Below are positions 1 to 37,779 of a stretch of 37,779 bases of DNA, in pieces. Where the stretch lies: the NCBI RefSeq assembly GCF_001548115.1, contig NZ_AP014828.1:1-37779 (forward strand), read 5' to 3'. Both the position numbers and the translations under genes were made by a program. The stretch's first letter is position 1, and each line of letters begins with the position of its first letter. This DNA is from Geminocystis sp. NIES-3709. Its GTDB lineage: Bacteria > Cyanobacteriota > Cyanobacteriia > Cyanobacteriales > Cyanobacteriaceae. Under the pieces are notes generated by a model. That model made no database searches, was not told where the DNA came from, and saw only the letters and a program-made list of their open reading frames with translations.

Positions 1-175
1 ATATCAACAGTTAGGAATTGAAATAGGTTCGGGGGCAGTAGAGTCGAAGGTAAAGCAAATAGGAAATAGAGTCAAGATAACGGGAGCACAATGGAAAAGA
101 GAAAATGTAGCAAAAATCTTACAATTGAGATGTGCTTATCTCAATGGTGCATTTAACTTAAGTATTTGTGCTTAG
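1..175 (+). pseudogene. ISKra4-family transposase, C-terminal end (continues from the window's other end)
   Basis: Reading from base 2, an open frame runs without a start codon to TAG at 173-175. It contains GSGAVESKVKQIGNR, then ITGAQWKRENV and LRCAYLNG, the conserved C-terminal block of cyanobacterial ISKra4-type transposases. The frame is continued exactly by the last bases of the window (37676-37779), which encode HYPEKGKNFLKYLEKHQER, the segment that normally precedes this block. The gene is therefore a 3' relic cut by the linearisation point of a circular molecule. There is no start, and the upstream part (before 37676) has stops in this frame, so it is not expected to be functional. 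Its stop codon overlaps the end of the convergent protease gene by four bases. Confidence 0.8.
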
Positions 176-2658
176 TGCAAAAATGGGATGCTCCCTATTT
201 TAGCTGGCATAGATTGACTTATTAGATTAGATACAGGCGTGTAAATATCACACTCAACTTCTGGGACTCGAATCGTTACAATTAATGTGTAACGAACAGA
301 TTCATTATAACGTTCCAGTTGCGTTTGCTCTTTCCACCATCCGCTTACAGGATAAACACCCACCATTCCTCTATTAGCTAAATCAACAGCTGTTCCGGTC
401 CAAATATCGCAATGCAATGAACCTTGATTTCTCAAGTTGGAACCTAAAAACCAGTTATTATCTTCTGTATTGTTGGAAATAATTTTTTCTTCATTCCTGA
501 TAACTTGATTAATTCGACACTGAAATTCCTTATCGGTTTCTAAAGGTCTTTTAACTTCAAATCTGAGTCCATAAGACCCATAACGGTGTTTTCTTTTATA
601 GCCCCGAGCGCCTGGATTAGGTTCAATAAAATAAGACAATGTGACTTTTAACTCTACGTTAGTTTCTCCTAATTCCTCTAATTTTTCTTTTGGCCAAGGC
701 AAATCATACACATTCATTTTGTTTGTTTTAATTCCATTATTACCTTGTTTAAAAGGTAATAACCGATCTTCAATAATTAGCGTTAAATCACTCTTAGAGC
801 TATTTAACGCTCTGTCCAAATTAGGAACACCATATCCATATCTACGAATAAGATTTTTTTTATCTTTTTGTTTGGGTGCTTTATTAAAACGTTGTTTCAT
901 AGCTGAAGTCCATTCGGCTGAATGAATCATCAAAGCACGTATTGTCTCTGGCCAATATTGAGGATGTGCTGAAAGAATACGAGCAGCCATATAACTAGCT
1001 AGTGCAGTTGCACAACTCGTATCACACATAAAAGTAAACAATTTATAGTTATGACTATGAGCAGTTGTTAATAAACATAAATCATCAATACTTTCTGCTG
1101 GATTTTTTCCATCTGAGGCATAATTTCCTCCTTCAAATACAACATCAGGACGAATTGGCCATTGATTTTCCCAAGAAACAGAAGTACGACTTCTAGGAGA
1201 TAAATCACCACAAGGAGCGATAGGTTGCCAACCTTGATAGTCAGAATGAATTATATTAACTTTTTCCGTATAAGCTCCAACAACAAGAGCATTCCAAGCC
1301 TGTGCAGGGTTTTCAATTGTTTCTATATCGTTGCGGTCTAAATAATCAGACGGAAATATATCTTCTCCAATATTTCCTGCTGAAATAATGATTAATCGTT
1401 TGTAATTATCTTCACCGAAAGAAAGTTGATCTATTGCTGCTGACCAAGATGAAGGAGTCCCATCCTTTTTTGATGCTTTTTCGCTAGTGACCGCCATACA
1501 AAAAATACGTTTTCGCTTGGGATTTTGTATTTCTGGGAGAGAGGTTGCTTGCTCTGTAATTGCCCCATAAAGTTCCGGCTCATTTTCTCCAACAGGAGGA
1601 AGAAATTTAACAGATTCTAAACGGTGAATAAGCGTTATATATTCTTGTGATTGTAGAGCATTAAATAAATCAGCATAAAGAATTAATCCTGCCATTTCTG
1701 TACCATGATTATGACTATCAAAAATTCCCCAATTAGGATCACAAGTATATAAATCACTAATATCAAGACCTTTTTCAATCAGTTTATGTCTCCAATTAAC
1801 TCCATGATCAAGAAGACAGACTGCAACAGCATCGTCTTGAGGAGGTAAAGTTCGATTACATAAATCTTCTGCCCATTTTTCCTTTTCAGTTACTTTCAAG
1901 TTAAGAAAAAAGGAAGGTGTATCTTGAGCAATTCGTAATTCTGCAATCGTATCCGAATTTTGAAGAACTTGCTCTATTTTTTCCACATTAGCCATTGCTA
2001 AAATGACGGTTCTTTCTGGAAAATGTATATAAGATTTAGTTGGAATATCGAGTCTTTGAGCAATAGTTTGGAAGTCTTCAAGTTGTCCATGACGTAACCA
2101 CACTTCCCACCAAATTGATTGTCTATTTTCAGGAAATAAAGCAGGATCATCAGTAAATAAGGATTGAACTGTTCCAATTTCGACATTTTCTAATCTTGTA
2201 ATTAATTCTGCATTTTTAGGATTTCCTTTTTGTGTTTCTTCATCACGATATTGTTGTACTTTTTTTTCAAAAAATTCTGTTGATGACTCTGGAACAAAAA
2301 CAGTAGCTTTAACTGTGTCTTCTTGTTGAAGAAGCTGTTTGACCGCAACTAATTCAATCTGTTTAGTTTTATTTTCTAGCTTTTCAAACTCATTAGCTTG
2401 ATCTTTTGTTACCTCAAATTCTAAATAAAATCCAGGTTGTCCAACTGCAATTTCTGATGTTCGAGATTCTAATTGTTGACGAGCTTTGGCAATTGCTTTA
2501 CCAATAGCACCTTCTAATTTTGTTGCATGTTTTATTCTATTACGATCTGGTGGTGGTGGAGTATTACCTGAGCGTGGAGAAGTGTAATCTATACTTTGAC
2601 GAAATTGATCATTATTTCTTAAATATAAATGAGGACGATTACGAGGAGTTTGCGACAT
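172..2658 (-). CDS. ietS: Subtilisin-like serine protease of an IetAS-type module
   Basis: An 828-residue S8-family peptidase. The catalytic triad is visible: Asp284 in VCLLDHGVNW, His318 in NHGTEMAG and Ser548 in DTSCATALAS, with the oxyanion Asn429 in SAGN. There is no signal peptide, so it acts in the cytoplasm. The first ~270 residues are charged with a proline-rich patch (PPPP near 35-38), and ~270 residues follow the catalytic Ser; both are longer than in secreted subtilases. It lies 14 bp downstream of an AAA ATPase on the same strand. This ATPase-subtilase pair is the known ietA/ietS module, first described as a plasmid-stability (toxin-antitoxin-like) locus on an Agrobacterium Ti plasmid and later listed among anti-phage systems. 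Assignment to that module is by architecture and gene order, not by alignment; the substrate is unknown. Confidence 0.85.
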   Translation of the reverse strand: MSQTPRNRPHLYLRNNDQFRQSIDYTSPRSGNTPPPPDRNRIKHATKLEGAIGKAIAKARQQLESRTSEIAVGQPGFYLEFEVTKDQANEFEKLENKTKQIELVAVKQLLQQEDTVKATVFVPESSTEFFEKKVQQYRDEETQKGNPKNAELITRLENVEIGTVQSLFTDDPALFPENRQSIWWEVWLRHGQLEDFQTIAQRLDIPTKSYIHFPERTVILAMANVEKIEQVLQNSDTIAELRIAQDTPSFFLNLKVTEKEKWAEDLCNRTLPPQDDAVAVCLLDHGVNWRHKLIEKGLDISDLYTCDPNWGIFDSHNHGTEMAGLILYADLFNALQSQEYITLIHRLESVKFLPPVGENEPELYGAITEQATSLPEIQNPKRKRIFCMAVTSEKASKKDGTPSSWSAAIDQLSFGEDNYKRLIIISAGNIGEDIFPSDYLDRNDIETIENPAQAWNALVVGAYTEKVNIIHSDYQGWQPIAPCGDLSPRSRTSVSWENQWPIRPDVVFEGGNYASDGKNPAESIDDLCLLTTAHSHNYKLFTFMCDTSCATALASYMAARILSAHPQYWPETIRALMIHSAEWTSAMKQRFNKAPKQKDKKNLIRRYGYGVPNLDRALNSSKSDLTLIIEDRLLPFKQGNNGIKTNKMNVYDLPWPKEKLEELGETNVELKVTLSYFIEPNPGARGYKRKHRYGSYGLRFEVKRPLETDKEFQCRINQVIRNEEKIISNNTEDNNWFLGSNLRNQGSLHCDIWTGTAVDLANRGMVGVYPVSGWWKEQTQLERYNESVRYTLIVTIRVPEVECDIYTPVSNLISQSMPAKIGSIPFLH

Positions 2659-2672
2659 TATGGAATTAGACT

Positions 2673-3659
2673 CTATTCACTAAAATTCAAATCCTTACGT
2701 TCCATAATAGCTGAAATTAAAGACTCTTCGCTGATTTTCTGGGTATTTGCCAAAACGGCTTGCTTTGCAGCCTCATCGGTTGCTCTTACAATTTCAGCTT
2801 GAGCAAGTCCATTAGCTTGCTGAATAATTTTTGACCAATCTTTCCAGCCAATTTCAAAGGTAATAAGACGGGATTGAATCAGTTCACAAATAATTTTGGC
2901 ATCAGGAAGCTCATATTTAATCACATCATCAAAACGTCTAAAAAGAGCCTTGTCTAGTAGTTGAGGATGATTAGTTGCTGCCAAAATCAAACTATCCCCC
3001 CGATCATTTTCCAAAAACATCAAAAAAGAATTAAGATTTCGACAGATTTCTCCTACATCGTTAGAATTATTACGTTGAGTACCGATGACATCAAATTCAT
3101 CAAAAAAATAGACTCCTTTCGTTATTGTCATTGCCTCGAAAATAAGCCTTAAGCGACTAGCTGTTTCTCTCATGTATTTACCAATTAAACTATTGTATAA
3201 AGTTGTAAACAGAGGTAATTTAAGCTCTCCTGCTAATGCTTCAGCAGTCATAGTTTTGCCTGAACCTGGTGGTCCAACTAATAAAAGTCTCCGACGAGGT
3301 ATAAGATTATATTCTCTGAGTCGTTGTTCTTGTCTTTGCTCGGTTAACACTCTTTTAAGTCTAAAACTGAGATCAGAAGTCAGAATCATATCCGATAATC
3401 GGGTATCGGGATATCTAACCGAAACCAGATTCGCTAAATCTCCTTTCGGTTGTACTAAAGGAATAGGTTCAGATTTTCTCTCTATGACCGATTTACGAGC
3501 TTTTGCTTGGTCAATTAATTCTCGAATTTCTTGAGCTAACTTACCATGTCCTTTTCTAGCTTCATGCGCAGCCATCTGTAGAGCAGCAGAGTAAAATTGT
3601 TGCTCCTCTCCTTCCACATGACTTCTTAGAAGTGCTAGAACATGATGTGCAGTGAACAT
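2673..3659 (-). CDS. ietA: AAA+ ATPase partner of the subtilase (IetA-like)
   Basis: A 328-residue single-domain AAA ATPase, first gene of the operon with the subtilase. Walker A is GPPGSGKT at 129-136, Walker B is VYFFDEFD at 183-190, sensor-1 Asn is N230 in AATNHPQ, and probable arginine fingers are R241/R242 in ALFRRFD. Residues 1-80 form a helical, charged N-terminal region that could contact the protease or a substrate. The start is supported by GGAG six to nine bases upstream of the ATG and by a TATAAT box at 3685-3690. In the IetAS family the ATPase is thought to restrain or direct the protease; which partner is toxic in this copy cannot be told from sequence. AAA ATPases of CDC48/FtsH style share these motifs, so the name rests on the pairing. 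Confidence 0.83.
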   Translation of the reverse strand: MFTAHHVLALLRSHVEGEEQQFYSAALQMAAHEARKGHGKLAQEIRELIDQAKARKSVIERKSEPIPLVQPKGDLANLVSVRYPDTRLSDMILTSDLSFRLKRVLTEQRQEQRLREYNLIPRRRLLLVGPPGSGKTMTAEALAGELKLPLFTTLYNSLIGKYMRETASRLRLIFEAMTITKGVYFFDEFDVIGTQRNNSNDVGEICRNLNSFLMFLENDRGDSLILAATNHPQLLDKALFRRFDDVIKYELPDAKIICELIQSRLITFEIGWKDWSKIIQQANGLAQAEIVRATDEAAKQAVLANTQKISEESLISAIMERKDLNFSE

Positions 3660-3715
3660 GATACTCCGTTAATTTAGATTCTCTATTATACTAAATTACT
3701 TAAAGTATAAGAGCG
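3660..3715 (-). promoter_or_regulatory. Promoter and RBS of the ietA-ietS operon
   Basis: On the minus strand a perfect TATAAT lies at 3690-3685, about 25 bases before the start codon, with ACGGAGTATC just ahead of the ATG as ribosome-binding site. No good TTGACA-like -35 box is seen at 16-19 bp spacing, so the promoter may need an activator or may be regulated by the IetA/IetS products. Confidence 0.5.
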
Positions 3716-4074
3716 AATATATAAATAATCAATTCTCTGGCGTTGTTGATTTAAAACATGAATTAGAATAGTATCGAAAATAATTTTACTTTTGAGATCA
3801 AGTCAAAATGTTATTCCAAATCCGCAGAAATGTTGAATTATTCTATTCGTCTGTTGATACATTAAACGCCTTATATAGTATGCGTTTTAGATATAGATTG
3901 CCCCTGGTTGCGCGAACCTTCTATTTTCCGCCGATATGGAAAAACTAGCCACAGAATTAGTGCTAGAACAAGCTCAAGTGTTTACGGAAGCGCAAGTGAT
4001 ATGATGATTTTCTTCTGACTCGTCGTAAACTCATGGCACACAAGATTAGAGATTATTATAGAAAGCTATAATAT
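3716..4074. other. Gene-free stretch with a short gene fragment and a small hairpin
   Basis: No supported gene. A 23-codon open stretch starts with ATG at about 3936 (MEKLATELVLEQAQV...) and looks like the leftover of a longer gene, but I do not recognise the family. A 7-bp hairpin, ATTATAG/CTATAAT, sits at 4055-4072 directly after the recombinase stop codon and could help end that transcript, though no T-run follows it on the minus strand. Confidence 0.4.
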
Positions 4075-4695
4075 TTAAAAACCAAACTTACCAGAAAAAG
4101 CAGAATCTGAGGGTGAGGGAGAGGATTTCATGGAGATGGTATCGATCGCCGAGAATAACTGATTTGGTTGCACTCCCAGATACTTTTGTAAAGCAGACAG
4201 AGTGCTATGCCCAGAAATGGCTTGGATGACGTGGAGAGGCACACCAGCATTAGACATAGTAGTCAAACAGGTGCGTCTAAAACTGTGGGTACTAACACCT
4301 CGAATCTTCAACTTATTACAAGCCCTTTGCAAAGAATAATGTAGAGTAGTTCGACAAAGATACCCCTTCTCATAACCCTTTTCATAACAATGAGGAAACA
4401 TAAACCCTCTACGAACACCCGTTGCCAATAAATACTCCTTCACCATGGCAGATAACTCCTGATTAACAGGAATAGTGCGACTTTGCCGATTCTTACTATG
4501 ATTAGAAGGAATTAAGAGCAAACGATCGCCCAAAGAGACATCCTCCATACGAATAGAAGCCGCCTCCGAAATGCGACAACCAGCGTAAAGACAAAAAGCA
4601 AACACAGTTCGATCGCGCAAAGATAACTCATCAAAGATAGCAGTAACTTCACTAAGGGAAAGAATACGAGCTTGACCTTGACCATGAACCTTCAT
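4075..4695 (-). CDS. Small tyrosine recombinase (catalytic domain only)
   Basis: About 206 residues. The phage-integrase/XerCD catalytic residues are all present: R41 in YAGCRISEA, K68 in SKNRQSR, H137-x-x-R140 in HSFRRT, H163 in SGHST and the nucleophile Y172 in QKYLGV. The N-terminal core-binding domain of Xer proteins (~100 residues) is missing; such short recombinases are common on cyanobacterial plasmids. I chose the ATG at 4695 (4698 is an equal alternative) because AGGGGG lies just upstream; an in-frame start at 4764 would add 23 unconserved-looking residues. A role in multimer resolution or inversion is likely by analogy. It is divergent from rep and ~585 bp from it. Confidence 0.82.
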   Translation of the reverse strand: MKVHGQGQARILSLSEVTAIFDELSLRDRTVFAFCLYAGCRISEAASIRMEDVSLGDRLLLIPSNHSKNRQSRTIPVNQELSAMVKEYLLATGVRRGFMFPHCYEKGYEKGYLCRTTLHYSLQRACNKLKIRGVSTHSFRRTCLTTMSNAGVPLHVIQAISGHSTLSALQKYLGVQPNQLFSAIDTISMKSSPSPSDSAFSGKFGF

Positions 4696-4941
4696 CATTC
4701 CCCCTGAAAGAGTGTTTATGAACAAAAGTTCGATTTTGTTCACTATTACTATAAATCCTTCCACTTCCCTCGTTCATCTCTTCTTTACATTTATTCATCT
4801 ATCCCACCATTATTCCTTTTCTCAATAATTTCAAATATATTGAACTATGTTTGCGCCGAAGGGTTGCCTTTTTTACCTTTTCCATCTACTTCATTAATAT
4901 TTTTTAAGCACTATTTTTTTATTCCACAGACAAAAAAACAC

Positions 4942-4966
4942 AAAAAAAAAGAGGCTATTGAGCCCC
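4942..4966 (-). terminator. Rho-independent terminator on the minus strand in the rep leader
   Basis: Read on the minus strand, GGGGCT-CAAT-AGCCTC forms a 6-bp stem (one G-U pair) with a 4-base loop, followed directly by nine T residues. It is the cleanest intrinsic terminator in the window. No minus-strand gene lies upstream of it, since rep is on the plus strand, so it most likely ends an antisense transcript over the rep leader. That transcript is inferred. Confidence 0.65.
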
Positions 4967-5085
4967 CAAAACTTAGATACTTCAAGCATTTTCAAGGAAA
5001 CAAGCGTTCAGTACTTTCGCTACATTTATGTATAGTTTTTAAGAACTCCAGCCTTGTTTTCTAAAATTTTTTTTTTAAAGTACTT

Positions 5086-5105
5086 GAAAAATCGCCCAAA
5101 GCGAT
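5086..5105 (-). terminator. Second minus-strand terminator-like hairpin in the rep leader
   Basis: On the minus strand ATCGC-TTTGG-GCGAT is followed by TTTT. The stem is only 5 bp, so it may be a weak terminator or an attenuator of the same putative antisense RNA that would end at 4942. Confidence 0.4.
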
Positions 5106-5150
5106 CTAAGGTTAAAAATAGTACAAAAACATCATTCTTAGATTAAGATT

Positions 5151-5294
5151 ATGAGCTTATGAAAATAATTCAGATCATGAGCTTATGAAAATAATCATTT
5201 GATTGATGAAATTAACCATCTGACTGATGAAATTAACCATCTAATGAAATTAACCATCTGATGGAATTAATCAGGTCATTATGATTAACCATCT
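5151..5294 (+). repeat. Iteron-like direct repeats, candidate plasmid origin
   Basis: Two families of direct repeats sit just upstream of rep. ATGAGCTTATGAAAATAAT occurs at 5151-5169 and 5177-5195. GATGAAATTAACCATCT occurs at 5205-5221 and 5226-5242 (21-bp spacing, two helical turns). It recurs as ATGAAATTAACCATCT at 5244-5259, as a degenerate copy at 5260-5276, and as ATGATTAACCATCT at 5281-5294, which includes the first possible start codon of rep. Direct repeats next to an initiator gene are the usual mark of an iteron origin with Rep binding and autoregulation. Origin function is inferred; no DnaA box was confirmed. Confidence 0.65.
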
Positions 5295-8200
5295 CATTAT
5301 GATAATGGAAAACGGTAAAATTGTCGCCCCCCCTCTCAAAGAAATCACTGCCAGCCCTGAGTTTACCAATTCTAAGCACAGGTCTAACCCTCATGGTGAG
5401 TTTAATGATAAAAATCTTTGGTCTTCACAAAACTTAACAATTGGTCAAGAAACGTTAACACAAAAAAGACCCCTGCGAACAGATATATCATTCTCCGTCT
5501 GTTCCGAGTTGATCAATAAACCTGTCACAAATTCCGACAAGGCAAAAACTAATTTTTACTCCATGTCAGGAAATGTTGATAATATTATTGACATATTTTG
5601 TAAAGGGTTCGCCGTTAGTCCTTTTCACTATACAAATAACCACAGAAGTAGTGAAAATGCTACTGTTGCTGGTTTATTAATCGTCGATATTGATAACCAA
5701 GGGTGGGTTGAACAAGAAATCATTAATGGCAATAACCATCACGATAATAGTGGGCATAAGAATAACAATAAACCTGAAAATGATTTGGGCAATAAGCCTC
5801 AAAATAATAATGGGCATGGCGATAATAGCGAGAATGGGAATGCGAACAATAATGAGAATGGTAATGGAAATGGGAATAACGCGCGAAAAATTATTAAACA
5901 AAAGGTATATCAGCATCAGTTAACCCTAGAAGAATATCAGTCGATCGATTTCTGCCGTAAATATACTTTTGCCATTACCACAGCAAGTCATAGGTCAACA
6001 TGGCATCGATTCAGGGTTTTTATGCCCTTACCCATGGATATTGATAAAACTACCTATGAGGTGGCTGTAAGGCATTTAAACACCATTTTAAAGGGGGCTG
6101 TTGATATAAATGCCACTAACCCTAGTATCGGCTTTTACGGCAATAGTAACGGTATCCTGTACAAATCCGATGATTTTCAAGCCTTAGACTATGACTGGCT
6201 ATCTCAGTTACAGCCCGAAGTGGACAAGATTAAGAAGAAACAAGAAAAACAGCAACGGAAACAAACCAAAAGAATTGCTGAAAAACTAAAACAACTTGGA
6301 GACAATACCAATGTTAAAGATATTGTTGAGGCACTGTCTTATATACCATGCGATGATTATGATACTTGGACTAAAGTAGGTTTTGCTTTACATCATACTT
6401 TTAACAGTAGTGATGAAGGGTTAGAAATCTTCGATAATTGGTCGTCTCAAGCCCACAATTATAGTGGTAGAAAAGCGATTGAATACAAATGGCTCTCATT
6501 TAGCAAATCACGCACCGATAAACCCCTTACCATTGCTACGGTGTTTAAGTTGGCGATCGATTCGGGGTATAAACCACCCAAAAAGATTAGAAGAAAACTG
6601 GATGCCTTTAGCTGTTTCAATGAATATAAACCTTTATCCTATGAAGTAGCATTGGAATGTAATGAGCGTTATTTCTCCGAGGAGATAATCGCCAAAATTC
6701 CCCGTCAAGGATTAGTTATTATACAAGGAGACATGGGTACTGGTAAAACCTACTTAGGGGAGAAAATTGTAGGAGAGTTTAAAGCCCAAGGCAAATATGT
6801 ATTATCGCCTGATAGTACCAGAAGCCTCTGCCAACAGTCGGCTAATCGTTATGGTATTTATTACAAAACCCATGATGATACCACCCCTATCAAAAATTTA
6901 AGAAGTCAGGGCATTAAAACTACCTATGACAGCTTTGCTAAATATCAAGATGAAGCTCCTGATTGTATTATTTTTGATGAAATTTTCTCTAGTGAAAACC
7001 ATTTATTATTAGGTGAGACAGATTTAAAACATAATCGGGAAGAAGTACTCTATGCTGTCAGAAATGTGGTGAAAAACTGCATCGATAAAGGTGGTTTAGT
7101 TCTTTGTCTTGATGAAATGTTACTAGATTTTTGCATCGATTTAATGAAAGATTTTGTAGGTGGTATTGATCCTTTTATTGTTGTTAATCATTACCGTAAT
7201 AACAATTATGAAACTTATCAATTACTAAATGCTGATGATCCGAAAAAAATCCTCTTTACTATGCCGACACTAGGTTTAAAACCTTTTTACTGTTGCGATA
7301 GTCAAAAAGAAGTTATCTCTCTCTATCAAGAATTATCGACTACTTTTCCTGATAAAAATTTTAAACATATCCATCAAGGTAACGCTAATCTGTCTGAAAA
7401 TAAGGAATTACTCAAGAATCCTACCCTCTGGTTACAACATAATCAATGTGATGGTTTAATTGTTAGCCCTACTATTGTCTGTGGTTTCTCCATCGAGGGT
7501 AATTTCTTTGATGGGGTTATTGGTAACTTTTGTGGTGTTTTACCTGTTAACCAATGTCGCCAAATGTTAAGACGCATCCGTACTGATATTCCTCGTTATG
7601 TTTATGCTAGTAGTCACGGGTTGAGTTATGCGTCGGAGTTTGATTTTCAGAAAATCGCTGATAAGGCTATCTCGAAGAAAAAGACTAAGTTAGATTTACT
7701 CAAACTATCGTCACTCATTGCTAAAAGTGATCTACCCTTTGAATATATGAAGGTATTACAAACTATGATTAATCCTGAAACGGGCAAGTGGCAAAATATT
7801 GAGCTTATCACTCAATCGAAATATATTGCTTTTATTAATGCTGGTAAGGCTAACTATCGGGAAAATATTTTTAATGAGTTAAGGGATAGTGGTAGCACTA
7901 TCATTTATAACTATAGCTATGACCAATTTGTGGCTGACTTTGTGGAGGTAGGATTTACGGAAGAATCTTTACATGAGCATAGTCAAAAAGATTTTAAAAC
8001 TATTATCAAAACTCACCATGATTTGGAAATCAATCATAAAGCTGAATCTATTTCTTTCGGAGATACTACGGGATATGATTTGGAATCGGCACAAGATGTC
8101 TTAAAAAATCGTTATGCCCAGAATCCTAAAACTCACGAGCCTTTATACTCTGAGGAAGATATTGCGGGCGCTCAAAAATTTATCTATCAAGATTTGTTAC

Positions 8201-9156
8201 CCTCTGTGGAATTAACCCCAGATTTTATCAAGGAATACTTACTCGAAGATAACCGAAAATTGAGATCGATCGAGCGTTATTACTGGTTGAATAATTTTAG
8301 TTTACTGAAGAAGAAGGAAACTATTAAAGCTCTTAATTGGTTACACAATTCCCGTCGCCTTGTCTATTTGGAAAAGGATTATGATGATTTGCTACTGGAA
8401 ATTCATCTTTTAAAGGTGCTAGAAGTGCAAAAATTCATCGATTTAGACGGTTGTTTTACGAGAAAGGATAAATCTATCAAGAGCTTCTTTAAACGTGCCT
8501 TAAAGCACAAGCAAGAGTTGCAGGATTATTTCAACATTACCGTTACAGCCCACAGTAATCCTATTATCCTCTTAAAAAATTTACTCAAGTCTATTGGTAT
8601 TAAGTTGGAGTCAAAGGTTAGAAAAGTCAATAAGGTTAATACCAGAGTCTATCTTATTGATCGATCTTATCTTGATGATGATATAAGACAATCGGTATTA
8701 AAATCTTATCAAATCCGTAATACGGGGTTAAAAACTGTTAAAGGAAAAATCAAAAAATTTAGTGAAAGTTTTGAGAGTAACAAAAATCATGAAATTATTA
8801 TCAATAAGGAATTTGAAGGCGATAACAACTGTTACAAAAATGACTCTATATCATATAATAATCAAGTCGATTCTGTAGCTATCATTAAGGTTACAACAAA
8901 GGCTACAACTGAGGAGTTAAAACAAGGGGAAAATTGCCAAATAGAAGGAGTAGCTATCGAGGGGAACAAAAACTCTGAAACTATTATCAATAGTGAACTG
9001 GAAGCCGATAACAACTGCTACGAAAACGACTCTAAATCATATAATAATCAAGTCGATTCTGTAGCTATCATTAAGGTTACAACTGAGGAGTTAAAATTCG
9101 GGGAAAATTGCCAAATAGGAGGAGAATCGAGCGATCGAGGGGAACAAAAACTCTGA
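5281..9156 (+). CDS. Plasmid replication protein, primase-helicase (CyRepA-like)
   Basis: A 1291-residue initiator of the kind carried by many cyanobacterial plasmids. The N-terminal part has archaeo-eukaryotic-primase features: acidic motif VDID at 135-138 and a Ser-His at 236-237 (TTASHR). A PriCT_2-like segment follows at ~345-410 (IPCDDYDTWTKVGFALHH). The helicase core has Walker A GDMGTGKT at 483-490 and Walker B CIIFDE at 562-567, with a later arginine-rich MLRRIRTDIPR. An Asn/Gly-rich stretch (~148-200) splits the primase motifs. The last ~130 residues are two copies of a repeat (NNQVDSVAIIKVTT). A 4-base insertion before a third copy shifts the frame and ends the protein early. No clear RBS precedes ATG 5281; ATG 5296 or 5302 are alternatives. 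The start lies inside the iterons, which suggests autoregulation. Confidence 0.85.
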   Translation: MINHLIMIMENGKIVAPPLKEITASPEFTNSKHRSNPHGEFNDKNLWSSQNLTIGQETLTQKRPLRTDISFSVCSELINKPVTNSDKAKTNFYSMSGNVDNIIDIFCKGFAVSPFHYTNNHRSSENATVAGLLIVDIDNQGWVEQEIINGNNHHDNSGHKNNNKPENDLGNKPQNNNGHGDNSENGNANNNENGNGNGNNARKIIKQKVYQHQLTLEEYQSIDFCRKYTFAITTASHRSTWHRFRVFMPLPMDIDKTTYEVAVRHLNTILKGAVDINATNPSIGFYGNSNGILYKSDDFQALDYDWLSQLQPEVDKIKKKQEKQQRKQTKRIAEKLKQLGDNTNVKDIVEALSYIPCDDYDTWTKVGFALHHTFNSSDEGLEIFDNWSSQAHNYSGRKAIEYKWLSFSKSRTDKPLTIATVFKLAIDSGYKPPKKIRRKLDAFSCFNEYKPLSYEVALECNERYFSEEIIAKIPRQGLVIIQGDMGTGKTYLGEKIVGEFKAQGKYVLSPDSTRSLCQQSANRYGIYYKTHDDTTPIKNLRSQGIKTTYDSFAKYQDEAPDCIIFDEIFSSENHLLLGETDLKHNREEVLYAVRNVVKNCIDKGGLVLCLDEMLLDFCIDLMKDFVGGIDPFIVVNHYRNNNYETYQLLNADDPKKILFTMPTLGLKPFYCCDSQKEVISLYQELSTTFPDKNFKHIHQGNANLSENKELLKNPTLWLQHNQCDGLIVSPTIVCGFSIEGNFFDGVIGNFCGVLPVNQCRQMLRRIRTDIPRYVYASSHGLSYASEFDFQKIADKAISKKKTKLDLLKLSSLIAKSDLPFEYMKVLQTMINPETGKWQNIELITQSKYIAFINAGKANYRENIFNELRDSGSTIIYNYSYDQFVADFVEVGFTEESLHEHSQKDFKTIIKTHHDLEINHKAESISFGDTTGYDLESAQDVLKNRYAQNPKTHEPLYSEEDIAGAQKFIYQDLLPSVELTPDFIKEYLLEDNRKLRSIERYYWLNNFSLLKKKETIKALNWLHNSRRLVYLEKDYDDLLLEIHLLKVLEVQKFIDLDGCFTRKDKSIKSFFKRALKHKQELQDYFNITVTAHSNPIILLKNLLKSIGIKLESKVRKVNKVNTRVYLIDRSYLDDDIRQSVLKSYQIRNTGLKTVKGKIKKFSESFESNKNHEIIINKEFEGDNNCYKNDSISYNNQVDSVAIIKVTTKATTEELKQGENCQIEGVAIEGNKNSETIINSELEADNNCYENDSKSYNNQVDSVAIIKVTTEELKFGENCQIGGESSDRGEQKL

Positions 9157-9283
9157 AACTACTATAAATACTGAATTTGAAGGAGATAACCACCGCTCCG
9201 AAAACGACTCTATATCATATAATAATCAAGTCGATTCTGTAGCAACTCAAGCTCAAACCCAAACTCAAGAAGGTGACAAATAC
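8773..9283 (+). repeat. Three tandem degenerate repeats at the rep 3' end
   Basis: Units begin at about 8773, 8959 and 9137 (period ~180 bp). Each starts GAG(A/G)G(T/G)AACAAAAA and contains the invariant core TCATATAATAATCAAG followed by TCGATTCTGTAGC. The third unit ends with GAAGGTGACAAATAC, a tail also seen in the remote copies at 12.2 and 18.1 kb. The core is more strongly conserved than the encoded protein around it, which hints at a DNA-level role. Confidence 0.8.
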
Positions 9284-9310
9284 ACTTTTTTTGTATTTCT
9301 TGTAAATTAA
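9131..9310 (+). pseudogene. Frameshifted-off tail of rep
   Basis: Compared with the preceding repeat unit, the third unit has four extra bases around GAGCGATC (9129-9136). This throws the main frame into a TGA at 9154-9156. In the shifted frame the repeat stays open (EGNKNSETTINTEFEGDN...VATQ...EGDKY) to TAA at 9308-9310. The remote copies at 12.2 and 18.1 kb end in VATQ(E/D)GDKY, so the ancestral Rep probably ended there. A sequencing error in this run cannot be excluded; otherwise the replicated plasmid simply tolerates the shorter tail. Confidence 0.65.
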
Positions 9311-9330
9311 GTCTTATTTTATGACTTTTT
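9309..9330 (+). terminator. Weak hairpin plus T-run after rep
   Basis: AAGTC-(9-base loop)-GACTT followed by TTT, between the convergent rep and DUF1348 genes. The 5-bp stem is short, so termination is only possible, not certain. Confidence 0.3.
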
Positions 9331-9371
9331 ATAGTTAGGTTTTTTTACGTTTGTGCAACATCTACAAAAAA

Positions 9372-9791
9372 TTAGCGAAATTTTCGATGGTTTTCTTCAA
9401 TTAGAACATCATTAATACTAGCGAAACGAAATTGCATTAAACCATTATCAGCAAATTCCCACATTTCATTACCATAGGAACGATACCATTGATTAGATGG
9501 ATCATGCCATTCATACTCAAATCTGACGGCAATACGATTATCGGTAAAACACCATAACTCTTTTTTTAATCGATAATCAAGCTCTTTCTGCCATTTACGT
9601 GTTAAAAATGCTTTAATTTCTTCTCTACCATTAACGAATTCTGATCGATTACGCCATTGTGAATCAATAGTATAGGCTAAAGCTACTTTTTCTGGGTTTT
9701 TCGTATTCCAAGCATCCTCAGCTATTTGTACTTTTTCTAAAGCAGTTTCCAGAGTAAAAGGAGGGAAAGGAGGTTTAAATTCCATTGTCAA
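9372..9791 (-). CDS. DUF1348 / NTF2-like small protein
   Basis: A 139-residue soluble protein of the DUF1348 family, which has the NTF2/SnoaL cone fold. Recognisable stretches are [37 protein letters not shown] and YGNEMWEF. The length matches the family. No catalytic role is established for DUF1348; NTF2-like folds often bind small hydrophobic ligands. It is the third gene of a minus-strand set (GST, PPOX, DUF1348), 15 bp after the PPOX gene, and is therefore probably under the divergent TetR regulator. The start could also be the Met two residues later. Confidence 0.8.
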
Positions 9792-9806
9792 TTTTTCCTT
9801 AATATT

Positions 9807-10406
9807 TTAATTTTTAGAGATTAATTGTTGTTCTAACTCTACAATACGAGCTTGTAAAGGTTCAATTATGGCATCTACTTCTGTCTGGGAATAACGAATG
9901 GGAATATGTTGAGGACAATTTTCGCTATAGGCTTCTAATTCAAAGAGAATAACTCGTTCAATTTTAGCAGGATAATCAGGAGTGCGAAGACGCTCAATTA
10001 ATGCCTCATCCCCTTCGATATACTTAGCTTTACCCCAAATTTTTACCCGTTTACGATGACGATAATCCATTAAAAAGATGAAAGCCTTATCTTCGGCTGA
10101 CAAATTACCAACAGTGATATATTGCAAATTGCCCGAATAATCAGCAAAGCCTAAAGTTTTCTCATCTAACACTTGTAAAAAACCTTTTTCACCGCCTCGA
10201 AACTGAATATAGGGATAGCCGTTAGATTGCACTGTACCTAAATAAAAGCCCTCTATTTCGGCGATAAATTCTTTTAACTGAAGGGTAATCTTGTCATTAG
10301 CCGCCCCATTACTGATATAGCGTTCATAGGTTTCCCTTGAGCCTCTTTCGGCTTGTGCTGCTTTAACTTCAGCTGTAAAAGCTATTTCTCCAAATTTTCT
10401 TGGCAT
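9807..10406 (-). CDS. Pyridoxamine 5'-phosphate oxidase-fold flavoprotein
   Basis: A 199-residue protein of the PPOX/FMN-binding split-barrel superfamily. The segment GFYLGTVQSNGYPYIQFRGG is the typical first strand pair, followed by DEKTLGFADYSGNLQY and FLMDYRHRKRVKIWGKAK, where FMN-contacting residues usually lie. The C-terminus is a short coiled coil (QARIVELEQQL). Members of this subgroup are generally FMN- or F420-type reductases of unknown substrate rather than true PdxH. It is between a GST and DUF1348 in a probable stress-response operon. The gap to the upstream GST is 110 bp and includes an STRR repeat, so it could have its own promoter. Confidence 0.8.
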   Translation of the reverse strand: MPRKFGEIAFTAEVKAAQAERGSRETYERYISNGAANDKITLQLKEFIAEIEGFYLGTVQSNGYPYIQFRGGEKGFLQVLDEKTLGFADYSGNLQYITVGNLSAEDKAFIFLMDYRHRKRVKIWGKAKYIEGDEALIERLRTPDYPAKIERVILFELEAYSENCPQHIPIRYSQTEVDAIIEPLQARIVELEQQLISKN

Positions 10407-10490
10407 TGTATCTTCTCAATAATTAGGGGTTGATTAAAAAGTCTGAGGAAAGGTTAGGGCAAAAGGGCAAAGGTAAACACTTAATTCTTA

Positions 10491-10528
10491 ATTCCTTATT
10501 CCTTATTCCTCATTCCTCATTCCTCATT
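10491..10528. repeat. Short tandem heptamer repeat (STRR type)
   Basis: About five consecutive copies of ATTCCTT/ATTCCTC, the heptamer type scattered through cyanobacterial genomes. The array runs into the GST gene: the GST stop codon (10517-10519) lies within it, so the last two Glu residues are encoded by the repeat. Confidence 0.75.
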
Positions 10529-11125
10529 AATCCCAATCATACCGACAAAATTAGGAAGACTTTTAACACGATCAATCCAGTTTAAGACATGAGGATAAGG
10601 GGTGAGATCAATTTTACCATCTGAAGCAAGGGCAACATAAGGAAAAACTGCCACATCAGCAATGGTAGGATGGTTTAATTCTAACCATTCTCGATTACGA
10701 AGATGATCGTTAAGTTGTGTCAAGATATACTCTGCTTTTTGATTAGCACGATCTAAATTAATATTTGTCGCTTTAAATAAATGATAAAGCCTTGCGGATT
10801 CTACTCCTTGACGAATTTCTCCGGCGGTAGTAGAAAGCCAACGAATCACTTTAGCTAGAGACAAGGCATCTAAAGGCAACCATTGTTCATTGCCGTATTG
10901 TCTTGCTAAATAGACTAAAATTGCTTGGGCATCCGCCAAGATTGTTTCTCCATCTACTAAAAGAGGTACTTGCCCAAAGGGATTTAAAGCTAAAAATTGA
11001 GGTTGTTTATGTTCCCCCACCATTAAATCAACTTTAATCCATTCATAAGGTAAATTTAGTAAAGCTAACATTAACTTTACCTTATAGCTATTTCCTGAAA
11101 GTTCGTGACCATATAGTTTAATCAT
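10517..11125 (-). CDS. Glutathione S-transferase
   Basis: A 202-residue cytosolic GST. The thioredoxin-like N-terminal domain shows YGHELSGNSYKVKLMLALL, the cis-Pro loop FGQVPLLVD and the glutathione-binding ILADAQAILVYLA. The C-terminal helical domain has HPTIADVAVFPYVAL, with the N-capping box of GSTs. It probably conjugates or reduces electrophiles or peroxides. It is the first gene of the minus-strand operon divergent from a TetR regulator, with palindromic operators in the shared intergenic region. The stop codon lies in an STRR repeat, so the extreme C-terminus may have changed recently. Confidence 0.85.
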   Translation of the reverse strand: MIKLYGHELSGNSYKVKLMLALLNLPYEWIKVDLMVGEHKQPQFLALNPFGQVPLLVDGETILADAQAILVYLARQYGNEQWLPLDALSLAKVIRWLSTTAGEIRQGVESARLYHLFKATNINLDRANQKAEYILTQLNDHLRNREWLELNHPTIADVAVFPYVALASDGKIDLTPYPHVLNWIDRVKSLPNFVGMIGINEE

Positions 11126-11188
11126 CGGTTAATTCTCCTTTTTTAAATATAAGTTATCCCTTAAAAAACAATTCAATTGTAATAATTC

Positions 11189-11320
11189 ACGTTCGAGCGG
11201 TAACATAAAAACTATTTCACAGATGAAGTCTTTTTCTGAGGGTAATTTTTTATTTTCTTTTAAATCTGTCTTTTAAACCGAGCGTTCGGTACATTGTTTA
11301 TAGTTTACCGAACATTTGGT
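11189..11320. promoter_or_regulatory. TetR operators in the divergent GST/tetR promoter region
   Basis: Two similar palindromes, ACCGAGCGTTCGGT at 11277-11290 and ACCGAACATTTGGT at 11307-11320, have centres 30 bp apart (three helical turns), each followed by TACA(A/T)TG. A partial third version, ACGTTCGAGCGGT, lies at 11189-11201 nearer the GST gene. The sequence between the two main palindromes (GTTTATAGTTT) could hold a -10 box for tetR. The arrangement suits a TetR dimer repressing both its own gene and the GST operon. Binding is inferred. Confidence 0.65.
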
Positions 11321-11357
11321 ACAATGTCAAGGAGTAATTAAATTTGGTAAAGAAAGA

Positions 11358-11888
11358 ATGGCAAAAGAAACTTATATCCCTTGTTTATTAAAATTGTTTC
11401 GACAGTACGGCTATGATGGAGCAACTTTGTCGAAAATCTCCATAGCGACTGGTTTAGGAAAAGCTAGTCTTTATCACCACTTTCCTGGTGGAAAAGATGA
11501 CATGGTAAAATCAGTGTTAGATTATCTACAACAATGGTTATTGACATATATTCTTCCATCTTTACGGCAACAAGGAGATTGTCAAGATAAGTTAAGATTA
11601 ATGGGCGATCGCTTATTAGAACTTTATGAAGGAGGAGAACAACCCTGTTTATTTGCTATTTTATTATTAGGGTCAACTCGTGATTTATTTCATGATCAAG
11701 TTAAAGCCTTATTTTTAGTTTGGATTGAAGAAATGACTAAAGTATTTATGGAAACAGGAATTGATGAATTATTGGCAAAGGAAAAAGCAGAGGATATAGC
11801 AATCTCTATTCAGGGTTCATTAATTTTATCCCAAGCCTTAGATAGTTCTTTCCCTTTTCAAAGAGTCATCAAACAACTTTCAATCTAA
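11358..11888 (+). CDS. TetR/AcrR-family transcriptional regulator
   Basis: About 176 residues from ATG 11358. The N-terminal helix-turn-helix is typical: LLKLFRQYGYDGATLSKIS, then ATGLGKASLYHHFPGGKDD. The remaining helices would form the ligand and dimer domain. Start choice is awkward: AAGGAG lies at 11329-11334 with no in-frame start at proper spacing. An in-frame TTG at 11316 would add 14 residues but overlaps the second operator palindrome, so I prefer ATG 11358. By position it should repress itself and the divergent GST-PPOX-DUF1348 operon and be relieved by an electrophile or similar inducer. Confidence 0.82.
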   Translation: MAKETYIPCLLKLFRQYGYDGATLSKISIATGLGKASLYHHFPGGKDDMVKSVLDYLQQWLLTYILPSLRQQGDCQDKLRLMGDRLLELYEGGEQPCLFAILLLGSTRDLFHDQVKALFLVWIEEMTKVFMETGIDELLAKEKAEDIAISIQGSLILSQALDSSFPFQRVIKQLSI

Positions 11889-11889
11889 T

Positions 11890-11989
11890 TAGGCACTGTA
11901 TATTTTAAACTAGACAGATGAATAAGTATTATATTAATGACTTACAAGAAAGATATAATCTCAAGACTAGAAAGTCTGATAAAGAATGA
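11890..11989 (+). pseudogene. 5' fragment of the repeated MNKYY gene
   Basis: ATG at 11918 opens MNKYYINDLQERYNLKTR, identical to the start of the two longer copies at 13756 and 18439, and the upstream ~28 bp are also shared. After KSDKE the frame stops at 11987-11989 and the rest of the gene is absent. A relic of recombination among the repeat copies. Confidence 0.75.
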
Positions 11990-11998
11990 AACTGTATA

Positions 11999-12154
11999 TT
12001 AATCCGTTATTTGCTTACTTTCTGCTATAAACCACCTTTGTAATTCTTCTTCGGTTATTATACTACTAGCTAGACCTTGAATTATGTTTACTACTTCTTT
12101 GGGTAAAACAACCCCTGTAGAATTACCGACGGTAGTTACTTTTAGTTTAAACAT
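11999..12154 (-). CDS. AbrB/MazE-type swapped-hairpin protein, shortened
   Basis: 51 residues. The start MFKLKVTTVGNSTGVVLPKE is the classic N-terminal half of the AbrB/MazE/SpoVT domain used by antitoxins. After VVLPKEV the expected second half is replaced by NIIQGLASSIITEEELQRWF, which does not look like this fold's C-terminus. No toxin gene is next to it. It is either a truncated, orphan antitoxin or a chimera formed by deletion. It is flanked by relics of the MNKYY gene and of the rep tail, in keeping with local rearrangement. Confidence 0.5.
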   Translation of the reverse strand: MFKLKVTTVGNSTGVVLPKEVVNIIQGLASSIITEEELQRWFIAESKQITD

Positions 12155-12215
12155 TGTCTCATCAAATATTAGTTATAACTAATATTATAATATTTTGCCC
12201 AATAAATTATGGCAC

Positions 12216-12363
12216 AAATAGTGATAATTTTGAGAGTAACAAAAAGGCGGAAACTATTATCAGTAATGACTTTAACGCTGATGATAACCGCAACAAAAAT
12301 GACTGTAAATCATATAATAATCAAGACAATTTTGTAGCGACTCAAGAAGGTGACAAATACTGA
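12216..12363 (+). pseudogene. Detached copy of the rep 3' repeat
   Basis: From about 12216 the sequence matches the rep 3' end (TTTGAGAGTAACAAAAA..., TCATATAATAATCAAG core) and finishes ATQEGDKY with a TGA at 12361-12363. An open frame could start at TTG 12154, but the coded N-terminus is unrelated and there is no RBS, so I read this as a remnant rather than a gene. Confidence 0.7.
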
Positions 12364-12454
12364 AATTTAGTGGGTCTGAGTTTTGCTGAAAATCAGCCCC
12401 GTCTATGATCACGGGAACAATCTCCTCAAATTGTTAATCTTTATTAATTAATCA

Positions 12455-12651
12455 TTGACAAAAAAAACAAAGTGTGGTTATCAACACTCTAGGTCAAGAT
12501 TTTTTTAGATAGAATCCGAGTTAATCGCTGTCAATGAATGGCACAAAAATTCAAATTATATCCCAGCTAGTTATCAAATAAGGAGGTTTTTCAACATGAA
12601 CAATTATGGGTGACAACTTTAGCAAAAATCAAACCAAGGAGGTTTGCAATC
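12455..12651 (+). promoter_or_regulatory. Leader of the SDR gene with duplicated RBS and a five-codon ORF
   Basis: A TTGACA box at 12455-12460 has a modest -10 candidate (TTATCA, 12478-12483). Downstream, AAGGAGGTTT occurs twice, at about 12580 and 12636. The first copy serves ATG 12596, giving a minute ORF (MNNYG, stop at 12611-12613); the second serves the SDR ATG at 12652. The two sites look like a small tandem duplication that created a leader ORF. Confidence 0.5.
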
Positions 12652-13446
12652 ATGAAAATTCAAGGAAAAACTGCTCTGGTTACTGGAGCTTCTCGTGGTA
12701 TTGGGCGTGCCATCGCAATCGAATTAGCCCAAAATGGCATCCAACGCCTTTTATTAGTAGCTCGTGATGCCACTAGATTAGCTCAATTGGCTACGGAAAT
12801 CGAAGTAGAAGGGGTAGAAGTGGTAATTATACCTTTGGATCTAACGAAACCCATAGACGTTAATATTGCTGTGGCAAAAGCTTGGCGGGATTATGGACCT
12901 ATTCATCTGTTGGTAAACTGTGCAGGCATTGTCCATCAAACTCCCTTTTTACAGTCTAAAATGTATCAGATTCACGAAGAAATTTCCCTTAATCTGATGG
13001 GAATGTACACCATCACTCGTTTAATGGCACGACGGATGGCAGCCCGACAAGAAGGAACAATTGTCAATGTTTCTAGCTTAATGGGGAAAGTAGCTGCTCC
13101 TACCATGTCCACCTATTCCGCCACTAAGTTTGCGATTTTGGGATTTACCCAAGCCTTGCGAGGTGAATTATCGGCTCACAAATTAAACGTAATCAGTTTA
13201 CTTCCTTCTTTAACCGATACCGATATGTCACGAGGATTAAAATTGTTCTCTTGGGTTAGGGCAACCACTCCTAAAAGAGTAGCGATCTCACTTTTGAGAG
13301 GATTGCATAGAGGGGACTCAGAAATCTTAGTGGGATGGCAAAGTTACTTAGCCGTGTGGGGGCAGCGCCTAGCACCTTGGCTATTAGAAAAAATTCTTTT
13401 AATAACAGCTCCCCAATGGCAAGAAAAGCCCCAGTTGAGAGGGTAA
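12652..13446 (+). CDS. Short-chain dehydrogenase/reductase
   Basis: 264 residues. Classical SDR motifs: cofactor loop TGASRGIG at 11-18, NCAG at 89-92, catalytic Ser141/142 in NVSSLMG, Tyr155 and Lys159 in YSATK. It should be an NAD(P)-dependent oxidoreductase of a small ketone, aldehyde or alcohol; the Arg after the cofactor loop favours NADP but this is a guess. The start at 12652 has a near-perfect AAGGAGG ten bases upstream; a GTG at 12610 is possible but inferior. No close partner gene; a hairpin follows at 13485-13525. Confidence 0.85.
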   Translation: MKIQGKTALVTGASRGIGRAIAIELAQNGIQRLLLVARDATRLAQLATEIEVEGVEVVIIPLDLTKPIDVNIAVAKAWRDYGPIHLLVNCAGIVHQTPFLQSKMYQIHEEISLNLMGMYTITRLMARRMAARQEGTIVNVSSLMGKVAAPTMSTYSATKFAILGFTQALRGELSAHKLNVISLLPSLTDTDMSRGLKLFSWVRATTPKRVAISLLRGLHRGDSEILVGWQSYLAVWGQRLAPWLLEKILLITAPQWQEKPQLRG

Positions 13447-13712
13447 GGATTGGCTAAAAATTAGACAGGAATTTGGTTGTAGATGTTGGGGCTAGGTTAC
13501 ATATAGAACTATTCCTAGCCTCAACCTAAATTATTCATTAGGTAATTTTGCGGCGGGAGTTTTTTCGGGTGAGGGAAAAATAAGCTCTTGATGCATCTAA
13601 GTTGAGGAATGAGGGTAGGGAATAGGGAATAGGCAACAGTTTGAGTTATTTTTTAGAATTAGGAAAAAATGTAAGTTAAATGCGTCGAGTGCTTAGTAGT
13701 GATCGCCAAGTA
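13447..13712. other. Intergenic region after the SDR gene: hairpin and STRR
   Basis: An 11-of-12-bp inverted repeat (GTTGGGGCTAGG / CCTAGCCTCAAC, 13485-13525, 17-base loop) may end the SDR transcript, although no T-run follows. A GGGAATA-type tandem heptamer lies at 13604-13633. Nothing else is recognised before the MNKYY repeat begins at about 13713. Confidence 0.45.
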
Positions 13713-14351
13713 GTAAGATAGAGACATTAGACAGTGTATATTTAAAATTAGACAGATGAACAAGTATTATATTAATGACTTACAAGAAAGATATAATCTC
13801 AAGACTAGACAGTCTGTGTACGATGCCGAAGGCACAGCGTAGCTGACCGATTAAAAGCCATAGGAACACAAGTAGAAAAAGAAGGGAATAAAAGCTATGT
13901 AACAGAGGGTGTATTGGATAAATTAGACCAACTGCAAGAACATTTAAACTTAGGAGGAAGCATCAAAACCTTTACTCCGACTGTTAAAATAACTGTCCAT
14001 TCCAAAATAGACAATGAAGATTTTGAGTCCCCAATAGACAGTGTAAGTTCTGGACTAGACAAGGCTAATTTCTCCCTAGACAGTAATATTCAATCTGTAC
14101 AGTTAAACTTATTTGACAGTCTGATGGGGAGAGTTGAAGAAGTAGTGGGAAGAATGATACCCATTAACCCTATCAGCCATTGGGAGAAATTAGATTTAGC
14201 AGTGGAAAGGGGATATATACTCAGCACCAAAGAAGTACAAACTCTACTTGGTACTAAACCATCTGGTACAACATGGACAAGGGGAGCATTCATTTTTACT
14301 CGAACTGGAAAGATAGGGAATCAGGCAGGGTGGAAGATTAGTCGGCTTTGA
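13713..14351 (+). pseudogene. MNKYY repeat gene, copy 2, interrupted by a 23-bp insertion
   Basis: From ATG 13756 the frame reads MNKYYINDLQERYNLKTR then stops at TAG 13840-13842 inside a small inserted element. Removing 23 bases (13825-13847) restores a 190-residue protein ending at 14351. The N-terminus resembles a small helix-turn-helix. The middle is rich in LDK/LDS steps, and the C-terminus (AVERGYILSTKEVQTLLGT, WTRGAFIFTRTGK) may be a second DNA-binding or oligomer domain. The downstream part could still be translated from TTG 13914 as 145 residues. No known family recognised. The DNA holds many TAGACA motifs, including two just before the ATG. Confidence 0.7.
13825..13847 (+). mobile_element. 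Very small dispersed repeat inserted in the MNKYY gene
   Basis: GCCGAAGGCACAGCGTAGC plus GAC-type end, 23 nt, lies between codons that otherwise join cleanly (GAT|CGA). The same element is at the same site in the paralogue (18508-18530). It resembles the very small mobile repeats described in cyanobacterial genomes (Elhai and co-workers). It introduces a TAG and a frameshift. Confidence 0.6.
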
Positions 14352-14376
14352 GGTTGAGGAGAAGTTCGATCGACTG

Positions 14377-15072
14377 TTACTTATCGATCGTATTAGCAGT
14401 TTGTCCAAAGAGGATATTTCGGCTTTCTTCGGTGACGGTTGGTTGTTTAAATTGTTCGGCTTGTTGATATGCTTTAATAACCGCTTCTCTTTCTCCCATG
14501 CGTTTAAACCATGCCTCCAAATGGGGAAATTCTGTTATATCCTGTTGTTGATTAGCATAGGGTACAATCCAAGGATAACAAGCCATATCAGCGATCGAAT
14601 ACTCCCCTACAATATAATCTTTCCCCTCTAACTGTTTATTTAATACCCCGTATAATCTATTGGTTTCCTTGACATAACGATCGATGGCATAGGGTATTTT
14701 TTCGGGCGCGTATAAACCAAAGTGATGATTTTGCCCAGCCATGGGGCCAAGTCCGCCAACTTGCCAGAATAACCACTCTAAGGTTTTAGCATATTGTCGA
14801 GTATCATTCGATAGAAATTGACCCGTTTTCTGAGCTAAATAGAGTAAAATTGCCCCTGACTCAAATATACTAATGGATTCTTCCTGATCAGTGGGTTGAG
14901 TCTCGATAATGGCAGGAATACGATTATTGGGGGATATTTTCAGGAAATCTGGTTCAAACTGATCTCCCTTACCAATATTGACAGGGATAATTTTGTAATC
15001 AAGACTGGTTTCTTCTAAAAAGATAGTAATTTTATGTCCGTTAGGAGTTGTCCAATAGTAAAGTTCGATCAT
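14377..15072 (-). CDS. Glutathione S-transferase, YfcG/YghU (Ure2p-like) type
   Basis: 231 residues. The N-terminus MIELYYWTTPNGHKITIFLEE, with the conserved Thr-Pro-Asn-Gly, is diagnostic for the YfcG/YghU class, which acts as disulphide-bond oxidoreductases/peroxidases rather than classic transferases. RIPAI (cis-Pro) and IFESGAILLYLA (GSH binding) follow. In the C-terminal domain MAGQNHHFGLYAPEKIPYA and YSIADMACYPW are typical. It is monocistronic, immediately downstream of and convergent with the second MNKYY copy. Together with the other GST it suggests a thiol-redox theme in the cargo. Confidence 0.88.
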   Translation of the reverse strand: MIELYYWTTPNGHKITIFLEETSLDYKIIPVNIGKGDQFEPDFLKISPNNRIPAIIETQPTDQEESISIFESGAILLYLAQKTGQFLSNDTRQYAKTLEWLFWQVGGLGPMAGQNHHFGLYAPEKIPYAIDRYVKETNRLYGVLNKQLEGKDYIVGEYSIADMACYPWIVPYANQQQDITEFPHLEAWFKRMGEREAVIKAYQQAEQFKQPTVTEESRNILFGQTANTIDK

Positions 15073-15196
15073 CTGTTACTCTTTATTTATTATAATAGTT
15101 TGATTATATTCCAGTATCAGAACAATCTTTTATATGTCGTAGGTGAAGGATTGAATTTGAATACGCTACTATTTCCTTTACTCAAAAGTCGAGTAG

Positions 15197-15619
15197 TTAT
15201 TCTTGAAGATTCTTTTTTATTTGCTCCTCTACTATTATTTGATGTACTTTATCTATTATTTTTTGATTTATATTTTGTTTAAAATTAGCTATCATTGATG
15301 GTTTAAAGGGTGCAATATTAGTATATTCAGATAATCCAATAAAGTATTGTAAATAAGGATTTTCTTGTATTAGTGCCACAATTCCTTTGTCTGTGGTTTC
15401 CATTTTTTTCTTGAGTATTAATGCTCCTAATGCCATCCTAAATGGTTTGACTAATTGATCCTTTTTTTTGCTAAATAATTTACTATTTTCTTTTTCCAAT
15501 TCTGCCCAAGGTATCAGTTTTGCCATAACTACCCAACGATTATCAGAGGACAATTCTATTCCAGAAGGTGATAAAAAATTTTCCAGTCTAATTTTCTCTT
15601 GTTCAGATTTTTGGTACAT
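15197..15619 (-). pseudogene. Transposase N-terminal fragment (DUF772 type, IS4/IS5-like)
   Basis: 140 residues of the DUF772 N-terminal domain: LSSDNRWVVMAKLIPWAEL, LGALILKKKMETTDKG and ENPYLQYFIGL. The DDE catalytic part that should follow is absent: the frame stops after IKKNLQE and the next gene on this strand begins about 125 bp away with no transposase-like sequence between. No inverted repeats were found. A decayed insertion-sequence remnant between the GST gene and the alkA operon. Confidence 0.75.
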
Positions 15620-15741
15620 TGTAATATGTTAAATTAGTTTATTAGTTTAATTACGAAAGACGAATTATAAGTATTAAAAGAAGCAATTAAAGAATATAAA
15701 ATTTAATCATAATTGCTGAAATACTAGAAAAAATTATTATG

Positions 15742-16353
15742 TTAATAATGAATAGCAACACCATCTAATGATAGCCAAAGATACCATACTGCTACTGTTC
15801 TATAAGGTTGCCATCTTTGGGCTAATGTAATCATTTCTGATGTACTTAAATTACCATAATGTTGTTTGATAATATTTACTAAGCCTATGTCTTTTAATGG
15901 TAAAACATCAGGACGTTGTAGGTAGAAGATAAGAAACATTTGAGCCGTCCATTGTCCAATACCTTTAATTTTTGTTAATTGTTTTATTACTTGTTCATCA
16001 TCCATTTCATGCCATTGTTGGGGAGTTAATATTCCATCTATAAATGCAGAGGCAATATTCCCCAAATATTCTACCTTTTGTCGAGACAGTCCGCACTGTC
16101 TTAATTGTGACGGTGAAAGTTCAAGAAAATGATGAGGAGAAATAGCCATTAATTGGGTTGATAATCGATCGTAAATAGTAGTCGCCGCCTTGACAGAAAT
16201 TTGTTGTCCTATTACTGCTTTGACAAGAGTTTCAAAGGGATTATGATGAGTATGTTGGAGAGGTTGTTGGGGATAAGCGGTTATTAATTGACTGATGATT
16301 TTATCTTGTTGATGAAGAAAGCTAACAGCTTCTTGCCAATAGGGAGGAGTCAC
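15742..16353 (-). CDS. alkA: DNA-3-methyladenine glycosylase II (AlkA-like)
   Basis: 203 residues of the HhH-GPD superfamily. The helix-hairpin-helix is LTKIKGIGQWTAQMFLIF (126-143), followed by RPDVLPLKDIGLVN with the catalytic Asp155. PFETLVKAVIGQQISVKAA (39-57) is the other hallmark of the AlkA group. It would excise alkylated bases such as 3-methyladenine. The first AlkA subdomain (~90 residues in E. coli AlkA) is missing, as in many bacterial short forms. It is last in a five-gene operon, two bases after the HU gene, so it is probably translationally coupled to it. Confidence 0.88.
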   Translation of the reverse strand: MTPPYWQEAVSFLHQQDKIISQLITAYPQQPLQHTHHNPFETLVKAVIGQQISVKAATTIYDRLSTQLMAISPHHFLELSPSQLRQCGLSRQKVEYLGNIASAFIDGILTPQQWHEMDDEQVIKQLTKIKGIGQWTAQMFLIFYLQRPDVLPLKDIGLVNIIKQHYGNLSTSEMITLAQRWQPYRTVAVWYLWLSLDGVAIHY

Positions 16354-16355
16354 AA

Positions 16356-16613
16356 TTAAATATCTCCTTTATAACTCGATGACCAACCAAATAATTTTCG
16401 TAAGCGTTGAGAAGGATTGAATTTAAACACTGTACTATTCCTTTTTCCTTGAATATAAAATGTTCCAAAATTTCTTAAATTCACACTTTCTTTATCTTTT
16501 AAACACTCATATATTTCTTCTAAGGTAGCGTTAACAATTTCCTCCACAACCTCATCTTTTTGATTAATTTTTTGGGCAATACGCTTTATTAATTCTTTCT
16601 GATTAATAGACAT
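16356..16613 (-). CDS. HU/IHF-family DNA-binding protein
   Basis: 85 residues. MSINQKELIKRIAQKI and VEEIVNATLEEIYECL match the HU helical half, and VNLRNFGTFYIQGK the start of the DNA-binding arm. The tip differs from chromosomal HU: the canonical arm with the intercalating Pro is reduced (STVFKFNPSQRLRKLF). It may be a plasmid-specific variant with altered binding. One base separates it from the upstream small gene, two from alkA. Confidence 0.85.
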   Translation of the reverse strand: MSINQKELIKRIAQKINQKDEVVEEIVNATLEEIYECLKDKESVNLRNFGTFYIQGKRNSTVFKFNPSQRLRKLFGWSSSYKGDI

Positions 16614-16614
16614 C

Positions 16615-16854
16615 TTATTCCTTTAAATCAATACCGTATTCTTCTAAATATTGGGTAATACCTGCTTCTAAATCGGCTAACGCATCCTCGATCTTCTCGT
16701 ATTTATCTTTCCCTTCATAAACTGTTCCCCCTTCATCGTAAGCTATCACAAAAGAGTTGGTATTGTAGTCATAACCGATTTCTATTTTTCCTTGATAGTA
16801 AACAAAATCGCTAAGGTTGGGGTATTTTTCTTCAAAACTTTGATTGTTACTCAT
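16615..16854 (-). CDS. Small acidic protein of unknown function
   Basis: 79 residues, strongly acidic, starting MSNNQSFEEKYPNLSDF and ending in the helix EDALADLEAGITQYLEEYG. No family recognised and no membrane segment or signal. Its start overlaps the methyltransferase stop by four bases (ATGA), and it ends one base before the HU gene, so it is certainly part of the same operon. Acidity and size would fit an inhibitor or adaptor protein, but that is only a guess. Confidence 0.75.
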   Translation of the reverse strand: MSNNQSFEEKYPNLSDFVYYQGKIEIGYDYNTNSFVIAYDEGGTVYEGKDKYEKIEDALADLEAGITQYLEEYGIDLKE

Positions 16855-17594
16855 GATTTCTCAAATACTAAATAATGTTGTTGGGGTAAAAATTCGGCGG
16901 TTGTTACCCATTTTAAGCCTACTGCTTCCATTTCTTTCTTTACCTGTTTCTCACTCATTTTATGCACCCCTTTAATCATAATCAAGGGATTTTCTTTTCT
17001 ATACTCCACTAACACTACTTTTCCTTGTGTTTTTAAGGCTTTTACTATCCCTTCCATCATTTCTCTAGGATAAGCAAATTCATGGTAGGTATCCACCATC
17101 AGGGCAAAGTTAATGGATTCTGGAGGTAAATTAGGGGAAGTTTCGCTACCTAACACGGGCAAAACGGGCAAATCAGGGGATTCTTTTGCCAGAAAATCAA
17201 TAATATCAATCATTTCAGGTTGCACATCCACCGCATAAACTAACCCTTGAGGTACTTTTTGGGCAATGCGAAAACTGAAATATCCTGAACCTGCTCCAAT
17301 ATCTGCTATTCGATCGTTAGCCTGAAGATTTAATGCTTCAATGACTTTACTGGGTTGTTCTTCCGCTTCCCTACTCGGACGCTCTAACCAGAGAAATTCC
17401 TGATGCCCCATTACTTTGGCTATTTCCCTACCAAGATAATATTTGCCGATACCATCTCTATTATGTAATGCTCGATATTCATAGTATTGATTATCGGTTG
17501 CTTGTACGGGTTCGTAAATAAGAGAAGAAACGATTGATAGTAAGGTAAATATGAGGATAAAGATAACAGAGAGAATGATTTTTAAGTGTTTCAT
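16851..17594 (-). CDS. Membrane-anchored or secreted class I SAM methyltransferase
   Basis: 247 residues. A hydrophobic N-terminus (IILSVIFILIFTLLSIVSSL, residues 6-25) acts as signal anchor or signal peptide. The Rossmann motif I is RIADIGAGSGYFSFRIA (95-111), with VYAVDVQPEMI as the acidic motif after the second strand. This type with an N-terminal signal is common in cyanobacteria and usually annotated as a periplasmic methyltransferase of unknown substrate. It is second in the operon, three bases after the HNH gene. A periplasmic enzyme next to DNA-acting proteins is odd. Confidence 0.83.
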   Translation of the reverse strand: MKHLKIILSVIFILIFTLLSIVSSLIYEPVQATDNQYYEYRALHNRDGIGKYYLGREIAKVMGHQEFLWLERPSREAEEQPSKVIEALNLQANDRIADIGAGSGYFSFRIAQKVPQGLVYAVDVQPEMIDIIDFLAKESPDLPVLPVLGSETSPNLPPESINFALMVDTYHEFAYPREMMEGIVKALKTQGKVVLVEYRKENPLIMIKGVHKMSEKQVKKEMEAVGLKWVTTAEFLPQQHYLVFEKS

Positions 17595-17597
17595 GGA

Positions 17598-17855
17598 TTA
17601 GAGATTCAAGGATAATTGATCAAGGGAAATATTACCTTTACCGCCCCGATGATATTCCAAATGACAGCTATTACATAAGGCTACCAGATTTTCTGGTCTA
17701 TTATCTTCTGGTATTTTGTTCCAGTGGTGTACCTGCAAACAATTACCTCTGGTTGATTTTTCCTTAAAGTCAGCGCCGCATTTACTACACTTCCAATCGG
17801 CTTTTTCCTTTACTGCTGTAGCTATATCTCTCCAATCTTTGCTATATCGGCTCAT
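17598..17855 (-). CDS. Small HNH endonuclease-like protein
   Basis: 85 residues from ATG 17855 (a TTG at 17870 would add five). Zinc-binding CxxC at 23-26, HH at 43-44 in QVHHWNKIPE, Asn56 in RPENLVALC and a second CxxC at 61-64 form a complete HNH fold in minimal form. Such proteins are nicking or cutting nucleases; target unknown. First gene of the operon HNH - methyltransferase - acidic protein - HU - AlkA, whose gaps are 3, -4, 1 and 2 bases. No restriction-methylation pairing is implied, because the neighbouring methyltransferase has a signal peptide and no DNA-methylase motif. Confidence 0.82.
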   Translation of the reverse strand: MSRYSKDWRDIATAVKEKADWKCSKCGADFKEKSTRGNCLQVHHWNKIPEDNRPENLVALCNSCHLEYHRGGKGNISLDQLSLNL

Positions 17856-17910
17856 CTTATCATTCCCCAACTCTTTCTGTATTTTAGGGCTTTTTTTAGA
17901 GTCTATCTCG

Positions 17911-18152
17911 TCGATCGATCTTTGATGATGATATAAGACAATCGGTCTTAAAATCTTATATAATCCGTAATACGGGGTTAAAAACTGTCAACGGAAAAAT
18001 GAAAAAATTTAGTGAAAGTTTTGAGGGTAACAAAAAAGAGGAAAACTCAGAAGAATAAATAATTTAACTGCGATAATGATGGCTACGAAAACCACTCTAA
18101 ATCATATAATAATCAAGTTAATTCTGTAGCGACTCAAGACGGTGATAAATAC
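17911..18152 (+). pseudogene. Remnant of the rep 3' end
   Basis: From about 17911 the sequence follows rep from near 8660: GATGATGATATAAGACAATC, the segment AATACGGGGTTAAAAACTGT, then the repeat unit with the TCATATAATAATCAAG core, ending GGTGATAAATAC at 18152. Small deletions and a TAA inside the repeat break the frame. It covers more of rep than the copy at 12.2 kb, so it is an independent or older duplicate of the gene's end. Confidence 0.78.
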
Positions 18153-18165
18153 TCAAGTTAAGTTA

Positions 18166-18392
18166 ATCATCTAGTAGAATTTGCATACTGAAAAATTAGT
18201 CGAGGTTGAGAAATCGATCAACTTAAATTGATTTTCGTTTTTTAGTACTTACCCATTTGTCCCAAAAATCAAAGTTAGTGGAGTTCAGATTGGTTTGTAA
18301 CCTCACTGATTGCTACGCTACCCTTGAACAAAATACTGTTATTCTTGCCTAAGTCTTATTTTCTAATCACAAACTAAAAACAGCAGATTTGA
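18166..18392. other. Short gene-free stretch
   Basis: Between the rep relic and the MNKYY repeat. A small hairpin (ATCAA/TTGAT, near 18216-18231) followed by T-rich sequence might terminate plus-strand transcripts. Nothing else was recognised. Confidence 0.3.
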
Positions 18393-19082
18393 GTAGTAAG
18401 ATAGAGACATTAGACAGTGTATATTTTAAATTAGACAGATGAACAAGTATTATATTAATGATTTACAAGAAAGATATAATCTCAAAACTAGACAATCAGT
18501 GTACGATGCCGAAGGCACAGCGTAGCTGACCGATTAAAAGCCATAGGAACACAAGTAGAGAAAGAAGGGAATAAAAGTTATGTAACCGAGACTGTATTGG
18601 ATAAATTAGACCAACTGCAAGAACATTTAAACTTAGGAGGAAGCATCATTTCCTTTACTCCTACTGTTAAAACTACTGTCCATTCCAAAATAGACAATGA
18701 AGATTTTGAGTCACCATCACCAATAGACAGTGTAAATTCTGCACTAGACAAAGCTAATTCTTCCCTAGACAATGTAAATTTGACTATAGACAAGGCTAAT
18801 TCTTCCTTAGACAGTAATATCCAATATGTACAGCTAGACTTATTTGAAAGTCTGATGGAGAGAGTAGAAGAAGTATTGGAAAGAATGATACCGATTAACC
18901 CGATCAGTCATTGGGAGAAATTAGATATAGCAGTGGAAAGAGGATATATACTCAGTAGTCAAGAAGTAAAAAACCTAGTGGGTACTAAACCATCTGGTAC
19001 AACATGGACAAGGGGGGCATTCATTTTTACCCGAACAGGGAAGATAGGTAATCAAGCAGGATGGAAGATTAGTCGGCTTTGA
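18393..19082 (+). pseudogene. MNKYY repeat gene, copy 3, same 23-bp insertion
   Basis: Near-identical to copy 2 over its whole length. ATG 18439 opens the gene, the 23-bp element at 18508-18530 brings a stop, and its removal restores a 206-residue frame ending at 19082. Relative to copy 2 it has an extra pair of LDN/IDK units (ANSSLDNVNLTIDK), so the central repeat expands and contracts. An internal TTG at 18597 could express a 161-residue product. Function unknown. The same insertion in both copies shows that it predates the duplication. Confidence 0.72.
18508..18530 (+). mobile_element. Second copy of the 23-bp dispersed repeat
   Basis: Identical in sequence and site to 13825-13847. Confidence 0.6.
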
Positions 19083-19255
19083 GGAAGACATTGATCGATC
19101 GAGCTTGACTTAATATGATTAACTAGCTTTTCTAAAACTGTTATCTTCAATGGGTGCACAGTAACGCCTAATGTGGGATAAACTAATTACTGTTATCGAA
19201 ACGTTAACCCGTCTTTGCCAAGTAAATTCACTAACCCACTCTCCGTAAGGTAACT

Positions 19256-19480
19256 ATGTCATCGTCATCAATCTGGAAGTACAAGCCTTGGTGGTGTCAA
19301 CCTTGGTCAATTCTGCTAACAGGAATCGGAATTATTGTAGGAAGTTGGCTGTTGTTTCAACTAATCTGGCTAACAGCTTTGTTTTTCACCTTGATCTGTC
19401 TTTGGTGGTTTCTTTTTCTGCTCCTCATTCCCTATTTGTTCACAAGACAACAAACTATTAACATCCCTAAAACCGAATAA
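19256..19480 (+). CDS. Small two-helix membrane protein (DUF6737-like)
   Basis: 74 residues, Trp-rich. The stretch YKPWWCQPWSILLTGIGI followed by two hydrophobic helices (about 18-35 and 38-60) matches the cyanobacterial DUF6737 proteins as I remember them. Function unknown. AAGG lies seven bases before the ATG. It stands alone between the MNKYY copy and the hairpin that opens the next segment. Confidence 0.7.
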   Translation: MSSSSIWKYKPWWCQPWSILLTGIGIIVGSWLLFQLIWLTALFFTLICLWWFLFLLLIPYLFTRQQTINIPKTE

Positions 19481-19551
19481 TCAAGATGCCTCGTCCTGTA
19501 TCTGTTTACATTTATTTATCTATCCATTTATTTATCCCTCTTTATGTTTAT

Positions 19552-19594
19552 GCGTTAAACTAAGCCAGTTTGTTACTAAACCGACTTAGTTTGA
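19552..19594. repeat. Hairpin repeat, left copy
   Basis: GCGTTAAACTAAGCC opens an inverted repeat closed by CGACTTAGTTTGAC, with TTAC near the centre. It is a diverged direct copy of the hairpin at 24759-24806, with a few differences over 43 bases. The two copies bracket the recombinase-containing segment and are candidate recombination sites. Confidence 0.65.
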
Positions 19595-19610
19595 CATCGG
19601 CTTAGATTGG

Positions 19611-19784
19611 TGCGCAGGAAATGCCCGATTTGCCAACAAAAGTGGCTTATTTGTCGCCGCTCATGTTAGACTAGCGTCCCTCACAACATGAACGGGCTGG
19701 TGGTTTCACCCTCTTTGAAATCTCCCGTTTTAACCCTTCTTTACCGATGGGTGAGCAAGGTTAAATCCTGTTACCCCATTTAGG
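19611..19784. other. GC-richer structured non-coding region
   Basis: No reading frame is supported, yet this stretch is clearly richer in G+C than its surroundings and full of complementary segments: CATGTT/AACATG, GCCCG/CGGGC, GGTG-GTTT-CACC and TTTAACC/GGTTAAA. It could be a structured RNA, an arm region for a recombinase or an old transfer origin. It does not fold as a tRNA by eye. Confidence 0.4.
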
Positions 19785-20087
19785 TTACTTGTGCATACCA
19801 TTCATGAATTTAATACCCGCATTCATTTTGGCTAGAGGAGTTTGCTTCGTGTAGGTGTTATTAGCAGTCTTTAGATCATGGTGCATCATATAAGCGATCG
19901 CTAACTTTTCTTCCTCTGACGCTCCGATATCACGGGTATAGGTAATAAAAATGGTTCTAAGTTTGTGAGGATATAAGGGGTATTTTGTCTTAGTATTGAA
20001 AATACCTGAAAAAAAATGACCGAGTTTAACCAAGTTTTTTGAAGTTGCACTTCGTTGCACCAACCTTCTATTTACGCCAATTACCAC
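19785..20087 (-). pseudogene. C-terminal relic of a large tyrosine recombinase
   Basis: 100 codons. YPHKLRTIFITYTRDI carries the H-x-x-R motif, AYMMHHDLKTANNTYTKQ the second His and the nucleophilic Tyr. This matches the C-terminus of the 605-residue recombinase downstream (NPHQLRHIFATYI, AHRMRHGINTFNTIYNHQ) in spacing. The first ~30 residues do not look like the family and the rest of the gene is missing, so it is a remnant of a second, related gene. Confidence 0.7.
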
Positions 20088-20164
20088 TTCTGTTAAAAAT
20101 TTATTTGTCCAAAGTCCAGTAACTAATTAGTGATATAAATATATTGGCGAATGTAAAACAACCT

Positions 20165-20575
20165 ATGAAAATTTTTAGTTACTTATTTATCGTATTCATT
20201 GCTGTACTATTTATTTTCCTATCTCCTAATAATGCTTTAGCTGGAAACATAACAACTATTACCGTTGATGTGGAAAAAACAAAAGCAGGAGAACAAAACT
20301 GGGATGTAAAAGGAGGTGCTCCTGATATTGCCTTATGTATATCTCATTCCTTAGTTGGTACTTTATGTTTACCTGAAGGGGATGATATAGATTTATTGAG
20401 GTTAGCTGAATGTAAAGATTCCTATCATTGTCGTTTTAGCGTTGAAACTCCAGATCGTAATTTCAAACTTTCAGTTATCGATGTTGATTTTCTACTCAAT
20501 GATTTAATTGGTACAGGACATTGTGGAAGAAGACAAACTTGTACTGTGGGACAAGCTATAGTGAAAGTAGATTAG
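20165..20575 (+). CDS. Secreted Cys-containing protein of unknown function
   Basis: 136 residues from ATG 20165. A signal peptide is clear: MKIF, a hydrophobic run (YLFIVFIAVLFIFL) and a cleavage site after NALA. The mature part begins GNITTITVDVEKTKAGEQNWD and has WDVKGGAPDIALCI, a W-D-x-GG-APD pattern found in small bacterial periplasmic C2-like proteins. Several Cys residues could form disulphides. A TTG at 20144 would extend the N-terminus but spoil the signal peptide. Convergent with the large recombinase gene; no evident partner. Confidence 0.7.
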   Translation: MKIFSYLFIVFIAVLFIFLSPNNALAGNITTITVDVEKTKAGEQNWDVKGGAPDIALCISHSLVGTLCLPEGDDIDLLRLAECKDSYHCRFSVETPDRNFKLSVIDVDFLLNDLIGTGHCGRRQTCTVGQAIVKVD

Positions 20576-20719
20576 ATTTGCAAATATCGATTGATCGAAC
20601 AGAGTACATGAAGACATCGTGAATAAACAAATGTGGGATGGACAATATAGTGAAAATATGAGACTGAGATTGGGAAACGGCACGATCGAGCAAAACCTGT
20701 TACCTAAAACGTGAAACTT

Positions 20720-20754
20720 ACCTCAATCCGATATTTTTATTATCGAACTGAGGT
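20720..20754. terminator. Hairpin between convergent genes
   Basis: ACCTCA...CGATA / TATCG...TGAGGT forms a two-part stem with an internal bulge. It lies between the secreted-protein gene (plus) and the recombinase gene (minus), where a bidirectional terminator is expected. T-runs are short. Confidence 0.4.
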
Positions 20755-20776
20755 TTGATATTAGAGAAAGGATAAT

Positions 20777-22594
20777 TTAAAGATCAATAGCAGCAAGTAA
20801 GAAAGAATTGATACTCTTGCTTTTACTAGCCTGACTCTGATGGTTGTAAATAGTATTAAATGTATTTATACCATGGCGCATACGGTGAGCCGCCGATGCT
20901 TTGACATTTTCCCCTGCGTCCTCACATTCATTGATATAGGTAGCGAAGATGTGCCGTAACTGGTGTGGGTTTACTTCCACTTCCGCTTTTCTCTTAAAGA
21001 AACTTTTGAACATACCATAAACTGAATTAACTTTGTGTTCGTCTCCTTTTTTCTCCCGTACAAAGAAAGTCTGAGTATCACCTTTGACTAAATATTGTCT
21101 GTATGTACCCCACCAAAGATTGAGATAGTCATAAACACAAGTACCATCCTTAAACTCTTTGTTAAATAAAGCATCTTGGTAATGCTCATTGCCGTTTTTG
21201 TGGTCTTCGGGATTTAAGACAATGAAATACATCCCTTGATTATTTTTATAGTCAAAAGGATCTAACTCTCGGAAATATTCTAGCTCATCCACTGTACCAA
21301 ACTTAAGAGTTTTGCCGAAAGTAAGTTCTCTGAGTGTTCTCTGACGTTCAGGGGGGTAAATAGTAAGCAACATCAACATCAGGAATTTTTGTAAACTCTT
21401 CGCTCTTTGAATATTGTCTTTTGGAGTTTTCTTTAAGTATTGCTTATTGTTATTTGTAACTAATTTTTCATAATATTCATGGTCAAAATCGGCTTTGAGG
21501 GATTTCATAACTTCGATAACCTCCGAATGGGTTAACATAATCGGCTTTACCTTCCTTCCCTCCATCGTTTCAGCACATCGAGTTCTCAATACTCTTAAAG
21601 CACAGATGACTTCAATATCCTCGTAATTACTATATCTACGCTTATTAGTAATCCCTTTATAATAAAACTTGCTCAGGGCAATGAGACTATCAATATATTT
21701 TTGAGCAGTACCAGCCGAAGTGATACCATAGTCGTCAAAAAAGTTTTCTAGCCATTCAAGACATTTATCAGTTTGATCGATCGCTTCATCTCGTTTTTCC
21801 CCTTCTTTGATATATCTTTCCTCTGGGGTTTGGCATTTTCTGACTCTGGTATCAACTATCGGGATAATAGAATTGAGGCTTATATCTTCAATGGTTAAAT
21901 TCTGGTTCTGTAAGTATTCCCATCCTAGTAAGCGATAGTATAATTGTTGAATACTACCAATAGTTATATCCCGTCTTGTTTTTTCCAGAAACGCAAGGGT
22001 ATCATTAAATTCGGTTTCTAGTCTTTCCAATTCACTATTAATAATAAATTGTATTTCCTTTTCACTTCGTTCAGGGTATTTTTTCTTTAAACGATCTTGG
22101 AGGCTAATTTTATCAATATGAATCGTTTTCTTGCCAGTGGAAGGTTTTTTACGTTGCTTAACCTGTTCTTGAACATAGCCTTTTTTGATAACTGGTTGAA
22201 GGGGAGAATATGCCTGTAATAAAACTTGAGGTTCAATAGCAGGAGTATTTAGTTGTTCTTTAATGTAATTTAATACTTTACAAAAATAGCTTTTCCTTTT
22301 ACTATCAACCTTACCCTTAACTAAAATTGAACCTTTCTCAAAACATTGCACAGCGTCATCAAAATCAAAATTTTCGTCAATGATGATTTTGTCTAAAATG
22401 TTTTCCATCCTTGCCATAACCTTCTTCGTCGCACGATTTTGTGCCGTTTTTTTTCCTTCTATACCTCTGGGATATTCGCAGAGAGAAACAGACTTAATAT
22501 TAGCCCCTTGCTTGGGATTATCAGTACAGCATTTTTGTAACCAAGAAAGCATACTATTTGCCGTAGGGTTCGTATTAATAAATTTGATGGTCAT
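20777..22594 (-). CDS. Large tyrosine recombinase
   Basis: 605 residues. The last ~200 form a tyrosine-recombinase domain: Arg417 or 419 in YPPERQRTLREL, Lys467 in EDHKNGN, H544-x-x-R547 in NPHQLRHIFATY, His570/574 in AHRMRHG and nucleophile Tyr583 in NTIYNHQ. The ~400-residue N-terminal part is basic and helical with no known domain I can name. The YPPxRxxTxREL pattern separates it from Xer/phage integrases and resembles the large, poorly studied recombinases of plasmids and eukaryotic-like elements. The start has AGAGGT eight bases upstream. Inverted repeat 22768-22816 lies ~175 bp upstream of its start and hairpin copies flank the segment, both candidate substrates. Confidence 0.8.
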   Translation of the reverse strand: MTIKFINTNPTANSMLSWLQKCCTDNPKQGANIKSVSLCEYPRGIEGKKTAQNRATKKVMARMENILDKIIIDENFDFDDAVQCFEKGSILVKGKVDSKRKSYFCKVLNYIKEQLNTPAIEPQVLLQAYSPLQPVIKKGYVQEQVKQRKKPSTGKKTIHIDKISLQDRLKKKYPERSEKEIQFIINSELERLETEFNDTLAFLEKTRRDITIGSIQQLYYRLLGWEYLQNQNLTIEDISLNSIIPIVDTRVRKCQTPEERYIKEGEKRDEAIDQTDKCLEWLENFFDDYGITSAGTAQKYIDSLIALSKFYYKGITNKRRYSNYEDIEVICALRVLRTRCAETMEGRKVKPIMLTHSEVIEVMKSLKADFDHEYYEKLVTNNNKQYLKKTPKDNIQRAKSLQKFLMLMLLTIYPPERQRTLRELTFGKTLKFGTVDELEYFRELDPFDYKNNQGMYFIVLNPEDHKNGNEHYQDALFNKEFKDGTCVYDYLNLWWGTYRQYLVKGDTQTFFVREKKGDEHKVNSVYGMFKSFFKRKAEVEVNPHQLRHIFATYINECEDAGENVKASAAHRMRHGINTFNTIYNHQSQASKSKSINSFLLAAIDL

Positions 22595-22932
22595 TATTTT
22601 TACCTCTAGTTAATGTTCGTAAACTGGGTATTCCTTTAAATATAAGGGACACCTTCTTTTCTTGTCTCTATTATATACGATTAATTACTTTATATAAAAT
22701 AGAACTTCATCTAGGTTCTTGCTTATATTTTCAAGAAAACTTAAAAATAGTAAAATCCTATAACTATTTAATAGCAATACTTTTACGGCTTTTTATCAGT
22801 CAAGTATTGCTATTAAGTCGTATAAAAGCTCAAAATTGACTCGTAGGAGTTCGTAAAGTAGAGCTAATGTACGTTAGTTGAGGTTTACTATTGATGATGG
22901 ACATAGAAAGTTCGTATAAAATAATTTAATTT
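22595..22932. other. Recombinase upstream region with inverted and direct repeats
   Basis: No gene. A perfect 15-bp inverted repeat is listed separately. GTTCGTA-type sequences recur at about 22615, 22850 and 22910 (GTTCGTAAAC, GTTCGTAAAG, GTTCGTATAA), suggesting repeated protein-binding sites in front of the recombinase gene. Confidence 0.4.
22768..22816. repeat. Perfect 15-bp inverted repeat upstream of the recombinase
   Basis: TTAATAGCAATACTT at 22768-22782 and its exact complement at 22802-22816, separated by 19 bases. It could be a recombinase core site or an operator; it has no T-run typical of a terminator. Confidence 0.55.
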
Positions 22933-23187
22933 CTACGAGTCTGTTTTGCCCTCGTTTTTGATCAGATGAGAAAGTCCATACCTGTCCATCAAAATCAAAT
23001 CGATGAGGGTTGATGCACTAATATTCAGTTGTTTGGCTTCCTCTAATAGTTTTTGATAATTAGAAGGCAAAATCGTCCAGTTGCACCGTTTGGTTTTACC
23101 TTCAATAAAATTAAGCATGGGTTGCCCTTTCTTACATTTAATGGCTCGTCGTTGCAATATTTCTGCCTGTTGCTCAATGCTTTTCAT
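22933..23187 (-). CDS. Small probable DNA-binding protein
   Basis: 84 residues, basic in the first half, then WTILPSNYQKLLEEAKQLNISASTLIDLILMDRYG. That is a strand-helix-helix pattern consistent with a CopG/Arc-type ribbon-helix-helix. Divergent from the 451-residue RHH protein, with only 149 bp between them, so the pair may cross-regulate. No clear Shine-Dalgarno sequence precedes the ATG. Family assignment by pattern only. Confidence 0.6.
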   Translation of the reverse strand: MKSIEQQAEILQRRAIKCKKGQPMLNFIEGKTKRCNWTILPSNYQKLLEEAKQLNISASTLIDLILMDRYGLSHLIKNEGKTDS

Positions 23188-23336
23188 GGCTATTTTTATA
23201 AACTTTTTTCACCTCTAATTTTCCCATATTGCCTTGTTCGCCAAAAAATCATGACCTTGAAAAAGACTAGACATTATGTATAGAATTTTGTTAGCGCTTT
23301 AGTTTAAAATAATCTCTATACTATAGATAGACATTT

Positions 23337-24692
23337 ATGATGAAGAAGGATAAATTAATTACCATCAGAGTTAACGAACAGATTAGAGATAAATTTAATC
23401 AATGGTGTAATGAACAAGGATTATCAGTTAGTGAATTTCTTTCTAATATCATTGAAGACTGTGCTAATGGTAGCTATGAAATGTCTAGCAATAATAAGGA
23501 TAAGAGTAATAAAATTGCTAGACAAAAACTGATAGCTTTAGAGGCAAAAATAGAGCAATTATCTAGCCAAGTTGCTAGTTTTACATCTATGACACAAGAG
23601 GGGGTAGTAACAGAGAGAATAGGGGTGTTAGAAGAGCAAATTAACACTATCCTCAACAATGCTCAAGGTACATCAATTCCTATAGACAATCAACTAGATA
23701 CAAAGGACTTAGATGCTTTAATACAAAGTAAAATTGATTCTATTTTCGACTTTAATAGTCTATTAGAAAAGATAGACAATAAGCTAGATAAAGATGAATT
23801 GGAAGTCTTAATACGAAGCCAAATTAATTCAGTTTTTGATGTAGATAGTCTATCTAAAAAACTAGACAATAAGCTAGATAAAAATGAATTGGAAGTCTTA
23901 ATACGAAGCCAAATTAATTCAGTTTTTGATGTAGATAGTCTATCTCAAAAGCTAGACGATAAACTAGACAAAGATGAATTGGAAGCCTTAATACGAAGCC
24001 AAATTAATTCAGTTTTTGATTTAGATAGTCTATTTGAAAAGATAGACAATAAGCTAGATAAAAATGAATTAGAAGCATTAATACAAAATCAAGTTGATTC
24101 TATTTTTAGTGAAAGTAATTTATTAAAACAGATATATGATAAGCTAGACGATCGACTAGACAACCAGAAAGTTGAAACTTTAGTGGAAAGTTTAATTAAT
24201 TCTACTTTTAACCAAGATAGTCTATTTAAAATGATAGACACAAAAATAGACAATAAATGGGCGGACTTACATAATCAGATTATGAAGTTATCTACAGCTA
24301 CAGAAAATAATAATCTAGCTATACCGATAGATAAAAATATAGACAAAGATACTGTAAAATCACCCCTAGACTTGGCGCTAGAGGAACCCTTAGAAAATAA
24401 GTATATAAAATCTAATGAGGTGGAAGCTCAAGTTGTTTTGAAGGAAGATAACGATCGTAGTATTAAGAGTGAAGAGCAAAAGGTTGAATTGAAACCTCTA
24501 ACACCTGAGTTTTTAGCTTTACCAACGGGTAAGTTAACTGCCACTCAAATATTAAAAACTCTAAAGATTAAGGATACAGGTTATCTCTCAACAGTAGCGT
24601 TGAGGGGACTACAACCAAATTTTGAAGGTTTTTGGGATTATTTAGAATACGATACCAGTAAGAAGAGAACAGTTTGGATGAAACGAAAATAA
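23337..24692 (+). CDS. RHH-coiled-coil repeat protein, possible segregation or plasmid-binding factor
   Basis: 451 residues. Residues ~6-45 (KLITIRVNEQIRDKFNQWC, LSVSEFLSNIIEDC) look like a ribbon-helix-helix. A coiled coil follows (~58-100), then about six copies of a 30-residue repeat (~120-320; unit DKDELEVLIRSQINSVFD, then DSL..KLDNKL). The C-terminal ~70 residues (TGKLTATQILKTLKI, then FWDYLEYD) may be another DNA-binding domain. The build - DNA-binding head, long repetitive stalk, C-terminal domain - would suit a plasmid centromere or bridging protein, since no ParA/ParB was found. This is inference. The MNKYY genes have a similar build and share its TAGACA motifs. Confidence 0.7.
   Translation: MMKKDKLITIRVNEQIRDKFNQWCNEQGLSVSEFLSNIIEDCANGSYEMSSNNKDKSNKIARQKLIALEAKIEQLSSQVASFTSMTQEGVVTERIGVLEEQINTILNNAQGTSIPIDNQLDTKDLDALIQSKIDSIFDFNSLLEKIDNKLDKDELEVLIRSQINSVFDVDSLSKKLDNKLDKNELEVLIRSQINSVFDVDSLSQKLDDKLDKDELEALIRSQINSVFDLDSLFEKIDNKLDKNELEALIQNQVDSIFSESNLLKQIYDKLDDRLDNQKVETLVESLINSTFNQDSLFKMIDTKIDNKWADLHNQIMKLSTATENNNLAIPIDKNIDKDTVKSPLDLALEEPLENKYIKSNEVEAQVVLKEDNDRSIKSEEQKVELKPLTPEFLALPTGKLTATQILKTLKIKDTGYLSTVALRGLQPNFEGFWDYLEYDTSKKRTVWMKRK
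23771..24130 (+). repeat. 90-bp in-frame tandem repeats
   Basis: About four well-conserved units of 90 bp (30 codons), each with GATAGACAATAAGCTAGA or a close variant followed by TTAATACGAAGCCAAATTAA; flanking units are more diverged. Recent duplication is shown by two nearly identical central units. Confidence 0.75.
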
Positions 24693-24999
24693 CTAAACTC
24701 ATGACGGGGATGACGGGGGAAAATTAACTTCTATTGTAACCTTAATGATTAGCTACAAGGCGTTAAACTAAGCCCGTTTGTTACCAAACCGACTTAGTTT
24801 AACGCCAACTCGGCAATGTTTCTTCAGTCTGTAGTTTATTTAGTTATCTAAATGCTCTTAATGAAGTATTCTGTTGATTAAATCAGTTATGTAGTATTTA
24901 GTTTTGTTAAAAGAGATTTCCGGAAACCTAATGAGAATAAACGTTTCAATCGTAAATGTCATGGTTTCTTGATATGAGTGTCCGATTTCGCGCGTATCT
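24693..24999. other. Gene-free stretch before the insertion sequence
   Basis: Contains the right-hand hairpin repeat (24759-24806) and AT-rich sequence up to the CGTATCT target duplication at 24993-24999. No reading frame is supported. Confidence 0.4.
24759..24806. repeat. Hairpin repeat, right copy
   Basis: Two 22-base arms around TTAC: the left arm starts GGCGTTAAACTAAG and the right ends CTTAGTTTAACGCC, with only two mismatched positions between arms. It is the better-preserved partner of 19552-19594, in the same orientation, 5.2 kb away. Confidence 0.7.
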
Positions 25000-25093
25000 G
25001 ATACTGTTGGCGAAAGTAATCATTATGGTAATTAAGCGTAATCCGAGAAGATTGTTTAGTACATAAATTCTAGATAAGGAAGTAAAGAGACAC

Positions 25094-25108
25094 CCAAGTA
25101 ATACATGG
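25094..25108. promoter_or_regulatory. 15-bp palindrome in the transposase leader
   Basis: CCAAGTAATACATGG, 50 bp before the transposase ATG. One of four copies in the element; probable operator for the passenger regulator. Confidence 0.55.
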
Positions 25109-25158
25109 AAAAGTGGGATATGATCAAAGAAATTAAGAAGGAATAGAGAGGTGAACAA

Positions 25159-26817
25159 ATGTCTCTGAATCCACAACCAATCCCACCAGTTCCCGAAGAT
25201 ACATATAAGGTAGCTCAAGCAGCATTTCCCAAGGGTAATCTTTATCTACGCCTACGAGATGAATTAGGAGTGTTTTATACCGATTGCGATTTTGACAATC
25301 TTTATTCTCTATATGGTCAACCAGGATACTCCCCTTGGAGATTAGCAATGGTTTTGATAATGCAATTTTTGGAAAATCTCTCAGATCGACAAGCAGCAGA
25401 AGCAGTCAGAGGACGTATTGACTGGAAATATGCTCTCTCTTTAGATTTAACTGATCCTGGTTTTGATTTTACAATTTTGAGTGAGTTTCGTGAACGTCTA
25501 ATCACGGAAGTTGAGGAACAAAAATTACTCAATAAGATGTTAGAAAAATTTCAAGAAAAAAGATTAGTTTGTGGCAAAGGAAAACAACGTACTGATTCAA
25601 CCCATATATTGGCAAAGGTTCGGGAACTGACGAGACTGGAAAGTTTGATAGAAACGGTACGCTATGCCTTAAATACTTTAGCAGAAGTAGCTCCTGATTG
25701 GTTGGAAGCAAATCTTCAAAGTGAATGGTGTGATCGTTATGGAAAAAGAGCTGAAAATACTCGCTTACCGAGTAAAAAAGACGAACGGAATGCTTTAGCA
25801 GTAACGGTTGGCAAAGATGGATTTGATTTACTTTCTGCCATATATTCAGAAACAGCATCAATGGAATTACGTAGTCTTAAAGCCATAGAAATAATGCGTC
25901 AAATTTGGCTACAACAATATTATGCACCAACGGACAAAATTCAATTAAGAAACGAAAAAGATGGTCCACCTTCAGCCATCAGAATCCGTTCCCCTTATGA
26001 AATAGAGGCTCGGAATAGCACTAAACGTAGTACTAATTGGACAGGCTATAAAGTCCATCTAACGGAGACTTGTGACGAGAATCTACCTCATCTGATTACC
26101 AATGTGGAAACCACCGTTGCCACGACTCAAGATCAACAAGTGGTGACATCAATTCATCAATCCTTAGCAGAACAAAACTTAGAACCAAATCGGCATTTAG
26201 TAGATCAAGGATATACCAGCACCCGTTTAATTACACAGAGTCAGAACGACTATCAAATTGACTTATATGGACCTGTAGCAAAGAGTGGAGGATGGCAAGC
26301 TCAAACCGAATTTGGTTTTGATTTATCTCATTTCCAAATAGATTGAGATAATCGACAAGTATATTGTCCACAAGGGAAAAAAAGTCGCTCATGGAAAAAA
26401 GGAAAAGATAAACAGGGAAATCCCACTGTTCGTGTTGAGTTTCGACAAAATGAATGTAAAAATTGTCCAGTTCGGTCTTTGTGTACACGTGCGCCCGTAC
26501 ATGCTAGAGGTCTAACTTTACTACCACAACCTGAATATGAAGCTCGACAAAAAGCAATAAAAAGACAAGAAACTGAAGAATTTAAAAAACAGTATAAACT
26601 TCGTTCTGGGATTGAGGGAACTCTGAATCAAGGTATTAGGGGATTTGGGCTTCGTCAAAATCGTTACATTGGATTAGCTAAATCTCATTTACAGCATATT
26701 TTAACCGCTACAGCGATGAATCTTCTGCGAGTCTTTAATTGGTTAGAAAATATTCCTTTAGCTAAAACAAGATCTTCATCCTTTTCTCGTTTTGTCTATT
26801 CCCTTAGCTCCAAGTAA
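25159..26817 (+). pseudogene. IS1182-family transposase with an in-frame TGA
   Basis: 552 codons. DUF772-type N-terminus (GYSPWRLAMVLIMQFLENLS), DDE residues Asp146 (RTDSTHIL), Asp349 (LVDQGYTST) and Glu486 (RSGIEGTLNQ). Codon 396 is TGA at 26344-26346, where relatives have a Trp (FQID-W-DNRQVYCPQG), so TGG to TGA is the simplest explanation. The truncated product lacks the catalytic Glu and should be inactive unless the stop is read through or the base is an error. RBS AGAGGTG lies six bases before ATG 25159. A copy of the 15-bp palindrome sits 50 bp upstream of the start. Confidence 0.85.
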
Positions 26818-26824
26818 TACATGG
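26810..26824. promoter_or_regulatory. 15-bp palindrome between the convergent IS genes
   Basis: An exact copy of CCAAGTAATACATGG that includes the transposase stop codon. It is also one arm of a larger inverted repeat, TCCAAGTA (26809) / TACTTGGA (to ~26846), which may end both convergent transcripts. Confidence 0.5.
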
Positions 26825-26836
26825 ATTTTTTGACCT

Positions 26837-27199
26837 CTACTTGGAAGATAATATAATTAGTTCAATCAATCTGTTTAAATTTTTTTGAACAAGCTTGTAT
26901 TTAGGAGCTTGTTTGCCTAATGCCAATTCAGCGAGAACCTGATGAACTTTTTGATTTAATTCATCTTGATTAAGCGTTATATTCGTTTTTAATATCGGTT
27001 TTTGGGGATAAAAATCCGGAAAATTTCCCTGATTTTGTTTGACTAAGTTTTCCAATAAATCGGCTCTTGATAATTCATATCGTTCTGCCGCAAATCCCAA
27101 TGCTTTCCAAGTTGCATCAGTTAATCTCAGAGAACGAACTCGACGATAATCTTGATCTTTGAGGGTAAATTTCCCTTGTATATCTCGTTTGCGTTTCAT
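26837..27199 (-). CDS. Passenger DNA-binding regulator of the insertion sequence
   Basis: 120 residues, basic. RRVRSLRLTDATWKALGFAA followed by ELSRADLLENLVKQN reads as strand-helix-helix of the ribbon-helix-helix class. It is encoded inside the IS, opposite to the transposase, with GGAG 11 bases upstream of the ATG. Two copies of the palindrome CCAWGTRATACATGG lie in its own leader (27213-27227 and 27248-27262), one in the transposase leader and one between the genes, as expected for a repressor controlling both itself and transposition. DNA binding and repression are inferred. Confidence 0.65.
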   Translation of the reverse strand: MKRKRDIQGKFTLKDQDYRRVRSLRLTDATWKALGFAAERYELSRADLLENLVKQNQGNFPDFYPQKPILKTNITLNQDELNQKVHQVLAELALGKQAPKYKLVQKNLNRLIELIILSSK

Positions 27200-27212
27200 T
27201 TTGCGGTTCTCT

Positions 27213-27262
27213 CCACGTGATACATGGAATTAGTTTAACATCATCTCCCATGTATTACATGA
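27213..27262. promoter_or_regulatory. Two palindromes in the regulator's leader
   Basis: CCACGTGATACATGG (27213-27227) and CCATGTATTACATGA (27248-27262), centres 35 bp apart, directly upstream of the minus-strand regulator gene. The second has the perfect core CATGTATTACATG. Confidence 0.55.
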
Positions 27263-27430
27263 CTGAAGATTTTGAGATGGGAAAATGTTAGCGAACATTA
27301 TTAAACAACTATTTTTCATGTCTTTAGATGATGTGAAAAATCAAAAGTTTAGTATAAACGTTTTAAGACTTAGCCTTTTGTAATATTATTTAGTCTTTTC
27401 TGATTACTTTCGCCAACAGTATCCGTATCT

Positions 27431-27668
27431 CGGCTTCCCCCCGTTATGTAACAAACTATTCCAATAATTCATTCAATAATCCTTAGTATTATAAAATTAG
27501 AAAGTAGCTTAAATCTTAGTTTACCTGAGTTCGATCGAGCAAAATATTATCTTGAAGAATAATATTATATTGAAAAGTTATATATTGTTATTTAGGGGAA
27601 ATTTATTTGAATCATAAATTGGCTTAATAGATAAAAAATAAAAGATATTTTCACAACTAAATAACACG
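27431..27668. other. AT-rich stretch right of the insertion sequence
   Basis: No gene. A small inverted repeat, AATATTAT/ATAATATT, lies near 27545-27570. Base composition is strongly AT, in contrast to the GC-richer gene that follows. Confidence 0.35.
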
Positions 27669-27896
27669 ATGTCGGAAATAAACAAACAAGCTGGAAAATA
27701 CGATGCGGTTATCAGCACACAACCTCAAACCCCTATGTTTCCGCCAAATCCAGATACTTTAACCCTTTTTTCTTCTCCTCTGGGTGACATTCAAATTGAT
27801 TTAAGATATTCAAGCAGAGCTAACTTTTGCTTTGGTGGGAGGTTAGTGCCGAACAGATGGCCATTGTTGTCTTTTCCTTCCTCTTTAGTGTTGTAA
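27669..27896 (+). CDS. Doubtful short reading frame, possible 5' fragment
   Basis: 75 codons from ATG 27669, the last ~35 overlapping the 3' end of the cytochrome gene on the other strand. The first 40 residues (MSEINKQAGKYDAVISTQPQ...) look like real coding sequence, the rest like antisense shadow. It may be the leftover start of a gene cut when the neighbouring block arrived. No family recognised, no good RBS. Confidence 0.25.
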   Translation: MSEINKQAGKYDAVISTQPQTPMFPPNPDTLTLFSSPLGDIQIDLRYSSRANFCFGGRLVPNRWPLLSFPSSLVL

Positions 27897-29500
27897 AGGA
27901 ACAATCCCTCGTTCTTTAAGCCGATATGTTCTGGATCGAACTCATTTGTTCCAGTTTGGAAGGTTGTCGGGCGTTTCTCAGGTTTAGAAAGCACGTCCCA
28001 AAGTGTTGGAACCGAACCGTTGTGAAAATATGGGGACGAGGCGAAGATTCCTTCCATTGGAGGTGCCCAATAGACCGCTCCGCTTTTGTTCCATTTATCT
28101 TTGGGGGAAGCACTGGAGTATTCCCCTTCTTTTGTAAGGGCAAACTCATTCGGTCTTCCTCTCGAATCGTGTTTCAGGTAATTCCCTGTTACCTCTTCTC
28201 CAAATTTTTCCTCTAGCTGTCCTTGGCGAAGTTCCAAGATTTTGTTTGAAACATTCAGAAGTCCTTCTGCACGTTTACTGGCATCCTTCTGGAATTGTTG
28301 GTAAGCAATGGGGTCTGTTCCTACGTCGAAAGCCAGACGCTTTTTAAATTTTATGCCGAGGGAATTCGGTGGTTCGTAGGTTCGTGTATGGCACTGGGCG
28401 CAGTTCTGTTCAAACAGAACTTTGCCTTGAGCAATCAATTTTTGGTCGAGCTGTCCCAAAGCAGATTCCGGCCACTTTGGAGTCCGAAGGCGTTCTAGGG
28501 AATCTTGAATTTCTTCGATATTATCGAAATCAATAGATGCCAGAACCGCCTTCTCTTTAAGAGCCTCAATCATCTTCGGTGGACGCACCGCTGAAGTAGA
28601 AATAGACTGAATCCAGTTTCGTGGTCCTGGGTGGTGAATTTCAGCAAACCACTGAGCCCAGGTATCTTTAGGAGAGAACCACACTGGTGGGTAGTTAACA
28701 GCCCCTTCCAACCGAACCGGTAATGGTAGCTCGCCGCCGGGTTTAATTAGCCCTTTGTGCCTCATCCACCCGAGAATTCCCACGTTATTGTAGTAACCTT
28801 GCGTTAGGGCGTTCAGATTACCAGGACCAGAGTCGGCCTCTGGAATTTTCATCCCATTAATGATCTCTCTGGTAAAAATAAAGGGACCGGTGAACTCGCG
28901 TATTTCGTCTCGCAGGCTGTCGATATCCTGCTGCTCTGGAGCCCTTTGCAAGACCGCCGTTGCGAATGTTTCCATCAAGACATCATCATCTAATAAAGCT
29001 AAGAACGAGTCGTACAAGTCTTCCTGAAAACGGGGAAAGTCCACCAGACTGGGACCTCCGTGGACTGGAAATATCCACTCTGAGTCGTAGCTAGAACTAT
29101 CAATTTTACTATAAGTTAATTGTCGTGTATGGCAGGCCGCACAAGTGACCCCAAGGTAGGGGCGATCGCCAAACTTTACTGGTCGTTTATCGATGGCAAA
29201 CCCGACCGGCAGTTGGTAGGGGTTAAGTTCCGATTTGTTACTTGGAATAAAGCCGTATTCTGAGCTTAACTTATCGATGAATTTCGAGTCGGGAGCCTTT
29301 GGATCGGGAAGGTTGAGTACGAACTCAAGAGGAGCAAGGTTTGTTCCTTCAGAAGCATGGTTGTAAAATTGAACTTCCTGCTCCGACCAACCCTGGTTCA
29401 GTTCAGCGACCTGTGGCTTCACATTTGCAAATGCCTCGCTGTAGATAAGGCACAGAGAAAGTCCAAAGATAAAAAAACATTGGAAGATTTTGTAAAACAT
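27791..29500 (-). CDS. Di-haem cytochrome c peroxidase-like protein
   Basis: 569 residues with a signal peptide (MFYKIFQCFFIFGLSLCLIY..AFA). Two haem c sites are visible: CAACH at 120-124 and CAQCH at 366-370. The spacing and the block PPMEGIFASSPYFHNGSVPT near the C-terminus match the di-haem cytochrome c peroxidase/oxidoreductase superfamily. It would act in the periplasm or thylakoid lumen on peroxide or an organic substrate. The gene is clearly richer in G+C than the plasmid average, suggesting another source. It lies 60 bp after the Asp-box gene on the same strand and may be the last cistron of the hydrolase train, but its link to that function is not evident. Confidence 0.82.
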   Translation of the reverse strand: MFYKIFQCFFIFGLSLCLIYSEAFANVKPQVAELNQGWSEQEVQFYNHASEGTNLAPLEFVLNLPDPKAPDSKFIDKLSSEYGFIPSNKSELNPYQLPVGFAIDKRPVKFGDRPYLGVTCAACHTRQLTYSKIDSSSYDSEWIFPVHGGPSLVDFPRFQEDLYDSFLALLDDDVLMETFATAVLQRAPEQQDIDSLRDEIREFTGPFIFTREIINGMKIPEADSGPGNLNALTQGYYNNVGILGWMRHKGLIKPGGELPLPVRLEGAVNYPPVWFSPKDTWAQWFAEIHHPGPRNWIQSISTSAVRPPKMIEALKEKAVLASIDFDNIEEIQDSLERLRTPKWPESALGQLDQKLIAQGKVLFEQNCAQCHTRTYEPPNSLGIKFKKRLAFDVGTDPIAYQQFQKDASKRAEGLLNVSNKILELRQGQLEEKFGEEVTGNYLKHDSRGRPNEFALTKEGEYSSASPKDKWNKSGAVYWAPPMEGIFASSPYFHNGSVPTLWDVLSKPEKRPTTFQTGTNEFDPEHIGLKNEGLFLYNTKEEGKDNNGHLFGTNLPPKQKLALLEYLKSI

Positions 29501-29560
29501 TTAAAGCATTACACAATAATTATTTTGAATATTATTTTTTAAAATTTTATCAGACTAATC

Positions 29561-30283
29561 TTAGCTATCACTACTAGCTGCTTGATATACTATAGGAAAT
29601 ACTCCTAAGGATTTATCGAGAGAAAATCCTGAAATTGTTGCAGTTATTTTCCAGAGATTACTAAAATCAAAAGGATTGTGGTGCAGACTTTGCCATGTAA
29701 AGTATTCAGAAGGTATGATATCAATCTCTGTCCATGTTTTGCCAGCATCAGTTGTTTTAAAAAAGAATTGGACATTTTCTCCTTCTGTATTAAATGTTTT
29801 TCCAATGACAATACCTTCTTTTTCTGATTTAAAGCGCAATCCTTGAGCTTCTGTAAAAGAAGCAATGCCACCTTTAGCCGTAATTGCTTCATGAATTATT
29901 GAAGATTCTTGCCATGTTTCTCCAAAATCATTGGTCTGATATAAAGTTGGAAATGTTCCCGCAACTTGCCATTGTGTGATAAACCAACCCTGAGTTTCAT
30001 TGGGAAAAAATATTTCTTCTTTCACTAACGATCCTTGTGTTGCATCTAGAGTTAAATGCCAATTATTCCCCCCGTCAGACGTTTTAAGCACGACTGTGTG
30101 AGTTCGCATTAAACTAGAGGAGAGAGGAGCTTTTTCTGCAAAGACGACAAATAGCAACGCTGAACTTGGATTAAAACTAATCAATTCTAAGTTATCGATA
30201 ATTGCTATAGCAGAGTCAGGATTATCCGTTGGGAAATCGGGGTTAATCGCCGCTTGAACAAGAATTTCATTTAAATTAGACAT
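29561..30283 (-). CDS. Asp-box (BNR/Ycf48-like) beta-propeller protein
   Basis: 240 residues with at least three Asp-box repeats: KTSDGGNNWHLT, QTNDFGETWQES and KTTDAGKTWTEI, the S/T-x-D-x-G-x-T-W pattern of sialidase-like and Ycf48-like propellers. There is no signal peptide. Propellers of this type bind proteins or glycans; a cell-wall or substrate-binding partner for the hydrolases encoded upstream would fit. It is 65 bp after the protease-endopeptidase gene and probably cotranscribed. Too short for a full six-blade sialidase; no catalytic Arg triad seen. Confidence 0.78.
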   Translation of the reverse strand: MSNLNEILVQAAINPDFPTDNPDSAIAIIDNLELISFNPSSALLFVVFAEKAPLSSSLMRTHTVVLKTSDGGNNWHLTLDATQGSLVKEEIFFPNETQGWFITQWQVAGTFPTLYQTNDFGETWQESSIIHEAITAKGGIASFTEAQGLRFKSEKEGIVIGKTFNTEGENVQFFFKTTDAGKTWTEIDIIPSEYFTWQSLHHNPFDFSNLWKITATISGFSLDKSLGVFPIVYQAASSDS

Positions 30284-30348
30284 GGTTACTCTCTACAATT
30301 TAAGAAATCTTTTGGGTGCAACTGTTGCACCCAGATAACAAAACAGAA

Positions 30349-31863
30349 TTACTTGATAAATCGTACATGAAGATGATCATCATGCCCCGGCCAAGGTTGA
30401 ACCCCTTGAACTTTTTTATCATTGAAAAGAATCACTTTGACTCTGAGAATTGGATTACTTAAAATGGTGTTCACTAACGCTTGGGTTCGAGTACGAGAAT
30501 AGCTAGGACTGAGAAAGGTGATACCAGTTCTTGCACCATCTGTTCTTAATAGGCGAAAATCAACATCTAATCCCGTTTGATGACTGCTATGGGGCGGTAC
30601 GGGACCACCTCCTTGCTTGCTGATGTTTCCTACGCCAATGACAGGACCAGTACGATGACTTGCAAACCATAATTCACCAATTTTTTTGATTGCTTCGATG
30701 GTTTCAGTTAAGCCAAATTGCTTCTCACGGAATTTGGCATAACTGTAGTAACCCGTTCCCTTGATAGGGAGTTGAGTATCGACTGCGGGAAAAGGAACAG
30801 CTTCTAAGTCCTCAAGACTTTCCTCATCTAGGGGAGAAAAACAGGGAGTATCTTTCAACTCAATAGGGGTTTCATTATCAACAGTTTCCACGTCAGCAAG
30901 ATTTGGGAAAATGATGACGGAAGATTCTGCACTATCAAGTAGATTGGATGCTCGGCGAATTGTGCCAATGGAGACACCAAAATTAGCCCCAGAAAATCCT
31001 GAACATCCTCCATTTGTATGTACACCAACTACATTACCGTTTTTTTCTGCCAGAATTGGAGAACCGGATGAACCTCCTTGCGTGTCAATGTCATCATAGG
31101 AAATCTGACCGCTTTTATTGTCGGTTAAAGGACCAGCTTCAATTTTCTTTGGATTACCATTAGGATGTTGAATGACGCATAACATGGAGCCTGGATGAGT
31201 CAAGTCTTGTGAAGACAAATTTAATGTTCCATACTTCTCTGAGGGCGATTCTCCTGCTTCGTTTCGACCTAATTGAATAATTGCGTAATCTAGCCTATCT
31301 TCTCGGTATTCTAGAAGATTAATGATCGGAAAGCGATCGTCAGGACGGGGTTTGTCAGTAGTAGGATCGATCTGAAAGTTAAAATTTACGTGCATTAATG
31401 TCGCAATTTCTGAAGAAGAAATTACTTTATTATTACGAGATGGTCTTTGCCATCCACCGCCAGTTTGATCGAAACAATGCCCTGCTGTTAAAAATTTATC
31501 CCCTTCAATTAAACATCCCGTACACCAGCGTTTTCCTTCAACATTTCCGGGATCTTCTCCTTCTTTACTAAAAAGATCGGCAATATTCTCTTGCCATTGT
31601 AATTGACCAACTGGGGGAGAAAATTGATCGACAAAATTCTTTGTAACACCTAGAGTTCCATCATATTTTTCAACATCTTGGCCATCATCCTTGTGACCAC
31701 ATATTGACTCACTAACTTGTGTAATCAATATATCTAGTTCTTCAACTTGATCCATTAATCCGTCTCTTTGTTGAACTAAATCATCGCGAGTCTCTACACT
31801 ATGCTCTAATTCAGAACTGTCTTTTTTAGGGGGAAAAGGAAGGCTATTGCGTTTTTCAAACAT
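30349..31863 (-). CDS. Trypsin-like protease fused to a MepA-like murein endopeptidase
   Basis: 504 residues from ATG 31863 (GGAG eight bases upstream; an earlier in-frame start would overlap the preceding gene). A coiled coil (~20-50) leads to an S1 protease with His129 (FLTAGHCFD), Asp192 (RLDYAIIQL) and Ser266 (GGSSGSP). After a linker, residues ~370-504 resemble the M74 murein endopeptidase MepA or related LAS peptidases: HSSHQTGLDVDF (zinc His425/His428, Asp433/435) and HDDHLHVRF (His494-499). MepA cleaves the D-Ala-meso-DAP cross-link. No signal peptide. The fusion suggests that proteolysis releases or activates the endopeptidase; this is inference. Confidence 0.85.
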   Translation of the reverse strand: MFEKRNSLPFPPKKDSSELEHSVETRDDLVQQRDGLMDQVEELDILITQVSESICGHKDDGQDVEKYDGTLGVTKNFVDQFSPPVGQLQWQENIADLFSKEGEDPGNVEGKRWCTGCLIEGDKFLTAGHCFDQTGGGWQRPSRNNKVISSSEIATLMHVNFNFQIDPTTDKPRPDDRFPIINLLEYREDRLDYAIIQLGRNEAGESPSEKYGTLNLSSQDLTHPGSMLCVIQHPNGNPKKIEAGPLTDNKSGQISYDDIDTQGGSSGSPILAEKNGNVVGVHTNGGCSGFSGANFGVSIGTIRRASNLLDSAESSVIIFPNLADVETVDNETPIELKDTPCFSPLDEESLEDLEAVPFPAVDTQLPIKGTGYYSYAKFREKQFGLTETIEAIKKIGELWFASHRTGPVIGVGNISKQGGGPVPPHSSHQTGLDVDFRLLRTDGARTGITFLSPSYSRTRTQALVNTILSNPILRVKVILFNDKKVQGVQPWPGHDDHLHVRFIK

Positions 31864-31907
31864 ATTTGGTCTCCATTTTTTGGTAATAAGGACAAAATCA
31901 AACTTGA

Positions 31908-32825
31908 CTACGGACAACCCAAAGATTCTTCTTCAAAGATTTGGGTATCATCTAGGACTTTAACCATAACCGTAGCGGCTGCATTGGATGTTCCTGCGGT
32001 TGCGACTAATATGGTTTGTCCCTCTTCTTCAGCTAAGGATGCGATACAACTTTGCCAGTTTCCTTCTTCATTCTTAATTGCTTGAGGGATAAGAGAAACA
32101 ACTCGCTCCCAAGCAATATCAAGGGGAATGGTTGCGTGTCCTTTTTCATCCAAAGAGAAAGAAATGCTGTAAGTTATCAAGTTGAGATGGGGTGTAATCT
32201 CCATTTCAACTTGTGAGATAGAAGAATTTAAAGTAACTTCCGTTTCTCCGCTTCCTAATGCTTCTGGCGAACCGACAAACTCTAAACTTCCTCCCATGAT
32301 AATTTCTACTTCAGACCGGGTATAACCGGGATCCCAATGAGTATTTTCAGGTACTTGGGAATGTCCATAATGTCCTCCTGTTTTGTCCCAATTGTTAGCA
32401 TTACGATTATGTCCTCCTGGATCTCTTGTGCCAACTTTGGGAAAACCATTCGGCCATTTTTGAGGAACACTATGAGTTTGTTCAATCCAGCGACATAATT
32501 TAGCGACATTTTTAAGGGTTGCTGAATTTTTAGGTTTACCCGCAAAACCAACCACCTCAATTTGAATCGCTGAATCTCGGTTAGTTTGAACACCACCCGG
32601 CGGATTGGCTAAAGAACGAGCAGAAACACTAGTGTCAATGTGTTGATAAATTGTTATAGGATCAACGGTAAAATGCGGATCAGATTTATTTGCTTTATAC
32701 GCTCCCATTGCACCGGAGGCTGTTGAACCTTCAGTGGTGTGATGAACAATCTTAAAAGGACCTCCTGAATAAGCTCCGACTCCTCCAGTAATGGGTTTCC
32801 ATGTTGCGAAAGGACATTTAGCCAT
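31908..32825 (-). CDS. N-acetylmuramoyl-L-alanine amidase (PGRP/AmpD fold)
   Basis: 305 residues from ATG 32825 (CGAGGT six bases upstream). Zinc site as in AmpD/Amidase_2: His28/29 in KIVHHTTEG, His155 and Asp165 in GHSQVPENTHWDPG; IQIEVVGFAG is the conserved central strand. It should cut the amide bond between MurNAc and the stem peptide. The C-terminal ~120 residues form a beta-rich domain of unknown role. No signal peptide although the substrate is extracytoplasmic. It is 19 bp after the lipoprotein gene and 44 bp before the protease-endopeptidase gene. Confidence 0.85.
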   Translation of the reverse strand: MAKCPFATWKPITGGVGAYSGGPFKIVHHTTEGSTASGAMGAYKANKSDPHFTVDPITIYQHIDTSVSARSLANPPGGVQTNRDSAIQIEVVGFAGKPKNSATLKNVAKLCRWIEQTHSVPQKWPNGFPKVGTRDPGGHNRNANNWDKTGGHYGHSQVPENTHWDPGYTRSEVEIIMGGSLEFVGSPEALGSGETEVTLNSSISQVEMEITPHLNLITYSISFSLDEKGHATIPLDIAWERVVSLIPQAIKNEEGNWQSCIASLAEEEGQTILVATAGTSNAAATVMVKVLDDTQIFEEESLGCP

Positions 32826-32844
32826 AAGTACCTCGAAAAATGAA

Positions 32845-33294
32845 TTAAGGTTGAATTTGAACACAGGGAAGCGTCTGAGTTAATTCTTGTAATCTTCCCC
32901 AAAAATATTGCGTGGATTTGCTTTCTGCACCATAGCGATCACCTAAACTTTTAGCTTTTTCTGCCGCTTGTTTTCCGGCTAAAGCGTGTTGTTGATCACA
33001 ATCACAAGGTGCTAAATCATAGGCTTTTTGATAATAAGCGATCGCTTCTAGAAAATTCCCTGCTGTTTCTGCTTGAAAAGCCAAGCGAAAATAACGATCT
33101 AGTTCTGTTTCTTGAGGTTTTGGCTCTTCACTGGGATTGAGAAATCGGGTAGAACCCTCACAAGAATTCGGGGAAAAAGTTTGGACAAGTTGGGAAGGCT
33201 TAAGTGCAGGAAACTGTTCACTATTTGGTAATCCGCAACCCATCAAAAAGCAAAAATCTAAGACAAGAATCAACCCAAAATAAGGGAAAGACAT
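32845..33294 (-). CDS. Small TPR lipoprotein
   Basis: 149 residues with a lipoprotein signal: hydrophobic MSFPYFGLILVLDFCF and lipobox LMGC (Cys20). Residues ~85-135 hold a tetratricopeptide pair (YFRLAFQAETAGNFLEAIAYYQKAYDLAP in part), for protein contact. It is the only protein of the peptidoglycan-hydrolase group with an export signal. Its ATG is five bases after the GH19 stop codon, so it is translationally coupled. It could be an immunity or docking protein protecting the producer; that is a guess from context. Confidence 0.75.
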   Translation of the reverse strand: MSFPYFGLILVLDFCFLMGCGLPNSEQFPALKPSQLVQTFSPNSCEGSTRFLNPSEEPKPQETELDRYFRLAFQAETAGNFLEAIAYYQKAYDLAPCDCDQQHALAGKQAAEKAKSLGDRYGAESKSTQYFWGRLQELTQTLPCVQIQP

Positions 33295-33299
33295 CGAAT

Positions 33300-34190
33300 T
33301 TAACTACTCATAATTTGCATCAAGGTTAGTTCTTCAATCCCTAACAATTCTTGTGCTAATTCTGGATTCTCTGAAGATTCTGCAATAACTTCTTCAAAAG
33401 CAACAGATTCAGCATTAAGCTTAGATAACCAAGCGTTAGCTAAATTCTTGATTTCTTTTGCTTTATCATCCCCATTGATCACTCGTCGGACCTTCAAAAA
33501 ATCTGTTTGATTGCCATTGACATAAGTTCCTAATTTTTTACCTGTAAATTCTCCAAGTAATATTCCATCAACTAGGATAAATAAAGCAATATTAGGTTCC
33601 ATCACTTTATCGGGATTAGATACTAAATCAGTTCCTAATTTTCGAGTATATTTTTCATAGTTATACTTCCAAGTTAATTGGACATATCCTCGCCCATAAT
33701 AGGGAAAATAAGATTTAGTTCTCAGATGTGCCATTTGTCGGGAACGAGGCTTGATGAAAAATGCTTCTTCAACAGGTTTAAAGCTAAAAGCTGTTTCATG
33801 TTCCACTGTTGCTAACACATAGGCAATTTGCGTGTTCAGCAACAATCCTCGGCGTTTACATTCGTGGATAATTGCTTTTTGTGTTCCTTGCTTGGTGCTA
33901 AAATCGTGAGTTGCTTTTCCTGTAGATGCTTGAAGATTTAATAAAAATTGTGCGGTTGTTGGACCGAGAATATCTCCTCCTGAAATAGCAAAGGCTTCCT
34001 TAAAATCTCTTAACGCTTCTCGCGTAATTTTTCCATAAAGTCCATCGATCGTAAAATGATAAAAATTATTAACTTTGAGAATCGTTTGAATTTCTCGACA
34101 GAGTTGCTCATCAAATGCTAATTGCGATGTCCCGATATCCCCATAGGGAACTTGAAGTTGATTGTTGATAACATCCTTAAGAGTAGTCAC
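33300..34190 (-). CDS. GH19 lysozyme/chitinase-like endolysin with peptidoglycan-binding domain
   Basis: 296 residues. Residues ~25-85 are a PG_binding_1 domain (TIDGLYGKITREALRDF). From ~100 the GH19 fold begins: AYVLATVEHETAFSF with catalytic Glu132, a second acid among Glu141/142, and the signature YFPYYGRGYVQLTWKYNY (161-178). Such proteins cut the glycan strands and are common as phage endolysins. Start is a GTG with GAGGT seven bases upstream. No signal peptide. It heads the amidase-endopeptidase run; 133 bp separate it from the protease/SGNH gene and contain a small leader frame. Confidence 0.85.
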   Translation of the reverse strand: MTTLKDVINNQLQVPYGDIGTSQLAFDEQLCREIQTILKVNNFYHFTIDGLYGKITREALRDFKEAFAISGGDILGPTTAQFLLNLQASTGKATHDFSTKQGTQKAIIHECKRRGLLLNTQIAYVLATVEHETAFSFKPVEEAFFIKPRSRQMAHLRTKSYFPYYGRGYVQLTWKYNYEKYTRKLGTDLVSNPDKVMEPNIALFILVDGILLGEFTGKKLGTYVNGNQTDFLKVRRVINGDDKAKEIKNLANAWLSKLNAESVAFEEVIAESSENPELAQELLGIEELTLMQIMSS

Positions 34191-34257
34191 GGGTTTTACC
34201 TCGAAGTAAATAAGAGTAAAAAGTTAAGTTACAGGGGTTACGGCATTCGAGTGGCAC
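34177..34257 (-). CDS. Possible 26-codon leader peptide before the GH19 gene
   Basis: GTG at 34257 has a perfect AAGGAG six bases upstream. It opens a short frame (VPLECRNPCNLTFYSYLLRG...) whose stop lies 14 bases inside the GH19 gene, overlapping its GTG start in another frame. The overlap is what translational coupling looks like. It may be only chance. Confidence 0.35.
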   Translation of the reverse strand: MPLECRNPCNLTFYSYLLRGKTRDYS

Positions 34258-34323
34258 AATAAACTCCTTATATAATGAAGAAGATAAAATGAAGAAGATA
34301 AAATATTATTTTTTTTGCGATGT

Positions 34324-36312
34324 CTAACTTGGAATTAGGGGACGGATTACCTGATTAAATGCCCCCGCCACTCGTCGATATCCGCTATTTTTAAGGTGCA
34401 GTTCATTCTGCCAATCAGAATCCGAAATTAACGATCGTAGATCAACATAGTGTAACCGAGAATCGGTTGCTGCAAACTGTTCCAACATAGAATTAAAGTC
34501 ATCAATTAGATCTCGCATGATCTGCTGTTGTTCAGTGCGTTGTTCATAGCCTTTAGCGACAAGGGCAGGTCTGAGCCAAGGTCCGACAAACGAAAATCCT
34601 AGGAGACGAATCACGGCTCGCCCATCAGGAATTGGATATCCATAGCCATGCACAACGATATGAATGTTTGCGTCTTTTTTCCAGATTTCATTGGAAATAA
34701 ACCTAAAAATCTGTAAAAAGTAGTCTTTGAGCATAAAGCGGGTGTAGTCTGATCGCAGTGGCGGCAACCCTGAAATTTTGTGATTCAGAAAACTCAAGAG
34801 TTCATCCCCAGCAATATCGTTGCCACCCCCAGAGAGGAGGACAACCGGAGGGCGATGTTTCTCGATCGCTGCTAGAGTTTCTTCCAAGGGAGAACGATCA
34901 CGTTGCCACCGCCTTTGATCAAACGTCGTTCCCCAAGCCATGTTATCCAGGGTATCCCCAGCTTTAGAAACGTTATAAATCTTATAGTTAAAAAAATGTT
35001 TTAAGCAGGCGATTATATCGAGTCCAGCCGGAGCATAGTCGAACCATGAATCTCCCTCGGCAACTAATATAGGTTCCGTACTAGTCGTTTCCAGAGAAAA
35101 CTCTAGAGTATTCGCATCAAGTTCACTCATCATCTGAGCAATTTCTTCTGGGTTTAGTCGATCAAGTTGTTCATCAGAGTAGTTCTGTAGAGAGGTGCTA
35201 CGCTCAGTGATTGCTGGAATTGTTAGAGTGACAGGCGTTTCGACTGTTGGGCGTGGAACTGTTCCCGGTCGATTTTGGATTACCGTCTCAAAAATATCAA
35301 TGCGATGTCGATTCGGATCTGCCGATAGTTTTGATCGGACATCCTGCACAATGCTACTGATTCTCACCCCTTCGTTGGCTTTCCAAGCGATTCGCTCCGC
35401 GTTTTCGGGTCGTCCATCGAACACTTGACCATCAATCATCAGAATTTGCCCCTGGAGATTTCGTTGAGGAACCCCAGAATGATGTAAAGCAGCTAGTACC
35501 CACTGCATATTACATACGGGTGAACCAGAGGCTCCACGCTCGGTATCGGCAGCATAATGTAAGAAATCATCAATGACATCGGTGATGTTGTTATTCCGAA
35601 TGGCAATTTGCTGGGGTTCTCCAGCAGGATGCTGAATCACGTTCACAGGCTCACCAATCAAGACTTTACCGGACTCAGCAATCAAGGGAATAAAGCCTCG
35701 ATCACTCAAAGGCAAGCCTTCGTCGGACTGGGGAGCAACGGCGACAAACGCATAGTCTAACCGCTGGTCATTCAGGAAGAATTGCCTTGGTCTGAAGCGA
35801 TGGATAATGGTAGGTCGAGTTGTACCATCCTGACGTTCATAAAAGTCAAATTCAACAAAGCTATCGGCTGCAATATCAGCGGTTTCGAGCACATGATGAT
35901 TGGTGAGGAGGAGTTCTGGAGAAACGAGAAACCCAGTGCCATAGCCAATTGTACGACCCTGTTGTCGCAGGGTAATTCGACCCACCGAGCGAGCCACAGC
36001 AGTCCCGATCGGCAAGAACCTACTAGAAACTAAATCATCTTCTTCGATGATGCGTTCTAAGAGGCTAACCTCTTCCCCCTGTTTCACAGCTGACTGAATT
36101 GGCTGTGTTACCATCTCGGTTGCAATCAATTTGCTAGCGAGTTCCTGGAGTTCAAGGTCGATAAGTCGTTTCATCACGCGCTTAGGCGTTTCAACCTGCC
36201 GCCAGTCTCCACCAACTTTTAAATTTGCCTCATTCTGGCTTCTGTTGCTGCTATGATCTGCATAGCGTTGCTCGGTAGCAGCTATTTGCTTTTCAAAACT
36301 TGATTGGGACAT
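34324..36312 (-). CDS. Trypsin-like protease fused to an SGNH/GDSL hydrolase
   Basis: 662 residues from ATG 36312 (GGAAAG seven bases upstream). The N-terminal ~100 residues are helical; the S1/V8-like protease follows with His140 (LLLTNHHVLE), Asp186 (RLDYAFVAV) and Ser262 (RGASGSPV). After a linker (~340-410) comes an SGNH hydrolase: block I GDSW 420-423, block III GGGND 495-499, and terminal His639 in ELHLKNSGY. SGNH enzymes are esterases; acting on O-acetylated peptidoglycan or other glycans would suit the neighbours. No signal peptide. The gene is GC-richer than the plasmid average. First gene of the minus-strand train ending at the cytochrome gene. Confidence 0.85.
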   Translation of the reverse strand: MSQSSFEKQIAATEQRYADHSSNRSQNEANLKVGGDWRQVETPKRVMKRLIDLELQELASKLIATEMVTQPIQSAVKQGEEVSLLERIIEEDDLVSSRFLPIGTAVARSVGRITLRQQGRTIGYGTGFLVSPELLLTNHHVLETADIAADSFVEFDFYERQDGTTRPTIIHRFRPRQFFLNDQRLDYAFVAVAPQSDEGLPLSDRGFIPLIAESGKVLIGEPVNVIQHPAGEPQQIAIRNNNITDVIDDFLHYAADTERGASGSPVCNMQWVLAALHHSGVPQRNLQGQILMIDGQVFDGRPENAERIAWKANEGVRISSIVQDVRSKLSADPNRHRIDIFETVIQNRPGTVPRPTVETPVTLTIPAITERSTSLQNYSDEQLDRLNPEEIAQMMSELDANTLEFSLETTSTEPILVAEGDSWFDYAPAGLDIIACLKHFFNYKIYNVSKAGDTLDNMAWGTTFDQRRWQRDRSPLEETLAAIEKHRPPVVLLSGGGNDIAGDELLSFLNHKISGLPPLRSDYTRFMLKDYFLQIFRFISNEIWKKDANIHIVVHGYGYPIPDGRAVIRLLGFSFVGPWLRPALVAKGYEQRTEQQQIMRDLIDDFNSMLEQFAATDSRLHYVDLRSLISDSDWQNELHLKNSGYRRVAGAFNQVIRPLIPS

Positions 36313-36973
36313 ATATCTTTCCAAGAATTTTGGTTACGGACGGGAAAACTATCAGACAATCTGGAAATCTTCAACAAGAGAATCCTATGCAAAGTAGTCC
36401 AGCTAGTATTTACGATGTCAATGCAACAATCCTCGCTTGGCCGATACGAGGAATCAAGATTAGTCAGTCCGCTTTTTAACGACTCCAGATATCATAAGCG
36501 ATACTCAGAGCGAAATTGGTGGTAATCTATCTCGAGTGACATGGAACAAACCTCTCTTTCTAAATAAGTTTGAGAATCAGAAACGTGAAATAAACTCTTG
36601 ATTATGAAGCCTAACTTATAATCATATTACAAGTGTTATATAATACTTTTTTAAAACAAATATTACCGCAAATGCAGCATTAGTTATAAATTTGTTAGAT
36701 ACAATTTAACTGAAAAACCATTACCTCGATATTTTCCTTAACATATATTAATATTTGTTGTAAAATACATATACTATATAAAACACTTTTCAGTTATGCT
36801 ATTTATCGCTTAGAGGTTTTACCTATGTTTCCGCCCAGACAAAGCCACAAACAGAATCCCACCTCAGTTCGACAGAAGAAAATATCCAAGTAGTTGAGAT
36901 CAAATGGTTTTTAGTTTACCGTGTGATTTATGTCAAACGAATTTATAAGCAATGTTGCATTTGCTCTATATCC
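36313..36973. other. Gene-free region between divergent genes
   Basis: Promoters for the protease/SGNH gene (minus) and the small membrane protein (plus) should be here. The left part has mixed composition without a convincing gene; 36600-36800 is very AT-rich with TATAAT-like sequences. A 22-codon frame at 36824 (MFPPRQSHKQNPTS...) is not supported by an RBS. Confidence 0.35.
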
Positions 36974-37357
36974 ATGAGTAATCTTTCTGACTCTCCTTCG
37001 CCCACTGAAACTTCCCTGAAACCGTCTCCAAGCCAGACCACTCAAGAGAGAATTGTGTCGAACGAGCAATCTGACTCCCGAAATAGGGAGAGAATTACCT
37101 TGGGAGTTCTTATTACTTCGATAGCGTCTGTATTTCTTCTGTCAGTTTCAGTAATCTTGAATGCGGCCGACAGAGATGATTCTTCAAAAAAAGTAATGGA
37201 TTCAAGGCTCCCTTTGTATGGAACTTGGATAGGCACTATTCTGGCATTTTATTTTTCACGCAATGCCTTTGAAGCTGCGTCAAGTGCCACTGCTTGGAAT
37301 GCTGCTGTATTTCAGCAAGTCAGTGGTAGTTTATGTTACGGATACCGACATCAATGA
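36974..37357 (+). CDS. Membrane protein with two helices, probably 3'-truncated
   Basis: 127 residues from ATG 36974. A Ser/Pro-rich soluble N-terminus (SPSPTETSLKPSPSQTTQER) is followed by helix 1 (ITLGVLITSIASVFLLSVSV) and helix 2 within RLPLYGTWIGTILAFYFSRN. LP-x-x-GTW-x-GT-x-LAFYFSR-x-FEAAS is a motif I know from larger bacterial membrane proteins that continue past this point. Here the frame ends in an unrelated-looking tail (SGSLCYGYRHQ), so the gene was probably cut by a past insertion or deletion near 37300. Function unknown. Confidence 0.6.
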   Translation: MSNLSDSPSPTETSLKPSPSQTTQERIVSNEQSDSRNRERITLGVLITSIASVFLLSVSVILNAADRDDSSKKVMDSRLPLYGTWIGTILAFYFSRNAFEAASSATAWNAAVFQQVSGSLCYGYRHQ

Positions 37358-37675
37358 ATATAAATAGAGGTACAGTATGCAGACCGTAATACGTGCAGCA
37401 AGCAAAGCCATGAGTTCATGGATTTGCTTGCTGCAATGTCGATTATTTGGGGTAAAGCTAGGGAAGCTGCAAAATCGGCAAAGTAGCTGAAAGCATTGAT
37501 TGATAAAGTCTTTGTCGGTTATTGTTAGAATCTTAAAAGTTTCAAAAAGTGCCGATTTTTGAAAGTGTCGGAACTTTTTACTCGATTTTGTCAAGATTCC
37601 ACTTCATAAATATAAAATTTAGAAGAAAAATAGAAAGAAGTGCCAACACTTTAGTTTATTCGGAACTTCAATTAA
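37358..37675. other. Gene-free stretch between membrane protein and transposase relic
   Basis: Contains a strong hairpin (37395-37434) and AT-rich sequence with repeated AGTGCC/GTGTCGG-like words. Short frames on both strands have no RBS or recognisable family. Confidence 0.4.
37395..37434. repeat. 40-base near-perfect hairpin
   Basis: GCAGCAAGCAAA-G-CCATGA / TCATGG-A-TTTGCTTGCTGC with a two-base loop and one mismatch. No T-run follows, so it is more likely a mobile-element end, recombination site or MITE-like remnant than a terminator. Confidence 0.6.
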
Positions 37676-37779
37676 TTTACTTTGCCGTTTCCGCAGCTAT
37701 CCTATCATTACCCCGAAAAGGGAAAGAATTTCCTGAAATATTTGGAGAAACATCAAGAGAGAATAGTGGAGTATGAATT
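37676..37779 (+). pseudogene. ISKra4-family transposase fragment (continues at base 1)
   Basis: After TAA at 37673-37675 an open frame encodes FTLPFPQLSYHYPEKGKNF, then LKYLEKHQERIVEYE, and runs off the window end in the middle of a codon. That codon is completed by base 1 (TTA), and the frame goes on with the GSGAVES block at 2-175. No start codon of its own; upstream the frame is broken by several stops. Confidence 0.78.

What the first reader, a model, noticed from the sequence alone, without database searches (positions are those of the whole stretch)
29561..36312. Gene train encoding nearly every way to cut peptidoglycan, tied to trypsin-like proteases
In one minus-strand run: glycan cleavage (GH19 with PG-binding domain), MurNAc-amide cleavage (PGRP/AmpD), peptide cross-link cleavage (MepA-like), possible deacetylation (SGNH), two trypsin-like proteases fused to two of these, a TPR lipoprotein and an Asp-box propeller. 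None of the enzymes has a Sec signal, so they would be released by lysis or by a secretion/injection device, or act inside. The single lipoprotein could protect the producer. A protease-activated lytic weapon or suicide system is a reasonable hypothesis; I know no named system with this set.
Basis: partly seen in the sequence, partly recalled or inferred. Interest (0 to 1): 0.8.

Follow-up and report, generated by a model that had tools for sequence, protein, structure and literature searches.

The report
Protease-tied cell-wall-lysis gene kit
A cyanobacterial plasmid carries a run of genes for enzymes that could take a bacterial cell wall apart, tied to intracellular protein-cutting enzymes; similar combinations turn up in unrelated bacteria, sometimes in one giant protein, which suggests a programmed self-lysis device for which I found no description as a system.

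Summary
One minus-strand run (36312-29561) encodes protease+SGNH, PG-binding+GH19, a TPR lipoprotein, Amidase_2, protease+MepA-type endopeptidase (M74) and an Asp-box protein; a secreted RoxA-like gene follows. Active-site motifs are present; the enzymes of the train proper show no leader. The window is a whole contig, probably a plasmid of a Geminocystis/Cyanobacterium relative.

The grouping is not chance: one Rhizobium protein joins SGNH, amidase, M74 and subtilase; one Calothrix protein joins subtilase, LysM, GH19 and CHAP; four alphaproteobacterial plasmids carry an SGNH-amidase-M15 gene followed by a trypsin gene; the best relatives found of the amidase and the Asp-box protein sit in equivalent trains. 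Against: no complete copy elsewhere, the closest S1-SGNH relatives are partial, ten cyanobacterial S1 neighbourhoods lack such hydrolases, and no trigger gene is seen.

Best reading (inferred): a protease-licensed lysis module acting from inside, like LypABC or gasdermin systems but with wall hydrolases and an esterase as executioners. A released weapon is the main rival. Nearest known: Kaur 2020 'System 3', Caulobacter LypABC, metacaspase-amidase-GDSL proteins. New variant of a known kind.

The parts
34324..36312 (-). S1-SGNH: 662-aa chain without leader; N-terminal region, Trypsin_2 protease, SGNH/GDSL hydrolase
   Evidence: Pfam; triad conserved in relatives; 78% identical partial relative in Desmonostoc L011
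33300..34190 (-). PG-binding domain + GH19 glycosidase of endolysin type, no leader
   Evidence: Pfam; PHROG endolysin; 51% identical to the host's own prophage GH19
32845..33294 (-). TPR lipoprotein (lipobox FLMGC), role unknown
   Evidence: Pfam TPR_2 3.4e-4, below cut-off; hydrophobic N-terminus
31908..32864 (-). Amidase_2 (probable start 32822), no leader, with an extra C-terminal part
   Evidence: Pfam; 62-64% full-length relative behind a subtilase gene in G057:C2
30349..31917 (-). S1-M74: Trypsin_2 protease + MepA-type murein endopeptidase (probable start 31863), no leader
   Evidence: Pfam; alignments to MepA and V8 protease
29561..30283 (-). Asp-box/BNR propeller-like protein, no leader
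   Evidence: Pfam (below cut-off); the better of two relatives in 386 genomes lies in an M15-GH19-BNR-Amidase_2 train
27791..29500 (-). Secreted CytoC_perox/RoxA-like protein directly behind the train; membership uncertain
   Evidence: NF040606 1.4e-95; hydrophobic N-terminus; 60 bp gap

Best explanation
A plasmid-borne programmed-lysis module. Leaderless PG hydrolases for three bond classes (GH19 glycosidase, Amidase_2, M74 endopeptidase) accumulate harmlessly in the cytosol, with an SGNH esterase fused to an intracellular trypsin-like protease. When an upstream cue (no gene for it seen here) activates the proteases, they cut themselves and/or partners and free the effectors; the SGNH opens the membrane, and the hydrolases reach and dissolve the wall: bacterial pyroptosis with wall hydrolases instead of, or after, a pore. 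Shown: gene content, motifs, lack of leaders, recurrent fusion and adjacency of protease, esterase and PG hydrolases in distant bacteria. Inferred: proteolytic activation, the membrane role of SGNH, self-directed lysis, the trigger.
For: One-chain parallels: Rhizobium TH2 1651 aa GDSL+Amidase_3+M74+S8; Calothrix plasmid 1546 aa S8+LysM+GH19+CHAP and a sub-threshold Lipase; G193 M74+PGB+GH19 beside caspase-nSTAND1-WD40 and caspase-hydrolase genes; Mesorhizobium S1+EEP+SGNH (phmmer); SGNH+caspase in six plasmid neighbourhoods (one by Pfam; the other five by phmmer against it). Adjacent: an SGNH+Amidase_3+M15 gene followed 9-41 bp on by a Trypsin_2 gene on four alphaproteobacterial plasmids. Best amidase relative in 373 genomes lies 21 bp behind an S8 gene. 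Best Asp-box relative in 386 genomes lies inside M15-GH19-BNR-Amidase_2 beside a divergent WD40 gene. The S1 partner varies: Endonuclease_1, Endonuclease_NS, Exo_endo_phos, Lipase_3, PLD. A divergent gene with a shared HTH-like N-terminus lies within 2 kb of the PG train in 4 of 7 other genomes, nominal chance 2.4e-6, post hoc. Precedent: in LypABC, LypC (trypsin-like + endonuclease) needs its peptidase, not its nuclease, for cell lysis, and the lytic effectors are unknown (PMC13236601: abstract, passages, section 9).
Against: No experiment. No NLR, CARD, holin or gasdermin among the hits in the window, so the trigger is missing. No full copy of the train was found. Both closest S1-SGNH relatives are partial: the Desmonostoc copy lacks the part before about residue 124-142 and lies behind a transposase frame, the G032 copy lacks SGNH. 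None of 10 cyanobacterial S1 neighbourhoods (L078-L087) held a relative of the window's GH19, amidase or M74. Of seven other M74 loci only G193 has a protease beside it that I recognised. SGNH relatives lack an S1/S8/C14/CHAT protease nearby in 7 of 20 plasmid neighbourhoods inspected, some near chitosanase, peroxidase or tyrosinase genes with no obvious target inside a bacterium. The secreted RoxA-like protein is unexplained. LypC was not compared by sequence. The predicted structure was useless (pLDDT 33).
Confidence: 0.46

Rival explanations
1. A released or delivered arsenal: the leaderless hydrolases are stored and set free when a few producers lyse, or are delivered, to harm competitors, predators or grazers; the proteases mature the enzymes outside.
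For: No leaders, PG-binding domain; some SGNH relatives lie near chitosanase (L107, L109), peroxidase and tyrosinase genes (L101), and a relative of the S1-M74 protease lies 3.7 kb from a heparin lyase gene (L015); endolysin-type hydrolases can work from outside on some cells (recalled).
Against: No eCIS or T6SS sheath in the host apart from what reads as a prophage sheath; S1 domains fused to nucleases and SGNH fused to caspases point to intracellular action; no immunity gene recognised.
Confidence: 0.27
2. A loose collection: endolysin-type and hydrolase genes accumulated on a plasmid by transfer, with no joint function.
For: GC of the genes is uneven (0.357-0.464); transposase frames lie beyond the cytochrome end (25159-26817); no complete copy elsewhere; S1 and GH19 relatives often stand apart.
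Against: Repeated one-chain fusions of the same activities, tight or overlapping genes on one strand, and the amidase and Asp-box relatives sitting in equivalent trains.
Confidence: 0.14
3. Wall turnover or nutrient use: the enzymes digest peptidoglycan of dead neighbours or recycle the cell's own wall.
For: The enzymes would together digest a wall; a secreted haem protein follows.
Against: No leader on any of the hydrolases; fused proteases without leaders; such sets elsewhere carry nuclease or caspase domains.
Confidence: 0.08

Closest known systems
Kaur et al. 2020 'System 3' (trypsin-like peptidase coupled to NucA endonuclease), eLife 9:e52696, PMC7159879 (section 32 and passages seen)
   Same: Trypsin-like protease fused to an effector; 26 of the 60 plasmid rows shown (81 records in all) for the window's S1 part are annotated endonuclease; extra S8 proteases; the paper notes EAD1-linked lysozyme- and papain-like PG peptidases and proposes a proteolytic cascade.
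   Different: No NucA and no recognised EAD1 in the window; effectors are SGNH and M74, with a train of PG hydrolases. The paper's main text holds the words SGNH, amidase and endopeptidase zero times.
LypABC / CARD-NLR systems (Caulobacter crescentus; Nat Microbiol 2026, PMC13236601; abstract, passages and section 9 seen)
   Same: LypC has the same layout, N-terminal trypsin-like domain and C-terminal hydrolase domain, and its peptidase is needed for cell lysis.
   Different: No LypA- or LypB-like partner recognised in the window; LypABC's lytic effectors are unknown, whereas here PG hydrolases sit alongside. Not compared by sequence.
Metacaspase-Amidase_2-GDSL proteins (Asplund-Samuelsson et al. 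2012, PMC3501461; passages seen)
   Same: One Chitinophaga pinensis protein combines protease, amidase and GDSL lipase, called 'a highly destructive weapon'.
   Different: Caspase instead of trypsin-like protease, one chain; no GH19 or M74 mentioned in the passages seen.
Phage/prophage endolysin cassettes
   Same: GH19 and amidase catalytic domains are of endolysin type.
   Different: Hydrolases for three bond classes plus proteases; no phage structural gene beyond two weak tail hits and no holin among the Pfam and PHROG hits in the window.

Membership tests
Kaur 2020 System 3 (trypsin-NucA) | Trypsin-like peptidase as core component | tested here: met
   Trypsin_2 in two proteins
Kaur 2020 System 3 (trypsin-NucA) | NucA/Endonuclease_NS domain as core component | tested here: not met
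   None in the 20 window proteins scanned with Pfam; present in relatives L013 and L083
Kaur 2020 System 3 (trypsin-NucA) | EAD1 domain on recruited effectors (only in a subset) | not tested
   No EAD1 model was searched for by name; none appeared in the Pfam output
LypABC / CARD-NLR | NLR-like STAND ATPase partner with repeats | tested here: not met
   No NB-ARC or NACHT hit in the 20 window proteins scanned; only sub-threshold nSTAND3 hits to two AAA ATPases (6e-5 to 2673-3659, 0.018 to 5281-9156), of which 2673-3659 is IetA-like and 5281-9156 matches plasmid replication genes
LypABC / CARD-NLR | Trypsin-like N-terminal domain fused to a C-terminal hydrolase (LypC layout) | tested here: met
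   Layout met in S1-SGNH and S1-M74; homology to LypC itself not tested
LypABC / CARD-NLR | CARD domain | not tested
   N-terminal regions of the S1 proteins were not compared with CARDs; the structure prediction failed
Prophage lysis cassette | Adjacent phage structural/packaging genes and holin | tested here: not met
   integrases, a transposase, plasmid replication genes; two weak tail hits only (E 0.029 and 5e-4); small ORFs not scanned
Injected (eCIS/T6SS) effector locus | Contractile sheath operon in the genome | tested here: not met
   One Phage_sheath hit, in what reads as a prophage; VipB not hit

The most novel reading that the evidence does not exclude
An unnamed class of bacterial executioner modules exists in at least cyanobacteria and alphaproteobacteria: an intracellular protease (trypsin-like, subtilase, caspase or CHAT) or a divergent HTH/STAND-type gene licenses a leaderless wall-lysis kit (glycosidase, amidase, endopeptidase, often with a lipase-like domain and sometimes an Asp-box protein). 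It is the wall-hydrolase counterpart of gasdermin pyroptosis, and supplies the kind of lytic effector that is missing in LypABC.
Probability: 0.4. Interest if true: 0.85.

Novelty: new variant of a known kind. Interest (0 to 1): 0.67.

Why it matters
Protease-triggered death in bacteria is known with pores, phospholipases and nucleases as executioners; how the wall is opened in such systems is open (LypABC: lytic effectors unknown). A compact locus with candidate parts for every step but the trigger, and several one-protein versions, makes that question directly testable, and could explain leaderless peptidoglycan-hydrolase trains that annotation leaves as hypothetical.

Tried and rejected
Structure of S1-SGNH: AlphaFold2 with two sequences gave mean pLDDT 33 and was not used. 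PDB sequence searches: nothing for SGNH or the amidase. Viral-contig scans found no relative of S1-M74 or S1-SGNH; they and the genome-contig scan work by short exact peptides and see close relatives only. Delivery by a contractile device: no support in this host; passages of two CIS papers (PMC8894136, PMC8213781) gave no trypsin-tied PG train. Rhizobium Pop5 gene beside SGNH is annotated S8/S53, but Pfam finds no S8, so it was not counted as a protease. My label 'lysozyme-like' for L017 residues 570-810, L089 and L102 rests on motifs by eye, no Pfam hit; not counted. Metalloproteases (M90, M12, matrixin) near some loci were not counted as the protease part. TPR lipoprotein: no relative in any locus held. 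Paper searches: (nine; several list only the best of more hits); they led to Kaur 2020 (30), LypABC (69) and Asplund-Samuelsson 2012 (117), and no listed title or abstract start describes the full combination. Supplementary files were not readable. Relatives are a sample: phylum searches covered 373-386 genomes each, drawn by the tool.
Full report
SETTING. The window is an entire contig, C8, of a 4.43 Mb genome in 12 contigs. Its two ends, joined, give one open frame of 93 residues, which reads transposase-like by eye, so the contig is probably a circular plasmid. It carries a CyRepA1-type replication gene (5281-9156); the best DNA match is a plasmid of Geminocystis sp. NIES-3708, 21% of the query at 87.7% identity. 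The host is therefore inferred to be a Geminocystis/Cyanobacterium relative. The rest of the plasmid (1-27700) has GC 0.351; the train genes range from 0.357 to 0.464.

THE TRAIN. On the minus strand, in order: S1-SGNH (36312-34324), PG-binding+GH19 (34190-33300), TPR lipoprotein (33294-32845), Amidase_2 (32864-31908), S1-M74 (31917-30349), Asp-box protein (30283-29561), then a secreted CytoC_perox/RoxA-like protein (29500-27791). Three Pfam assignments (GDSL, TPR, BNR) are below the curated cut-off. Gaps are short or negative, so one transcript is plausible; promoter and terminator scans do not help (29 found against 23.6 in shuffles, 11 against 9.3). Active-site motifs are in place. By a crude hydropathy test the enzymes of the train proper have no leader; only the lipoprotein and the cytochrome do. 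Of 46 proteins from other loci in the same test, 6 were flagged: three of them protease or lytic chains (L079 and two of L018) where the stretch does not look like a leader by eye, and three others (an L018 599-aa protein, DUF3616 in L107, heparin lyase in L015).

THE PROTEASE FAMILY IS MODULAR. At E 1e-10, 23 of 386 cyanobacterial genomes have some match to S1-SGNH. The arrangement S1 then SGNH was seen again only in Desmonostoc (78% identity; G309 has a contig of the same length and the same proteins); that copy lacks the part before about residue 124-142 and lies behind a transposase frame, so it is probably broken. In G032 the S1 part is 74% identical but SGNH is absent. In other relatives a protease with an alignable N-terminal region is fused to Endonuclease_1 (L078, L080), Lipase_3 (L079), Endonuclease_NS (L083, L013) or Exo_endo_phos (L022), and in Mesorhizobium to Exo_endo_phos plus SGNH (L012, phmmer); a trypsin-like domain is fused to PLD in R. 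etli (L091). In L080 an SGNH gene follows 10 bp after the S1-endonuclease gene. Against a fixed link to wall hydrolases: in the 10 cyanobacterial neighbourhoods L078-L087 no frame matched the window's GH19, amidase or M74.

THE SAME ACTIVITIES MEET AGAIN ELSEWHERE. In one chain: Rhizobium sp. TH2, 1651 residues: GDSL 57-246, Amidase_3 304-494, M74 1052-1144, S8 1364-1604, with a CHAT gene 5 kb downstream. Calothrix NIES-4105 plasmid, 1546 residues: S8, LysM, GH19, CHAP and a sub-threshold Lipase. G193: M74+PG-binding+GH19 in one chain, beside a caspase-nSTAND1-WD40 gene and a caspase-hydrolase gene. Side by side: an SGNH+Amidase_3+M15 gene followed 9-41 bp on by a Trypsin_2 gene in R. etli, S. 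fredii, S. meliloti and Paracoccus seriniphilus. Pfam was run on three of the four hydrolase chains (in Paracoccus it gave amidase and M15 only) and three of the four protease genes; the rest, and the Paracoccus SGNH, rest on phmmer. R. johnstonii has SGNH next to S1-NucA, a PG-binding protein 2.3 kb away and a PG-binding-M15 protein about 6 kb away. A Streptomyces plasmid has a hemopexin protein with a weak Amidase_2 hit, an S8 and an S1 gene within about 7 kb.

COUNT AROUND THE SGNH DOMAIN. 34 plasmid records have a relative of the window's SGNH domain at E 1e-5. I looked at neighbourhoods in 20 of these records (L012, L013, L017, L089-L093, L099-L110; in L012 the SGNH seen is another place in the same record than the one listed). 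A protease of type S1, S8, C14 or CHAT is in the same chain in 8 (L012, L017, L089, L090, L099, L103, L104, L106) and within 5 kb in 5 more (L013, L091-L093, L105): 13 of 20. Eight of the 20 (L012, L013, L017, L089-L093) had been fetched because of earlier protease or polyprotein hits and all eight count, which favours the number; among the 12 chosen from the SGNH list, mostly because their annotation named no partner, it is 5 of 12. The 7 without are L100, L101, L102, L107-L110 (L110 has two metalloprotease genes). A PG-active or PG-binding protein is in the chain or within 5 kb in 10 of 20 (L013, L017, L090, L091-L093, L099, L105, L106, L107; L106 and L107 rest on deposited annotation). Sources. 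The other 14 records were not inspected; three of them are annotated caspase (H120, H121, H123).

THE MINOR PARTS. The amidase has one relative besides itself in 373 genomes, 64% identical over its whole length, in G057:C2, 21 bp behind an S8 subtilase gene without an obvious leader (by eye) and ahead of PG-binding and SH3 proteins and a GHL10-like frame interrupted by transposase frames. The Asp-box protein has two relatives in 386 genomes; the good one (41%) lies in a train M15_3 - GH19 (18.8 bits, below cut-off) - BNR - Amidase_2 in G376, beside a divergent WD40 gene 228 bp away. That speaks for both belonging to such trains. GH19 is more common (32 of 373); six other GH19 loci that I read show no protease of my reference set nearby.

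A SECOND KIND OF PARTNER. S1-M74 has matches in 12 of 386 genomes at E 1e-10: the window, four by the protease part and seven by the M74 part. Of the seven M74 loci (L042-L048) six lie among, or are fused to, other PG-hydrolase domains, read by Pfam for some and by eye for the rest; only L042 (G193) has a protease beside it that I recognised. I then asked whether a divergent gene with the HTH-like N-terminus of the G376 WD40 gene is near the trains. In eight genomes searched it is within 2 kb of the train in G376, G057, G048 and G366; not in G370 (about 7 kb away), G268, G193 or the window's own genome (one copy, on the chromosome). G247, the seventh M74 locus, was not tested. With 3-14 copies per genome, the nominal chance of 4 of the 7 genomes other than G000 is 2.4e-6. 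The test was thought of after seeing the pattern, and the four genes differ: WD40 in two, NB-ARC in one, Uma2 in one. The Nostoc plasmid pNPM5 has a WD40 gene annotated NB-ARC ahead of its PG train, on the same strand.

ORIGIN OF PARTS. GH19 and amidase look like endolysins. The host chromosome has what reads as a Mu/P2-like prophage with a PG-binding-GH19 protein 51% identical to the window's; an IMG/VR contig has an amidase 49% identical; 334 of 50,697 phage records match GH19 at E 1e-5. Recruitment of endolysin genes is the simplest origin, but the window does not look like a prophage.

HOW IT MOST LIKELY WORKS. Shown: wall-cutting enzymes for three bond classes without leaders, two chains carrying intact-looking proteases, and a recurrent link of protease, esterase and wall hydrolases. 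Inferred: proteases hold or release the set; the SGNH attacks the membrane, because Lipase_3 or PLD stand in its place in relatives; the wall enzymes then act from inside. The best experimental precedent is LypABC, where the LypC peptidase is needed for lysis, its nuclease is not, and the lytic effectors are unknown (abstract, passages and section 9 of PMC13236601). Kaur et al. proposed a proteolytic cascade for the trypsin-NucA system and noted PG-cutting effectors there (section 32). Asplund-Samuelsson et al. noted a caspase-amidase-GDSL protein (passages). The weapon reading remains open, since some SGNH relatives lie near chitosanase, peroxidase and tyrosinase genes, whose targets would be outside.

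NOVELTY. The principle (protease-controlled cell death) and several two-part combinations are known. In the nine paper searches made no listed paper described the full combination as a system, as far as titles, abstract starts and the passages seen show. I rate it a new variant of a known kind.

Noticed in passing
172-3659: IetS/IetA-like subtilase + AAA pair, a known defence/maintenance pair, on the same plasmid (PADLOC 1.7e-36 and 6.9e-69).
   Followed up: partly
27791-29500; L011 12444-13376; L101 3618-6434: Haem peroxidase or oxidase-type genes recur next to SGNH genes: RoxA/CytoC_perox in the window, a frame that reads DyP-like by eye beside the Desmonostoc S1-SGNH, 'peroxidase family' in Acaryochloris. 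Unexplained.
   Followed up: no
L044, L045, L046, L047: Glucosaminidase-M74 chains with an Amidase_3-like gene beside them (mostly read by eye) in four cyanobacterial genomes; looks like a separate, more conserved lysis operon.
   Followed up: partly
L018 (Nostoc plasmid pNPM5) 4690-18078: PG-hydrolase train (M74, GH25-like, GHL10, M15, SH3) behind a WD40 protein annotated as NB-ARC.
   Followed up: partly
25159-26817: DDE transposase in two frames beyond the cytochrome end of the train; may be an insertion-element remnant.
   Followed up: no
L102 5567-6790: Gene annotated 'peptidase S8/S53' in Rhizobium sp. Pop5 has no S8 hit in Pfam; probably misannotated.
   Followed up: partly
L107, L109: SGNH genes with chitosanase genes without leader and a DUF3616 gene (a DUF3616 gene also lies near the R. 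johnstonii cluster L013): another recurring enzyme group on alphaproteobacterial plasmids.
   Followed up: no
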